This document shows positions 1-64,000 of a stretch of DNA of 64,000 nucleotides, in pieces. Positions within the stretch are counted from its first letter, which is position 1; each line of letters begins with the position of its first letter. The DNA comes from Russula earlei (taxonomy: Eukaryota > Basidiomycota > Agaricomycetes > Russulales > Russulaceae): contig JAGFNK010000139.1 in the NCBI GenBank assembly GCA_025769875.1, positions 49,419 to 113,418 of the forward strand, read 5' to 3'. The notes under the pieces are model-generated. The model saw only the letters and a program-made list of their open reading frames with translations, had not been told where the DNA came from and made no database searches. The position numbers and the translations under genes were made by a program.

Positions 1-430
1 AAACGACCATGCCTCAGCCTCTGCCATGACAGCAGCACCAGGATCAACGACAACAACAATAGCAGCAGCATCAATATCAGCAACATGGCTGACGCCTGGC
101 AACACCACGTTGTGACAACACATTTGACACACGATGCAAGCACACTCCTCCCTCCCGCTTCCCCACACTGTGCCCGTGTTCCAATGCATGGCAACACCTC
201 AGAACATGCACACCCCCCTTTGCGACGATGTGACCACGCGCGCACAAGGCCGAAGACTCACTGAAGAAGCTACACGCACATGTACCTGTGCCAATGCCTA
301 TTGCTGCCTCGACGCACGCCTCGCGTCATCATTTCAATTTTGTGTCTTTCACTCTTCCCTCAGTCCTTGTCCAGCCCCATGAACTTAAGTGTGCCCTTCT
401 CGCGTGGTACAGTTGTAATAGTCATATCAT
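1..430. other. Intergenic, low complexity, no gene seen
   Basis: CAG/CAA-rich and CT-rich sequence. The short open frames here lack splice signals or any recognisable domain, and I see no gene. Confidence 0.5.
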
Positions 431-494
431 ATCATGGATGGATTCAGCTGTAGGGATAATGTAATATTATCATGCTTGGGGTTGGCACCCCAAA

Positions 495-1112
495 ATGTGA
501 ACATCCAACGAGTGAAACATCTAGCTACAGTACATGAGGTTCCACTGTCCAAGTTTCAAGACAATCCATTGAGAAATGGTTGAGACATGGCAGTACGAAA
601 TTTCACATGCAGCTTGGCACCCAAAAATCGAAACTTCAAAAACTGAATATTAGGCTCCCATATTTTCGCTGCACCTAGATACAGTATATAAGGTCCCACT
701 GTCCACGTTTCAAGGCAATCTATTGAGAAACGGTTGAGATATGGCAGATCAAAATTTTGAACTCAGATCACACCCAAAAACCAAAACTTCAAAAACTAAG
801 AATCAGACCCCAACTCTTGGGCTGCACCTAGATACAGTACATGGGATCCCACTGTCAAAGTTTCAAGTCAATCGGTTCAGAAACAGTTGAGATATGGCAG
901 TTCAAAGTTTTGCACTCATGTCACCACGTGAAAATCGACATTTCAAGAACTAAATATTAGGCTCCCATATTTTAGCTGCACATAGATACAACATATAAGG
1001 TTCTACTGTCAAAGTTTCAAGGCAATCTGTTGAGAAACTGTTGAGATATAGCAGTTTTATTTTTGCACTTGAAATGACATCCAAAAATGGCAAGTGCAAG
1101 GTCACATGAAAA
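495..1112 (+). repeat. 153-bp tandem repeat array, copy A (about 4 monomers)
   Basis: The motif around 'CTAGATACAGTA' recurs at about 521, 675, 828 and 981, a spacing of 153-154 bp. Between these anchors each monomer carries the same order of phrases: an AAGTTTCAAGGCAATC block, a GTTGAGATATGGCAG block and a CAAAACTTCAAGAACTA block. The monomers have diverged by many substitutions. An inverted array of the same monomer lies at about 28,330-28,850. No coding frame is conserved between monomers. Confidence 0.85.
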
Positions 1113-1819
1113 CGACAGTAATCCACGTGTGTTCAGCATATGACAAGCAGCCATCAAAGTGTTCATCGCTTACCTTAGGTCTGTGACATTACATAGGCAA
1201 ATGGGAAGCAGTAATGATGAGGTGTAAATTGAAGGCTACTGTAGGCTACCTGTTAGTCTGAACACTTCATACTACAACCGGCCTTGTTACAACCTGATTC
1301 TGTATGTGTTTCCCTTCAGTGTCTCTCACTTCCCTCTCACGCTCTCATCTCATGCTCCCCTCCTCGCCTCCCTCAAAGTATCCCCTTTCCCTCAATTTGG
1401 ATTTGGTTTAAAATAGCATAGATTGTCATTCGTGACTAGATGCGAATCTATCCTCTCTGTCCCCCTCTGAATCAGTCAGAGTCTGACTCAGCTGAAAGCA
1501 AAGTCAAACGACCATCATTGCTGCCATGCCAAGTCTCTCATCATCATCTCCCACTTTCCCCTTTTTGATCCTCTTCGCTCGGCTCTGCCTACCTGCTCGC
1601 CTTCTCTCTCTGTCTGTCACCCTCACCCACACCTGCCTTCCGACTTCCTCTCTGCTTTGCATGCCTGCGTCCTTCGTGTTCGACATGCTTCTGTTCCCCC
1701 TTGTCTCCCTCTTTACTTTTCTCACTCACATCCCTTCCTCCCACTCTCTGATTGCTCTCAGCTCGAAGACAATCACTGTCCAGTCGCATGAACTCAGCAT
1801 GCCCTGACCCAGCTTGCTA
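1113..1819. other. Intergenic, CT-rich stretch, no gene supported
   Basis: Between the two repeat arrays lies a strongly pyrimidine-rich region (about 1,310-1,790). It gives open frames on both strands simply because stop codons are rare in such sequence. No domain, no intron pattern and no paralogue in the window. Confidence 0.5.
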
Positions 1820-2095
1820 CAGTTAGCTATAGCAATAATGTAATCTTATCATGCTTGGGGTCAGCATCCCAAAATGTAAAAATTCAAGCAGTGAAACTCA
1901 TGATTTGGCTGCATCTGGATACAGTACATGAGGTTCTACTGTCCAAGTTTCAAGGCAATCCATGAAGAAATGATTGAGATATTGCAGTTCGAAATTTTGC
2001 ACACAGATCTGCACCCAAAAATCAAAACTTCAAGAACTAATAATTAGACACCAACTCTTGGCATGCACCTAGACACAGTACATGAGATTAGTCCT
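1820..2095 (+). repeat. 153-bp repeat family, partial copy B
   Basis: About one and a half monomers of the same family as the 495-1,112 array. The unique leader upstream of it (the 'ATCATGCTTGGGGT' region) also matches the leader of that array, so this is a second copy of the same larger unit. Confidence 0.75.
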
Positions 2096-2710
2096 TTCAG
2101 GTCAGGTCACATTGACTGCAAAAAACTGCTTGACTGAACCTGACCTGACTGATCATGAATGAACTTTCAGTCAAGGTCAAACTGGATTGTAGAATGTCCA
2201 GTCACAGTCACATCAACTTTCAAGACTGATAAAAACTGGTCAAGACTGGTCAAGACTGGTGTGCCTGGTGTGCCTGGGATTTCTGTCAAGATCTCATGGG
2301 TTTGAGGACTATGGTCACAGCTTTAGGCAAGCTCTAGGCCACCAGTGTGGTGTCTGGAGATGCACAAATGTGAAAGAGCAGGGTTGTTGGACCATTATGT
2401 AGACATCAACTAAGGAACTGGAGGTGGGAGCAAGAAGGGGAGAGAGGAGCTGGTATCACACACTTGGTTGTTTGAAGTTCTTCATTCAAGCAGAGGCAGA
2501 TGTCAAAGGAAAGGGGATCTTATTCTTCTCTCTCTTTACTATGGAGTAGCTAAGGGTTTTATATACATGGGGGAAGTACAAAGAGTAGAAGATAATAAAG
2601 TAAATGGAATGGTGAAAGGGAATCAGAGGATTGGGACTGGGCAAAGCAGTTGAGGGTGTGGTGAGGAATGAATGACGTGAACAGATCTGCATGCACTCAG
2701 ACAGACAACA
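2096..2710. other. Non-coding; GACTGG-rich block plus possible LTR-like debris
   Basis: Positions 2,100-2,270 are saturated with GACTGG/CCAGTC hexamers, including three nearly tandem 'GGTCAAGACT' units. From about 2,400 to 2,700 the text resembles other LTR-like stretches of this window (a TATATAC signal after a T-rich block), but I cannot delimit an element. Confidence 0.35.
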
Positions 2711-2974
2711 CAGTTGGAATGGTCTACCCTTGAGCAGGTCCACGCTAAAATCACCTCCCTCTGTGTGCAGACCAAGGAAGCATCTCAAGTGAAAGCATTT
2801 GACTTTGACAAGCAGCTCGCCGAAATCTGAGACAAGGAGCTGGCCATGCGCGCAGAGAAGAAGGCTGTGAAGAAGGCTGAACGAGAGAGGGCACGTCTCG
2901 AATGCGTGCAGGATGTGGTGGCAATGCCAATTGATGGCGGTGACATGATGAACATGATGGGCTTCAGCGGGTGA
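2711..2974 (+). pseudogene. Broken fragment encoding a charged coiled-coil-like C-terminus
   Basis: One frame of 88 codons reads through with a single internal TGA at about codon 40. The second half is strongly charged and heptad-like (runs such as AEKKAVKKAERERARLE) and ends in a methionine-rich tail before a TGA. No start codon or upstream exons are evident. The composition resembles the C-terminal tails of proteins carried by DNA transposons in Agaricomycetes, but I do not recognise the family and assign no function. It lies wholly inside repeat-rich DNA. Confidence 0.4.
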
Positions 2975-3265
2975 AAGGCTTGAGACACAAACACATCATG
3001 TGAGCTGGGGTGTGGGCATGTGGTCAGTGGCGAGGGGTGGGTGATGCGGTCAACATCTTAATGTCGGGTGCGAGGTGGTACCATGAGTGTGTGGTCGGTA
3101 GTGAAGGATGGAAGGAATGGAGTGTCACATCGCTTTGTCCATCATGGTCCCGCACCTGATTCCATGATCAGCCGTGATTCACCTTAGACCAGACCAGATG
3201 ACTGGTCATAACCTGTCATAGTGTGAACCTCTTCCTATACCTAGATGTTCTGTGTGCGTGTTTGA

Positions 3266-3800
3266 GGCAGAGGTGGAGATGAGGTGAGACAAGGTGAGGG
3301 AGGAGGTGTGGTAGTGATGGGCTGTGGTGCACGAGTGGGTGGGCACCGTGGAACGAACACAAGCACGCGAAAACAGCCTGCAAAGTGGAACAAATCAGAA
3401 AGCTGTAAAAACAAAAGAAAGAAAGAAAAAAATGCACATAGCTCAATGCATGAAAATTGCGCATGTGGGAAAAGATGCATTGCATGTGCATGCCAGGCAG
3501 AGGTGGTGACGGAGTGAGATGAGGTGAGGGAGGAGGCATGGTGGTGATGGCAAACATAGGTTGTGGTGCATGAGTGGGTGGGCATGGTACGAATGAAAAT
3601 GCAGCCTGCAAAGCAGAATGAATCAGAAAGCTGTGAAAACAAAAGAAAGAGAAAAAAAAATGCACATGGCTCAAGGCGTGAAAGTCACGCTCGTGGGACA
3701 AGACAGGTTGTGTGCCATCAGGGTCTCAAGTCTAGGGATTGGCCAGATGAGAGCGAAAAAAAAAGTACAGCTTAACGCACGATTTTTGCGCATGTGGGAA
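3266..3800. repeat. Tandem duplication of about 230 bp, with a third partial unit
   Basis: A block beginning 'GGCAGAGGTGG' at 3,266 recurs at about 3,496. Both carry, in order, a GGTGAGGGAGGAGG tract, a GTGCA(T/C)GAGTGGGTGGGCA segment, an A-rich AAAGAAAG tract and a GCGCATGTGGGA segment. A third partial unit with only the last two segments lies at about 3,750-3,800. The long antisense frames here follow from this skewed composition and are not called as genes. Confidence 0.7.
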
Positions 3801-4235
3801 GCTCAGTTGTGTCATCATGGATTCGTGTGTCGGCATTTGCCTGGCATGTGTAGAGGGAGGGAGCACATGAAAGTAGCACACTGCGTGATTCCCAAGCCAG
3901 CGGGAACCCACCTTACAGTGCATGCAACAAGGGTGGTGGTGGAATGTGGTGGCGACATGAGAGAGAGGGAAGTGGCAGCATGGTGGCAATGATGATGCAA
4001 GGGAAAGGTGAGGCGAGTGCGGCTGTTCCTGGGTCAAGAACTGGTTTCAACCAGTCATCCTCCAGTTTTGGTTGGGACTGGTCTGAACTGGTCAATTGAC
4101 TGCAAATGACTGTGTGTAACTGGTCACGTGCAGTCTGGTCCAGTTTTTTGAGGATTGGGCAAACTGGCAGCCAGTCATGGTCATGGTCACACCAAAATCC
4201 TGGGAAAAACTGGACTTGACTGGACTTTGAAGCAC
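3801..4235. other. Non-coding, second GACTGG-rich block
   Basis: No gene seen. Positions 4,030-4,230 are packed with CCAGT/ACTGG motifs in both orientations, as at 2,100-2,290, and end exactly where the 4,238-5,067 element begins. Confidence 0.4.
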
Positions 4236-4237
4236 TA

Positions 4238-5067
4238 CTGTATGCCACTGGGAACTCGGCAGTTCACTACCATCTTGGTGGTCACAAATGTCATGAAAGT
4301 AACATACATGTAACACCCATGCTGAATTAAAGTCCACCTGGGATGAAATGTTATGTACAATGGCAATTCAATTAGGTGGGGACTAGGGAAAACAGGAGTA
4401 GCATCTAATTGAGTTGAATCTGGTTCCAATATTGAATCTGAAATGATGGTGTAGTAGTACTGTATGGTGCAGTACTGTAAGAGTGTTGCGAAGGCAGCTG
4501 TGCAAACGGTTGTGCCAGTGAGGGTCCTATTGACGAGGCAAGGGACGATGAGGAGGGATAGTGATTATTACTACTACATTGTCTGCCATAAAGTCCCACA
4601 AATCATTGGTTGTTTTCCAACTCAGATGTGCAACAAGTTGCTCTTTGATCCATGTGGTGAGTTCAGATCCCATTGCGGTAGTCACTCAATGCTGCTTGTA
4701 GCCGCTGCTCATATGTATGGTCTTGTGCTGGCCAACTGGACCGCCTGTAACATGGCATTGAGAGAGTACCCAGATCCTCAGAGGCCTCTGAGTCAGTGTA
4801 CTGTTGGTGATGTGATCACCCAGCTGGAATCAAACTCCACCCCCTGCCATGACAGTGGTGTGATGCAGGTGTGATGCAGGCGTGACCCTCAGGCCAAAAC
4901 ATTACTTGAGAACCACTCAATGGACTGCAATTTTTCTTTGCTAGAATGACATTAATGGTACTCAATAGTATAACTACAAAGTTTCGAATAGAGTTGTTTG
5001 AGCAGATACAGGGAAAAATGAAATTGCCAAGATGGTAGTGAACTGCCAAGTTCCCAGTGGTGTACAG
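4238..5067 (+). mobile_element. MITE-like non-autonomous DNA transposon, copy 1 (830 bp)
   Basis: The ends form terminal inverted repeats of about 42 bp: the left end starts CTGTATGCCACTGGGAACT and the right end, read on the minus strand, starts CTGTACACCACTGGGAACT, with few mismatches further in. TA dinucleotides flank both sides (4,236-4,237 and 5,068-5,069). Subterminal sequence is shared, in inverted orientation, with the element at 10,921-11,484. Compared with that copy this one has about 270 bp of extra central sequence. No transposase frame is present, so it would depend on an enzyme supplied elsewhere. TA duplication suggests a Tc1/mariner-type or related transposase (inference). Confidence 0.85.
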
Positions 5068-5069
5068 TA

Positions 5070-7036
5070 TTCAAGATCTTCCTCTTTTCCTTCAAGAACA
5101 CATGCACACACACATCCAGTCTTGTGCCCACACTTCTGACACATCAAGCTCCTCACCTCCAAGACATCAAGCCTTGCATCTTGACTCTTGCTTACTCCCT
5201 TCTTGGTTTCTTCCCTATCCATACCTGCACTTGGATCAAGTCACATGGACTCCATGTGCCCATTGGTGGCATGATATGATTGGGTTCAGCACCTCTTCCC
5301 AGTTGTTTATTATTAGGTGTTAACTGTCGACATTTAAAGGTGGCATGAGCTGGTCTCACTCAGTCACTGTTCAAACAGCTGGTTGTGCTCAGCAACTGTC
5401 CAATTTGTCTACAAGTCCAGAATACACAACTCCAAACTTTTTTTTCAGCCTCTGGCCAGACCCCCCCCCTACCCAAGGTTCGGGATTCCTGTTCCACCAC
5501 CCCCTTGCGGCAGTGTCTGCTAAGCTCTGTTGAGATATGAGATGCGTCATTTGCATTGATGCATCCCTGCATCTCTTCATGGTTGCGAGGGATAGATGAT
5601 GTGCATGCATGATGGTCAGGATCCTGAGGAGATCCAGTTCAAAACGCTTATGCATCTGCCACCCCCTGGAGTCTCACTCAGTTCCTCCTGCACCTCATCT
5701 TCCTGCCATGGGGCGTCGCTGTCAGTGTGGCAATCACACTCTATCTGCGCTCTTTTGCTGCTTGTATGCATGTACAGGCCCTGTTGAAATCATGCCCACC
5801 TGGATGCAAATGGGGATTGCAGCCTCAATGCCCGGAATGACACCTGATTCGTTCATATACATATTTGATTTGCCTGTCGGTTACAGATACCCTTTTAGCC
5901 ATTTAAGACTGGCTACATATATAGCGGTCTTTACCTCGTTTGGAAGTACATGGCCGGTAGGGCCTTTATATACACAGCCTTTAGCTTGATTTTAGGAACC
6001 TTAGTGTTTGTGCCCCCACACACGAGACACTGAGGTGAGCACGCTCACTTGTTTCCCCACAGTACATAGATTTACCCAACGTAATGTAGTCCTCTGAATA
6101 GGTAAATACATTACAGCATAGTGTTTGTGCCCCCACACACGAGACACTGAGTCCTCTGAATAGAATTCTGGCCGTGTGCGCACCATGCACCCTTGGGGGA
6201 AATTGCTGCAACAACTAGACCCTTCAATTCTAACAGGCCCGCCTCGCATGCCCCTGCCCCGGCTCGCACACCACGCCCTCACCATCTGTACCCACCTCGG
6301 GATTTTCCCAGGCGCTGTGTGTCTTGTTGGCGCAGCCCTTCCCCGCTGGTCCTTCCACGTTGCCCTCATTGGGGCAGCGGCAGCCCACGCTGTGATTGTC
6401 TGGCGCGGATTCAGGGCGTGCGTGGCAGACCACGGCGGGCAGGATGCCGTAGAGGAATGGCACAAATATGCACGTGCGTTTGGAGGGTGCCAGTGCTGTG
6501 GGGTGCGGAGGACGAAGAAGTTCTGAGGGCATGCGGATGGTGAAGGAAGAGGGAGGTCGCCATCGCCTCCACTTCGACTGGGACTCAACATGCGATATAG
6601 AGAGCTGCCAAGGCCACTATGTGTATGTGCATGCTGCATGCTTTTGTTCTCCCCTTCATCTGGCCTACTCTTGATGTGATTGTATTCTGTCTGTTCTGTG
6701 GTGAACCCAGGAAGGGCACACTGAGTTTGTAAGGCTGGTAACTCGGCCTGGGATCAGCTCTCACACCTCTCCCCCACAGTGTCAGGCTCAGCTCAAGCGG
6801 ATTCGAGCCGAGTTGGTGACAGCACTAATGAGGGGATTAAAGAGAAGCCCCCCAAAAAAAGAAAGGGAGACAAAAACACGCGCACGCGCGGAAAAAGACG
6901 GAGGGAACGCGAGTCATCACATGATAGAGGCAGCTCAGGACCACCTCGTCTCCGTTCGCTGTAGCGGGTATCCTGCCTCACAACTATACACTTTTCCAGT
7001 GAACAGTATGGAAAACTGGTATCAATGTATTTACAG
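5070..7036. other. Intergenic, repeat debris, no gene supported
   Basis: Positions 5,785-5,865 match the flank of the inverted 153-bp array (28,245-28,310). A 33-bp direct repeat lies at 6,002-6,034 and 6,119-6,151. A GC-rich part at 6,230-6,540 gives open frames on both strands; one has a hydrophobic run of about 50 residues but no recognisable domain or splice pattern. Positions 6,780-6,970 are Lys/Arg-rich in one frame only. Confidence 0.4.
6002..6151. repeat. 33-bp direct repeat pair
   Basis: The same 33 bases (starting TAGTGTTTGTGCCCCC) occur at 6,002-6,034 and 6,119-6,151. A short GTCCTCTGAATAG phrase also occurs twice (about 6,091 and 6,151), suggesting a local duplication. Confidence 0.8.
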
Positions 7037-8947
7037 TCAGAATGCCCATTTCATGATCAACACGGCCAGGGCCAGGATGAAGATGGTTATCATGTGTCTA
7101 CCTGTGACTGGTGTGATCTTGAACTTCTCCAGGACCCACCAGACATTCACCTTATCCAACGCGAGCTTATGCCACATGTCTTTCAGCTCCCCACATTGGT
7201 TCCAGCCGGGACATGAATGGTTGACATTCGCAAACCCAAAGTCGATGATCTTCGGAAAACCGGCCCACTTCTTCTGCAACACATTCTGTGGCTCAAGGTC
7301 CCCGTGCTCAACACCCAATAAATGGATGCAGTACAGCTCCCCAAAAATGATAAGTCTGCCATAGAAAAGTCAGCGCAATCTTCTTCGAATCACAGCAAGT
7401 CATACCTCTTTGCAAAGGACAGTGATAAGAATGTCTCGAGATGTGATAAGGACCGACCCTCATCAGAAAGGATAATCGCGCGTCCGCCGTCCCACTTAAA
7501 TTCCCCATAATGGAGAGGGACCACCCATCCAACGATGCGGCTCAGCTTATGATATGCGGCCGTCTCATTGCTGAGCTGGCGTTCGAGCATAGCCTTGTCT
7601 TTCTTCGGTACGGTAGCGAACTTGACGACGACATGCCATTTTCTCGATGCATACACAGAAGACCAACCCCCTCCTAGGTAGTGGTCGAAATGTATGGATT
7701 GGCGGCGCATTTCCTTGGTAAGTTGAGAGAGGGGTGCGTCAACGAGGGTGAATTCGATTGGCAGGCCATCAAGGCATTGAATGACAATATTCGCGCGAGT
7801 CTGGGCAGATTTGTCAATACCATGTATGAACGAATGAAAGAAAAAGGTTTGCTAACTCCTGTGTGTAGATTTGAAGGACCAGCACGTGGACCCTCGCTTT
7901 TGGACCGCAACCTTGAGGATACAATGCGGTTCTCGGTCTCCACTCTTCCCCGTGGCGACGAAGACGGAGCTTCTGGTGGGGGATCCAAACCAAATTGTCT
8001 CATCAAAGTCATATCGTCGGTGTTCGTGACCTCTGTGAGCAGCATGTACACCAACATGCTCCAGATAGGTGGGAGTTGTCCTGCGTTATCACCAGGCGGA
8101 AGACAGAACTTGGTGATCGGTGAGCAGTAGACCCGGGGCCTCCCTTGCGTCCGTGGAATGTACATGATGGTGTAGTTCAATCCACAGAAGACGACTGCCC
8201 AACGAACGGCTGATTGGTCCTCGTGTTCGATGTCACCCGCATGGAACACAAGCTACAAGTACAGATTGACTTAGATAATGGACGGCTGAAAGAAGCAACC
8301 ACACGAACCTTGTTCAGGATGGCCTTGTAACCGGTGTATGATGACGCCTGGTGTAGATCTAACACTTGATTTCCTTCCAACAGACCACTGAATTCCGCCC
8401 TCATGAATCTCTCGAATACGTGCGAGGACTTATCCTCCCATAGGATTTTGATCTGGTTACCTATCCGGTAACTGTGATCAGTGACCACCCTTCGGAATCG
8501 CGAAGGCTCTTGGGATCGGAACCGCAGCACATCATTTGTAAGGGCACGGTAGATGTCTCCGACCAGGTAAGAGAGATTTTGTGCGATGACCCCCGAAGAT
8601 GCTTCATTATTAGTGACGAAATCAGCGCGCTGACATTCTTCTTGGAGTCGTTCTAGAACGCTTTGGGGTGTGATGGGACGTGTGGTGCCTGAGAAAACAG
8701 TTCCTGCTGCGGGCTCTGCGTAGTTTTCATCAATTATTTCGACCAGGTGATCCCGCATACTATTTAGCAAGCCCTCGACTAGTTCCACGGATGCGGGTAA
8801 GCGTGAGGGGCCGCCCACCATCGCGGCGTTGAGGGAACTCGTTTGTACCGAGCGAGATTCTGGTGGGTTATGATATTGTTGGAGAGAGACATGTACGTGT
8901 TGAGAAACTGGAAACAGGAGGTCTCTCCAGGTGTTAATACCCGCCAT
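7037..8947 (-). CDS. Fungal protein-kinase-like gene (4 exons)
   Basis: Exons on the minus strand: 8,947-8,309, 8,252-7,857, 7,800-7,406 and 7,355-7,037. The three introns are 50-56 nt with GT-AG ends and the frame is continuous, giving about 582 residues. Seen: a glycine-rich stretch (YLGGGWSSVY), a VVVKFA segment likely holding the ATP-anchoring lysine, the catalytic-loop form HGDLEPQNVL and IIDFG, the order of a eukaryotic-type kinase fold. HGDLxPxN is typical of the divergent kinase-like families expanded in Agaricomycetes. The N-terminal 300 residues have no domain I recognise. The product ends soon after DFG with a hydrophobic segment (ITIFILALAVLIM), so the C-lobe is shorter than in ordinary kinases; it may be truncated or a pseudokinase. 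An upstream in-frame GTG at 8,995 was not used as the start. Confidence 0.72.
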
Positions 8948-8995
8948 TACACGAATGACGAGGCGAAAAGAGTTCGTAGCGAACGAACTAGCCAC

Positions 8996-9937
8996 GGTAA
9001 TATTTCAAACTCGATTTGAACTCCGCAGCTCCTGACGGCCGACATGACAACAACACAGTCGTTCACATCGCAAGTTCTCCCTTGTCCTACCTCACTCTGG
9101 TTCACCTGTACAGGATATTTGTGCAGCCAAGCAGGTCACGCTGTTTGAGTTGATTGAACCAGAGCTCTCCCCCAAAGCACAGCCAGTTCTCCGTCCTCTT
9201 CAGTCCCCGTAACGCCCCTTGATCCGCCACATTTTTCGACTCCCGCAAATCCGCTCATGTACCGGAAGCATCAGCACTCGCTCGCATGTCACCTGACATG
9301 CTTCAGCACACATAAGTGATCACTAGATGTATTACCTAGATAAGATTAAGTTAAGCTACTATCTAGGTATGAGTCCACATGCGTATGCTGAGTAAACTAC
9401 ACTTTACTGTAAGTAAATAAGTCTACAGGCTATGCAAGCCTGCAATTGTAGGTAACTCAGGTGATCCAAGGTAAATCATTGATCATTGATCATTGGCCAC
9501 ACTATCTACAAGACGAGATGTAGACTATTGGAATCGGTAGGTAGGGTCATATCATTAAATACATCAATCAGAAACATTTCTCGATCGCCTTTGCACGCAC
9601 ATGATTGACACTATTTGCCTGCAATCTTATCTCAATCACACATGCTCCTTATGTGCACAATCACGACAGACGATTCGTGGATATATGTCGCTCTGCGCTT
9701 GTAGCTTTTGCTCTTACATGATAACAAATCATTATGCCCTGCTCATCAAGTGACCGATGTCAACCACTCGACGTTCATGAGATACTGATTTCACGGGCAT
9801 TAACATATTCACACCCCGCCCCAAGTCCTTTCAACTTGCAAGCCTAGAAGCATCGTGTCGCATCGACAACTAGATCATGACGCGACTTGATGAAGCCATA
9901 GCCTTACCAATCATGATCCGGAATTTGCTGCGGAAAG
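8996..9937. other. Intergenic, AT-rich, no gene seen
   Basis: No long frame and no exon-like pattern. It separates the divergently placed kinase-like gene and small secreted protein gene and may hold promoters of both. Confidence 0.5.
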
Positions 9938-9958
9938 ATGGGAGGGGGCCTGCCAGAG

Positions 9959-9964
9959 TATAAA
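9959..9964 (+). promoter_or_regulatory. TATA box upstream of the small secreted protein gene
   Basis: TATAAA about 180 nt upstream of the ATG at 10,142, in otherwise GC-mixed sequence. The position fits a core promoter with a 5' leader of roughly 150 nt (inference). Confidence 0.5.
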
Positions 9965-10141
9965 GCCAATCCGTGCAGCGACGATTCTCTCCAGCTGTGC
10001 TCGTATTCATTCCCGTTCCAAACTATCCGGTACCGGTTCCCGAGAACCATTCCACATTTCGTACGCCGCCATTTTGCTCATGAATACATTGAGGATTTTG
10101 ACAAACAGTTCAAAAATCCACAATCCTATTCATAAGTTACA

Positions 10142-10452
10142 ATGCGCACATCCACCGTTTTCGCTATATTCTGCCTCGCCGTCGGCATCGCTCCATCGTT
10201 CGCATATCCACATAAGTACGCGCACCTCCTCAAGGCCTATTGAAGTTGACTTTACCTTGCAGAGGGAACGGGCCGTGGAGGGCGCCCTTGCTGTACAAGG
10301 AGCGTCGCGGGCCGTGGGACTCGGTGAATGACCGGCAACTGAGGATAGGTCGCCCTCCTCCCTCTCAAGCCAACGCCCCTCCCTCTCGCGATAACGACCC
10401 TTCCACTCGCAACAATGTCCTTCACACTGGCAGGGATGGGCGCAAGGGATAG
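10142..10452 (+). CDS. Small secreted protein (2 exons, 87 aa)
   Basis: Exon 1 is 10,142-10,215 and exon 2 is 10,263-10,452. The 47-nt intron starts GTACGC, ends TTGCAG and splits a lysine codon. The first 22 residues are a clear signal peptide: a basic start (MRTST), a hydrophobic core (VFAIFCLAVGIA) and a small-residue cleavage zone (PSFA). The mature part of about 65 residues is rich in Pro, Arg, Asn and Asp, has no cysteine and shows no known domain. Exon 1 alone is 24 codons, so the gene is easily missed. A TATA box lies 180 nt upstream. The role is unknown; small secreted proteins of this kind are numerous in Agaricomycetes. Confidence 0.65.
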
Positions 10453-10918
10453 AAATGTTTTAAATTTTCGCGTTCGCTGGGCGTCGTGACCAATGGCCAT
10501 CATGACGTGGTTAGTAAATCGTTCCCCGGAATGTGCTGGCAACTTCTCGTTCGGAGACCGTATACAATGTATAGCGGATTGTGGCTGGCCATGGCCCCAT
10601 TAATGCAATGAAATTACTGTTCCAAGTTCTCCTTAGAGAACAAAGATATAAAGTCCTTTTTTGCAAAATACTGTATGAGGTCAGGTAGTTGGCCACCTGA
10701 CAAGTTGGCCACAGGGGACTTTCTGAACTTTCTAGAGTATTAATGTCTGTGTAATTGATTTGGGCAGTAAGAACTATGTCCAGTGTTGCCTCAAACAAAA
10801 GTTCTTACACTGACAGTGATTGCTTGATGAGTTAGAGGCATCTGATTGCTGCTGAGTTGGCAATATGACCAATTTGGGAAGGTCACCGGAAGGCTGAACG
10901 TGGTGTGTCACCGCCGCG
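10453..10918. other. Intergenic, no gene seen
   Basis: Sequence between the small secreted protein gene and MITE copy 2. Only short frames; nothing recognised. Confidence 0.5.
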
Positions 10919-10920
10919 TA

Positions 10921-11484
10921 CTATCACCTATGGGGAACTCGCCATTCCACGACCATCTCGCCAATTTCATTTTTCCCTGTATCTGCTCAAACAACCCCAT
11001 TTAAAACTTTGTAGTTATACTATTGAGTGCCATTAATGTCATTCTAGCAAAGAAAAATGGAGGTCCATTGAGTGGTTTTTGAGTAGTATTTTGGCTGGGG
11101 GTCATGCCTCCATCATGCTTTCTGTCATGGTGGAGTGCAGAGTTTGATTCCAGCTGGGTGATCACCATCGGGGAGTCTGGGTCACTGCTGTTTTATCCTC
11201 TTAATAATGATATATATCGACCTTTTACTTTTACTCGTGTGGCACTGGCCCATGATGTGAGCGCCACGTTCCGTACATAGCCAAGTCCTGGATTTCACTC
11301 AATAATGCTACTCCATTACAACTGTTTTCCCTAGTCCCCACCCAATCAAATTGCCTTTGTAAATACATGGGAATGTTTCATCCCGGGCGGACTTTAATTT
11401 GGCATGTGTTACATGTCTGTTACTTTCGTGACATTTGTGACTGGCGAGATGGTAGTGGAATGGTGAGTTCCCCATAGGTGATAG
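10921..11484 (-). mobile_element. MITE-like DNA transposon, copy 2 (564 bp, inverted)
   Basis: The ends are inverted repeats of about 43 bp with only two or three mismatches (both start CTATCACCTATGGGGAACT), flanked by TA at 10,919-10,920 and 11,485-11,486. Internal sequence matches the 4,238-5,067 element in inverted orientation, including the TTTAAAGTCCACCT-like, CAAAGTTT..TAGTTATACTAT and GATTCCAGCTGGGTGATCAC segments. The outermost TIR sequence differs from copy 1, so these are two subfamilies. No transposase frame. Confidence 0.85.
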
Positions 11485-11489
11485 TAGTA

Positions 11490-13109
11490 CAGTGACCCAA
11501 AAAACTGTTCAAATGTTTTGTACATTTTCATTGTATTGATCATATCTAGAGAACCACTGCAGCTAATAATATGTAACTAGGTTTGTTTTCAAGCTCTACA
11601 TCATAGCTTTGTAATGGTATACTTTATACAGCATAAGCATAATTATTTAGGAATATATAAGGTATGTTTGCTGGTGTACCCATTTGAACAGTTTTTTGGC
11701 CTTGGTAAGTGAATTCATTATTTCTCAGATTAAGATTCATATTCTTTCCCCAGAGGGCTAAAATCGAACATGGAGGTCATGTGACCTATAATAAACTCAA
11801 ACCATGTGCAAATAAGCCAAAACAGCTGCTTCTTCTTCACCAACAACATCATGAAGTCTCTTCTTCCTCATGAAGTCAACTACATCATCTCCCTTCTCCA
11901 GGCCAACCATTCAGTTCATAACATTGCCAAGGCAGCACACAGAAGCATTGGTTCAATCACCAACATTCGCCAGAAATACCTTCCTGACCTTCCAAAGTCC
12001 TCTGGAGGTCGTCCTTCCAAGCTCTCTAACCTTGACATCCGCTTTGCCACACGCCTTCTTAGCTCTGGAGAAGCAGATACTGCTCCTCAGGTTGCTAGAA
12101 GGTTGGAGGTCATCAAAGAGTCCACTATCTCCAATCAGACCATTCGAAACTACCTTAACAAGGCAGGCTTGAAGGCAGTTACAAAGAAGAAGAGGCCTTA
12201 CCTTAAACCAAGTCACTATAGGGCCAGAAAGGACTTTGCAGAAAAGTACCTATACTGGACTGTGGAGGACTGGAAGAGGGTAATTTGGTCAGATGAGACC
12301 AAAATCAATCGTATGGGCTCAGGTGGCAAGAAATGGGCTTGGAAAAAAAGAGGAGAGCACCTTTCTGAACGCCTTGTTCAGCCAACAGTCAAACATGGAG
12401 GAGGTTCCTTGATGTTGTGGGGCTGCATGTCTTGGGAAGGAGTTGGGCATGCAGCAAAGATTGATGGAAAGATGGATGCTGAACTTTATTGCAGCATTTT
12501 GGAGGATGAACTACTTGCATCTATCAAGTATTTCAAGAAGAAATGCAAAGATACCCTCTTTCAACAGGACAATGCCTCTATCCACAAGAGCAGGCTTGCC
12601 ACATCTTGGTTCCAAGACCACAGAATTCAGGTCATGGACTGGCCAGCTCAATCCCCAGACCTCAATCCTATTGAGCATCTTTGGGCTCATCTCAAAAAGA
12701 AGCTTGCAGCTTATCCAACACCCCCTAAGGGAATCAATGAACTTTGGGAGCGCACACAGCTGGAATGGGAGGCCATTGATCAAACTGTTGTGCAGAATTT
12801 GATAGAAAGTATGCCTAGGAGGGTGGAAGAGGTGTTCAAAGCAAATGGAGGATACACAAACTACTAATTTTTGGCATATACCCTATTTAGATACCAAGGC
12901 AAAAAAACTGTTCAAATGGATACACTGGAAGAAATACCTTATATCTTCTTACATAATTATGTTCATAGTATATATAGTATTTCATTACAAAGCTATGATG
13001 TAGAGCTTTAAAACAAGCCCACTAACATGTTATCAGCTGCAGTGGTTCTCTAGATATGGTTAATACAATGAAAATGTACAAAACATTTGAACAGTTTTTT
13101 GGGTCACTG
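11490..13109 (+). mobile_element. Complete Tc1/mariner-type transposon (1,620 bp)
   Basis: The element begins CAGTGACCCAAAAAACTG at 11,490 and ends with the inverted form at 13,109. Flanking TA dinucleotides lie at 11,488-11,489 and 13,110-13,111, the expected Tc1/mariner target duplication. The terminal inverted repeats are long, about 210 bp on each side, with scattered mismatches. A motif at the outer end (AAAAAACTGTTCAAATG) recurs in opposite orientation at the inner end of each repeat, so each end may hold two transposase-binding sites, as known for long-IR Tc1 elements. One uninterrupted transposase frame lies between the repeats. The left end is 3 nt from the TA flank of MITE copy 2. 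Confidence 0.93.
11851..12867 (+). CDS. Tc1/mariner transposase, DD34E (338 aa)
   Basis: Catalyses cut-and-paste transposition of the surrounding element. From the N-terminus: a helix-turn-helix region (about residues 5-60, with the SIGSITNIRQK helix), a second HTH (about 60-115, ending in TIRNYLNKAGL), then the DDE core. The three acidic residues are in WSDETK, QQDNASIH and DLNPIEHLW. Counting from the second Asp to the Glu gives 34 intervening residues, the DD34E spacing of Tc1-type enzymes. Length and domain order are normal and there is no stop or frameshift, so the protein may be active. I chose the ATG at 11,851; an in-frame GTG at 11,806 would add 15 residues unlike the family. Confidence 0.93.
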   Translation: MKSLLPHEVNYIISLLQANHSVHNIAKAAHRSIGSITNIRQKYLPDLPKSSGGRPSKLSNLDIRFATRLLSSGEADTAPQVARRLEVIKESTISNQTIRNYLNKAGLKAVTKKKRPYLKPSHYRARKDFAEKYLYWTVEDWKRVIWSDETKINRMGSGGKKWAWKKRGEHLSERLVQPTVKHGGGSLMLWGCMSWEGVGHAAKIDGKMDAELYCSILEDELLASIKYFKKKCKDTLFQQDNASIHKSRLATSWFQDHRIQVMDWPAQSPDLNPIEHLWAHLKKKLAAYPTPPKGINELWERTQLEWEAIDQTVVQNLIESMPRRVEEVFKANGGYTNY

Positions 13110-13161
13110 TACTTCAGAGTTCGAACATGAGAACCTTAGGTAAGCACATGTCCGACGTGGC

Positions 13162-13199
<38 letters not shown>

Positions 13200-13259
13200 T
13201 GGGCAAAAAGTAAACTGCGATTGTTCATAGGGAGTACAACAAAAGATTCGACTTGCCCT
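13110..13259. repeat. (GA)n microsatellite and LTR-like flank
   Basis: Contains a GA dinucleotide run at about 13,165-13,197. The rest resembles the leader of the gypsy fragment that follows. Confidence 0.5.
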
Positions 13260-14713
13260 CTCTTAGGCATAAGGCAAGTCCTTATATACACAACTACCAG
13301 GCCTTGTGGCTCCCTCACTACCATGCTGTGGCACCTCATCAAACATGAAATGGTCGAACTGTGCGACCATTGCAACTTCCTGTGCAGTGTGGGCCACGGA
13401 TGGGGCTGCCGGTGTCATCACCCTCATTGAGATTGGGATGTCCCAGTCCAAAGTTGTGCCATCTGGCCAGGGAGACATGGTGCACATAGGGGGTGCCATC
13501 CTATGACATGTGAATGTGGGAGACGCAGTCGAGGAGTTGGGTGGCCTTGAGTCAATAGCGTGCGTGGTTCTGTGATTCCCACGCTGTCCTGAGCTCAGCC
13601 TCCTTCTGAGTGATGTTGGCTTGGAGGGCAATGATATGTTCATCCCAGCTGCAATAGTGCTGGACGTTGGCTGCCAGTCCCGAGTTGTCTGCTTTGCCAG
13701 CTTCTTCAAGGAGGCATTGAAAGGTGGGGGAGTTGGCTCCCATCTATTTGAGGAGCCAGTTGGGGAGGACATTGATGGGGCCAATGGGGTCATCAACAGG
13801 GGTGGCAAATATCTCAATGCCAATGTGCAGCTCATTGGGGGCATCTTCCATGACTCCAATAACCATAGTGGGGGAATGGGGGCTGTGTTGGACAAACCAA
13901 GTGAGCTGCATGCGGCCCTCAGTCCCAGGGAGCCAAAGTCCTGGGGCATGCCCCATGTTGGGGATGAACCCCTCAGGGCAGACAGTGAGCGTGGGTTGCT
14001 TGCTCCATGGCCTGTCGAAGGCATTCAGTGAGGTCAACAAGGGTGTCAGCCTGGTGGGTGGGAGGCTTGGAGCTCAGCATGGAGGAGTGCCTCTGTGCAG
14101 GTGGCCAGCTCCATTTCATGTGCAGCCACCGTGAGAAGAACCCTGGCCACCATCCCATGGAGGGTGTTGGGGTCGAGCTCTGGCTGGCCATTGAGGACCG
14201 CAGCAATCGACCTGGGGGAGAGGGGGCCCTCAGGGATGACAACATTGGTGTTGACAAGGGTGGGGGTAGGCGAGGAGGTATGGGATTCAGGTAGCATGAT
14301 TTGCTGAGGATTGAGGCATTGACCTGAAGGGGTTTTATAACTATGGGGAGGGTGGCCCTCTGGGACCTATGATACTTGGGTAGCAGTGGTAGGAGTCCCA
14401 GGTACTGTGGATTGATCCATGTGCTGTCGCTCATTGGTTGACCTGCCCATTGGACCAGGTATTGTAGCTTCTGCTGTGGCCCATGCCTTCTATGATTCAG
14501 AATTGTCCCTACCTTGGGCTGAAACCCTTCCATTGTGATGGGTGTAGGGGGGGGTGACCAAGGTATGGTGGCCAAACTCCACAGTGTGATGGCCCAGGCA
14601 CAGTAATGACATGTGGAACACATTGTGTATCCCCCAATTCTTTGGGAGTTGTAGTTGGTAGGCAATGGGGGATATGCTGCACAGAATCTTGAAGGGGCTG
14701 TGACAATGAGGGG
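13260..14713 (-). pseudogene. Ty3/gypsy integrase C-terminus and chromodomain fragment (broken)
   Basis: Read on the minus strand from 14,713, the frame carries PFKILCSISPIAYQLQLP, then IHNVFHMSLL, the typical post-core region of gypsy integrases. This is followed by a chromodomain-like segment (GTILNHRRHGPQQKLQYLVQW then SDSTWI). Further downstream, in shifted frames, come segments typical of the C-terminal extensions of fungal chromovirus polyproteins (PEGFIPNMG, GLWLPGTEG, WDEHIIALQANI). Several frameshifts separate these, so it is inactive. The 5' side ends abruptly at 14,713 where an LTR fragment of another family begins. Confidence 0.75.
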
Positions 14714-14840
14714 TGTCAAGACTCACTGTTGAACTATCCAGTTCAAGAGCGAGGAGTAAGCTCAAAGACAAGTTGATAGATGTCTAAGATGGCATGGGCA
14801 AGAAGAAGCATCCAAAGCAGTACCAAATACCAAAGAGGTA
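14714..14840 (+). repeat. Truncated LTR fragment (962-bp LTR family)
   Basis: Starts TGTCAAGACTCACTGTTGAA, exactly as the LTR at 19,060, and stays alignable for about 125 bp up to a GAGGTA. There it is interrupted by the inverted-repeat element at 14,843-16,486; a few LTR bases (GTTACTG) resume right after it. Confidence 0.75.
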
Positions 14841-14842
14841 TA

Positions 14843-16486
14843 CTGTACTAATACGACCAACTCTTCGGTCACGCGTCACAAGCCCCCTCTGAAGAGAAGA
14901 GATACGGCTCAGGTCACAGGTCACAACCAGTTATGAAGACTGTGACAAAAATCATTAAAAAATTTCCTAAATGGGAATATTCATTTATTTATTATAAACA
15001 AGTGCCTAAATTCTATCTACTTGTTGTCTGTGTCGCTCACATCATTCGCGACCCAAAATTTGGAGGAATAGAGGATGTTTGCACACTTCTTATGCTTACC
15101 ATGTCCTTCTACAGCTTGACTAGCCTGAGTTGTATCAACTACCTCACCATGAACAGACTCCACTGAAGCACACTCTGCATCTGCAGTTATAACAAGGCCA
15201 CCTTCTTCTCTCGGTATGTACAGCTCGTCATCATCATCGCAATCCATAGAGTCGGAGCATTCAAGTTGTGTATGCGCGGAAACGATGTCTGTCATGGGAA
15301 CTTCGCTGTCATCACCATGAATATCAATAGCACTCTCTTCAAGGTCCTCCATTTGTTCGAGGGAAGTAAGTGTAGGAGGTGCATGGTGGGGCACACCACC
15401 TCGGGAACATGGCTGTGTGATCTCCACCCAAAACGTTGGGGTCCACTGTATAGCGTGCCAGGTCGGGGCCTGGGGAGTTTGTGGGGCTTGATCCGAGGGT
15501 GGGTACGGACAGGGAGGAGCTGAGAGCAAGCAGGGATTGTAGCCGGAACGCGACGCGCATGCGAGAGAGAGAGAGAGAGTGTGTGTGTGTGTTCTTGAAA
15601 GGAAAGCGGGAGATTTTGAGGGAGTCGAGGTGTTCTTTGGCACATGAGAGGGTTAACGCAGATGCAGAAGCTCTTGATTTGATTCCCTAAGCTACTGTAC
15701 AGGATGGTAGCTACTTAAATACAAAAGTGCTACTCCAGAGTCCTGATCTTCCTACTGCGAATCCGCGAGCATGAGGCAATGATGTCGGGGGCGAGATGCC
15801 ATGGGCAGCGAGTCCTCACGTAGCACATTGATGACAACATACGTGCGTCATTCATGTCCGTGCGTGGACATGTGGCGGGCGAGGACAATGCTTGAGGGAC
15901 GAGTGGGCTGGAGCCGAGGCGAGTGACGTCGATGGCGATCAACTTGAGACATTGCTGTAGTCTGCTGACATGGGGCAAGGACCGCGGCAGGGATGTCATC
16001 GAGAGGCGAGTGCATGAGAGAGAAGGAAAGGAAGAGGATATGAAGGGCAAAGGGAGGGTGAACGTGTGGCGAGGGAGGGAGATGGTACAAGTCAGGTGCG
16101 TTTCCTGGCCACCGGGCTCACACACCTTACAACTGTAACAAGCTCATGAAGTGTTTTTGATGCCTCACAACTGGGATCTGGGAGGAAGGCTTGATGGACA
16201 TCTATTGGGATAAAGCTGTTCAGTGCAGTCATGGTTGTAGCTGCATGGTCCTCAAAGCACACAACAAATTTTTCAAGGTTTTAATGTTCAAATCCCGACT
16301 CGCACTCAAGTTGCGTGTCAGACCGCCGCCTGACGTTAGTGTATGTCACATGTTGCCTCTCGGCCCAATCAGGGCTTTGAAGAGATGTGAGATTTGTCAC
16401 ACGGTTTTCCCAACTTTGAAGAGTCAGTCGGTCATCGAAATCTGTCACATGTCACAAGCTATGAAGAGTTGGTCGTATTAGTACAG
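14843..16486 (+). mobile_element. Putative TIR element of 1.64 kb nested in an LTR fragment
   Basis: The 26 bases from 14,841 (TACTGTACTAATACGACC then AACTCTTC) occur in perfect inverted form at 16,463-16,488. Counting the outer TA as target duplication gives TIRs of 24 bp. The LTR sequence on the left resumes on the right, which supports insertion at a TA. Subterminal regions carry repeated GTCACA motifs on both sides. A minus-strand frame of about 200 codons (15,017-15,643) lies inside; its acidic and KHKK-containing C-terminal part is not a transposase I recognise. A GA/GT microsatellite lies near 15,560-15,590. Confidence 0.6.
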
Positions 16487-16590
16487 TAGTTACTGGTTGT
16501 AGCGTGCCAGGTCAGGGCATGTGGAGTTCAGTGGGCTTGATCCGAGGGCAGGTACAGACAGAGAAGAACAGAGGGGAGCAAGCACCTCAC
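15447..16590. repeat. Dispersed pair of an approximately 85-bp segment
   Basis: The segments at about 15,450-15,535 and 16,500-16,585 are near copies. In one minus-strand frame both read as a short peptide pattern LGSSPxNSxxPDLARY. The first copy lies within the TIR element and the second just outside, next to LTR-like sequence. They are probably parts of two gypsy 5' regions. Confidence 0.55.
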
Positions 16591-16845
16591 GCGCAGTTGT
16601 TTGGCTTCTTGGCTTTTGCAGGCAGACTGATGTGAGGAGCAAAAAAGAGAATCTTTTATTCCTTAGGGTAGGAGGACAGTTTATATACAGTGAGGCAGGA
16701 GGCATGATGAAAGGAATCTAGACTAAGAGATGATGAAAGAAAGGGGGCATAGGGAATGAATAACTTGAAGACAACACGTTGCGGGTGCCACTTACAGTGC
16801 ATGTGATTTCGTGCTCAGCTGGATCACATACCTTACATCTCCTGG
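16500..16845 (-). repeat. Possible gypsy LTR
   Basis: On the minus strand, a stretch starting TGTAAGGTATGTGATCC at about 16,845 follows directly after the end of the gag-like frame. It contains a TATATAC signal and a T-rich block (about 16,640-16,700). This is the expected position of a 3' LTR. The other boundary is not clear. Confidence 0.4.
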
Positions 16846-18734
16846 GGGGTTAAAATTTGACCGTCCCCAGTCAAACCTTCTTGAGTGAGTCTTTGGCCTG
16901 GTGCACATGGTGTTGGTAGTGGCGGAGGTGAGGTGATGGCGTGGTCGAGTGGGATGGGAACAGAAGACAAGGCAAGCGGTGGTGGATGGTGTGGTTTGCC
17001 TTGTGAACACTTACCATAGTCGTTGAGCTTGTGGCCACAGCGACGAGGTCTTCGCCACTGCAGGTGGTGGCAGCATGCGTGGATGAGGGTGTAGGTGTGG
17101 GCAGGGATGCGATGGAAGGGGAGGTGTGGTGTGGTGTGGAGCTTGCGTTGGCGGCTTCTCTTGTGGTGGCAGCGTGGCAGCTGCTGCTGCTCCTGTTGTG
17201 GCATGCCCTGGCTAAGTTCGTGGCCTTCTTGGTCTTCCAGGAGGGTGCTGGTGGCAAGGTGTTGCAACAGTGCTGCGGTGCTGGTGTCGCATGAAACTGA
17301 GACTGATGTGGCGGGCACTGGGACGAAGACTGAGGGTGAGACCAAGGAGGCAGTGGCAGACAGAACTGGTGCGACGGTGAAGATGGATGGAGCAGAGGCG
17401 ACGGCAGAGAGTGTGGCGGCAGGAAGGGAGACGGCAGACGGCGAGGACAAAGTGGTGGTGGCGACAAAGGCGGCTGGGACTGAGGTGGTGGGCAGCGCTA
17501 AGACGTTGGTGGGCGAGGCTGAGGCTATGGGTGCGGTGGTGCGCGAGATGAGGACTGGGGTGGTGACGGGAGGCATAGAGGCGGTTGGCAATGCTGAGGC
17601 TGAGATTGGGGGCGCAGAGGCTGTGGCTGATGTGGGTGGAGAGGAGATGAGTGAGGGCATGGCAGCGGACAAGATGCAGGCTGGGGTGGCAGACAAGGCT
17701 GAGGTGGCTGCTGCTGGTGGCACTAACAACGCGGCAGCAGTGGCTGGCGATGCTGGTGATATGACAGTGGATGATACTGGAATGACAATGGAAGGAGGAG
17801 GGACTGTGGGCGAGGCAGGCAGGGCTGGAGCTTGGGCAGATGCGGCAATGGATGGCACTGGGTGCGAGATGGTGGTGGATGAAACTGGAGCGATGGCAAC
17901 AAGCAGGGCAGGTGGGGCGAAGGCGAAGGCGACTGAAGGGGCAGGCGACATGGAGGTGATGATGGGTGATGCTGGGTGTGCGGGGACAGCAGGGACGATG
18001 AACAAGGCAGGAGAGGCAGAGGTGTTAAATAAGCGACCTATAAGCACCCTTATGTCCACAGGACTCAAAGGGAACTGCAGAGGAGCAATTGAGACTAGTA
18101 TTGTTATGAGGAGTCAAACTACTACACACCTGCAGAGGAGCAATTGAGACTAAGGTATACTACTGCTCCTCTGCCTGTAATATCGACCTGACTAAGCCAT
18201 AAATCAATCCAAATAATGGAAATACTATCTGGAGCATTGTGCTGACACCCCAGAGTGATATCTACAGTGCATCAGTAATAAATCACAATGACAGGAGGCG
18301 ATGGTTCACGATGTAGGGACGGAAGCTGGAGCAGGCATGGGTGTAGGGAAGGTGTAATTGTCATTGACAGAGTCGAGTTCGCATTCCCAGAGGATGTCGC
18401 GAGGGTCTTGAGAGAAGATGTCAACCGCGGTGTTGAATACCTCTCGGAAATCGTAATAGAGTCTTTGTTGCTCGTCCATGCGCCAGGGGTCAAGTTGTTG
18501 GGAAATCATCTTGCGATTGCCCGGGTGGAGTCTGAGCCAAAACAGCTCGTCGCAATCTTCATGGGACAGGCTGCACGCACGTACGAGGGGAGCACATAAC
18601 ACTCTGAAGTCCAAGTGGTACTGAAAGATATCTTCCCAGTTGCACATACGAAGTCTTGATGAGGTGGCCACAAATCCTCGGAGCTCCTGGTCATAGTAGT
18701 GATCCAGAGTCGGCATAATGGAGGGAGTGAGCAT
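16833..18734 (-). pseudogene. Ty3/gypsy gag remnant with a long Ser/Ala/Pro-rich region
   Basis: The upstream frame (18,734-18,306) contains NWEDIFQYHLDF, then LFWLRLHPGNR, a pattern of gag proteins of Agaricomycete gypsy elements. After a disrupted spacer the frame from 18,068 to 16,833 encodes about 400 residues dominated by Ala, Ser, Pro, Thr and Val, ending in a basic His/Arg/Cys-containing tail. The disrupted spacer holds a 23-bp direct repeat (18,074-18,097 and 18,130-18,153). The plus-strand frame over the same DNA is a compositional mirror and not a gene. Confidence 0.55.
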
Positions 18735-19059
18735 GAGATGAAAGGGGGCACAACTGATGGTGTGGGGGAGATGATAGGCTGAATGGAATGGGTAAGATGG
18801 GTGATGGACTGGCCGCGACTCTGATTGTACAGGATGTGAGGGCTGGAACCTTGGGCTCAGGGTTGGCAGGACCGGGCTGAACTGAGTGGTGGGCTCGCTT
18901 GTGTGATCAGAACGTGCAAAGGTGTGTCATGTAGAAAGTTGGTGTAGGCGGCAGGTGAAAGGGGAGGAAGTGAGGATGGAAGTGGGGAGTGAGGATGCTA
19001 CTGGCAGAAGGGCAAAGGATGTGGGGGCGATGAGGGAGAAAGGGAAGGAGTCGACAAGG
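18735..19059. other. Upstream part of gypsy debris, no gene
   Basis: G-rich on the plus strand; probably more of the gypsy 5' region. It ends at the start of the LTR at 19,060. Confidence 0.4.
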
Positions 19060-20020
19060 TGTCAAGACTCACTGTTGAACTATCCAGTTCAAGAGCGAGG
19101 GATAAGCTTGAAGACGAGTCGATAGACGTCCAAGACCGCGTGGGCAAGGAGTAGAGTCCAGAGTAGTAACAAATACCAGAGAGGTATTGTTACTGTGAGA
19201 GTAGAGCAGTCACGCAGGGAAGAGGCCAGGATAGTCACAAGGGGATGGTCCTTAAAGGAGTATCCCAGGGATGGAGAGTGCCGTAAACAAATGGACAGTC
19301 TGAGGACTGTCCGCTACTTGATGGAGCGCTTATATACTACAAGAGAACTGCTAAATAGGGAACAAGTCATAACCTTGTTATCAAGCACAATAGAGTGATG
19401 AGTAAGAAGTCGGAGGATGCTTACTGAGCATGCTCAGTCATGCTCAGTAAGCTGCTGAGTAAGAAGACTCTTCTTGATGAGTAAGAACTTCCATTGTCCA
19501 CGTGTTCACTGTTTTAGTGCACGTGCAAGCACCTGATTCATTTCCTGTTAGTTAGTTTAGGGCCGGTCATTCGAGGACTTGTAGTTCGGTTAGGAATAGT
19601 GTTATCTTATAAGGCCCTTGTATAGTTCTATTAGGGTCCTTAGAGTCGACCCTAATACTTCTATTAAGGTCCTTAGTGTTGCCTTATAGTTCGTTCTATA
19701 GTTATTAGAGTTGGTCTAATAACGCGTTGTAGGGCCTTTGATACCAGGTTAGTACCTATTGTATAGTTCCTAGGGTCGTTCCAAAGGGTCCTTAGAAAGG
19801 CTCTAATGCTGTCTTTTGTTGCTAGAAGGGTTGCCTTTAAGTGGGGCTTGCTGTATGTCGATTGTGCCGAGAATCGCTCGCGCAACAATGCGTGCGCGAT
19901 ATTGTGGACACCTCTACTCACCCCTTTTGCTCGTGTGAACAGGGTGACACCATAGAGGCTGGGTTTCCTCCTATAAGGAAGGGTCCTTCAAGGGCCCTCT
20001 CCGGAGAATGGTTCATGACA
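19060..20020 (+). repeat. LTR of the 962-bp family (LTR-1, plus orientation)
   Basis: Runs from TGTCAAGACTCACTG to GGTTCATGACA (TG...CA). Nearly colinear, in opposite orientation, with the LTRs at 22,705-23,666 and 25,973-26,934. It contains an inverted repeat built on GCTTACTGAGCATG (about 19,419-19,452) and a TATATAC promoter-like signal. The 5 bp on each side differ (CAAGG and CCCAC), so it is not a simple solo-LTR insertion but marks a rearranged junction between gypsy gag debris on the left and gypsy integrase debris on the right. Confidence 0.85.
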
Positions 20021-20307
20021 CCCACTGGTTCTTTTGCTCAGATAGACTGTCGGTCTGGGGGTGAAACACTGTGGATAGGTTTTGTTTGATGTTGAGGTGG
20101 GCATGTAGAGCTCAGCTAAAGTGGGAGGTAAACTGAGGGTCTCGGTCCATAATGATCTTACAGGGAAGACTGAACCAACAGTAAACATGGTCCAGGTATA
20201 GTTGTGTGACTCCGGGTCCCATGATTGACATAGAGCAGGGCAGGAATATTGCAGCTCTCGTACACCCGTGGTCCATGATAGTTAGGATGGCATCATACCC
20301 TTGACTC
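20021..20307 (-). pseudogene. Ty3/gypsy integrase core fragment
   Basis: The minus strand reads SQGYDAILTIMDHGCTR, KIIMDRDPQF, and after a stop NLSTVFHPQTDSLSEQKNQW, the conserved order of a gypsy integrase core including two of the DDE Asp residues. It is cut on the right by the copia LTR at 20,308 and on the left by LTR-1. Together with the 13,260-14,713 fragment it covers two non-adjacent parts of a chromoviral integrase. Confidence 0.8.
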
Positions 20308-20703
20308 TGTTGCGCAGCATAGAGCGCAGCTAACAGGCCAAGCAACCCACCTTTAGAGGTTGTGCTAATGCTCAAGTGATATTGGGGTGTAGAGCGATGT
20401 GTATACTCGTCTACAAGTATGGTATTTATACCTCTATGACCCAGGGCTGTTCCTAAGTCCAAAAGAGGTGACTACAGGTGTCCACTATATCGCGCATTAA
20501 GTGACGCGTGATGTGGAAACGTTCTAGACACAGCATAAGGCTGCATCTTGTGATAGATAGCGTACTATGCGTAACCCTATTGCCATAAGCGCATATACTA
20601 AAGTTCTGTCTAACACGTAACATCTATGAGCGGATCTTGAACCTTGTATGAAGGTATGCGCCTTCTTTGATCCGTTCGGGTTCCGGTTCAACACTCCCCC
20701 TTG
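20308..20703 (-). repeat. 3' LTR of the copia element
   Basis: Matches 27,706-28,090 over its full length with few differences and one or more small indels. On the minus strand it begins TGTTGAACC and ends GCGCAACA. Confidence 0.9.
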
Positions 20704-20714
20704 CTAAGTGCATT
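20704..20714 (-). other. Polypurine tract of the copia element
   Basis: On the minus strand GCAAGGGGGAG abuts the 3' LTR, the expected site of plus-strand DNA priming in LTR retroelements. Confidence 0.7.
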
Positions 20715-20742
20715 GGTAGATGCCGTGAGCATTTTCCCACAT

Positions 20743-22704
20743 TCAGGGGTAGAACGTTAGTCCTAGTTGCTCCCTGAATTTGAGGAACTTGACGCGACCA
20801 AGGTTCTTGGTGAACATGTCGGCTGGGTTGTTAGCCCCTTCAATAAAGAATAGCTCCACCTGTTTATTTTGTATGACTTCACGAATGAAGTGATAGCGCA
20901 AATCAATGTGTTTGATGCGCTTCTCTTGCACAGGGTTGGAGGCTAAGAATATTGAGCCTTGGTTATCACCGAACAATGGGATGGGAGCAAGATTGATGCC
21001 AAGTTCTGTTAGTAAGGATTTAATCCAAACTAACTGTCTGCTCGTGTCAGAGAGCGACATGTACTCGGCTTCAGTGGAGGAGAGCGCAACTGTTTTCTGC
21101 GCTCGTGAGTTCCACGAAAATATTGCTCCAGCCAGGTTCACCATATAGCCTGTAGTGGACTTCCGATTAGTTGGATCAGAAGCCCAGTCAGAGTCGGCAT
21201 ATGCCATCAAACCACCATTAGATGGTCCATCATAGACCAAGGCATAATTGGCGGTTCCCAAGAGGTATCGGCAAATATAGTATGCACGATTTAAATGATC
21301 CTCTGAGGGATTGGCAGCATGTTGCGACAACTTTGTGACAGCAAAGGCTATGTCTGGACGCGTTCCAAGCATTATGTATAGGAGTGATCCTATAACTTGC
21401 TGGAATTTTGACCGCAAGGCTGGGTCAGCAGCGGAAGTGTTGGGAGAGGGGTGATAGCCCTCTGGTAGCGGAGTAGGAGCAGGGTTTGCGTTAAGCAAGT
21501 CGAAACGCTGCAGCACTTTCCTTAAGATACTCAGTCTGGTCCTAGATGTATTTGGCCCAGACTTGCGTATGATGCGCATGCATAGAAATTCTTGGGCATC
21601 GCCCAGATCTCGACATTCCCAGAGCTTCATGAAGCGCTCCTTTGTTTTATTTATTAGTTTTTTGTCTGCTCCAAAGAAGAGCACATCATCAACATAGACG
21701 ATGGCTATGATGCTCTTGTCTTTACTAACAAAGAGCCCAGAGTCAGACATAAGGCGAATAAGGCCGAGCGAGGCCATGGACTTGTCAAGGGCTTTCCACC
21801 AAGCAAGTGCCGCTTGCTTGAAGTCCATATATTGCAGCGTTTAAGGCGCATGACTTTACTGCTCTTGGCCTTTTATTTTGAAGCCCTCAGGCTGCTCCAT
21901 ATAGAGCTCTTCATCGAGCTCACCATAGAGAAAGGCAGTCTTGACGTCTAGTCCGCTAATGTGCCAGTTTTTGAGCGCTGCGAGCACAATCATCAGGCGG
22001 ACTGTCTCAAACCGTACCACGGGTGAGAATATTTCAGTCATAGTCAATGCCTTCTACTTGGGAGAAGCCTTTGGCGACTAGTCTGGCTTTTTTACGAACC
22101 ATCAGACTTAAGGTCGAATACCCATCTATTTTTGATTATTTTGCGATCCTTGGGAGGATCGACTAGTTCGAAGACTTTGCAGTCTGCAGGAGGGATTCCA
22201 ACTCCTCACGACAAGCATCTTTCCACTCCTTTTGGAGTTCACTTGGCATTCGCAGAATGTCCCTAAAGGTCCATTCACGAATCTTCGCAGTATCAGGTGC
22301 TTCTGAACTTAGTGGAACTGCTTGGGTGAGCAGATAGTTCAGAAATTTGACTCCCCCTTCCCTTGCTAGACATAGAATGTCTTCTACCTCATCCTCAGAG
22401 GCTTGCAGCGGTTGATGTCAAGGACAACAGGAGGGTAAGGGCCTGGTGCGGCCGATCCTGACATACTATCCTCACCAGAGCGACCAGGTTGGTTTTCTGT
22501 CATTGTTCTCCATGTGCGTGTGCGCTGAATGTCTTTTTCCACTTCTGTGGGGTGTTTGTGTTCACCATAGACGTTGCCAGGATGGGTAGGTACTTTCCTC
22601 AACCGCTGAGACCTTCGAAGAGGTACAGGTTCTTCAACAGGAGGAGGGGATGGTGTAGGAGGGATGGGCATTTGCTCGCATTCCTCTTCTTCTGGCACCT
22701 GTAT
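20743..22704 (-). pseudogene. Copia reverse transcriptase and RNase H (broken)
   Basis: The open part 21,828-20,743 carries the RT motif YVDDVLFF and the RNase H landmarks ADSDWASD, STTGYMV, SSTEAEYMSL, FGDNQGS, KHIDLRYHF and NPADMFTKNL, ending with a normal stop. Upstream, 22,047-21,856 holds FSPVVRFETVR and DVKTAFLYGEL of the RT fingers. Between and before these parts at least three frame changes or stops occur (for example near 21,845 and 22,050-22,170). The 22,700-22,480 part encodes the acidic, proline-rich linker and LRRSQRLRK common in copia polyproteins. Confidence 0.88.
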
Positions 22705-23666
22705 TGTCATGAACCATTCTCCGGAGAGGGCCCTTGAAGGACCCTTCCTTATAGGAGGAAACCTGGTCTCTATGGTGTCACCCTGTTCACACGAGCAAAA
22801 GGGGTGAGTAGAGGTGTCCACAATATCGCGCGCGCATTGTTGCGCGAGCGATTCTCGGCACAATCGACATACAGCAAGCCCCACTTAAAGGCAACCCTTC
22901 TAGCAACAAAAGACAGTATTAGGGCCTTCCTAAGGACCCTTTGGAACGACCCTAGGAGCTCTACAAGAGGCACTAACCTAGTATCAAAGGCCCTACAACG
23001 CGTTATTAGACCAACTCTAATAACTATAGAACGACTATAAGGCAATACTAAGGACCTTAATAGAAGTATTAGGGTCGACTCTAAGGACCCTAATAGAACT
23101 ATATAAGGGCCTTATAAGACGACACTATTCCCTAGCCAAACTACAAGTCTTCAAATGACCGGCCCTAAACTAACTAACAAGAAATGAATCAGGTGCTTAC
23201 ACGTGCACTAAAAGTAGTAAACACGTGGACAGTGGAAACTCTTACTCATCAAGAAGAGTCTTCTTACTCAGCAGCTTACTGAGCATGACCGAGCATGCTC
23301 AGTAAGCATCCTCCGACTTCTTACTCATCACTCTATTGTGCTTGATAACAAGGTTATGACTTGTTCCCTATTTAGCAGTTCTCTTGTAGTATATAAGCGC
23401 TCAATAAAGTAGCGGACAGTCCTCAGACTGTCCATTTGTTTACGGCACTCTCCATCCCTGGGATACTCCTTTAAGGACCGTCCCCTTGTGACCACTCTGG
23501 CCTCTTCCCTGCATGATTGTTCTACTCTCACAGTAACAATACCTCTCTGGTATTTGTTACTACTCTGGACTCTCCTCCTTGCCCACGCTGTCTTGGACGT
23601 CTATCAACTCGTCTTCGAGCTTATCCCTCGCTCTTGAACTGGATAGTTCAACAGTGAGTCTTGACA
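22705..23666 (-). repeat. Solo LTR-2 nested in copia pol
   Basis: A 962-bp LTR (TG...CA) on the minus strand, flanked by a perfect 5-bp target duplication TGTAT (22,700-22,704 and 23,667-23,671). The copia frame on both sides joins across it, so it inserted into an existing copia element and its internal part was then lost by LTR-LTR recombination. Confidence 0.92.
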
Positions 23667-23671
23667 TGTAT

Positions 23672-25972
23672 AGGCTGCTCATCGTCCTCATTTTTAATTG
23701 TAGGGAATGGGTCATCAACACCAGGAATGGTGTCTTCGACAGGTTGTTGCAGTAGTTCCTCACATGGTTCATTAATCCGCGTGGTACCTTTAGTGCGTGC
23801 TTTGTCACATTTGGGGTACAGGGTCTCATCGTACAGGGCGGTAGCATTTGTGTAAAGCATATTATTTGGGAGCCTCATGAAGAGTGAGGCTTTGATCCCC
23901 TCAGTATGACCAAGGTAGATCATTAGCTTGCTTTTAGGCGAAAGCTTGTTGACTTGACACTTTTCTGGTATGTGCACATATGCACAGCAACCAAATACTC
24001 TGAGGTGTGAGATATCAGGGACCTCATTCTTTAGGACTTCGTAGGGTGTACGCCATTGAAGGCGTCTGGCTGGTGTCCTATTGTAACAGTGTGTCCCATG
24101 ATTCACTGCAAATTCCCACCAGGAGGGAGGTAGACAAGCTTCAAGGCGCATTGCCTGAGCTTTGTCCATTACAGTGTGCATAAAGCGCTCTGCGCGTCCA
24201 TTCTGTTGTGGAGTGTATGGGGCACTTTGCAGGATTTTAATTCCTTCGTCCTTTAGGACGTTATCAAAGGCCTTGGACTTGTACTCTCCACCAGCATTGG
24301 ACATCCACTCTCTAATTCCTGCTTTGTATTGGTTTTTGACCATAGCTAGGAATTGCTTGACAGCCATTATGGTCAACTTTTTATTTTTTAGGAGTGTGAT
24401 CCATGCATAGGAGGAATAATCGTCAATGAAGCTGACAAAATATTTGTACTTATGATATGGCTTCACAGGGAAACTCTTAAGGTCCGAGTGAATATGCTCG
24501 AACAGTGCGGAGGCACGAGTTTCAGAAGGGGGGTGCGCAGATGCAGGCATCTTGCCTTGCGCACAGCCAGGACATACCGGATGTTCCTGAGGGATTTTCA
24601 GGTCTTCAGGGAGACCCTTGGTATGTGTCTTTGCACGTGTTATGACATCCTTAGATGGGTGGCCAAGGCATCGGTGAATGACATCATAATCTACTGTGTA
24701 GATAAGAGAATGCGCTTGCGCACTTTCAATAGAGGTGTCTAACCAATACATGGTCTGACCCGGGAATAAGGGGTAAGAGGACAGGATAGTATGTCCGTCC
24801 TCTTGTAGGGAAATATGTCTATTATTCCCTAATGCATGCATCCCTTGTTGTAAAAACTCCCCCATAGATAATATCCGAGTATTAATTTTCGGAATATAAA
24901 GGACAGGAGAAATGCATGTGACAACTGTTTTAGAGTTGACAGTGTGCTGAAGCAACACAGCGCCTTTGCCTTCCACATAGATTGTGTTATCAGCAGTTTT
25001 AACAGGGGATCTTTCGTGTGGCAAAGCCAGTGTATACTCTATAAAGTCTTTTATTTCGAAGGTGAAGTGTGCTGACGTGCCAGAGTCAAGGAGCCATAAG
25101 GATCCCATTTTACTCAAGTCGTGCTTTCCTCTGCATCTCGAACAATTTTTGTTACATTCACTTGGAAGGGAAGTAGTCCCTTCGCTAATTTGTACATTGT
25201 ATGATACAAGCGAACACTTATTAGACATATCTAGCCCGCTTTGGGGCTGGGGAGATGCTAAAAGGTTCTTTAGCGAGTGAAAAGAGAGAGGGAGGCGCAC
25301 GCACGCTTCGTTATCTTCGGGGTCGCTGCCCCAATCAAGTGCTTCATCCGACAGAGTCGGAGCATGCTCAGGGGTGGCAGCACCTTCTGGGATACCATCA
25401 TATATGTCGAATAAATCTGACATATTTGTTTGCGCAAAGTTGCCATCGTCCTGGTTCATAGGCTCAGGGATGGGCAACGGTAGTTTGACTGCACTTGATG
25501 AGGCAGCGGATTGAGTCGAGATCCGCTGCTCAAGGGTCTTGACTGTCTGTATAGTGGGGGTTACCCCAAGATCATCAGCAAGATCAAGCGCTTTGTTTAA
25601 GGCCTTGTAAGGGCCAAGAGTGCGTTTGCGAGGGTCAGTTGCAGTAGGGACGGTACGTTGTTGGATCCCTGAAGGACCCAGATGGGCAATAGTGGTAATG
25701 GTTGGGAATGGGAGTGCAGCAACATCCGCAATATGGGAGTGTCCGGGACCATGGCTGTGATTGGCCTTCTCCTTGCCTTTCCCTTTTCCTTTGCCGCTGC
25801 GCTTACCGCGCTGGCGCTTGTCCTTATCTTCATCGCGCTTGGGCTTATTGCCTTGCTGCTGAGAAGAGAAGGAGGGGTCACCGTGCTTGCGCTTGACAGC
25901 TGAAAGCTTCTGCGCGCTGTGCTTCTTGTTTGTGCCACGATTCATTTCAGTTTGATATTGAGAGACAATAGC
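23672..25972 (-). pseudogene. Copia gag 3' part, protease and integrase (open but interrupted at both ends)
   Basis: The minus-strand frame is open for about 770 codons between the two nested LTRs. It holds a Lys/Gly/Arg-rich gag tail, a protease active-site segment (LWLLDSGTSAHF), the integrase zinc pair (HRCLGHP and CPGCAQGK) and the integrase core (HSDLKSF, then SNAGGEYKS, then QNGRAERFMHT). Copia integrases normally have SDxGGEY for the second catalytic acid; here it is SNAGGEY, so that Asp appears replaced by Asn. The zinc-knuckle CCHC usual in gag is not evident. Both ends run into LTR sequence. Confidence 0.88.
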
Positions 25973-26934
25973 TGTCATGAACCAGTCTCCAGAGAGGGCC
26001 CTTGAAGGACCCTTCCTTATAAGAGGAAACCCAGCCTCTATGGTGTCACCCTGTTCACATGAGCAAAAGGGGTGAGTAGAGGTGTCCACAATATCGTGCG
26101 TGCATTGTTGCATGAGCGATTCTCGGCACAATCGACATACAGCAAGCCCCACTTATTGGCAACCCTTCTAACAATAAAGGACCGTATTAGGGCCCTTCTA
26201 GGGACCCCTTAGGATGACTATAGGTGCTCTACAACGGGTACTAACCTAGTATCAAAGACTCTACAACGTGTTATTAGACCAACTCTAATAACTATAGAAT
26301 GAACTATAAGGCAATACTAAGGACCTTAATAGAAGTATTAGGGTCGACTCTAAGGACCCTAATAGAGCTATATAAGGGCCTTATAAGATAACACTATTCC
26401 CTAACCAAACTACAAGTCCTCAAATGACCGGCCCTAAACTAACTAACAGAAAACGAATCAGGTGCTCACACGTGCACTAGAACAGCAAACACATGGACAA
26501 TGAAAACTCTTACTCATCAGGAAAAGCCTTCTTACTCAGCAGCTTACTGAGCATGACTGAGCATGCTCAGTAAGCACACTCCGACTTCTTACTCAGCACC
26601 CTATTGTGCTTGATAACAAGGTTATGACTTGTTCTCTATTTAGCAGTTCTCTTGTAGTATATAAGCACTCAATAAAGTAGCAGACAGTCCTCAGACTGTC
26701 CATTTGTTTACGGCACTCCCCATCCCTGGGATACTCCTTTAAGGACCGTCCCCTTGTGACTATCCTGGCCTCTTCTCTGCGTGACTGCTCTATGCTCACA
26801 GTAACAGTGCCTCTCTGGTATTTGTTACTACTCTGGACTCTACTCCTTGCCCACGCAGTCTTGGACGTCTATCGACTCGTCTTCGAGCTTATCCCTCGCT
26901 CTTAAACTGGATAGTTCAACAGTGAGTCTTGACA
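25973..26934 (-). repeat. Solo LTR-3 nested in copia gag
   Basis: 962 bp, same family and orientation as LTR-2, with a perfect 5-bp target duplication ATAGC (25,968-25,972 and 26,935-26,939). The gag frame NNVREAIV on one side continues as SQYQTEMN on the other. Confidence 0.92.
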
Positions 26935-27539
26935 ATAGCCTCTCGCACATTGTTCAGATTAAGATCAGTCAGATCATAGTTCTGAGTGATGATGTGGACA
27001 AGCATTTCCCATTTTGGGGGAATGGCAGCAAGCATAATGAGTGCCTGTAAGGCATCAGGAATCATTAGGGAGGATGCGGTGAGACGCTGGAATGCAGCGT
27101 GTATCCAATCAATTTGTGGGCCAGGATGCTGGCTCAGGTTAATGCGAATGGAAATGGCTTCTTTGAAGTCCTTATAGATGCTAGTGGTAGTTGCCATGCC
27201 ATAGAGGGTATCTAGGCAATTCCAAATAGTTTCAGTGTTATCCAAAGATGTACGATCTTGTTGGATCGCGATGCTCAATCTAAGGACCATATGACCAACT
27301 ACCATATTGTTTCCTTTGTTCCATTCTTTTATAGCTGCCTGAGCGACAGCCTGGGCAGCAAGCTCTTCAGGAAGAGGCACCTGAGGAAGTACAGGGATGG
27401 TAGGCAGTTCAAATGTGCCACTGCAATAACCCCACAGTCCAACGGACATGAGGTAGGCTTTCATAGCCTTTGACCAAATACCATAGTTAGCACCATCAAG
27501 GATGGGGACAACAGGGGCAGAGGGTTGAGACGACGACAT
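26935..27539 (-). pseudogene. Copia gag N-terminal part
   Basis: Starts at an ATG 167 nt inside the 5' LTR. It carries the copia gag hallmarks LDGANYGIWSKAMKAYL, IWNCLDTLY and the later NLSQHPGPQIDW. The frame is open for 200 codons until the nested solo LTR-3 cuts it. Confidence 0.88.
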
Positions 27540-27693
27540 TGTAGCTGTTAATAGGGCTTAGAGGTCGTCAGTAAGAGTATTGTATTCAAACAAGCTGACA
27601 TAGTCTCCCCATAGGGTAGACTAACTTGCCGCAGCATGCAGGCTTCAGGGATGCTTCGCCATCGTTGCAGCCGATGAAGGCGCATGGCTTGCA

Positions 27694-27705
27694 GGGCCCA
27701 TAACC
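27694..27705 (-). other. Primer-binding site of half-tRNA (initiator Met) type
   Basis: On the minus strand GGTTATGGGCCC lies directly after the 5' LTR. It is complementary to the anticodon arm of initiator tRNA-Met (GGGCCCAUAACC), not to a tRNA 3' end. Drosophila copia is known to prime from such an internal tRNA-Met fragment, so this element probably does the same (inference). Confidence 0.65.
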
Positions 27706-28090
27706 TGTTGCGCAGCATAGAGCGCAGCTAACAGGCCAAGCAACCCACCTTAGAGGTTGTGCTAATGCTCAAGTGATATTGGGGTGTAGAGCGATGTGTA
27801 TACTTGTCTACAAATATGGTATTTATACCTCTATGACCCAGGGCTGTTCCTAAGTCCAAAAGAGGTGACTACAGGTGTCCACTATATCGCGCACTCAGTG
27901 ATGCGTGATGTGGAAACGTTCTAGATGCAGCATAAGGCTGCATCTTGTGATAGATAGCGTAGTATGCGTAACCCTATTGCCATAAGCGCATATACTAAAG
28001 TTCTGTCTAACACGTAACCCCTATGAGCAGATCTTGAACCTTGTATGAAGGTCTTCGCCTTCTTTGATCCGTTTCAGTTCCGGTTCAACA
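27706..28090 (-). repeat. 5' LTR of the copia element
   Basis: Direct copy of 20,308-20,703, TG...CA. It joins unrelated DNA on its outer side. Confidence 0.9.
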
Positions 28091-28329
28091 GGAACTGCCT
28101 TTTCTGGCACCACACAGTACATCAGTGACTAGAAGTGACTAGAATTACTATATTAGGTCATTTCTAGTACATTCTAGGTGTTTCTAGTAGGATGTAGTTT
28201 TCCTGATGAGGCTATTGGATACAGTACTTTATAGATCAAGAACTGTTGCCTGCCCGGATGCAAACATGCATTGTGGCCTCAAACTTGAAGCCTGGAATGA
28301 TACCTGATTCATTATGTCATTTTCATGTG
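28091..28329. other. Non-coding repeat debris
   Basis: Contains several TTCTAGTA/AGTGACTAGAA motifs in both orientations (28,113-28,195) and a segment at 28,245-28,310 also present at 5,785-5,865. No gene. Confidence 0.5.
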
Positions 28330-28850
28330 ACCTTGCACTTGCCATTTTTGGATGTCATTTCAAGTGCAAAATTAAAACTGCTATATCTCAACAGTTTCTC
28401 AACAAATTGCCTTGAAACTTTGACAATAGAACCTTATATACTGTATCTAGGTGCAGCTAAAATATGGGAGCCTAACATTCAGTTCTTGGCATGTTGAGTT
28501 TCAGGTGCTGACATGAGTGCAAAACTTTGAACTGCCATATCTCAGCTGTTTCTCAATCAATTTACTTGAAACCTTGACAGTGGGATCTCATGTCCTGTAT
28601 CTAGGTGCAGCCCAAGAGTTGGGGTCAAAATTCTTAGCTCTTGAAGTTTTGATTTTTGGGTGTGATCTGAGTGTGAAATTTTGAACTGCCATATCTCAAC
28701 CATTTCTCAATAGATTGTCTTGAAACTTGGACAGTAGAACCTCATATACCATATCTAGGTGCAACTAAAATATGGGAGCCTAATATTCAGTTCATGAAGT
28801 TTTGATTTTTGGGTGCCAGTCTGCATGCAAAATTTTGAATTGCCATTAGT
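28330..28850 (-). repeat. 153-bp tandem repeat array, copy C (inverted, 3+ monomers)
   Basis: Reverse complement of the 495-1,112 array. The anchor CTGTATCTAGGTGCAG occurs at about 28,442 and 28,595 and in diverged form at 28,750, about 153 bp apart. The unique edge sequence (the AAATGACATCCAAAAATGGC region at about 1,070) is also shared, so this is an inverted copy of the same larger unit. Confidence 0.85.
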
Positions 28851-29518
28851 GCTGTCACTGGTCCAGCTCAAAACTGCTTGGAGCCTGTTGAAGATAGATG
28901 CAGTGTGTGTGATTAGATAGCAGCAGATGATAAGATCACAGGCAGATCTATCAGACAATAGTTCAGTTTGGTTGACACAAAACTGATATAAATAATGTAC
29001 CTATCAGACAATAGCTACAACATGTCATCAGTACTGTGAGATAAGATATCATAGTGTAAATACTCACTTCAGTTTGGTTGACACAAAACTGAAGTGATCT
29101 ACGTACTTTGTGGCGTTCTTAAGTACCCAAGACCACCACTGGATGCAGTACAGTTAACTACCATCATGGATCACTAAGTAAGTCCGAGGATCAGTTTAGC
29201 TACCAATTGTCCTAAATCACTCTATCAGTGTAACTAATGCATGCTGTAGCATATGAGCTGAGCTGGTGATGCCCGGTCCGGGTGATCCAACGCATCAACA
29301 CATCCAAGTTGTGATCATATCACAACACACCTGAGACTCTGGGCAGTGCAGATCTCAACAGAGCCAAGCTGTAGCTGCATCTGAGCCAAATTAAGCTGTT
29401 AGCAGCTTGCAGCTTGAAACCATCCAGAAATGGCATGAGCCATTTTGACAGGTGCTGATGGAAAGGAAAATTACTAAAGGACGCATCGGTCCTGTACCAG
29501 AGTTGTTTCTCGTGAATT
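28851..29518. other. Intergenic with a short perfect hairpin
   Basis: No gene. A perfect stem of 11 bp (CACTTCAGTTT paired with AAACTGAAGTG) around a short loop lies at about 29,065-29,096. Its loop and inner stem recur at about 28,965-28,988. Confidence 0.5.
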
Positions 29519-31028
29519 TCACCAGTCTTCCCAAGGGTAGATGGTCACAGGGTGACCAGAGAGTTGTCGCGCGGCGACGAACCGCTCAATGAATTTCGGA
29601 ACAGATCCAAATGGTTCGAGGCCGCTCAAGAAAATGTTCTGTAGCGCAGGTAACGCTTCTGTTATTCTTTCGCCCGCGAACTTTTCGAGCGCTTGGAGGA
29701 CATTTGGTGCGACTTGATCAGATAGGCGCAGAACCTTCACGGAAGTGAACGGTTCCAGGACTTCCAGCCATTGAGTCGTTTCCATTTCATCCTTCCAGTA
29801 CGATTGTGGACTTGGAGGAACGGGATCCACGACGTCAAGCTGTACCAAGGTGGAGAGGAGGAGCAAGGATGGGTTGCAGACTTGGGCCAGCGATGAAAGC
29901 TGATAATCCAACTCTCCGCAACTGATTACCAAGGACAGCCCCGGAGTTGTGCGTGTCTCTCCGAAGACTGAAAATCGGATTTTGCGATCGGAAATGTGTA
30001 CGGTCGCTCTGTTGCACGCCTTGAACCGTTCTGCGTGACTGATGAACCGGCAAAGGTGTGGGACGACGAAGTCGAGGTCCATGAAGAATCTTATCTCGAG
30101 TTTGTCAAGACGGGGAGCCTCGATTTGGGCCAGCAAGTCCTCCAGGTACTCGTGAACGCCTTGGAACGCAAGACGGGTGAGGGCGGGGAGGACAGAGCGT
30201 GTGAGCGGAGGTCGAGGTCGATTTGCCGGATCGGGGCGAGATCGAGGGGATTGGAATTCAACGCGAAGGGCTTCGATTCCGGACATGACCGACAAGGCGG
30301 CGACCAAAGCCTGGGGCGAAATGTGACCGGAATCGGGAATGTTCCAAAGGGAAAGGACGACAAGTTGACCGGCAGACAAGACAAGAGCAGTTTCGGCGCT
30401 CCCGGAAACGGACAGTTGTCCAACCAGAGGCGTCGCAAAAGAGGAGCTGATCCGCCCAAGAACGAATCGGGGAGGGTCGTCGCCGTGCGTTCGTCCAGAA
30501 GAAAAAAATGTACAGAAACGTCAGCGCTGGGAACGGTCTCCGCAACGCTGCTGCCAATCTTTCCCAATGTGATGCCGAAAGCCGGATCAACTCAATCTCA
30601 CATATGCGATGGCGATGCTCCGACTCGAGGGCAGCGGCTACGTTTCCACACCAGCGGTCGAGGTGTAATTTGGAGGATGGATATGTCGTGAGACTAATCA
30701 CCAACGGCAAGACTGGCCAGACGTCCAGCACATCAGAGATGGGTCTTTTCCCTGTGTACACGAGTCGCAGGTTCAGGCGACGTGGGGACGCAAACACGAT
30801 ATATCGCCATGTTTGACACACATGGACCAGTGTATGCCACCCGCTTGTCCCTATGCGCCAGTCATTCACATAGAAACAGAATGTTTCCACGAGGACCTCA
30901 TTTGGAAGCGTGTTGATTGTGATCCGGTCTATAATCGATTGGTCGGTACTGTCATGGACGTTGCGCAAAAGATACATACCCCGGCGATGACTTCCTTTCA
31001 ACAAGCCCTCATAGGGCCCACCAATCAT
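29519..31028 (-). pseudogene. F-box-like protein, frameshifted paralogue A
   Basis: Tandem paralogue of the intact gene at 31,623-33,086. The N-terminal part is open (from ATG 31,028 or 30,977) and contains the F-box-like segment NTLPNEVLVETFCFYVNDW and WHTLVHVCQTWRYIVF. Two frame changes follow. One lies at an A7 homopolymer (T run in coding sense) near 30,505-30,512. The other is near 30,385, where CTTGT is present twice, a 5-bp insertion relative to the paralogue. The C-terminal 286 codons are open in the third frame and end in the conserved YPWEDW. F-box proteins of this type recruit substrates to SCF ubiquitin ligases; this copy is probably inactive unless the shifts are sequence errors. 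Confidence 0.75.
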
Positions 31029-31349
31029 AGTCGAGGAGCGGGGGGCGCAATGCAATAATGACTGGACGAAGCAAGTGACGAATGAGGGGACGTGATAACG
31101 AAGAGGCCGAAGATGAGGAGAGGAGATAGCTAAAATCAATTGCTCACCAGCCACTGGCCGTCACACGCTTCTGGGCAACGCGATGAAGAGGCGCCCGTTG
31201 CCCACGCCCTGTACAGCCGGAGGTTTACACCGAACTGCCTCATGAGCAAATCACGGGTTCGTAATATCGCACAGCAGGACAAACCCACTTGCATCGCCAT
31301 ATAGTATTTGATTTTTCCTGGGAACTGATGGAACACTAAAGTGATGGGT

Positions 31350-31545
31350 CAAAGGCAGTGACCAGGAGCTTCTATCGTTGAAAACGCTTCCGTTCCGTTT
31401 CTTTCAAATTGCTATCAAGATCGAGCATTCCGTACTCGCTCAAACTTCTTCTTTCATCGTTGACGCAAGGTCCTACCCCTCGTAGGGCACCAGCGCTCGT
31501 GGATCATCCCCATGCAGACGCTCTAGGACTCGTCCAAGAATAGGT
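31350..31545 (+). pseudogene. Partial duplicate of the acetyl-CoA transporter gene
   Basis: Clear nucleotide similarity to 34,280-34,515 (exon 4 of the transporter), including PYSLKLL and the block GGATCATCCCCATGCAGAC. Frame-disrupting differences occur and the other exons are absent. It lies between the two F-box copies in the same relative position that the true transporter holds next to copy B, so it is a remnant of a segmental duplication. Confidence 0.75.
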
Positions 31546-31622
31546 GGATCACACAGAAGGCAGATGATGCAAGATGTCAATTAAATAGAAAGTATACAAA
31601 AGCCATCGATCCTGGCTGGGTG

Positions 31623-33086
31623 CTACGAAAATATCTCGTGATTTTCCCAAGGGTAGACAGCCACAGGGTGACCAGCGAGTTGTCGCGCGGCGACGAATCG
31701 CTCAATAAATTTTGGAACAGATAGGTCGCTCAAGAAAATGTTCTGTAGCGCGGGTAATACTTCTGTTCTTCTTTCTTCGGAGAGCTCTTCCAGCGCTTGG
31801 CAGACACGTGGCGCAACTTGATCGGATAAACGCAGATGCTTCACAGCGGTGAATGGGTGCAAGAGTTCCAACCATTGAGTCCTTTCCATTCCATTTCTCC
31901 TGTGTGATGGCGCATCTGGAAGAAGAACATGGAGGATGTCGAGCTGTACCAAAGTGGAGAGGAGGGGAAAGGATGAGCTGCAGACCTGGGCCAACGAGGA
32001 AAGCTGCCAGTCCAACTCCCTGCATCTGATATTCAAGGAGAGCTTTGGAGACGGACGGTCTCTTTCTCTGAAAATTGCGATTCGGATTGCACAATAGGAA
32101 GTTTCCACAAATGCTTTGTCGCATGTCTTGAACGATTCTGCGAGACTGATGAACTGGCGAAGTTGTGGGACGACAAAGTTGGGGACCATGAAGAACGTTA
32201 TCTCGAGTTTGTTGAGAAGGGGAGCCTCGATTTGGGCCAGCAAGTCCTCCAAGTACTCGTGAGCGCCTTGGAACTCGAGATCGGTGAGAGCGGAGAGGAC
32301 AGAGCGTGTAGGCGGAGGTGGAGGTCGACTTTCTGGATCGGGGCGAGATCGAGGGGATCGAAATTCAACGTAAAGGGTTTCGATTCTGGACATGACCGAC
32401 AGCGCGGTGACCAAGGCCTGGGGCGAAATGTAACCGGAATAGGGAATATTCCTAAGGAAAAGATGGACAAGGTGATTGGCTGACAAAAGCAGTTTGGGCA
32501 TCCCTGGAAACGGACAATTTCGCAACGAGAGATGTCGCAGCAGAAGCGGGGCTGATCCGCCCAAGAACGAATCCGGAAGGGGCGTCACCGTGTTTTCTTC
32601 GAGCCAAACGCGGACGAGTGTCAGCTCTGGGAAAGGTTTTTGCATCGCTGCTGCCATTCTTTCCCAATGCGATGCCGGAATAACGGACAAGTCAATCACG
32701 CATATGCGATGGTGGTGCTCCGACTCGAGGGCGACGGCTATGTTTCCCCAGCAGCGGTCGGGGTATGATTCCGAGGATGGATATGTCGTGAGACTTATCA
32801 CCACCGGCAAGACGGGCCAGATGTCCAGCATCTCAGAGATCGGTCTTTTCCCTGTATACTTAAGTTGCAGGTTCAGGTAACGTGGGGATGCAAACACGAT
32901 ACATCGCCATGTTCGGCACGCATGGACAAGAGTGTGCCATCCGTTTGACCCTGTGCGCCAGTCATTCACATAGAAATGGAATATTTCCACGAGGACGTCA
33001 TCGGGGAGCGTGTGGATTGTCACCCGGTCTAAGATTGATTGGTCAATGGCCATGGACACTGTGCAAAAGACATACTCTGGCGACAT
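31623..33086 (-). CDS. F-box-like protein, intact paralogue B (about 487 aa)
   Basis: A single open exon. The F-box-like domain is near the N-terminus (TLPDDVLVEIFHFYVNDW, then WHTLVHACRTWRCIVFASP), followed by about 380 residues with LRR-like spacing of Leu and hydrophobic residues (LLLRHLSLRNCPFPG, LVHLFLRNI). This is the usual layout of the large basidiomycete F-box family. It would act as a substrate adaptor of an SCF ubiquitin ligase; the substrate is unknown. I chose ATG 33,086, which aligns with an ATG of copy A; ATG 33,053 is possible and the further in-frame GTG at 33,125 is unlikely. The gene is divergent to the acetyl-CoA transporter gene. Confidence 0.82.
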   Translation of the reverse strand: MSPEYVFCTVSMAIDQSILDRVTIHTLPDDVLVEIFHFYVNDWRTGSNGWHTLVHACRTWRCIVFASPRYLNLQLKYTGKRPISEMLDIWPVLPVVISLTTYPSSESYPDRCWGNIAVALESEHHHRICVIDLSVIPASHWERMAAAMQKPFPELTLVRVWLEENTVTPLPDSFLGGSAPLLLRHLSLRNCPFPGMPKLLLSANHLVHLFLRNIPYSGYISPQALVTALSVMSRIETLYVEFRSPRSRPDPESRPPPPPTRSVLSALTDLEFQGAHEYLEDLLAQIEAPLLNKLEITFFMVPNFVVPQLRQFISLAESFKTCDKAFVETSYCAIRIAIFRERDRPSPKLSLNIRCRELDWQLSSLAQVCSSSFPLLSTLVQLDILHVLLPDAPSHRRNGMERTQWLELLHPFTAVKHLRLSDQVAPRVCQALEELSEERRTEVLPALQNIFLSDLSVPKFIERFVAARQLAGHPVAVYPWENHEIFS

Positions 33087-33833
33087 GCACGATATTTTCC
33101 TTTCCACGAGGCTTGCGATAACCACATCACAAAGTCAGTGAGTAACGCGACGCCGAGACAGGTGACCCCGAGAGACCAAAGAAAACTACGTGAGACTTGG
33201 TTACTTCTGGGATAGTGACGATGAAGCTCGCTCGACGTACAGGAGATAGTTCATCAGTGAAGATCGTCTGCGGGTGATCGTCTGGAATCACCCATCAGCC
33301 ACCAGCAGCGGCACACTTATAGGCAACCGCGGAGAGGCGCCCGTTGCCCACGCCCCTGTTCAGCTCGCAGCTTGAGGTTTACACCGCAGTCGGCCTCATG
33401 AGCAAAGCACGGGTTCGTAACATCGCACAACGATAAACGCACTAATCAGCAACAGTATGCAGTTTCGACTAGGAACGCCTTACTGCATGAGAGATAAATT
33501 TATACGACTCGTGAAATTTTTTTAAATCAATTGATCATGAGCGTACACGCGGCATTCGATGTGCGAGTGACTCCCCTCACGTCCACTCTTCAGAGCGAGC
33601 GTGCTGCGAGTTGAGAGCGTCGCGTTTTCAACTGGCGCTTAACGCAGAACGCTTCACTGTTCTGACCGTTTCGCCGCCACTCTACATCGATCACCACTGA
33701 ACGACCTCGCTCCGTTCAGTCTTTTTTTTCTTGCTTGACCCCGCTGGAGGACCTACGTCTCACACAAATCGGGAATCGACCCAGAGATGTAGAAGAATAC
33801 GTGCCGACGAGCAGCTCGGTAGAGGAAGTGGAG
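33087..33833. promoter_or_regulatory. Shared divergent promoter region of F-box B and the transporter
   Basis: No gene. Includes the duplicated upstream block (33,285-33,470) and a pyrimidine-rich tract (33,720-33,735) about 100 nt before the transporter ATG. Promoter function is inferred from position only. Confidence 0.4.
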
Positions 33834-36183
33834 ATGGGCCTCCTCGCCGGCGACGAGCACGCGTCTCCTGGCCAGACCGGTCATGGTTCTAGCGTCGATG
33901 AGGACAGCCTGAGTCTGAGCGACGACTCCGGGTTCGAGTCGACGGTGGGCGGCGACGCGGAGATGAAGGCGCCACTCACGAGGGAAGACAAAAAGGCGAT
34001 GGCGCTTTTGATCGTTCTTTGTGCGTTGCCCTCCTTGGTCGTTCGCGGTGCTTGACCTCGCTGATTCCGGCAATGCCGGCGTGCCTTCGCTTCGTTAGAC
34101 ATAATTCAAGGTGTTCCAGTGAGTGCCCTACCACTCGTTCTACACGTGGAGGATAGGTCGCGTCACTGCCGCGCGTATCCATGACACTTCCTCCCTGCTG
34201 ACCCCCTTTTAACCTTAGATTGGCCTGGCGATGGGTGCGCGAGTTTCCCACTTTTTGCTCTGCCTCCCGCGCCACGACTGAGCCTCTATCTTTAGAAACG
34301 CTGCCGTTTCTGCTGCGGGAACGCCTTTCATATTCGAAGATTGCTATATTCAGCCTATCGAGCTATCCGTACTCGCTCAAACTCCTTTGGTCGCCGATCG
34401 TCGATGCCAGATTCTTCCCCTCCGTCGGGCGCCGGCGCTCATGGATCATCCCCATGCAGACCCTCTTGGGCTCGTTGATGCTTTGGATGTCTTTCAGCGT
34501 CCAAGCATGGGTGGATGATGTCCGTCGCTTCGTTCTGTCCGTCACTTCAATTTGGCCCCTCACCGTTGACTTTTTGCTTTTGCCTCCTCACAGGCCGCTC
34601 ACCGTATCTACGCGTTGACCGTGATTTTCACAATCCTGGTCGTCATTGCTGCCACGCAAGACATCGCGGTAGATGGTAAGCTCTCTCCAGGGCTTTCCCC
34701 CTCATTCTCGATGCTCAGGTAAGCAGGGTGGTCGCTTACACTGCTGTCGCGAGAAAATCTGTCGTACGCCTCAACATGCCAAACGGTCGGCATAACCATC
34801 GGGTGGCTCATGTCGTTTACGGTCTTCCTCGCTCTCAATAGCGAGGCTTTCAGGTGCGAAGCTCCCTCGCGAGTATACCGATGCTGATGGCGCACAAACC
34901 AGCAAAAAATGGGGCACACCAATACTCACCCTGGGTGCTTATCTCAGATTTTGCAGTATTGCGTCCTTCGGTGCTACGTTGTGGTTAATCTTCTTTCAGA
35001 AAGAGGTGAGATTTACTATATCGCTCCGATTCACATCCGGCCAATACGTCCTCAGCGCAGCGAAGTCCTGTCGAAGGATGAAACCAGCATCACGAGCGTC
35101 TACAAGAGCATTTGGAGGGTCTCGCGACTGAAAAGTCTTTCAGTTCCCAGAAACCATTGGTTCATGCATGCTGATCGTTGAGGTCAGGTGTCCAATCCTT
35201 TCTTGTACTCCATCTCGTCTCCAAAGTTGGCTTCGCCGCAGACGACGCTGCTACGTCATTGAAAATGGTCGAAAAAGGCCTCGGGAAGGAAGATTTCGCG
35301 ATGGCGGTCCTGCTGGATTTTCCCATCCAGATAGTGTTCGGGTATTTCATCGCACGCTGGTCGCGCGGAGATCGTCCGCTGCGTCCGTGGATCTGGGCCT
35401 TTTGGCCGCGTCTGCTGTTCGCTTTCCTTGCGGCCGTTGTTCTGTGGAAATTCCCCGCGCCCCCGATAACAGCCAGCTTCTTCGCATTCCTGATTGTGTT
35501 CCGAAGTCTCGGAGAGATGCCAAGGTCAGTTCGTTGCTGGGATGATGTAAGATCTAATTTCTGTCGTAGTACAACACAGTTCGTTTGCAGTGGATCATTC
35601 CATGCCAGGGTGTCAGACCCTGGAATTGGCGGGACATATATTACAGTTTCGTGTCCTTTGTTTCTGTCGGCATCGGATCTCTTGTTGAACCCTGACAGCT
35701 CCTTAATACGGTTTCGAACCTCGGCAGTACCTGGCCGAGATTCTTTGTGCTTCGAGGTACAATGATACGCGACGTTCCTCACAAAAATCTGACCTTCTGC
35801 CATAAAGGTATAGACTATTTCACCATCGCCACTTGTGTTGCGAATAGCGACAGCACTTCCTTGGCTGCCAACGGTTCGTCCGCTCGGGGTACGGCTTCTT
35901 GTTCTCGCTAATGCCTACCTCTTGCAGGGGCGGAGTGCGTGTCCGAGGAGGGGAAAGCCTTGTGCTCTGCCGCAGCAGGTAAATGCGTCATGGAGCGCGA
36001 TGGCTACTATATCACGACCGGCATTTGTCTTGTGGTCGGACTGCTATTCATCGTGGGGCACATCGTTCCCACAGCGAAACGGCTACAAGGTTTGGTTGCA
36101 CGTAGTGTCATTCGAGTATGACGTCGCTGATCCCTTGCGTTTGCACAGCTCTACCTTTGACCATGTGGCGGGTTGCTCGTTGA
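33834..36183 (+). CDS. Acetyl-CoA transporter, SLC33 type (14 exons, 528 aa)
   Basis: Imports cytosolic acetyl-CoA into the ER/Golgi lumen in exchange-type transport (family knowledge). Exons: 33,834-34,020, 34,099-34,118, 34,219-34,234, 34,296-34,519, 34,594-34,675, 34,727-34,853, 34,903-35,005, 35,056-35,134, 35,188-35,524, 35,570-35,645, 35,699-35,756, 35,808-35,888, 35,928-36,089 and 36,149-36,183. They sum to 529 codons in one frame. Family landmarks: YIIQGVP, LPFLLRERLSYSKIAIF, SLKLLWSPIVDA, RRRSWIIPMQTL, TQDIAVDGW, LSYASTCQTVG, QSFLVLHLVSKVGF, STWPRFFVLRG and a final LPLTMWRVAR. The acidic/serine N-terminus (about 55 residues) is cytosolic and about 12 membrane segments follow. Exons 2 and 3 are only 20 and 16 nt. 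The start is the first in-frame ATG. The intron 8 donor (GTCTTT) is weak. Confidence 0.92.
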
Positions 36184-37715
36184 GCACTGGAATGGTAACG
36201 CGTCGCGAAGGGCTAACACTTCGGTACCGTCGTAGCGGCTGCGTTGGAACGGTTCTCCGAGGGCTGTGCAAAGATACCTAGTTCGTCCACCGGGCTCCGG
36301 GTCATTATTGTTTATCTTAGAGCCTCTTCATGTTTAGAGGATTTATATCAGGGGTTTTTTTTGTTTTATCGCCCTCCCAGGACGAAAACTGATTGAGGCT
36401 ATGATGTACGATATGTGTCCGGTTAGGGATTGGACCCTGTGCCATTGCACTCAGATGTGATCATGATGTGGTGGCACCAACAGAATGAGGTCAGAGTAAC
36501 ATGGCAACGACAACAAACATGGTCGTGTAGACATGCGCGACCAAAGTGTGAGTGAGAAAGAATCACGTTGTGCGACCGTGGATGTCGCAACCACCGTCTT
36601 TCTTTCACGATGCGGTTTCCGGTTCTTGTTGTTCTCGTATCCGAGTTCTATGCCTCAGCCACTCCCTTCGGAGCTCCCGGAGTTTCTTAACGACTCTGAT
36701 GCGGTTTCAGAGATACGCTTGGCATGCTCCAGGATTCTGCGGCTAGAGCAAGGCCGCTCATCTTCTCAACACAAATCACAGGGTCCATGAACGAAAGCTT
36801 TATTCACGCGAGGATCCCTCGGCTATATCACCCGAGAAGGACCTTCGATGCGAAGCGAGCGAACGTGTAGCCAAAGAGGTGATTTTATGACAATCAGATG
36901 GAGTGAAATGAATCATCTGCAGTACATCCATCAGCAAAATGACATCCACTAGAGTAACTGGGGTTACTGGTATCACTAGTTCTAGTGATCCCAGCAAATC
37001 TAGGATGAATCCTAATGCTTCTATGACCACAAGTCATTCTATGAATTGAACCTGTCTCTATAAATGATAAGACTGATTCCAGTATTTCCATGCTCTGCCA
37101 GACAGTCATATCAGAAAGTCAATATATTCATTTAATAACAACATTACATCCCATAGCTAAACAGTACTGAAGAGATGTGCAGGAAAGGGATGAACAGTGC
37201 ACCACATGTTGTGCCTTGCAAGAGTACAGGGAAACAGAAAAAAAGAAGAGGAAAACAAATGAGGAAAAGATGCAACTCACATACAGGCACTGTTGTTGCT
37301 GTTGTCGTGGCACTGGTAAAGCAATTGCTCACCCCTCCACTCCTGCTTGCACGGCGCCAAGGCATTTATGTTCCTTCTTTGTCAATGACATTAGAGAGTG
37401 TCCCCTCCTGCCTCACCTTCTGGCATGCGCGACTTCTGCACGCTAAGCTTTGCACATGTGTTTTTCATTTCATTGACTTGTACCATCTTGGTGACGCATA
37501 AGTAAGGTGAGATGTCAGATGAACAAGAATCGAATCAAACCAAGAACATGGGACACTACGCTTCAGGAGGTGAAGAGTGATCTCGGATCAACTTTTCGCT
37601 AGCATTCACATATTTGGCTACTGTTTTGCGAGTGAACCTGGTGACAAGTCAATAATGATATGGGCGTTGTACATTCATCAGAAAGGTGATGGTGATGAGC
37701 TAACTTGATGTTCCT
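36184..37715. other. Intergenic, no gene recognised
   Basis: A 46-codon frame starting MPQPLPSELPEFLNDSD at about 36,650 is possible but has no support. Positions 36,800-37,140 contain short palindromes (GTAACTGGGGTTAC; TCACTAGTTCTAGTGA). The rest is low in coding signal. Confidence 0.4.
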
Positions 37716-37916
37716 GCCCTTGACATGCATGTTGGGCTCGCAAATAGCGAATGGGTTGACATCATGAGGCTGAATATTGCCAAGGCTGTGATTGACAAAA
37801 CGGTATGTCGTTTCGTCGGAGCGCACAGCAAAAAGAACGTCTTTTATCGTCGCGTTTTGTGAGAAACGCCAGTAGTCCTTGGCGATGGCTGGCGCTGCCA
37901 AGTTCTCCCTGTTCAT
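37716..37916 (-). pseudogene. aox: Alternative oxidase C-terminal relic
   Basis: The minus strand encodes about 67 residues matching the C-terminal diiron part of alternative oxidase, the non-proton-pumping ubiquinol oxidase of the inner mitochondrial membrane: AIAKDYWRFSQNATIKDV, then AVRSDETTYRFVNHSL, then DVNPFA and EPNMHVKG. In functional enzymes the segment reads (R)(A/S)DExxHRxVNH, with the Glu and the following His as iron ligands. Here that His is Tyr (TAC, one transition from CAC). The N-terminal two thirds of the gene, including the other ligand motifs, are absent in the surrounding sequence. Confidence 0.78.
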
Positions 37917-38931
37917 CACGTTCAGTTTAGTCAAAGAATCATGGCACGTGACCACCGCTTCACGTATACCACCACTTCCGGAGACGCCCCTTCCCCACTC
38001 GCGCGCGTATATGTCACCAGTCCGCGCCTGTGGGCCACACCGTCGCTACGTCCTTTCGCCGCCTATCTGATGATGGCTCTAAGTTACCACGCCTGCACCG
38101 TCCTCTCACCCTTAGCGCCCTTCGTTCGACACCAAAAAAATGCGACGATGGAGTGACATGCTCCGCCGGGCTGGCGAACCTCCTAGGGGACCACAGCCAA
38201 GCCAATAAAAACGTCAGTTCACGCACGCGCGCCGTCTACCGCAGTGCTTCTCATACCGAGACCGTCTTTCCCAAGGTTCTTGTCCCGGGACGATTTTCGC
38301 TGCGTCGTTTCTGGGAAGGTTGATGTTCGGTCATCGTTGACGAATGACGAGCTCGACGAGGAAGGCGCGCACGTCGCGTTTGCAAATGTGCGACACTCGG
38401 TGCGTGCACAATTTTCCCCAAGTCTACCAACGTGAGTATTTCTGGTTCGAAGGACGAGGGCGCCAAGGTGCATTCCTGTGTGCCCTTGTCTCATCACGGT
38501 TATGCCGCGTCCGAGATGTTTCGGCTTTGAGGATCTTCCCGAAAAGCTGAATCGGTGCCGGTATCCACAATCTCGACAACGTCATGGCATTAGATCACAG
38601 TGTTCACTGTTTGCTCGATCAGGCTACGAGTATGGTTTGAGGCCTACGGTGCGTGATTTGGAACGCTCAGCGCTCGTGCTGAAGCGCTGAAGGTCTCTAG
38701 CAGGGCGAGGAAAATACCTACACCGTTCGCGCCACGAAAGAAACTTTTTGCTTTTGCAAGGCGAACCCGATCACATTCAAAAGTCCAGACCTTCCGTTGC
38801 GAAACCCCACTCATCTCAAGATCCATGCCGCATGTTGTACAGTTGCCCATTTATCTGGCGCAGGTGAATACACGGACAAGATTTTAGAAGACCTAGAAGA
38901 TATGCGAGTCCTGTCTAAGGATGGTTCATCT
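37917..38931. other. Intergenic, no gene supported
   Basis: Several short frames on both strands (for example around 38,320-38,430 and 38,720-38,850) without consistent splice links or known domains. Confidence 0.4.
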
Positions 38932-39216
38932 GACAGAAAATGCGCCCTTGAGCGCACGGCCTCTTGACTCGTAACGGCCTTGTTTCTTGGCAGGACAAGT
39001 AGTTAATAAGTGTATTTCGTTTGAGCACGCGTCATGTGTGCTTCAATTGGGATCGCCTTGGGCTCGTGATATTTCGGTAAGCCATACGCTACAATTCGAA
39101 ATATCACGAGCCGTGCTCAAACTAGATACACTTATCAACTATTGACTACTTGTCCTGCTGAGAAACAAGGCCGTTACGAGTCAAGAGGCCGTGCGCGCAA
39201 AGGCGCATTTTCTGTC
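38932..39216. repeat. Foldback element: nested inverted repeats, about 285 bp
   Basis: The outer arms 38,932-39,028 and 39,112-39,216 are inverted copies (GACAGAAAATGCGCC outward, TTGAGCAC inward) with a few small differences. In the centre lies a second, perfect inverted repeat of 16 bp (39,061-39,076 and 39,097-39,112; GGCTCGTGATATTTCG). The whole could form one long hairpin. No coding frame. It may be a foldback-type MITE. Confidence 0.85.
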
Positions 39217-39637
39217 ATCATCTGCGCACGTTCTGTCATTTGCCTAGAACCTTTTAGTCAAAAGGTCACTGTCCTCTGATACTCAGAAATGCGTATTTGT
39301 GTCCAAGGCCCAGATCTCGTCCTACATGACTGTGATTCACTTTCCAGGCCTTATTAGAATGCCATAATGATGGGAGCCAATATGTACATGTGATCGCGAT
39401 CTACTATACAAGGACAGGTCACGTGCATTTTCCCTGCCCGCTGTGTGAACTTCAACCAAAACATGTTAAACGTACAAAGTTTATGTCCCATGCGGTTTGC
39501 CTGCCCCAGCGGAGAGCTTAAGCTCAGGCAATACGTCAAACAGACCAATAACCCTTGCTTCCTAGGCGATGGCAACGTCATCCTTCTTGTTGCAGAAGTC
39601 CAATTGATCGCCCGCCCGGTTGCTTGCCAACCCCAAA
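39217..39637. other. Intergenic, no gene seen
   Basis: Between the foldback element and the 3' end of the uncharacterised gene; only short frames. Confidence 0.5.
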
Positions 39638-40731
39638 CTAGATCTTCTTGGCTCGAACGGCCTCAATGCCCTCATCTTCGACGCGTGCACTGAAAAGCGG
39701 GTAAGTCCATATGAAACACTGTGCTGATCACGATACGAGAAAGAAAGGGAAACGGGGGGACTTTTGCTCACCAGCCGCACGAAGGCCCCATTCTCGCGAA
39801 TCCACCATCCGGCCTGACGTCGTCTCTGCTTTGCCGCCCTCAGGCTCGCGTCTTCTCGCGCCTTCCCTTTCACTCTCATTGCCTCTTCCGCCCATCCCTT
39901 CCTCCACCGTGCGCGGTGTTCTCGCGACGACAGCTCCGCATCCTCCACATCATCCGGCTGCGCGCCAAACTCCTCGAGATAAATTATCCGCCTCTTCGTC
40001 GCCTCCCACGCTCGTCGCGCGTCCGCTTCGTCGCGGCTCCCGCCGACCGGTCTTTCCTTTTTCCTTCGCCCCTCTTGAGCCTGCCTATTCGTGCCTGCCT
40101 CGGCGAGGGTGTCTGCGACCGGCATCCCCAGGTTTGGGGTGCCGCCTCTGTCCCCGATTTGGAACATGGCGTCTATCAGCGCTCGGTATCCTTGCGCGGA
40201 TTCCCCCGTTGTAACCTCGTTTTCTGCCCATTCCGTCCTCCCCTTCGAATCGAGAAAGACCGGGTGATCGCAGAGCGGGCTTGCTTGCCCGTGCCAACGG
40301 ACGGCTCCTTCTTTGAATTCCCATGCTCCCGGGGTGTCCGCTTCGGATAGCGACGAGTGATCCGTCGACCAGAGCTTCATGGCGGCCTGCTTTGCGTCGC
40401 CCCGTCCGTCGTTTGTCACGCGCACCTGTTGCACTTTGCTGGGTGTCTTGTTCAGCGGCGTCACACCGCCTTGTGGAGATACCCAGGACTCATCGCTCAG
40501 TGCCCGCTTGTGCAGAATGTCGCTGCTCCCACCGGCTCGATGGTCCTTGTACGTCCGATTTGCTGCGCTGATGCGGAGAATGCTCCGGGCACCCGAGCCA
40601 AGCTTGCACAACTTGATGCGAAGGCTTGCGTTCTGTGGTGGCACGTTCGAGACGCTAGAGAAGCCACCGACTGAATGGCCTTTGCTTATCTGCCGTGTTG
40701 TAGAGGCTGTTTTGCAGATAGGCGTTGTCAT
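39638..40731 (-). CDS. Uncharacterised protein (2 exons, about 346 aa)
   Basis: Exon 1 is 40,731-39,772 (320 codons, open throughout). The 53-nt intron 39,771-39,719 has GTGAGC and CACAG ends, and exon 2 is 39,718-39,638. The spliced C-terminus reads TYPLFSARVEDEGIEAV, more protein-like than the unspliced reading. The middle of the protein is rich in Arg, Ala and Glu with predicted helical, coiled-coil-like character (EHRARWRKGWAEEAMRVKGK). No transmembrane segment or known domain. It starts at a true ATG. I do not recognise a family and assign no function. Confidence 0.6.
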
Positions 40732-41617
40732 CTCGAGGCAGGAGGGGTTTGGTGGGATGAAGGCAGAAGAGTGATGGGAGAGAGTGCGAGGGTGTTGATA
40801 GACTCCCGATGTCTTAACACTCAGATGCTAGCCGTTGGATCCAAGAGCACCGCAAGAATGACAGGCGGCACGCCTGTAGATAAGGCCTTTGGCCCATCTC
40901 GTTCCGATTTTACATCCCGCTGCTCCAGTATGCGTCGTTCTGGAACAGTCTGCACCTTTGGTGGTTTCCATGGCAAGTGCGGCTGCGAGGTGGGTATAGC
41001 GTGGGTGGCAGGTGCTGAGCACTGTATTACGGGTAATGGGAGGCAGCGCATGCTATCCTAAATTTGGCTACTAATGAGCGCCGCGTCAGCAAATGATGGC
41101 AGGGCAGCGGAGAATATCAGGTTCATCTAACGGCCTCCTCCATTCAACAAGCTAAACAAAGTGACTTGGTGATCAGGGACGACTAATATCCCCGGTCATG
41201 GGAACGTCGCGGTGCCCGGTGCTCGTCCCGAAGCAATGTACTCGACCGGAGTGCACAGGGCTATCGATCCGTCCAGTATTTGACGACGGACCTCGCAGCT
41301 GGATGTCGCGCTGGACGTCGCATCGCATACCGCGCACAAGCGTCATGAGCTGACTGTACCTCAAGCTCAACTGTATCTGGTCAGATTGCAACATCGGCGT
41401 CGTTCTGATCTTCCCAAAAAAATCACCTTGGAACATGTATTTTGCGTGTACATCCACCCACGAGTCCGTCAATGATGATGATGATGATGATTCGAAGGGT
41501 CACTGATGGCGTTGTCATGTTCACACGACTTGTACGAGCCTTGGATCAATGATACGTCTACTTTGTTTTGTCCATATCGGGATTGCACCGGGTGCACGTG
41601 GCGGTGAGAACAAAGAT
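40732..41617. other. Intergenic, no gene seen
   Basis: Moderately GC-rich; short frames on both strands only. A (GAT)n tract lies at about 41,471-41,490. Confidence 0.5.
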
Positions 41618-41627
41618 AAAAAAAAAA
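41618..41627 (-). terminator. RNA polymerase III T-run terminator of the tRNA gene
   Basis: Ten consecutive T on the minus strand a few bases after the tRNA 3' end, the standard Pol III termination signal. Confidence 0.85.
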
Positions 41628-41631
41628 GGGC

Positions 41632-41704
41632 TGGTTCAATCCGGGATCGAACCGGAGACCTTCTGTGTGTAAGACAGAAATCATAACCACTAGACCATTG
41701 AACC
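41632..41704 (-). tRNA. tRNA-Val (anticodon UAC)
   Basis: 73 nt without intron. The acceptor stem GGTTCAA pairs with TTGAACC and the discriminator base is A. The anticodon stem TCTGT/ACAGA encloses CTTACAC, placing TAC at positions 34-36. The T arm contains GGTTCGATCC (B box) and the D arm TGGTCTAGTGG (A box). The CCA end is not encoded, as usual in eukaryotes. It decodes GUA valine codons. Confidence 0.95.
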
Positions 41705-41801
41705 GTGATCGTTTGTGCTTCCCGTAGACACACATGCTTTGAACCCCGATGGGGAACCGACCAACCATCCCTCGATTTTTTTCCCGATTAATTCATTTTT
41801 A

Positions 41802-43306
41802 ATGGCGTTGGCGTTGCCCTCCTCGCTCGTCCCATGGCTCCCCACCATATCCGCCCTCCTCCTCCCATTCCTCCTCCGCCTCCTCCCAATCTTCCGTGAG
41901 CCACCCTCACGCCCGCGGGCCCCCGCCCCGCTCCGCTCCCCGATCTCCGCCCTCCTCGCGCTCTACGCGCTCTACACCCTGCACCTCCTCGCCTTCGCCC
42001 GGCCCCCAAACATCTTCACCGCGCTCCGCCTCCCGCTCAACGCGCCCCAATCCGCCATACGCGCCGCGCTCGCGCGCTCGAGGTACGTCGGTCGTCCCGC
42101 CACGGCCACGGCCACGGCGTCGGCGTCCACGTTCGAGAACGACGGCGGCGCAGAGACGCTCGCGCTGCCTCCCGCGCTCGAGAGGCTCCTCTCGCGCCTG
42201 GCGTCTTCGGACGCGCGCACCATGCTCGTCCGGTGCGCGTCCTCCTCCTCCTCCTCCCCCTCCCCCTCCTCCTCCCCCTCCCCCTCTCTCGCGCCCGCCT
42301 AACCGATCCCCCCTGAACTGACACGCCCTGATCCGATCGATCCACGGGTCCCATGGTCCCACGGACCCGCAGCTTCGGCCAGCGCGCCGTCCAGACCTGC
42401 GCGCACTGCGCCACGGACGGCGACTACGCGCTGCACGCGCTGCCGCCGGCCTTGCTCTCCTATGCGCTGGCGGCCGCCGTGCTGGGCGCGGTGACGATAC
42501 GGGGTACGGCGCGCGAGTCGCGTCGCGGGATCGGCCTCATGCTGCTCGTCGTCGCCGCGCTCGTCGAGGCCTATTGGGCCTACACGGTCCCCGTGCGCAT
42601 CCCCTCCCGCCCGAAACACCAAGGCGACGACCCGGTCATGGTAAGATCTATACCCCACCCCTCCCCCCCACGCAGCCTTCCTCCCGAGCCCCACACTCAC
42701 GATTGACGCACACGCGCACGCACCGCACGCGATGCGCATGGCGTGTTGGCCTTTCATTTTTTTTTTTTTTTTTTTTTCCGGTTGCAGTGGCACGACACCC
42801 TCTGGTCCCTCCGACACGCCCTCTTTCTCGCCCTCCCGCTCTCCATCCACCTGCTCCCCGCGCCGCCTCACACGCCCCCCCTGTCCGCGACGCTGACCCA
42901 CCTGCATCAAACCGCCGACGCGCAGCTCGCCCGCCTGCACTTCCTGCGTCTGAGCACCTCCGGCGTCCAGCGCGTGCCCGAGCTCCGCACGCGCGCGGCG
43001 GCTTTCTGGGCCCGCGAGCGCACCCTGGGCTCCGCCGTCCGCCGCGACGCCGACGTGCGCGCTGCCGCGGAGCGGGCCGGGCTTGGCATTGCCCCTCCGG
43101 AGGGGAGGGCGCTGCTGGGTTCGCAGGATCATGCCGAGGCACAGAAGCGCACGGCGACGGCTAGGCCTAGCCAGAACGCCCAGGACGGTGGTGGCGATGG
43201 TGCCAGCGGGGAGGGCACCCTGCACAGGGCAGCACGGAATGCCGTCGCGGCCCTCAAAGAGACGATGCTGCGGCGGGAAGAGTCGCCCCATGTAGGAGCG
43301 CAGTAA
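41802..43306 (+). CDS. Conserved fungal multi-pass membrane protein (3 exons, 405 aa)
   Basis: Exons 41,802-42,232, 42,373-42,640 and 42,788-43,306 sum to 406 codons. The first intron contains a CT-rich repeat and the second a T20-like tract. The N-terminus is strongly hydrophobic (LVPWLPTISALLLPFLLRLL). Further membrane segments follow near residues 50-65 and 175-230 (LSYALAAAVLGAVTI, GLMLLVVAALVEAYWAY), then LWSLRHALFLALPLSIHLL. A CAHC pair follows the first intron in a context TMLVRFGQRAVQTC. The C-terminal 130 residues are soluble, Ala/Arg-rich and helical. The pattern resembles uncharacterised conserved fungal membrane proteins; the function is unknown. Confidence 0.78.
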
Positions 43307-43560
43307 GTAGCGCATAGATACGTTTCATTTCACACATGCCAAATGCAAAGCTACACAGCAACTTTGTTGTTGGTCACATGGAGATGGCGATTCATGATGC
43401 GATCATGGGATTACTAGTGTAAAAGTCTAACGTCCACGGTGACACATAATGAAAACGACGAATGAAGGCGCTCGACTCGTTATGGACACCATGCCAAGAA
43501 GTGGGGGGGAGTGAAGGGTATGGTAAGAATCATGCAACGAACCTTGGGCGAGGGGATGGT
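43307..43560. other. Convergent 3' region between two genes
   Basis: Gap of 254 nt where the plus-strand membrane-protein gene and the minus-strand OSBP gene meet tail to tail. No feature seen. Confidence 0.5.
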
Positions 43561-45808
43561 TCACGATGCCTGTAAGGGCTCCGCGCAATCATCACCATCA
43601 TCATCATCATCGTCATCATCGTCATCATTATCATCGTCATCATGACCGTGACGTCCTTCTTCATCGGCATCTTTGTTCTGGTCAGCGTCCTCATCCTCGT
43701 ACTTGAGTTCTTCCTCGAGGGCATCCTTCCCCGCCTGCGTAAGTGTCGGCACGCCGCTCTGAATATCCTTCTCAAAGTACCTCGGCACGAACCTGCACAT
43801 AGAATGCACCCATCAATCAATTAGTCGTAAACCCATCGATCAGATCAAGATCAACGAAAAAAAAAAAAAAAAAAAAAAGAGAGAAAAGAGGTGGACGGAA
43901 GGGTTTCGAAAGAGATGGTTGACGTACTCCAAACCTCGTCGCTTGCGCTCGGCCGCCTCGTCCCGTTGACGCTGTTCAATGACGTGCTTGGCGCGCGTCG
44001 CCTCTCCAAATTCCTTGCGCAGGAGCCTGGTCGTTACGCTCTCCCACAGGCGCCTGCTCTCGGTCGGAAGTTGCTTCGGGATCGGCCGCACGCGCTTGGG
44101 CACCACATGCAGCGGCGCTAGGTCGATAAGCGTCATCCAATCATCGCTCGTACTGGCGCCACCAGCCGCTCGTCCTCGTCTTCGCGGCGGTGGCAACAGC
44201 ACCAGCGGGCAACGTACCTCCTGAGGTTGCTGCGACCGCGGAGGCTGGACGCCAACGCACCACGTTACGCCAGCAGCCCTCGAGGTACGCTTCGGCGCAC
44301 GCGGCAGGGACGTGTTTCACCCTGGTCCATTCTTCGTGTTCGTGCGAGGATGGGTTGTATCTGTGCACAACTCCCTCGATCAGAAAATGCGACTTGCCGA
44401 GCCAACTCTAGCCGGGATGGTTCACATTACCCATAAAGATTGTCGCGGCATAAAAACGCACCTCCTCTTTGTACTCGATGATGGTACGGAGCATCTCCCC
44501 ATTGCCGACACCGGGTCCACCGGTGCACGTCACTATGGTGCTCTCGTGCGCAGTGACATAAAAGCTACCCCGCAATATACCGTTGACATGGGCGACCGGG
44601 TGAGTGATCTGATATCGCTCGCCAGCACCGGGCCCGCCGCCTATGGAAACAAACAAGCCCTTATTCATGACGCCCGAGGAGACGCGTATGCTGGCCGACG
44701 GAAGGACCCGCACGGAAATCTGGTCGATGCCCGAGAGGGAGATGTGCCGCGCGGGACATACGGCGACATACGCGCTGATGGGCGGGTGGTGAGAAATCTG
44801 TTCTGTCAGGTACGCGACCCGCAGCGTGATATTGCCAGCGGTGGACATCGACGTGGGCGGAGATGTCGTCGAGGCGGAGACTGACCCAGAACCGGACTCG
44901 CCCGTGTGCGTCGACGAGGCGAGGGAGAGATTGGATCGCTGGGCAGAGGCATTCGATTCGACGGCGGTCGGTGGGGACTTGTCCACGGTGGGCGAGGACC
45001 AGCCCTTCATGGATAGCAAACTCCCAAATGCGCCAACGCGCGCCGACTTGAGCGAGCCCTTTACGGCTTTGATGGTCCCGGTTTCGAGGTGAGGGAGATG
45101 GGGCTTCGGAGGGGAGTCAACATGGGCGGTGATGATAGGTATGTGGTCGTCAGGATCATAAGCGATTGGAGAGACCTCCCAGTGCATGCGGAAGTTCTCG
45201 CCGAGAACAGAGTTGTATGGTTTGCAGGGTTTGCCACGCTGCGAGCGAGTCAAGACGGAAGGCGGAGAGATTGTGAGGGACAAAGACTCACGAGGTGTCG
45301 AAGCTCTTTCGAAAAGGCAAAACGAAGAACGGCGAGCATGCGGTCAAAGGGGTCATCGTGGTCATTTATGCTAGAAAATTGGTATCAAATAATGATGATA
45401 GGACAGCGCAGGAAAGAGAGGGGCCACGTACGTCACCAGGAGGTCGGGTCTGTCCAAGTAATGCCAATATTCGAGATTCGGTATTGGCTCGAGCAGTGAC
45501 GCGGGTAAAGAGAGACGCCTGACGAGTGGCAAGCAGAGAAAATGTTGATCAGGGTGGGTACAAAGGGGCGAAGAATACGACAGGATGTGTGATGCTCACA
45601 TCGCGGCGAGGTCTTTGACACCGAAAGAGCGCTTGACGAGCTGGACGATCATCTTAAGCCTGCCGGCCTCTCCAGTGTCGTCGGCGACGTCGATTGTCGC
45701 TGCGGTGGGTGTGTCAGCCTCGTCTTTTTCTGATTCTATTGGTTGGCAATCTTCGGTGGCATGAGTGGGGACTGTCGTGGGGGCGTCTTCAGGTTTATGC
45801 GAGTCCAT
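43561..45808 (-). CDS. Oxysterol-binding protein family (OSH/KES1-like, 7 exons, about 604 aa)
   Basis: Lipid-transfer protein that moves sterol and PI4P between membranes (family knowledge). Minus-strand exons: 45,808-45,600, 45,518-45,432, 45,370-45,292, 45,238-44,462, 44,407-44,218, about 44,168-43,928 and 43,792-43,561. The start of exon 6 is uncertain (44,168 or 44,174, both GAG acceptors). Landmarks of the ligand domain: LPASLLEPIPNLEYW, HLRGKPCKPYNSVLGE, the signature EQISHHPP (usually EQVSHHPP), WLGKSHFLIEG, then VPKRVRPIPKQLPTESRRLW and VPRYFEKDI. An insertion of about 70 Ser/Thr-rich residues precedes EQISHHPP. There is no PH or ankyrin domain, so it is the short Kes1 type. The C-terminus is a run of Asp residues. 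It lies 168 nt downstream of RPT6 on the same strand. Confidence 0.9.
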
Positions 45809-45976
45809 AATAGTTAAGAGGGTGAGCCCAGCCTGGGACTCGAAGGGAGAGAGAGTGAAGGGAGAGAGAGAGATTGAGTGGTGCACGGGCAGTGCAGGCT
45901 TGGGTGATGCGGCTATCGGCTGCCATTTTTAGGCGAGAGAGGGCTACTCTACTGCGTTCACATTATAATATAACAA

Positions 45977-47539
45977 CTACGAGAACAGCTTGTGGACCGA
46001 CGTGTTTCCTTCTTGGTTCTTCTTCAGGACCTGTCCATGACACACGGTGAGCACTTCGAGTCGCGATACCGCTCGGGAACCAACCTTGGCAACAGCAAAC
46101 TCAAAGTCTTCTTGTGTAACGTGTTGTCTTCGCTCGCGCAGCGCATACATACCTATCCGGAAGACATGAGCATCGCCAGCGGATGGGCCTCTCGTAAAAG
46201 GGAAACCGAACCTGCTTCGGTACAGATACCGCGGACCTCCGCACCCGAACACTGGCCCATCTTCTCCGCAAGCGCCCGCAGATTGATGCCGCGCTGAAGG
46301 GACATCTGTAAAAGATCAGATACGAACAAATTTCAACTTTGAGCAATCAAGCGGAGATAGGACCACGCAAACAAACCTTGCGCGAGTGGATCCGGAGAAT
46401 GGCCACACGGGCTTCTGGTCCGGGTGGTGGAAACTCAATCTTGCGATCGATACGCCCCGGGCGCAGCAGTGCCGAGTCGAGGATATCTGTCCCAGAGAAT
46501 GAGCAACCGGGGTTCAAACAAATAAAGCGCACAGCGGCGCTCCTTCCACCGACCTATTCGATTCGTCGCCATGATAACCTTGATGTTTTTCGTCGACTCG
46601 AATCCATCAAGCTGATTCAACAGCTCGAGCATCGTGCGCTGCACCTCCGAGTCGCCGCCACCGGACCCACTCTCTCCGCGCGAGCTCCCGATAGAATCGA
46701 TTTCGTCCATGAAGATGATGCTCGGCGCGTGCTCGCGCGCCATGACAAACAACTCGCGCACCATGCGGGAACCCTCGCCGATGTACTTCTGCACCAACTC
46801 GGACCCGGACACACGAATGAACTTGCAGTCCGTGTGATGCGCCACCGCCCGCGCGAGCAGCGTCTTGCCCGTCCCCGGCGGGCCGTACAGAAGGACCCCC
46901 TTTGGCTGCGCGATCCCGAGCGCCTCGAACAGCTCCGGGTGCTTGACCGGTAGCTCAATCACTTCCTTAATTTCCTTGATCTGTTTATCCAGCCCGCCGA
47001 CCATCTCGTACGTGCTATCGGGCACCTTCTCCACCATCATCAACGAGACCAACGGGTCCACCTTGTTCGGTAAGACCTTATGTAACGTGTACGAGTCGGA
47101 GCGGAGGGCAACGCGCAGCGTAGGTTTCAAAGTCGCGATGTCGACGTCAGCTGCAATGTCGACGACTGCACCGTCGTCAGCATTTGTAAAAAGAAAGAGA
47201 GCGAAAGCTCATAAACGCACTGTACTTTCCCTCTGGCTGTACCTTGACCAGCACTTTGTTCTTGCCCATTATCTTCACTACTTCACCGACGTAACTTCCG
47301 GGCTCATGAAGCAGCTGTAGCTCCTCCCTCAAAAGACGCACTGAAACGCCACGAGTCAGGCAAATCATCCAACAAGCCGGTGAGGACTCACCGCGCGCGT
47401 TCAGGGCATTTCGCTGGGCCTCCAAGCGGCGCAAGTTCTGTGTCTTTTGGTTAATGAGAAGCTCAGCCGCTTCGATTTTGGTTTGATAGTAGGACTTGAT
47501 TCCACCTGCGGGTGTCTGTGCTTGCACGGCGACGGGCAT
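45977..47539 (-). CDS. RPT6: 26S proteasome regulatory ATPase subunit Rpt6 (7 exons, 401 aa)
   Basis: One of the six AAA+ ATPases of the proteasome base ring that unfold ubiquitylated substrates. Minus-strand exons: 47,539-47,392, 47,340-47,221, 47,165-46,554, 46,486-46,377, 46,305-46,212, 46,152-46,085 and 46,030-45,977, exactly 402 codons in frame. Landmarks: an N-terminal coiled coil ([20 protein letters not shown]), the OB segment ([18 protein letters not shown]), [18 protein letters not shown], Walker A GPPGTGKT, Walker [15 protein letters not shown], the second region of homology (MATNR, then [18 protein letters not shown]) and the C-terminal helical domain ([20 protein letters not shown]). 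It ends NTSVHKLFS. Length and motifs are normal and all introns are short with GT-AG ends. Confidence 0.97.
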
Positions 47540-48773
47540 ACTTTTGGTGACGATAGATGCACTTTTTGCCCACGTCGCGCGACGCGTACCCACTCGTGAC
47601 AATGTGACAGCATATATGTCACAGTATCACACATGGCGTCACGCGCCTCGAATGACTTTACGCCCCAAACGCACGTTCTCAATCGCGGGCTTGCTGGTTT
47701 AGTCCATCTCCGGGCCAAAGTACGCCAAAGTCTAGCCAATCTCGGCAGCGTCCTTGTTGTACGTGTGCTGCCTTGACGTCCCGTGGCCTGAGCATAAAAT
47801 TTGCAGGTGGCGCACAACGCAAACGCAAACATCGTGCGATGCCTTATACTGCCGCATGTATGCGCCGGCTACGCGCAATGCCCATAAAGTGACAAGGGAC
47901 CACCTCATTCCGGTCACGAGAAACCTCCATATTTACACCGTTCCCCAAACCTGAGGCCGCTTATCTTGATTTGATAGCGAAAAGTCGTGGACCCGAAAAA
48001 CAAATATGAAATGCGAAGCATGTTCGGTGTGTGTGCGCTCGCACGGGCGCGATCATGATGGTCAGCTTTTAAAGCAGGGATGTCATTTTCCCCGAGGCCC
48101 GAGAGCATCAAGCTATTAGCTTTTGCCCATTTGATTTCACGGCCCTGGCGTAGTTATTCCATGTGTGTCATGCTTGCTGGGGTCGACTCGTCCGCACAGG
48201 CGCACAGCACGGAAGGGAATCGATCGCTCTGGGTCCGATAACCGCAATGTCCGCTACGTTTTAGATGAAGGCTCCAGCTCTAGGCCTGCCTCATGGTCAA
48301 GATAAATAGCCGCGGTGCCTTCTGATGGCGCACCCTACCCAACGGGCCGATCCTGTCGATTGATAAAGACATCTCTATCGTCCACTTGGGCACGTCTTTT
48401 GCATCGGACGGGTTCCCTGCCCTATATAGCGTCCATCCACGCCCATACCGATCAGCACCCTCGCATCGGTTTTTGGGGTGCTGCTTGCTGAGAAGCGCGA
48501 GAACCTTTCGCAACTAGCCGACGCTGCCGATTCCTGCCACGAGGCTGAATGGAATCCGTCGCTGTGGAGGGGAGTTAAATGCATGCGTGATAGGGGAGGC
48601 AGCGAGATGCCCATATTAATGAACATGTCCTACATGTCCAGATGCCAATATTACAGATGGAAAAAAGAAAAAAAAAAAAAAAAAGTAGAATGCCAAAGGA
48701 AACACACCCCGACTGATCGCAATTAATGCCTTTTTGAATGGCTTCGGGAGAGATCCCAAGTCCACGTTGCATT
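47540..48773. other. Intergenic, no gene seen
   Basis: Upstream region of RPT6 and downstream region of the nucleotidyltransferase-like gene. Short frames only. A T-rich tract (minus strand) lies at about 48,661-48,684. Confidence 0.5.
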
Positions 48774-49583
48774 TCACATACCATATTTCCGTTTTATCGC
48801 TGCCCATCCTGGCGCAGCCGCACCGACCACATCGACGAACCGATCCATGTCGTGCTCGGGGATGCGATTAACGTCGATGCTGTTCCAATATCGACAGAGT
48901 ATGAACACAATGTCTTGCGCGTCGCGTTCAGAGCCTCGACTAATGACATCAAACGGTGGTCAGCTGTGAGTGGGGGTGGGCGGGTGACCCGGGACATACA
49001 TCATCCATGCGTTTAGTTTTGCCCTCACGAATTCGGAAGTGGTCAGGAATGGCACTCGGCTCACGGCCGCCACCGTGAGCGCATCGAGGCGCCTCGGGCC
49101 AGATTCTCCCGCCGCCAGGATTTCAACCTTGAGAGAAAGGGGTGTGAGCCCGAGCCCCCAGCCGCTGCAGACAAACGGGGGCAGGTACCTCTATTGGAGG
49201 GATACAGCGGTGGTATTTTACGTGCAGCCTAACGCAAGGTTGAGCTCCCGCAGGCGACGGCAAGTGCATTAAACTGTACCGGTTACTCCAGGGCGAGGGT
49301 GTGATGGACAGGTCCGCGTTCCCGGTCAGTGCCTGCCTGACACGACGAAACGGGTGGGCGGTCCCGCCTTCGACGATGCAAAAAATTTCCTGCGCGGTGA
49401 TGAGGTCACAAAAGACGGTTCGTCCGAGATACGGGGACGACGCGGAGGTCTTACGTCGGCCTGCGGGCTGTTGGTGAGCACGGCGACGAAGAGGCTGCCG
49501 TGGAAAGCGTGGGGAACGCCGTGTGCTCGAAGGGCGTGAGAGAGGACACTGGCCGCTTCCAAGAGTCGACGCGTCTCAGGCAT
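48774..49583 (-). pseudogene. Nucleotidyltransferase-fold-like gene with one apparent frameshift (5 exons)
   Basis: Minus-strand exons: 49,583-49,455, 49,390-49,280, 49,228-49,189, 49,127-49,000 and 48,939-48,774. The coding pattern is clear: VLSHALRAHGVPHAFHGSLF, CIVEGG and HPFRRVRQAL, ITPSPWSNR, PPIEVEILAAGE, LTTSEFVRAKL, RDAQDIVFILCRYW and a final AAIKRKYGM. The exons add up to 574 nt; removing one base gives 191 codons. The extra base lies at a T7 run at the start of exon 2 (about 49,380-49,387), where the frame must shift by one to read the conserved part. GSLF followed by strand-like hydrophobic and acidic residues resembles nucleotidyltransferase-fold proteins of basidiomycetes (low confidence). 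The gene may be intact if the homopolymer length is a sequencing error. Intron 3 ends in AAG. Confidence 0.65.
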
Positions 49584-50148
49584 TGCGGGGAAAGGGGTAA
49601 GCTGATTCCCGGTCGCGAGTCATGATATGAGATATTGGGCAGGAGGGGTGGATAGCGCCAAGCGCCCACACTCTATCGAGAAAAGGCCCCGGAACGGACG
49701 GCCACGGTGAATCAAGGCGCTGCCTTGGGCGAGGCCGTGGAAAAAAACAAAAACAAAAGCAAGCAAGCCAAACGGAAATTTCTCTCCAGTCGAGATTGCC
49801 GGAGCGGACTGTCCCGAATGGTGGAGGCTTGTACACGTATCAAAGTCGAGACGCCCCTCATACGTCGGGTCGACCGGTGGTCACATGTCGGTCGACGCAC
49901 GGCTATGTCGAAAGGTTAATTTCGCTCACCCGTCGTGCGCGGTGCGGGCTGCGGGCGTGCCTGGAAAGATCAGCATGGGACCAAAGGGATCGCGTATTTC
50001 CGCGAATCGGCATGAGATCGCGTCTCGTAAACTCGATGTCCCGGCGTTGTGTGGGGTGCTGTCCGGTTGTGGTCACAGGCCATCACATGACTCCCCCCAG
50101 CGCCTCCTCCCTTCGCCTCCCCACCCCTTCCCTTCGCCCCGTCCCCCC
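49584..50148. promoter_or_regulatory. Divergent promoter region of the NTase-like gene and MRS2
   Basis: No gene. CT-rich in the last 60 nt before the MRS2 ATG, as common in basidiomycete promoters. Inferred from position. Confidence 0.4.
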
Positions 50149-50841
50149 ATGGGACTTTCTGCTGCTGCCTTATGCATATCCAATAGCCTCAACCTCACCT
50201 CGCGTCCCGTCTTGTACGGCAGCGCCGGTCATGCCTTTCGATCATATGCATCCACCTCCACTTCCGCAAGGCCACCATGGCGTCATGCCCCATCACTCTC
50301 ACCGTCATCGCCTTTGTCCCAACAGCGCATGCGGACATCCCCAATCGGCGGCACATCCCGTGGCCTTCCCACCGTTCGCGCGGTGTCGTGGGCCGCAAAG
50401 TTTAATCTTCGACCGTCTCCCGGTTTCCTGAACGACTCGGATGCACACGCACACGAGGAAGCCGCCAAAGATGGCGTGCTGGAGGCGATCAAGGGCCGCC
50501 AGCAGACGGACCTCATGTTGCGCTGTGAGTCAACCGCCCGCCCGTCCGTCGCATTGCCGTTTCGCAAACTCGCTCACTTGTATTTTTTTTTTTTTTTTCA
50601 TCTCCACATAGGCACCATTCTTGATGCAGACGGTACGCCATCCGATCATACATTCATTTCCTTCCCCCCCCCCCTCGTCGTCGCCCTTTCCTTGGCGTGT
50701 CCATCATGCGTGGGGCTTGATGAGCTCGCATTTTATGGCGCTTCGCGTCAATAATAACGAACGTGCCTCGCGTTCTTTTACGCACTTTGTTGTGCGTGAA
50801 TACGCAAGGCTGGCGCGGGAACACACGTCTTCCCCACCCTT

Positions 50842-50878
<37 letters not shown>

Positions 50879-53800
50879 CCGAATTTGTATTCCGCAGCGC
50901 GTACATCATGATACAGAGGCGGTCACGGGCATAGTAAGCGACGTAATGTGATTAGGAGTTATGGTTCTTGAGTTGTCCGCTGGGGCGGTATGACAGCGTT
51001 AGAGTGTAGTGTGTGGTGGTCTGTGGTGGTGATTAAGTGGGGTGTCTCTGCGCTTCCCGGTTCTCCCTCAACCCTCCTGGGTCCCAGTTTTCCCTCGGTT
51101 TTAGGCATGCCTTGGTTTCTATTAGAAAGGAGAGCGTGCTCTGTGCCCGATCTGGGTGGTCGAACAGCTGGGCTAAATTTCGTGGGCGGCCATTCGTGGA
51201 CAAGTGTCTGCGGCGCGCGTCGTGGTATTGTGGGCATGTCAGGAGCACGTGCTCAACTGTTTGGAGGGGTTCGCCGCATGGGCACGCGACCTGTGCGGGT
51301 GTGTGCCTTGTGTGGAATCGCTGAGTATACTCCCCGGTGAACGCATGACCTGTGATGAATCGGTAGAAGGTGGATGTGAATTGTCTGGGGAACTTATCGT
51401 GTTGCCCTGTGTTGTTGTTCCTGTTGTTTCCATTGTTGTGAGTTCCTGCGTTGGTGCATTTTGTCCGTTTTTGGGCGACTGCTGTGGGGTGTGGTTTTCC
51501 ATTCGGCGGTTTAGTGAGAGCTGTGCGGTATGCGAGTGAGGTGCGGGGCAACTGGTGCCAGCTCCTTTCCCATTCCGCTATTGCGTCCGCGTTGTGCTTT
51601 CTCTTTTGTTCGTCTAGGGATAGAGGTTCTGTTAGGTTTTCAGTGCGCGCCATGCGCGCCGTTTCTAGGGCTAGTCGTCTGGCTTCTCGGGCTCCGGGTG
51701 GTTTGTCATTCCTAGATGTCCAAAGCAGACTTATGTTCGTTTGGGGGTGGGTGTTAAGGATCTCACCTATTTGTTTTAAGTGGCATAGAGCTATCGCTTG
51801 TTCATCATGAGGTTTGTGGCTGATGGCTAGTTCTGCGGCCGCACGTGTTGGTAGGAAGATGTGGGCGTTTGTGGGTGTGATGGTCGTCCGTGTGTCGAGG
51901 TATTCCGCTAGGGCTTCGAGGCCGGTCGTTAGCGAGCGGAGGTGTGTGCCCTCGACTGTTACTGTTGTTCCGATTACCTGTTCTTTGCGTCCTAGTATCC
52001 TCTCGGTTTTGTATAGTACTGCCGTTGCCACTCCAAGTTGCTTGTTGTCTGTTCGTCCTTTGTTTGTTTTGACACCACTGCAGTAGATGGTGATGCGGTC
52101 TTCTGCTTGGCGTGGTTCCGTTACCTTTCCCATGCTAACGCGTCCGTCCCAATCTGGGGCGCCGGGTGGGAGATTGGGGAAGTGTTCTATGCGTGGGCTG
52201 TTCGCGTTCGTTCGGTTTGCTAGCGAGCTCAGGGTGGTTTTTGCTCTGTGGCTGTTTGGTGATGGTAGTGCTGCGTCGTGGCTTGGTTGGGTATCCCAGG
52301 CACCTCCTAGTCTCCTTCGTAGTTGACTACCGGTCATGGTGCGGTGGAGTCTCACTGCTGCGTTGTTGGTTAGTTTGTTAAGTTGTATGCGCATGGGCAG
52401 GATAGTTAGTAGTTGGTGGAGGGGGTCTCTCGGGGTAGTGCGGAAGGCCCCTGCTATTATCTTTACCGCTTCGTTCTGGACGACTTGCAGTTTCTTGACT
52501 AGACCGATTTGTTTACCTGTGTACCATAGCTGGTGGCCGTATGTTAGTGTTGGGAGGCAGATGGCGAGGTATACCTGTCTCCATTTTGCTTGTTCGAGGC
52601 CTCTGACGGAGTTACCAAGCAGTTGAAGGGCTTTCAGCGACGCTCTTGCTCTGTTACACATGTACTCGACATGACGTTTCCAGGTGAGGCGTGAGTCGAA
52701 GAAGAAACCGAGGTACCTGATCGTGTCAGTCGCTTTCACTCGGTAGTATGTGTTGTGTGATGGGAGCGGGAGGTGTATGTAGTTGGGTGGGTTCGCGCAT
52801 TCCCTCTGTTTTCTGAAGAAGAGCACTTCTGTTTTTTCGGGTTCAGCGTTGAGTCCCGCTTTGTTTAGCCATTTAGCGCATTCGGAGTATCCCAGTCGGA
52901 GTGCTGACTCTACGGACGTCCAGTCTCGGTTGCACGCAAAGATGGCCCCATCGTCGATATACATGGCTAAGGCGGTTTGGTTCCAGGCTTTTGCCTTGTG
53001 AAGTAGGGGGGAGGTGTAGAGTATGGAAAGTACTGGTGAGGCGGGGGAGCCTTGCGGCGTACCTGCTTCCAGATCAAAGGGGTCTGAGGCACGCCCGTTG
53101 AATCTCAGGCGGACTTTCCTGTTTGTCAGAAAGGAGTCACACCATTTTACTATCTCTGGGGCGAAGCCAAGGTTCTCAACCACTTGGGTTAGTCTCCGGT
53201 GGTTTATGTTGTCAAAGAACCCTTGGATGTCGAACAACAGGAGCCCACATTTGAGTCCCATTTGTTGTGCCGCTTGTATGTCGTGTAAGAGTGTGAGTCC
53301 CGCGTCTATTGTTGATGATGCGTTTCTCCCTCCAAATTGCGTCGTGGGGACTATTTTGTGTCTGGCCATGTCCTGATAGATGATCCTCGCCACGATTTTC
53401 TCCAGGAGCTTACCTAGACATTCGAGTAGTGCTATTGGGCGGAAGTTCTTAGCCAGTGTGTAGTCGGCTCTGTTTGGTTTGGGTATAACGCAGACTAGTG
53501 CCTCCTTCCAGACACTTGGATGGTGTCCGGCTTTAAGGCAATTTACCAGGAGACCCAGTAGCTTTTCCGGGTTCGCTTCCCATGCCCACTTTATCATGGT
53601 CCAGGAGTGGCCCGAAGGGCCTGGTGCAGAGCGTCCAGATACTTTCTGGAGGAGGTCAGTTATTAGTTGTTTGTGAATCGTTGGGAGTTCGCGTTGAGGG
53701 AGTGGGACTGGGTCGTCTGGGAAGTGTGGTTCCGCTTCCTGTCGTTCCCCGGCGAAAAAGCGCTGTGAAAGAGTGTCAGCTATTTCTTCGTGTGAGTTGG

Positions 53801-56800
53801 CAAAACCTTCTGGTCCTCGGAGTGGGGGAACCTTAGTGGTTTTGCGTCCGTGTCTCCAGGTGGCGACTTCCCATAGTTGGGCTTTGTCGATGTAGTCGTT
53901 GGCCCACTGTCGTTTCGCTGCTTGTACAGTGGATTTTAGTCGTTTGTGCGCTCTTTTCCGTTCTTCTGGGTTTGGGGCCTCTTTGAGTGCCTGTACGGCC
54001 CATTTGCACTCCGCATCCCACCAGGGTGCGGCATGGTGGTTGTGAGGGTGTCTAGGCTTGAGAGTGTCAGCGTTTGTCTGTTGGATGTCAGTCATGTATC
54101 TATCCACTTCTTCGTCTAGTTTCTCAGCGGTTGGGTGTGACGAGAGGGTCCAGGTTTCGCATCTCTCCTTGAAGGTTTTGATCCACGGTTCCTTTTGCTC
54201 TGGGTCCACTACGTATCTTAAGTCAGGGTTGTTCACTGTGGGCGCTGTGTCGGGAGTGTCGGGAGTGGTGGGGTTTCCTGTGAGCCGGAGCATGGCATGG
54301 TCTGAGCCGAGGGAGCCGGGCCAGTCAATCTTGAATCCGCTGAAGGTGGCACGTCTTACCGCTGCCATGTTGAACCAGGCGAGGTCTATTGTTGAGTCCC
54401 TTTCGTGAGCTGCTCCTCTGCGCGTGATCTCTCCGGGCGTGTTGGCTAGAGTAAGGAGGTTGGTTGCGGCCCAGTCCTCTATGCGGTTGGCCCAGTACGA
54501 TTTGGGGTTTTCTGGTGGTGACCAGGTTGGGGAATGGGTGTTAAAATCCCCTATTATCAAAGTCGGGGTGGTCGGGTCGATGTCTAGTGAGGTTAGTGTT
54601 GCTAGAGCGGTGGCGTCTCTGATGTCGTGATAGTAGTTGATCACTCGCCAAGTTTCGTTGTCTAGCACAACGTCCACTACCTGTACACATGGATGTTTGC
54701 AGACGTCCATTCTTGTTACTGTTGTGAAGCTGGGGTCCAATTTGTCCGGTTGAGGTTTTCTCGCATAAGACATTACCTTGGGTTTTTGTCCGTCGTCAAG
54801 CCCTGGGTAGAGGAGCTCCCATGCTGGGGAGGCTGCCCCTCCCATCACGTCAACGCCGTCTCGGGCATTGTCTTTTCGTGCTGTTCCTATCCTGTCGTAC
54901 CAAGGTTCCTGTATAAATAGTAAGTTAATTTCTGTGGCGCTATTCAAAAGTGCGTGGGTAACTGCGTTGCGCTTGCGCATGTTCACCGACGCTATATGTA
55001 GCGTTGGGTGTGCCATCATGGGGAAAGGTTGGGCTGGGCAGCGCTGCCTTGTGGGCGCGAGGGGGAGTGATGTGAGACGGCTGGGCCTTCATGACCTTGA
55101 CTGAATGTAGTGTTGTGTATAGTGGGGGCGGTTGGCTCTGGTGCGCGGCGTGATGGGCCGGGCGTGGGGGGGCCAAACTGGATGGACTTCTTTTTGGGTG
55201 TGAGCCCTGGCGTATCTGCCCTGGCTGGGGATTGGGGTTGAGACTGCATTCGATAGGCCGGGCCTGGGTCAGGGTTAAAGGTGTTGGCCTCTGCGAGGTC
55301 AAGTGCCGTATCCATGTCATCCTCGTTATCATAGTTAGGTATACTTTCCGCCCATTCACGGTACTCTTCTTCCCCGGTTTCAGGGTTAGTTTCTTTTCCC
55401 TTACCTTTGTTCTTTGCACGTATCGCCTTTCGTGGGGCCCTTGGTCTATAGCCTTCCCTGGCTGGGCAGGTTTCATCTCTGCAGTGGTGCCCGGTCATTC
55501 GGCAATTGAGGCATTTAAAGTGCGTACAGTCGCAGATGCCTGCGATCGTATGTTTCTTGGGGCACTTTTGGTCGTGCTCCTCGGATGTGTGGCCCGCCCC
55601 GCATATGTAACACCTCACTGAGTCTTTGCCCAACGGGCACGCCACAGATCTTTTTGTGTGTCCCAGGGCGTGGCACTTCGAGCACTGGACTAGGGCAGGT
55701 TTGTCAATCCACTTACTGATTGAGACCTCCTTGCCGAAGAGAGCAGTGCGTCCTTTAAGGAGCGTATTTGTTACCGATCCGCCTGGGTCAGAAATAGCAA
55801 ATGTGAGAGTGGAGTATGGCCCGTTTATGCGTTCGATAGGCTTAAGCCATCTCGGCTGCATGGAGAAGTGGGCTTTCATCAGCCCTGGGAGCAATTTTAC
55901 CTCGTCATGTAGCTCGTCTGGTCGGAAGAGGATGCCATCGTTGTCTTTGACCGGAACGCCGTGTGCAAGGAAGCGAGTCCAGCCCATGGCGGGGCATAGC
56001 TGGCCCATTCCTTGGAAGGGTTGGAGGAGGAATGCCTCGTACGACATGATGTGGTCGAAGGCAATGGATCCCTCGAAAGAGAAGACGAAGTTACCTTTGC
56101 TTCGTGGGTGCACACTCCACCTACCTGCTTTTAAGGGAATGGGTTTGGCTACCGCCTTGCTCATACGGAGGCGGACCTCCCTGACTATGGCATCTGCGGC
56201 CCTTGCACGTATGTTCTGCTCCACTATTTTGTCACCAAAGCCTCCGGAGCGCAAGACCGTTACTTCTGTGATGGTCGGTGCGCTGTGGCGTTTGGGTTTT
56301 TGTCCAGTGGGCTGACCTGGGTTGTTAGCTGCAGCCGCTGCCACCGTAGCATATGCTGCTGGGGTGATGATAGACATATCTAGTGCTGAATCAGCGGGGG
56401 TTGTACCCTTGTTCGTGCTTTTGGTCTTCCTCTGGTAAGAGACTCGGGTGAAGGCCGTTTCCGGCTTGTCTGTGCAGGTGGCCACAGCTGGGGGGCGGGG
56501 GTCGCGGGCGGTGTTGGCTAGCGGTGGGTGCATGGGCGGCACCCTCTGTCTGGTGTTTGTGTTGGTGAGTGGTTCACGTTGTGACTCACCTGTGATCGTG
56601 TTCTGTGGTGGGGGCATTGATAGCCTTTCCAGCGCTTCTAGGCGCGCTGCAAAGGGAGCCATGGCTCTCGTGACAGCTTGAGTGATCGCGTCAGCGTCTT
56701 GGAGCCTGCTGTCCTGTGGTTCAGTTAGTGGTCCGGGGTAAGTTTTACCTTTAGGGTTGGGTGTCGGGGATGGTTCCGCCCGCCTGGTGTTGGGGCGAGG

Positions 56801-59335
56801 AGTGGTGGGGGAGCGTGCCGTGTCTCGTCCCCTCGGTGTGCGGAGGGGGGAGCGCGTATTATTTGCGCCATGTGGGTGTGCTGGCTGTGGAGGTTGGGTA
56901 AGGGCAGAGGGCGGGACAGACCCAGATATGGTCCGCTTGCTACCTGCCTTAGGTGTCATTGGTGGTTTGCCTGTGGTGGCTTGCGCAGGGAGAGTGAGTC
57001 CCATCCCTTCGGCTGACTGCAGAAAATAAGTGAGATTTCTGTTTCTCGCGGCAGCGGCGATGTCTGATTCTTGCGCTGCTGCCCTTTGTTCCAACTGTCG
57101 TTCCTTCCATAGTCTCCACGTCTCTTCCACTTCCACTGTAGCCTTCTTGGCAGCCTTTTTCCGGTATTCCTCCAGGATGGTGGCGTGCTCATCATGATAG
57201 TCTGTGAGGTTTCCGGTGAGGTGGGTTGCTAAAAGGTTGGTGATGTTTGTCAGTTTGTGGAAGAATGTGGGAAGGTTCGGTGCTAGGGGTGTTGGGTCAA
57301 TGGACCCCGCGATGGCATCTTTCACTGCCGTTTCTCCAAAGTTGCTGATTGTTTGGAGGAAGCCTCGACCAATGGCGTTCACTAAGTGGGAGCATAGGTC
57401 GGCCCATTCTGAGGCATCCAGAGCACCTGTGGCGGTCGTGTGAAGGAAGCCCTTTTGGATGATATTAAGATACTCAGGGGTGTATGAGAGGATACCACGG
57501 GGTATCGCTCCTGCATTTTCAACTGGAGCACTAGGTCTCGGGTTTGGTGAGTTGGTTGTGTCTCCCTTCTCAGTCGGGGTGATCACTGGGTTTTTTGGGT
57601 TGTCCCCTTCTAGCGGATAAGCTTTCCCTGGGTCGGGTGGCTTTTCCGGGGGGGGTTGGGGGGTTTTTGGCATGGGGTTAGGGTTAGGAGGTGATGGTGG
57701 TAACAGACTGAGATCCATCGTTCCCCACCCTTTCGCCTCGATTGTGTCGTTGTCGCTTACGTGCTCGACCTTCGTCAGGGAACGTAAAAACGATCTCGGG
57801 CCAGTTCAAGAGGTCTGATTTGTGTACAGAACACCGTCTCAACGTAAGCACGCCTCCCCTGGTGTGTGCACGCTTCCACTCAGCTGACCTTTGGCGCCCT
57901 CGAAAGCCACGAGATCTACGCAAAATCGATTCCAGGATCCCGAACCTCGTTCCCACCATCCTTCCTCGGCGCGAAGCCATCCTTGTACATCCTTTTTCGC
58001 GCCCCCATGCTCCCATTGGCCGATCGTTGTCTAATTTCTTTCATGGTCAGGTAAATGTGCTGCACATACGAGCGCTCGTCAAAGCAGATGCCGTGGTTTT
58101 GTTCGACACTTACGGATCCACCGACTCTCGGCTGCATTCTGTGTTCCTGTACAATCTAGAAGTTTGTTCACCTGCTCTCCGACAACGTCGTCGTATTATT
58201 AACGTGTTTCATTTTCAGCATAACCTCAAGACAACGACTTATGGCCTGCCGTACGAATTTCGGTAAGTGGCGTCGTCACAAGGTTAATCCGGCTTTCGCT
58301 CAAAAGTGAACCTTTCCAGCGCGTTGGAATCGATATTCATCTCCGTCGTGAGCGCCCTGGAAGCCGAGATGGTGTTGATCCGAAATATCGTCGGCGGGTT
58401 GCTCGCAGAGCTCGAGGACGACATCAACCATGACAAATTCAAACACCTGTTGCACTACTCACGACGACTCACAAGCTTTCAGAATCGTGCGAAATTGGTT
58501 GGCATTCTCCTTTTCCGCACTCCCTCGGACTGGTGTTGATGTTCTTGGGAACAGGTCCAGGCAGCCTTTGAGGAGGTCTTGGAGCAAGGTAGTTCGACTC
58601 CTCTCTTAACTCTGACCGGAGCTCATGAGTATTTGTGTTTGTGAATAGACGAAGACTTGGCTGCGATGTATTTGTCTGACAGGAAAAATGCCGTCCGTCG
58701 TCAGCTCAGTGATCACGAGGAGCTGGAACTACTCTTGGAAACATTCTCGAAGCAAGTCGAGGAGATAGCGAACGAAGCTGAAATTACTCACGTTCGTGGT
58801 GCCTTGAAACCAAGACGCGTTCATTGACGCACGTGTCTCGACTAGGGAAATGTCCAGTCGACCCAAGAGATAGTCGAGCTCATACTTGACTCGAATCGGA
58901 ACGCTTTGCTAGCTCTTGACTTGAAGGTAACGAAATTAGATGACTTTTGTCTGTGAATGTTACCCCCGTTTCGTAGGTGTCGATTGGCACCATGGGAATT
59001 GGAACGGGGGCTCTCATTGCAGGGTTGTTCGGTATGAATGTGAGCCACATCCTCCGTCCTCCCCCTGCGCACTCGCCTTCTCACTGTCCATCAGCTTGTG
59101 AGCCACATGGAAGACCATCCGTACGCCTTTATGGGGATGTCTGTTGTATCGACCGTCCTGGCATTTTTGGTTGCATGGGGCGGTCTTCGAAGGTTCGCTC
59201 TCTGATATCGCCCGTGTCCCCGCTGATCCGACCCCCTCAAGACTGGCAAAAATTCAAAAGGTTGGCCTCTCTGAGGGCAGGAGAAGCGCCCGTGGACTAC
59301 CGCTGCCCGTGCACCAAAAGCCGCGGGACAACTGA
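50149..59335 (+). CDS. MRS2: Mitochondrial magnesium channel Mrs2 (13 exons, 461 aa) with a LINE in intron 2
   Basis: CorA-type Mg2+ channel of the inner mitochondrial membrane. Exons: 50,149-50,524, 50,612-50,632, 57,779-57,843, 57,907-57,984, 58,051-58,161, 58,219-58,262, 58,320-58,497, 58,555-58,588, 58,649-58,791, 58,846-58,926, 58,977-59,039, 59,095-59,192 and 59,242-59,335, together 462 codons in frame. The N-terminus is a mitochondrial presequence (Ser/Arg-rich, no acidic residues). Landmarks: LNPRDLRKIDSRIPNLVPTI, VLHIRALVKADAVVLFDTYG, RLHSVFLYNLE, YGLPYEFRALE, GLLAELEDDI, GTGALIAGLFGMN with the family GMN motif between the two membrane helices, and HPYAFMGMSVVSTVLAFLV. Introns 3 and 12 appear to use AAG acceptors. 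Intron 2 is 7,146 nt because a retrotransposon lies in it antisense. Exon 2 is 21 nt. Confidence 0.93.
50830..50843. repeat. 14-bp target-site duplication, left copy
   Basis: TTCCCCACCCTTTC, identical to 57,721-57,734, directly outside the poly(T) that represents the LINE poly(A) tail. Confidence 0.95.
51033..55019 (-). CDS. LINE ORF2: endonuclease, reverse transcriptase, RNase-H-like (1,328 aa)
   Basis: Carries out target-primed reverse transcription. Domains in order: an AP-like endonuclease (about residues 5-245, with FIQEPW at 35-40, IIGDFN at 155-160 and SDHAM at 239-243); a linker; reverse transcriptase (about 500-780) with FRPIALLECLGKLLEKI, LLLFDIQGFFDNI (Asp 597), GTPQGSPASPVLS and the catalytic box YIDD (687-690) in place of the more common YADD. 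An RNase-H-like region follows at about 970-1,120; the expected first catalytic Asp (YxDGS) reads YCSGV, so its activity is doubtful. Last comes a Cys/His segment (CPCGEPLQTVEHVLLTCP). It starts at an ATG overlapping the ORF1 stop (ATGA), suggesting termination-reinitiation. Confidence 0.95.
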   Translation of the reverse strand: MMAHPTLHIASVNMRKRNAVTHALLNSATEINLLFIQEPWYDRIGTARKDNARDGVDVMGGAASPAWELLYPGLDDGQKPKVMSYARKPQPDKLDPSFTTVTRMDVCKHPCVQVVDVVLDNETWRVINYYHDIRDATALATLTSLDIDPTTPTLIIGDFNTHSPTWSPPENPKSYWANRIEDWAATNLLTLANTPGEITRRGAAHERDSTIDLAWFNMAAVRRATFSGFKIDWPGSLGSDHAMLRLTGNPTTPDTPDTAPTVNNPDLRYVVDPEQKEPWIKTFKERCETWTLSSHPTAEKLDEEVDRYMTDIQQTNADTLKPRHPHNHHAAPWWDAECKWAVQALKEAPNPEERKRAHKRLKSTVQAAKRQWANDYIDKAQLWEVATWRHGRKTTKVPPLRGPEGFANSHEEIADTLSQRFFAGERQEAEPHFPDDPVPLPQRELPTIHKQLITDLLQKVSGRSAPGPSGHSWTMIKWAWEANPEKLLGLLVNCLKAGHHPSVWKEALVCVIPKPNRADYTLAKNFRPIALLECLGKLLEKIVARIIYQDMARHKIVPTTQFGGRNASSTIDAGLTLLHDIQAAQQMGLKCGLLLFDIQGFFDNINHRRLTQVVENLGFAPEIVKWCDSFLTNRKVRLRFNGRASDPFDLEAGTPQGSPASPVLSILYTSPLLHKAKAWNQTALAMYIDDGAIFACNRDWTSVESALRLGYSECAKWLNKAGLNAEPEKTEVLFFRKQRECANPPNYIHLPLPSHNTYYRVKATDTIRYLGFFFDSRLTWKRHVEYMCNRARASLKALQLLGNSVRGLEQAKWRQVYLAICLPTLTYGHQLWYTGKQIGLVKKLQVVQNEAVKIIAGAFRTTPRDPLHQLLTILPMRIQLNKLTNNAAVRLHRTMTGSQLRRRLGGAWDTQPSHDAALPSPNSHRAKTTLSSLANRTNANSPRIEHFPNLPPGAPDWDGRVSMGKVTEPRQAEDRITIYCSGVKTNKGRTDNKQLGVATAVLYKTERILGRKEQVIGTTVTVEGTHLRSLTTGLEALAEYLDTRTTITPTNAHIFLPTRAAAELAISHKPHDEQAIALCHLKQIGEILNTHPQTNISLLWTSRNDKPPGAREARRLALETARMARTENLTEPLSLDEQKRKHNADAIAEWERSWHQLPRTSLAYRTALTKPPNGKPHPTAVAQKRTKCTNAGTHNNGNNRNNNTGQHDKFPRQFTSTFYRFITGHAFTGEYTQRFHTRHTPAQVACPCGEPLQTVEHVLLTCPQYHDARRRHLSTNGRPRNLAQLFDHPDRAQSTLSFLIETKACLKPRENWDPGGLRENREAQRHPT
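55016..57718 (-). CDS. LINE ORF1: RNA-binding gag-like protein (900 aa)
   Basis: Packages the element RNA. The N-terminal 330 residues are Pro/Thr-rich with helical parts (LWKERQLEQRAAAQESD). The central part (about 480-680) has a compact domain ending in SISKWIDKPALVQCSKC. Then come CCHC-type zinc knuckles (CSKCHALGHTKRSVAC, CYICGAGHTSEEHDQKC and CLNCRMTGHHC), followed by a basic segment and a Pro/Ser-rich tail. One open frame; the stop shares four bases with the ORF2 start. I do not see a 5' leader beyond two bases. Confidence 0.93.
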   Translation of the reverse strand: MDLSLLPPSPPNPNPMPKTPQPPPEKPPDPGKAYPLEGDNPKNPVITPTEKGDTTNSPNPRPSAPVENAGAIPRGILSYTPEYLNIIQKGFLHTTATGALDASEWADLCSHLVNAIGRGFLQTISNFGETAVKDAIAGSIDPTPLAPNLPTFFHKLTNITNLLATHLTGNLTDYHDEHATILEEYRKKAAKKATVEVEETWRLWKERQLEQRAAAQESDIAAAARNRNLTYFLQSAEGMGLTLPAQATTGKPPMTPKAGSKRTISGSVPPSALTQPPQPAHPHGANNTRSPLRTPRGRDTARSPTTPRPNTRRAEPSPTPNPKGKTYPGPLTEPQDSRLQDADAITQAVTRAMAPFAARLEALERLSMPPPQNTITGESQREPLTNTNTRQRVPPMHPPLANTARDPRPPAVATCTDKPETAFTRVSYQRKTKSTNKGTTPADSALDMSIITPAAYATVAAAAANNPGQPTGQKPKRHSAPTITEVTVLRSGGFGDKIVEQNIRARAADAIVREVRLRMSKAVAKPIPLKAGRWSVHPRSKGNFVFSFEGSIAFDHIMSYEAFLLQPFQGMGQLCPAMGWTRFLAHGVPVKDNDGILFRPDELHDEVKLLPGLMKAHFSMQPRWLKPIERINGPYSTLTFAISDPGGSVTNTLLKGRTALFGKEVSISKWIDKPALVQCSKCHALGHTKRSVACPLGKDSVRCYICGAGHTSEEHDQKCPKKHTIAGICDCTHFKCLNCRMTGHHCRDETCPAREGYRPRAPRKAIRAKNKGKGKETNPETGEEEYREWAESIPNYDNEDDMDTALDLAEANTFNPDPGPAYRMQSQPQSPARADTPGLTPKKKSIQFGPPTPGPSRRAPEPTAPTIHNTTFSQGHEGPAVSHHSPSRPQGSAAQPNLSP
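57721..57734. repeat. 14-bp target-site duplication, right copy
   Basis: Identical to 50,830-50,843; directly outside the 5' end of the LINE. Confidence 0.95.
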
Positions 59336-60404
59336 CGATAGACCATCATTATCTTATACATTAATCTAGACATCATCACATGTGTATGACCATGCATTAT
59401 TATAATCCCGACGTTTACTACAAATCTGGTCTCGTGCATTGATCATCACGAGGTGGCATTTCCACAATTGCGTCAGAGATCACCGGATCACTTGCTGTTT
59501 AGAGGGGTGTTTGTATGTCTCTGCTTGTGCGGCACTCATCAACGCTTCTTTCTTGAGAAGAATCTCGGGACCAATGATGTGGTGGAGCCACGCGGGGAGG
59601 GGGAGTGACAGGACATTCCGCTGACTCACCCGCTCATCTTGCGCTCAAGCTTGAGCAAAGAAAAAGATCCGACCAGTGGGAAGGCTTATAACTTATAGAG
59701 CAGCGTGCTGCGGCTGTGTCAGCACGAACGATTGAACATTGAACACCGGTCCCCGAGTTTCGGTCCGAACGAGACAAGCAAACGGGTGTTTGTTTTTCTC
59801 TTTTGAGTTTTAAGACATCAGTGGTGAAGGCCAGGGGATAAAGCACGGACGACGAAAAGTTTATCAAGGGAGAGATGTTCCCTTCTCCCTTCTCCCTACA
59901 CCCAGTACATACGGGTGATCGAAACTGATCGTAAAGCGTCAAAGTGATTGGTGAGTCACTGGATGGTGGGGAGGGTGGCCATTATCGGCTCTGTCGGCCG
60001 CGGCCGGGTGTCCTTGTGGATGCCATGTTCGGCTGTGTCTGCCGACTTGTCAAACGCGCCCCTTCCCCTTCCCCTTCCCCTTCCCCTTCCGCTTCCGCAC
60101 TCCACACTGCGCCGACGAGGGGCCTTATTCCTCTATCCCATCATTTTCCCTCCTCTCTCGTTCCCATCATCTCCCCCTGGCGCTGTCCAAGTCGCCCCCC
60201 CCTCCCCTCACTTCCCCCAAGGAGGCCTTCGTCCCTTCTGTAATCGCTTCGAGTGTAGGGCGTCTACAGCTTTGGCCGTGCGTGAGAACGCCCCGTTCCA
60301 GCGCGCGTACCATAATTGACACCCTCTCAAGTTGATCTGATATCGCTCGTACCCTCAGTACGAGGCATCGCGGTCATCCGGATCAGTTGTACTTCCATCA
60401 GACT
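59336..60404. other. Intergenic, CT-rich promoter region
   Basis: No gene. A (CCTTCC)n-like tract lies at 60,060-60,100 and further CT-rich sequence up to 60,235, probably part of the promoter of the next gene. Confidence 0.45.
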
Positions 60405-60538
60405 GTGAGTTCCTTCTTTTCTCCCGTGCTCGAGCCCCTGTGAGCTGAGGGGATGAGAGACGGAGCGAGCTTTTTTTTGCGGCGTGGCTGATATTGATAT
60501 ATCTTTTTTTTTTTTTTCCTTCTTATTGTTCGTTCTAG
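60405..60538 (+). other. Probable 5'-UTR intron
   Basis: Donor GTGAGT at 60,405 and acceptor TTCTAG at 60,538 after a T-rich tract, 26 nt upstream of the ATG of the membrane-protein gene. No ATG in the presumed upstream exon was found, so it is likely untranslated. Confidence 0.45.
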
Positions 60539-60564
60539 CGGTTCGCATTGTCGTCCCCGTGAAC

Positions 60565-61854
60565 ATGGCATCTCTTGGTTCCTCGACCGCCGTCGCTACA
60601 GTGCCGACGAGCAGCTCAGTGGCCGCTGCACCCAGCCCTTCATCCACCTTCACGTTTCAACCCGTTCCCGAGCTATTCACCTGCGGTCTGGCCACCATTC
60701 GATGGTCGTTTGTAGGCACCGCGGGCCCGTTAACTCTCAACATCTCGAACATAAACATCCCTCAAGCGTCTCCGTTGAGCCTTCCGCCTGTCAGCTCGGC
60801 CAGCTCGACCCCTGCTACAGTCACGGGAAGATCCCTGCCGGGCAAGCGCCAATATAATGGCTATGGCGGCTCCTACCTACCCCCAATCGATGCCATCCTC
60901 ATTGCTGGCATAGACCCAACCGTAGGCAATTGGACTTGGAACGGTGTCAATGTACCCCAGGGCTGGTATCAGATGCTGGCCTATGTCCAGGGTGTCCTTC
61001 AAACCTCTTCCTCTTCGTTTTTCGTCCAGAATGGTACAAACACTAATTGCGTTACTCAATTCGGCATAACCCCCTCCAACCAGGCTGCTTCGTCGACCCT
61101 CGCCCGTCCTTCCCCCTCTCCTTCTGCGATCGTTGCAGCCTCGAGCCATTCACACGCAGGTGCCATTGCAGGAGGTGTAGTTGGCGGTGTCGCCTTCCTC
61201 GCTGCTGCCATTATTGCGCTCCTCTACTTCTGCACCCGCAGGCGGTCCAAGTCCTCCCGTCTTCGCGACGAAGACGGTATGGGCAGGCGCTGGTCAGAAT
61301 TGTCGTTCAGGAAATCGAGACCCGCCAGTGGTGCGAGGTCTTCGATACAGAAGACCGTTCCGGGTCTTGTGGCCGACCGGGCGCTCATCGGATCAGACGA
61401 CGTGCTTGGCACGCTTGGACACGAAAAAGCCCTCGTCGCTACCCTACCCCCTGTCCTACCTTCTCCTGTCCTACCTTCTCCAATCTCATATAATCAATCT
61501 CCGCGGGTCTCTACGCAGACAAATCACAGCTACCCTCGTACCACGTCCAACCCAGAACCTGTGGTCCGGCGCGCCTCATACAATCCTCAAATAAAGGAAG
61601 CGATCCCGTTGGAGCGTACGAACACGACCGGTGGTGGTCCTCGCCGCAAGCCTGCGCCACGCTACGAGGGGGCGGACGAGCCTGAAGTCGGGCTGGACGG
61701 CCGTTCTTCGTCGCAGACGACGCTGGACTCTCTACATGCAAACGTTGATGGCAGCCCGGGCGGTACCCACATTCTGCAACACCAATCTAGCTTCGGAGCC
61801 ATGCGTCCGATGCATGTAATGATTCCTGATCCCCCACCCCAAGCACATAGTTAG
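60565..61854 (+). CDS. Single-pass membrane protein with Ser-rich ectodomain (429 aa)
   Basis: One open exon. Residues 1-30 are Ser/Thr/Ala/Pro-rich; 31-165 form an ectodomain with Cys at 40 and 162 and N-glycosylation sequons (NIS at 59, NWT at 122, NGT at 156). A Ser-rich stalk follows, then one membrane segment at about 198-223 (AGAIAGGVVGGVAFLAAAII) and a basic stop-transfer CTRRRSK. The 200-residue tail is Ser/Pro/Arg-rich and likely cytosolic. The layout is that of fungal cell-surface sensor-like proteins with a glycine-zipper membrane helix; the role is unknown. No signal peptide follows this ATG, so either the membrane segment acts as anchor or a coding exon lies upstream. A GTG-started extension at 60,484 reads through intron-like T-rich DNA and was not used. 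Confidence 0.75.
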   Translation: MASLGSSTAVATVPTSSSVAAAPSPSSTFTFQPVPELFTCGLATIRWSFVGTAGPLTLNISNINIPQASPLSLPPVSSASSTPATVTGRSLPGKRQYNGYGGSYLPPIDAILIAGIDPTVGNWTWNGVNVPQGWYQMLAYVQGVLQTSSSSFFVQNGTNTNCVTQFGITPSNQAASSTLARPSPSPSAIVAASSHSHAGAIAGGVVGGVAFLAAAIIALLYFCTRRRSKSSRLRDEDGMGRRWSELSFRKSRPASGARSSIQKTVPGLVADRALIGSDDVLGTLGHEKALVATLPPVLPSPVLPSPISYNQSPRVSTQTNHSYPRTTSNPEPVVRRASYNPQIKEAIPLERTNTTGGGPRRKPAPRYEGADEPEVGLDGRSSSQTTLDSLHANVDGSPGGTHILQHQSSFGAMRPMHVMIPDPPPQAHS

Positions 61855-62284
61855 ACACGCTCCGGCAAGCGTACGTTCCTACTTTGTCACTTTCGCATTG
61901 TACTGATAGCGTGGTTTCCAGACAGTCTGCTGGCCGGGCTGAGTCCAACTCCTTTCACATATTCACTGTAGCCCCCTCTCTTTTGGGCTTTGCGAAGACC
62001 ATGTTTTGCGTCATCTCTGCGAACTTACTTTCCTCTCCATCTTTGTATGCTTGGACATAATTTCCCTCGACGAAAGTTAAAATGGAATACTTCTAGTCGT
62101 CTCTATGGTGTACTCGTTATTGTTTCATTGTAACTCTCTCTGCAACCCCACTCCACTATGCGTACGTCCTGACACTATTGATCGCTACGCTTGGTAGAGC
62201 CAGGCGGAGGCTACGTGACAGCAGTACCTATGCGATTTGTGATTAATGCAGCGTAGCGAGACAGGATTGATGACGGTGACTTAC
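61855..62284. other. Intergenic, no gene seen
   Basis: 3' region of the membrane-protein gene; nothing recognised. Confidence 0.5.
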
Positions 62285-62425
62285 CGATCTTGTCGTGCAA
62301 ACCCACCATCTGGCCCCCGGCCGTCACCATCGCTGGGTAGTTGTCAGATTTCGGATAGTTGACGAGACGTGCCACACATTTCCCAAAGGCCTTCGACCCA
62401 CGACCTACCTGACCTACCAGCAGCT
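62285..62425 (-). pseudogene. Exon-like fragment of an unrecognised gene
   Basis: On the minus strand a frame reads KAFGKCVARLVNYP, then NYPAMVTAGGQMVGLHDKI, ending at a good donor (GTAAGT at 62,284). The composition looks protein-like, but no matching exon follows downstream and the frame stops upstream at about 62,428. It is probably a relic or one exon of a gene I cannot assemble. Confidence 0.3.
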
Positions 62426-62709
62426 ATATCTTGCTACAGCAATAGGAAAGAACCTGGATTGCCATAAGAAGTAATGGCCCACTCACACAAGTTTGAAACA
62501 GAGAAACATGGAGACTGATGAAACAAAAGACTATCAGATAAGGGTTCGCATGTACAAGGCGACGTTGGACTCCTCTAATGCAGAACCCATCGAAATGAGT
62601 ACGCAAGAGATAGCGGAGCTACAGTATTAGCATATTGAATCTAGATGCAATCTACATGTCAAGTTCATCTTCACCCTTGTGATCCTTCCCGTACAACAAA
62701 CCTGCACTA
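62426..62709. other. Intergenic, no gene seen
   Basis: AT-rich sequence downstream of the PLP-enzyme gene. Confidence 0.5.
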
Positions 62710-64000
62710 TCACAATTTTGGTTGCAGTATTTTACCTTCACCGAAGCTCACATCCCTCACGCCCTCTGTTTCGAGTTGTTCCGCCGGATCTGCTTTCTCC
62801 TGCCGCGCGATCCTTGCGGCCCACGCAACAGCCACATCGACCAGTGCATCCAGCTCTGCCCGCGAATTACCAGCGTGCAGACATACCCGCACTCTGTCCG
62901 TCCCCTTTGGTACCGTAGGCCAACTGATCGGACGCGCGTTGAGTCCGTGAGCGAGCAGGTGAGCAGACAGCGCCCGTGCTCGAGGGGTCAGAAGTGGTAC
63001 GATCGGCGTCGGCAGCTGCGTATTCGATTTCCCGAGATGGGCCGGTAGGGAGAGGACATGCGGCGGGATAGACGACGTCGCGAGGGAAGAGCGGAGGCGA
63101 GCCAGGAAATACGCAGAGTGGTCGAGGATCTGCGCTGCAAGCTTTGTGGGCGGGCGGATCAGGCGTCGTACGAGAGGGGGGGGGGGGGGGGGGGGCAAGG
63201 GCAAGCAACGGAGGCAGGCAGGTCACCTACCTTCTCGGCTGTGCCGTCCTCGAGCAGATCGAAGGAACACGAGGCGGCGATGATGGCGGCATTGCTCAGA
63301 GAGGTCGTGTAGATCAACGGACGCGCGTAGTTGAGCAAGTAATCCCGGATCAACCTGTCGGTCAACAACACCGCTGAGGGGTCACCGCCAGGTCGAGCGA
63401 GCGCAGCGTGAGCACATGCCATGTTCCGATCCGATCCGGAACAGGAACAGGACTCACCGCCGGACGCGGCGAGGGCTTTCCCGAAGGTGTGCAACCGAGC
63501 GAGCACGCGATCCTCCAGCCCGAGCAGCGCGACCATCCCACGCCCGCCAGGCCCATAGATGCCCGTCGCATGCGCCTCGTCGACGACGAGGTGCGCGTTG
63601 CCCGCGGGGAAGGCCTCCTGCATGGCATCGAGAATCGCGAGGAGCGGCGCGACCGTGCCGTCCATGCTGTACACGCTCTCGACGGCGACGAACACGCTGC
63701 CCTCGCCCTCCCTCAGCGCGGCGCGCTCGGCTCGGAGCGCCCGGAGCGCGGCGCGTAGCGCGCGCACGTCGTTGTGCGCGAACGGGCGTCGCAGCTCGGG
63801 CGCGACGCGCGACGATCGCGCGCCGTCGTGCACGGAGGCGTGGACGGCCGCGTCGTAGAGCAGGGCATCGTCCGGCTGCGGGACGCACGCGAAGAACCCC
63901 GCGTTGGCGTCGAATCCCGAGTTGAACAGGAGCGCCGCGGGCGCGCGGAACGTGCGCGCGAGGCGGTCCTCGAGCGCCGCATGCGCGCGGTTGTACACGA
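62710..64000 (-). CDS. 8-amino-7-oxononanoate synthase-type PLP enzyme (5' end beyond window)
   Basis: Alpha-oxoamine synthase family, class II aminotransferase fold. BioF-type members condense an acyl thioester with alanine in biotin synthesis; the exact substrate is not fixed by sequence alone. The minus strand from the window edge reads ALLFNSGFDANAGFFACVPQ, LLYDAAVHASVHDG, SVYSMDGTVAPL, LVVDEAHATGIYGP with the cofactor-contacting Asp and His, and HTFGKALAASG with the PLP lysine. Two introns: one within the SGG codons (donor GTGAGT, 63,464 region) and one near 63,235-63,135 containing an 18-nt G/C homopolymer; its acceptor is either AAG before LAAQIL or CAG before ILDH. The C-terminal part has ISWPTVPKGTDRVRVCLHAG and ends at 62,710. 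The N-terminus is missing because the window ends. Confidence 0.87.
63177..63196. repeat. G homopolymer of about 18 nt in an intron
   Basis: Uninterrupted G run on the plus strand (C run in the coding sense) within an intron of the PLP-enzyme gene. It can form quadruplex-like structures and its length is prone to error in sequencing. Confidence 0.8.

Follow-up and report, generated by a model that had tools for sequence, protein, structure and literature searches.

A full-length LINE was found in antisense orientation within intron 2 of MRS2, the mitochondrial magnesium channel gene of the mushroom Russula earlei, and the MRS2 exons on both sides of the element joined in a single reading frame. 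In our preferred reading, which is held at about even confidence, the insertion allele is most likely hypomorphic to null, with exon 2 being mostly trapped by the LINE. New here is the split of MRS2 in the public annotation: antisense LINE sequence forms the end of one gene model and the start of the other, and a young transposable element coincides with a conserved gene split into two chimeric models. The window (the whole stretch of DNA analysed, 64,000 nt) is part of contig C139 (113,418 bp) in an assembly of 66.6 Mb and 1,374 contigs, and positions refer to the window unless a contig is named.

Results

Structure and identity of MRS2

MRS2 extended from 50,149 to 59,335, and its 13 exons encoded 461 aa plus a stop, i.e. 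462 codons. The exons were defined by spliced translation, and exon 2 also by homology:

50,149-50,524, plus strand: exon 1, starting with ATG at 50,149
50,612-50,632, plus strand: exon 2, a 21-nt microexon (TILDAD)
57,779-57,843, plus strand: exon 3
57,907-57,984, plus strand: exon 4
58,051-58,161, plus strand: exon 5
58,219-58,262, plus strand: exon 6
58,320-58,497, plus strand: exon 7
58,555-58,588, plus strand: exon 8
58,649-58,791, plus strand: exon 9
58,846-58,926, plus strand: exon 10
58,977-59,039, plus strand: exon 11, with the GMN motif (residues 396-398)
59,095-59,192, plus strand: exon 12
59,242-59,335, plus strand: exon 13, including the stop and ending at 59,335

The joint between exons 2 and 3 (GCA GAC G/GG AAC GTA) kept the frame and read ADG/NVKTISG. 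The original prediction, that MRS2 exons flank the element and join in frame over 462 codons, was therefore borne out, and the junction was judged to be correct because of homology across it. The Mrs2 chains 8q8p and 8q8q aligned over the junction without a gap (8q8p with residues 116-441; E=2.8e-88), and the exon-2 residues were in register in 8 of 13 aligned database rows. The other five rows were the R. earlei record itself and four relatives (P0006, P0011, P0013, and P0018, from Russula, Lactifluus, and Lactarius), in whose models the 21-nt exon appears to have been missed or replaced.

Both the MRS2-like domain (PF22099; 315.9 bits on P0007, which is the MRS2 protein from exon 3 onward) and the GMN motif, by which an MRS2/CorA channel is recognized, were present. 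Residues 1-95 contained 10 R/K and no acidic residue. Mitochondrial presequences have such a basic, acid-free composition, and the N-terminus may be regarded as presequence-like from composition only. Elsewhere in the window, a tRNA-Val (TAC) gene was located at 41,632-41,704 on the minus strand.

The LINE and its insertion site

The following features were assigned within intron 2:

50,633-57,778, plus strand: MRS2 intron 2 at present, 7,146 nt, GTACGC...TCGTCAG (sequence)
50,830-50,843, no strand: left copy of the target-site duplication (TSD), TTCCCCACCCTTTC (exact 14-bp repeat)
50,844-57,720, minus strand: LINE, full-length, antisense to MRS2, 6,877 nt (ORFs, domains, TSD, and tail)
50,844-50,878, minus strand: A35 tail of the LINE, T35 on the plus strand and U35 in the MRS2 pre-mRNA (sequence)
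51,033-55,019, minus strand: LINE ORF2, 1,328 aa, with Exo_endo_phos_2 endonuclease, reverse transcriptase, RNase H-like region, and C-terminal CxC...H...C (profile matches)
55,016-57,718, minus strand: LINE ORF1, 900 aa, with zinc knuckle matches (profile matches)
57,721-57,734, no strand: right copy of the TSD (exact 14-bp repeat)
57,721-57,778, plus strand: final 58 nt of the original intron, unaltered, with a branch-point-like CTTAC motif starting 23 nt before exon 3 (sequence)

A LINE antisense in intron 2 had been predicted, and this assignment was confirmed by the 6,877-nt element on the minus strand with its A35 tail and exact 14-bp TSD. The TGA of ORF1 overlapped the ATG of ORF2 (ATGATG), and the 3' part of the element (189 nt) terminated in A35. 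The reverse transcriptase of ORF2 (RVT_1; E=3.3e-32) carried a catalytic YxDD-type motif, MYIDDG, at residue 686, and L1 ORF2p and R2 chains were among nine structure matches. The endonuclease was of the APE type: 45.9 bits with Exo_endo_phos_2 (cut-off, 27.4) and 23.9 bits with Exo_endo_phos, slightly below the cut-off of 24.5. No long terminal repeats (LTRs) were among the repeats listed for the window. The combination of reverse transcriptase, APE-type endonuclease, A tail, and variable TSD without LTRs, together with the 5'-truncation of some copies (C327), identified the element as a LINE; fungal LINE clades named in the available parts of two papers are Tad, Inkcap, and Deceiver (PMC3411680, PMC9674265). 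The RNase H-like region (ORF2 residues 976-1,123) lacked the catalytic acids, which distant relatives such as P0209 and P0214 retain.

Exact matches to TTCCCCACCCTTTC were found twice in the window, both at the element ends, and a third site had one mismatch. When 200,000 position pairs were drawn at random at the spacing of the LINE ends, possibly with the real site among them, 7 had a duplication of at least 10 nt. When the LINE and one TSD copy were subtracted, 255 nt of intron remained, in agreement with the proposed growth from 255 to 7,146 nt. The remaining 11 MRS2 introns were 49-87 nt in length (median, 57), and the 125-fold ratio of intron 2 to this median accords with the roughly hundredfold excess over the usual intron size that had been claimed.

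From the TSD and A tail, we infer target-primed reverse transcription, by which the LINE would have been inserted at full length and in antisense orientation 58 nt upstream of exon 3. The TSD preserved the final 58 nt of the intron, including CTTAC, and the insertion left the native 5' splice site untouched. At the sequence level, intron 2 retained the GT-AG ends, the branch-point-like motif, and the reading frame expected of a functional intron.

Related copies and age of the insertion

The LINE had at least 57 matches in its own genome (best 31 of 185 candidates scored). Copies on C34, C313, C327, C271, and C589 were 95-100% identical, each at another target site; compared over 6,412 nt, the window copy and that on C327 differed by 1 substitution, and over 6,842 nt the window copy and that on C34 differed by 3 substitutions plus 2 indels. 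One difference corresponds roughly to 8,000-80,000 years at an assumed rate of 1e-9 to 1e-8 per site and year. Judged by these comparisons, the insertion in MRS2 is young and the LINE family is recently mobile.

Among the six near-identical copies (window, C34, C313, C327, C271, and C589), both ORFs were open only in the window copy. ORF2 was open in the copy on C34, with ORF1 broken, and in the 5'-truncated copy on C327; the ORFs on C313, C271, and C589 were broken. On C153, a copy of lower identity (74%) likewise contained two long open reading frames (921 and 1,337 codons). Derived C-to-T changes (on either strand) fell at CpG in 45 of 50 cases on C313, 139 of 170 on C271, and 169 of 196 on C589, and in 1 of 6 in the window copy. 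The observed/expected ratios of CpG were 0.61, 0.45, and 0.44 on C313, C271, and C589, respectively, 0.774 in the window copy, and 0.771 on C34; that of host DNA at 40-50 kb was 1.13. The decay of the older copies looks like deamination of methylated CpG. RIP was rejected as its source because the changes fall at CpG. As to their surroundings, in the stretch C327:17,998-27,407 the C327 copy adjoined opposite-strand pieces of a GH18 (chitinase-like) gene, one above and one below the Pfam cut-off, and the C271 copy adjoined a retrotransposon integrase.

The 5' end of the LINE lineage

Twelve copies reached the 5' end of the LINE, and nine of them were testable for a TSD (C1163, C35, and C352 were left out, their 3' end being outside the sequence examined or not recognized). 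In seven of the nine (window, C34, C313, C589, C153, C366, and C1246), the TSD, in some cases with one mismatch, was followed by 1-2 nt and then by the ATG of ORF1; these copies had no 5' leader (57,660-57,734 in the window). At the start of the C313 copy, the script extended the repeat, with a mismatch, over the two bases of the leader; read plainly, the copy has a 13-nt TSD followed by CG. The C271 copy had 11 extra bases, and no TSD was found for C54. Since the copies on C153, C366, and C1246 were only 72-81% identical to the window LINE, the missing leader is a property of the lineage, raising the question of where the promoter is located in this LINE family.

The first 48 nt of the LINE contain CCTAACCCTAACCCC, and their third codon positions were unusually conserved. 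Among five diverged copies, third positions were invariant in 11 of the first 16 ORF1 codons, compared with 14/48 at nt 51-200, 179/779 at nt 300-2,700 (Fisher p=1.6e-4 for the first 16 codons against this region), and 299/1,248 in ORF2. When all positions were counted, the first 48-nt interval (35/48 invariant) was in the top five of 132 such intervals and was not the highest. A start signal or internal promoter may lie within the first ~48 nt of ORF1. No HDV-like ribozyme or other Rfam family was found at the LINE 5' end (57,000-57,800), where one sub-threshold snoRNA match was obtained.

A 60-nt in-frame stretch of ORF1, GT...AG in C271 and C589, at LINE sense nt ~207 (~57,514 in the window), was precisely missing in the window, C34, and C313 copies, and occurred without the GT in more distant copies. 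The gap could stem from a spliced LINE transcript.

Public gene models of MRS2

In the public R. earlei annotation, MRS2 is split into two proteins of 143 and 338 aa (P0241 and P0007, respectively), both with antisense LINE sequence. Mapping of the models to the window gave two LINE-derived pieces:

50,917-50,951, plus strand: terminal coding piece of P0241, (E)AVTGIVSDVM and stop, with acceptor AG at 50,915-50,916
57,672-57,699, plus strand: first exon of P0007 (MGLGLGGDG), with donor GTAACA at 57,700

P0241 (hypothetical protein F5148DRAFT_1285632) showed 100% identity over 92% of the N-terminal query, and consists of MRS2 exons 1-2 followed by EAVTGIVSDVM, encoded by the plus strand of the LINE 3' end; its last intron (284 nt) spans the T35 tract and ends at acceptor 50,916. 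P0007 showed 100% identity over 71% of MRS2, and its first exon, from the plus strand of the LINE 5' end, is connected to exon 3 via a 79-nt intron (57,700-57,778). On present evidence, neither of the public entries is the whole Mrs2. They may be either gene-prediction artefacts or a picture of the transcripts of the cell, and chimeras of this kind, seen in these two gene models only, are expected from an exon trap and from an annotation artefact alike.

Splice sites in the enlarged intron

Acceptors were scored with a matrix built from the other 11 MRS2 introns (range, 5.3-10.9), which is blind to a long pyrimidine tract and does not include the native sites of intron 2. The native acceptor and donor of this intron scored 7.3 and 7.4, respectively, and were ordinary and intact. 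Counting the true donor and acceptor themselves, 4 of the 728 GTs and 9 of the 407 AGs of intron 2 scored at least as high as the true sites. The U35 tract and the AGs following it lie 212-326 nt downstream of exon 2, and the true acceptor ~6.9 kb further. Among the cryptic acceptors there, 50,955 scored 5.9, within the range of the 11 introns, and 50,897 (3.6) and 50,916 (-0.3) were below it; the 60 nt preceding 50,897 were 87% pyrimidines. Since 50,916 and 50,897 fell short of the matrix minimum of 5.3, a trap would need either 50,955 or the long tract. All of the 16 AGs tested between 50,724 and 51,087 gave products of 133-254 aa that stopped before exon 3 (134-149 aa for the seven AGs at 50,897-50,958), and retention of intron 2 gave a product of 172 aa.

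A spliceosome accustomed to short introns would mostly join exon 2 to LINE-derived acceptors, or retain the intron, and either outcome would truncate Mrs2 before the channel domain. A minority of MRS2 transcripts may be correctly spliced, and the damaged allele would be tolerated via this residual splicing or via a second, empty allele. The damaged allele is favored because of the cryptic-acceptor analysis and the precedents of Alu and L1. P0241, which uses a LINE acceptor, and P0007, which starts in the LINE, are evidence for the trap; on the other hand, both models may come from ab initio prediction alone, and the repression of long U tracts, the stronger interference of sense L1, and the antisense bias of LINEs near mammalian exons also speak against the trap. 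The open MRS2 frame is uninformative as to whether the gene has functioned since the insertion, too little time having passed for decay.

Search for a second MRS2 or an empty allele

A complete MRS2 elsewhere, together with a missing exon 2-exon 3 junction, would have spoken against the original prediction. No second MRS2 was found in the assembly by a protein search or by a search for the MRS2-like family, both of which found only MRS2 itself. When the CorA family was searched for, two stretches on C151 were listed but not MRS2 itself; a paralogue that has diverged could likewise go undetected. An empty allele was not found either: the flanking DNA (2.8 and 2.3 kb) matched only the MRS2 locus at full length (all candidates scored, 1/1 and 8/8, respectively). 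When haplotigs were sought with two 9-kb pieces of the window, the matches were dominated by repeats (best 39 of 1,726 and 27 of 4,554 candidates scored), and one of the pieces was without its own place among the matches listed. The window is repeat-rich at 1,000-10,000 and 22,000-31,000, with many elements 80-99% identical elsewhere in the genome; upstream of MRS2, in the left flank, two short stretches at 49,543-49,781 match a small repeat that is dispersed over at least six contigs.

Discussion

The structural claims of the original prediction hold, and its interpretation, concerning whether the gene still functions, was narrowed by the sequence rather than settled, the public models ending and beginning inside the LINE. 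The strongest competitor of the trap is that exon 2 is spliced to exon 3 across the LINE well enough for full-length Mrs2 to be made, the public split being an artefact, e.g. of an intron-length limit in gene prediction. The unaltered donor and last 58 nt including CTTAC are consistent with this, as are the few sites (4/728 GTs and 9/407 AGs) that reach true-site scores and the more frequent antisense orientation of LINEs near mammalian exons (available part of PMC3088655); furthermore, as a conserved gene with no second copy found, MRS2 presumably has to retain some function. However, the intron is 125 times the local median and is preceded by a 21-nt exon, and eight internal cryptic acceptors match the score of the true one; we consider correct splicing to be possible, at clearly less than even confidence. 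Another reading is that of a null allele in one nucleus of a dikaryon, with Mrs2 coming wholly from an empty allele that was collapsed in the assembly. It overlaps with both the preferred reading and correct splicing, and the confidences are not exclusive. A very recent insertion is likely to be polymorphic, and the assembly has a single haplotype at the MRS2 locus, but no second allele was found in its 66.6 Mb, and we hold this reading at slightly less confidence than correct splicing.

The 5' end of the LINE may also act on MRS2 itself, as an antisense promoter from which a short Mrs2 (P0007, 338 aa) is produced with a LINE first exon. P0007 has exactly such a structure and keeps the MRS2-like domain, and it would be without the arginine-rich, presequence-like N-terminus (the 10 R/K and no acidic residue of residues 1-95), so that this protein would probably not be imported into mitochondria. 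Predictors can invent first exons, however, and that of P0007 encodes only ~9 low-complexity residues; little credence is given to this promoter. Doubtful, at somewhat better standing, is a combined reading in which transcription of the LINE begins 1-2 nt ahead of the AUG of ORF1, the first ~48 nt doubling as promoter or start signal, and in which the one copy of the youngest subfamily found with both ORFs open, having hardly any CpG decay, shelters in the intron of a needed gene, which is spliced across 7.1 kb and whose host tolerates it. Its low rating was reduced slightly further because the C34 copy is equally without CpG decay (0.771 vs 0.774), and youth alone may explain the low decay. 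Finally, near-identical LINE copies in the genome could have led to the misjoining of a LINE-containing stretch into MRS2. Against this, the exact 14-bp TSD abuts either end of the LINE, the A-tail length is unlike that of the other copies, and those copies have other TSDs. Since a misjoin would not be expected to yield a TSD at both element ends, an assembly break, which would have overturned the prediction, is unlikely, and none was seen: the sequence was continuous through 50,844 and 57,720. A misjoin is scarcely credible.

Returning to the trap, this reading predicts specific junctions. The MRS2 case is a natural experiment on how far a short-intron spliceosome stretches, in a conserved gene and with a 21-nt exon before the insertion. 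No paper on the R. earlei genome was found in the literature searched, and no record is claimed for the length of intron 2 since the literature consulted on the longest fungal introns, including PMC11649378, settled none.

Comparison with known systems

Insertions of LINEs antisense within introns are a known type of event, and the Russula case is a precise, young, and full-length example from a mushroom gene in which the median length of the remaining introns is 57 nt. The comparisons below draw on the available parts of the papers cited. In human introns, the poly(A) of antisense Alu elements is read as U tracts and promotes cryptic splice sites, and long pure U tracts can be repressed by hnRNP C (PMC3629564). 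The arrangement in the MRS2 pre-mRNA, a U35 tract followed by AGs, is like that known from antisense Alu exonization. In contrast to the Alu case, the Russula element, known here from DNA alone, is a LINE of 6.9 kb whose two ORFs are open, the other introns of the host gene measure 49-87 nt, and the trap would lie directly behind a 21-nt exon.

Intronic L1 elements are associated with intron retention and exonization, and sense L1 interfered more than antisense L1 in human minigene tests (PMC3192792). The MRS2 insertion resembles the L1s of this survey in being a full-length LINE within an intron of a host gene, with possible interference with splicing; the 50 L1s surveyed were in tandem (sense) with the gene, whereas the Russula LINE is antisense among otherwise tiny introns. 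In mammalian introns, full-length elements show depletion in the vicinity of exons, most of all at the acceptor side, and LINEs near exons show an antisense bias (PMC3088655); the Russula LINE lies 58 nt from its acceptor.

Among agaricomycete elements, MarorLINE-5/6/7 (Inkcap, Tad1) of Marasmius oreades are likewise recently mobile LINEs with variable 5' length, but the main text of that paper does not contain the word intron (PMC9674265). The 60-nt gap in ORF1 recalls SpIREs (spliced integrated retrotransposed elements) of human L1, in that one subfamily lacks a precisely bounded GT...AG segment near the 5' end (PMC5860796). Unlike in SpIREs, the Russula deletion is in frame and inside ORF1, the lineage kept moving, and an origin by splicing is only possible.
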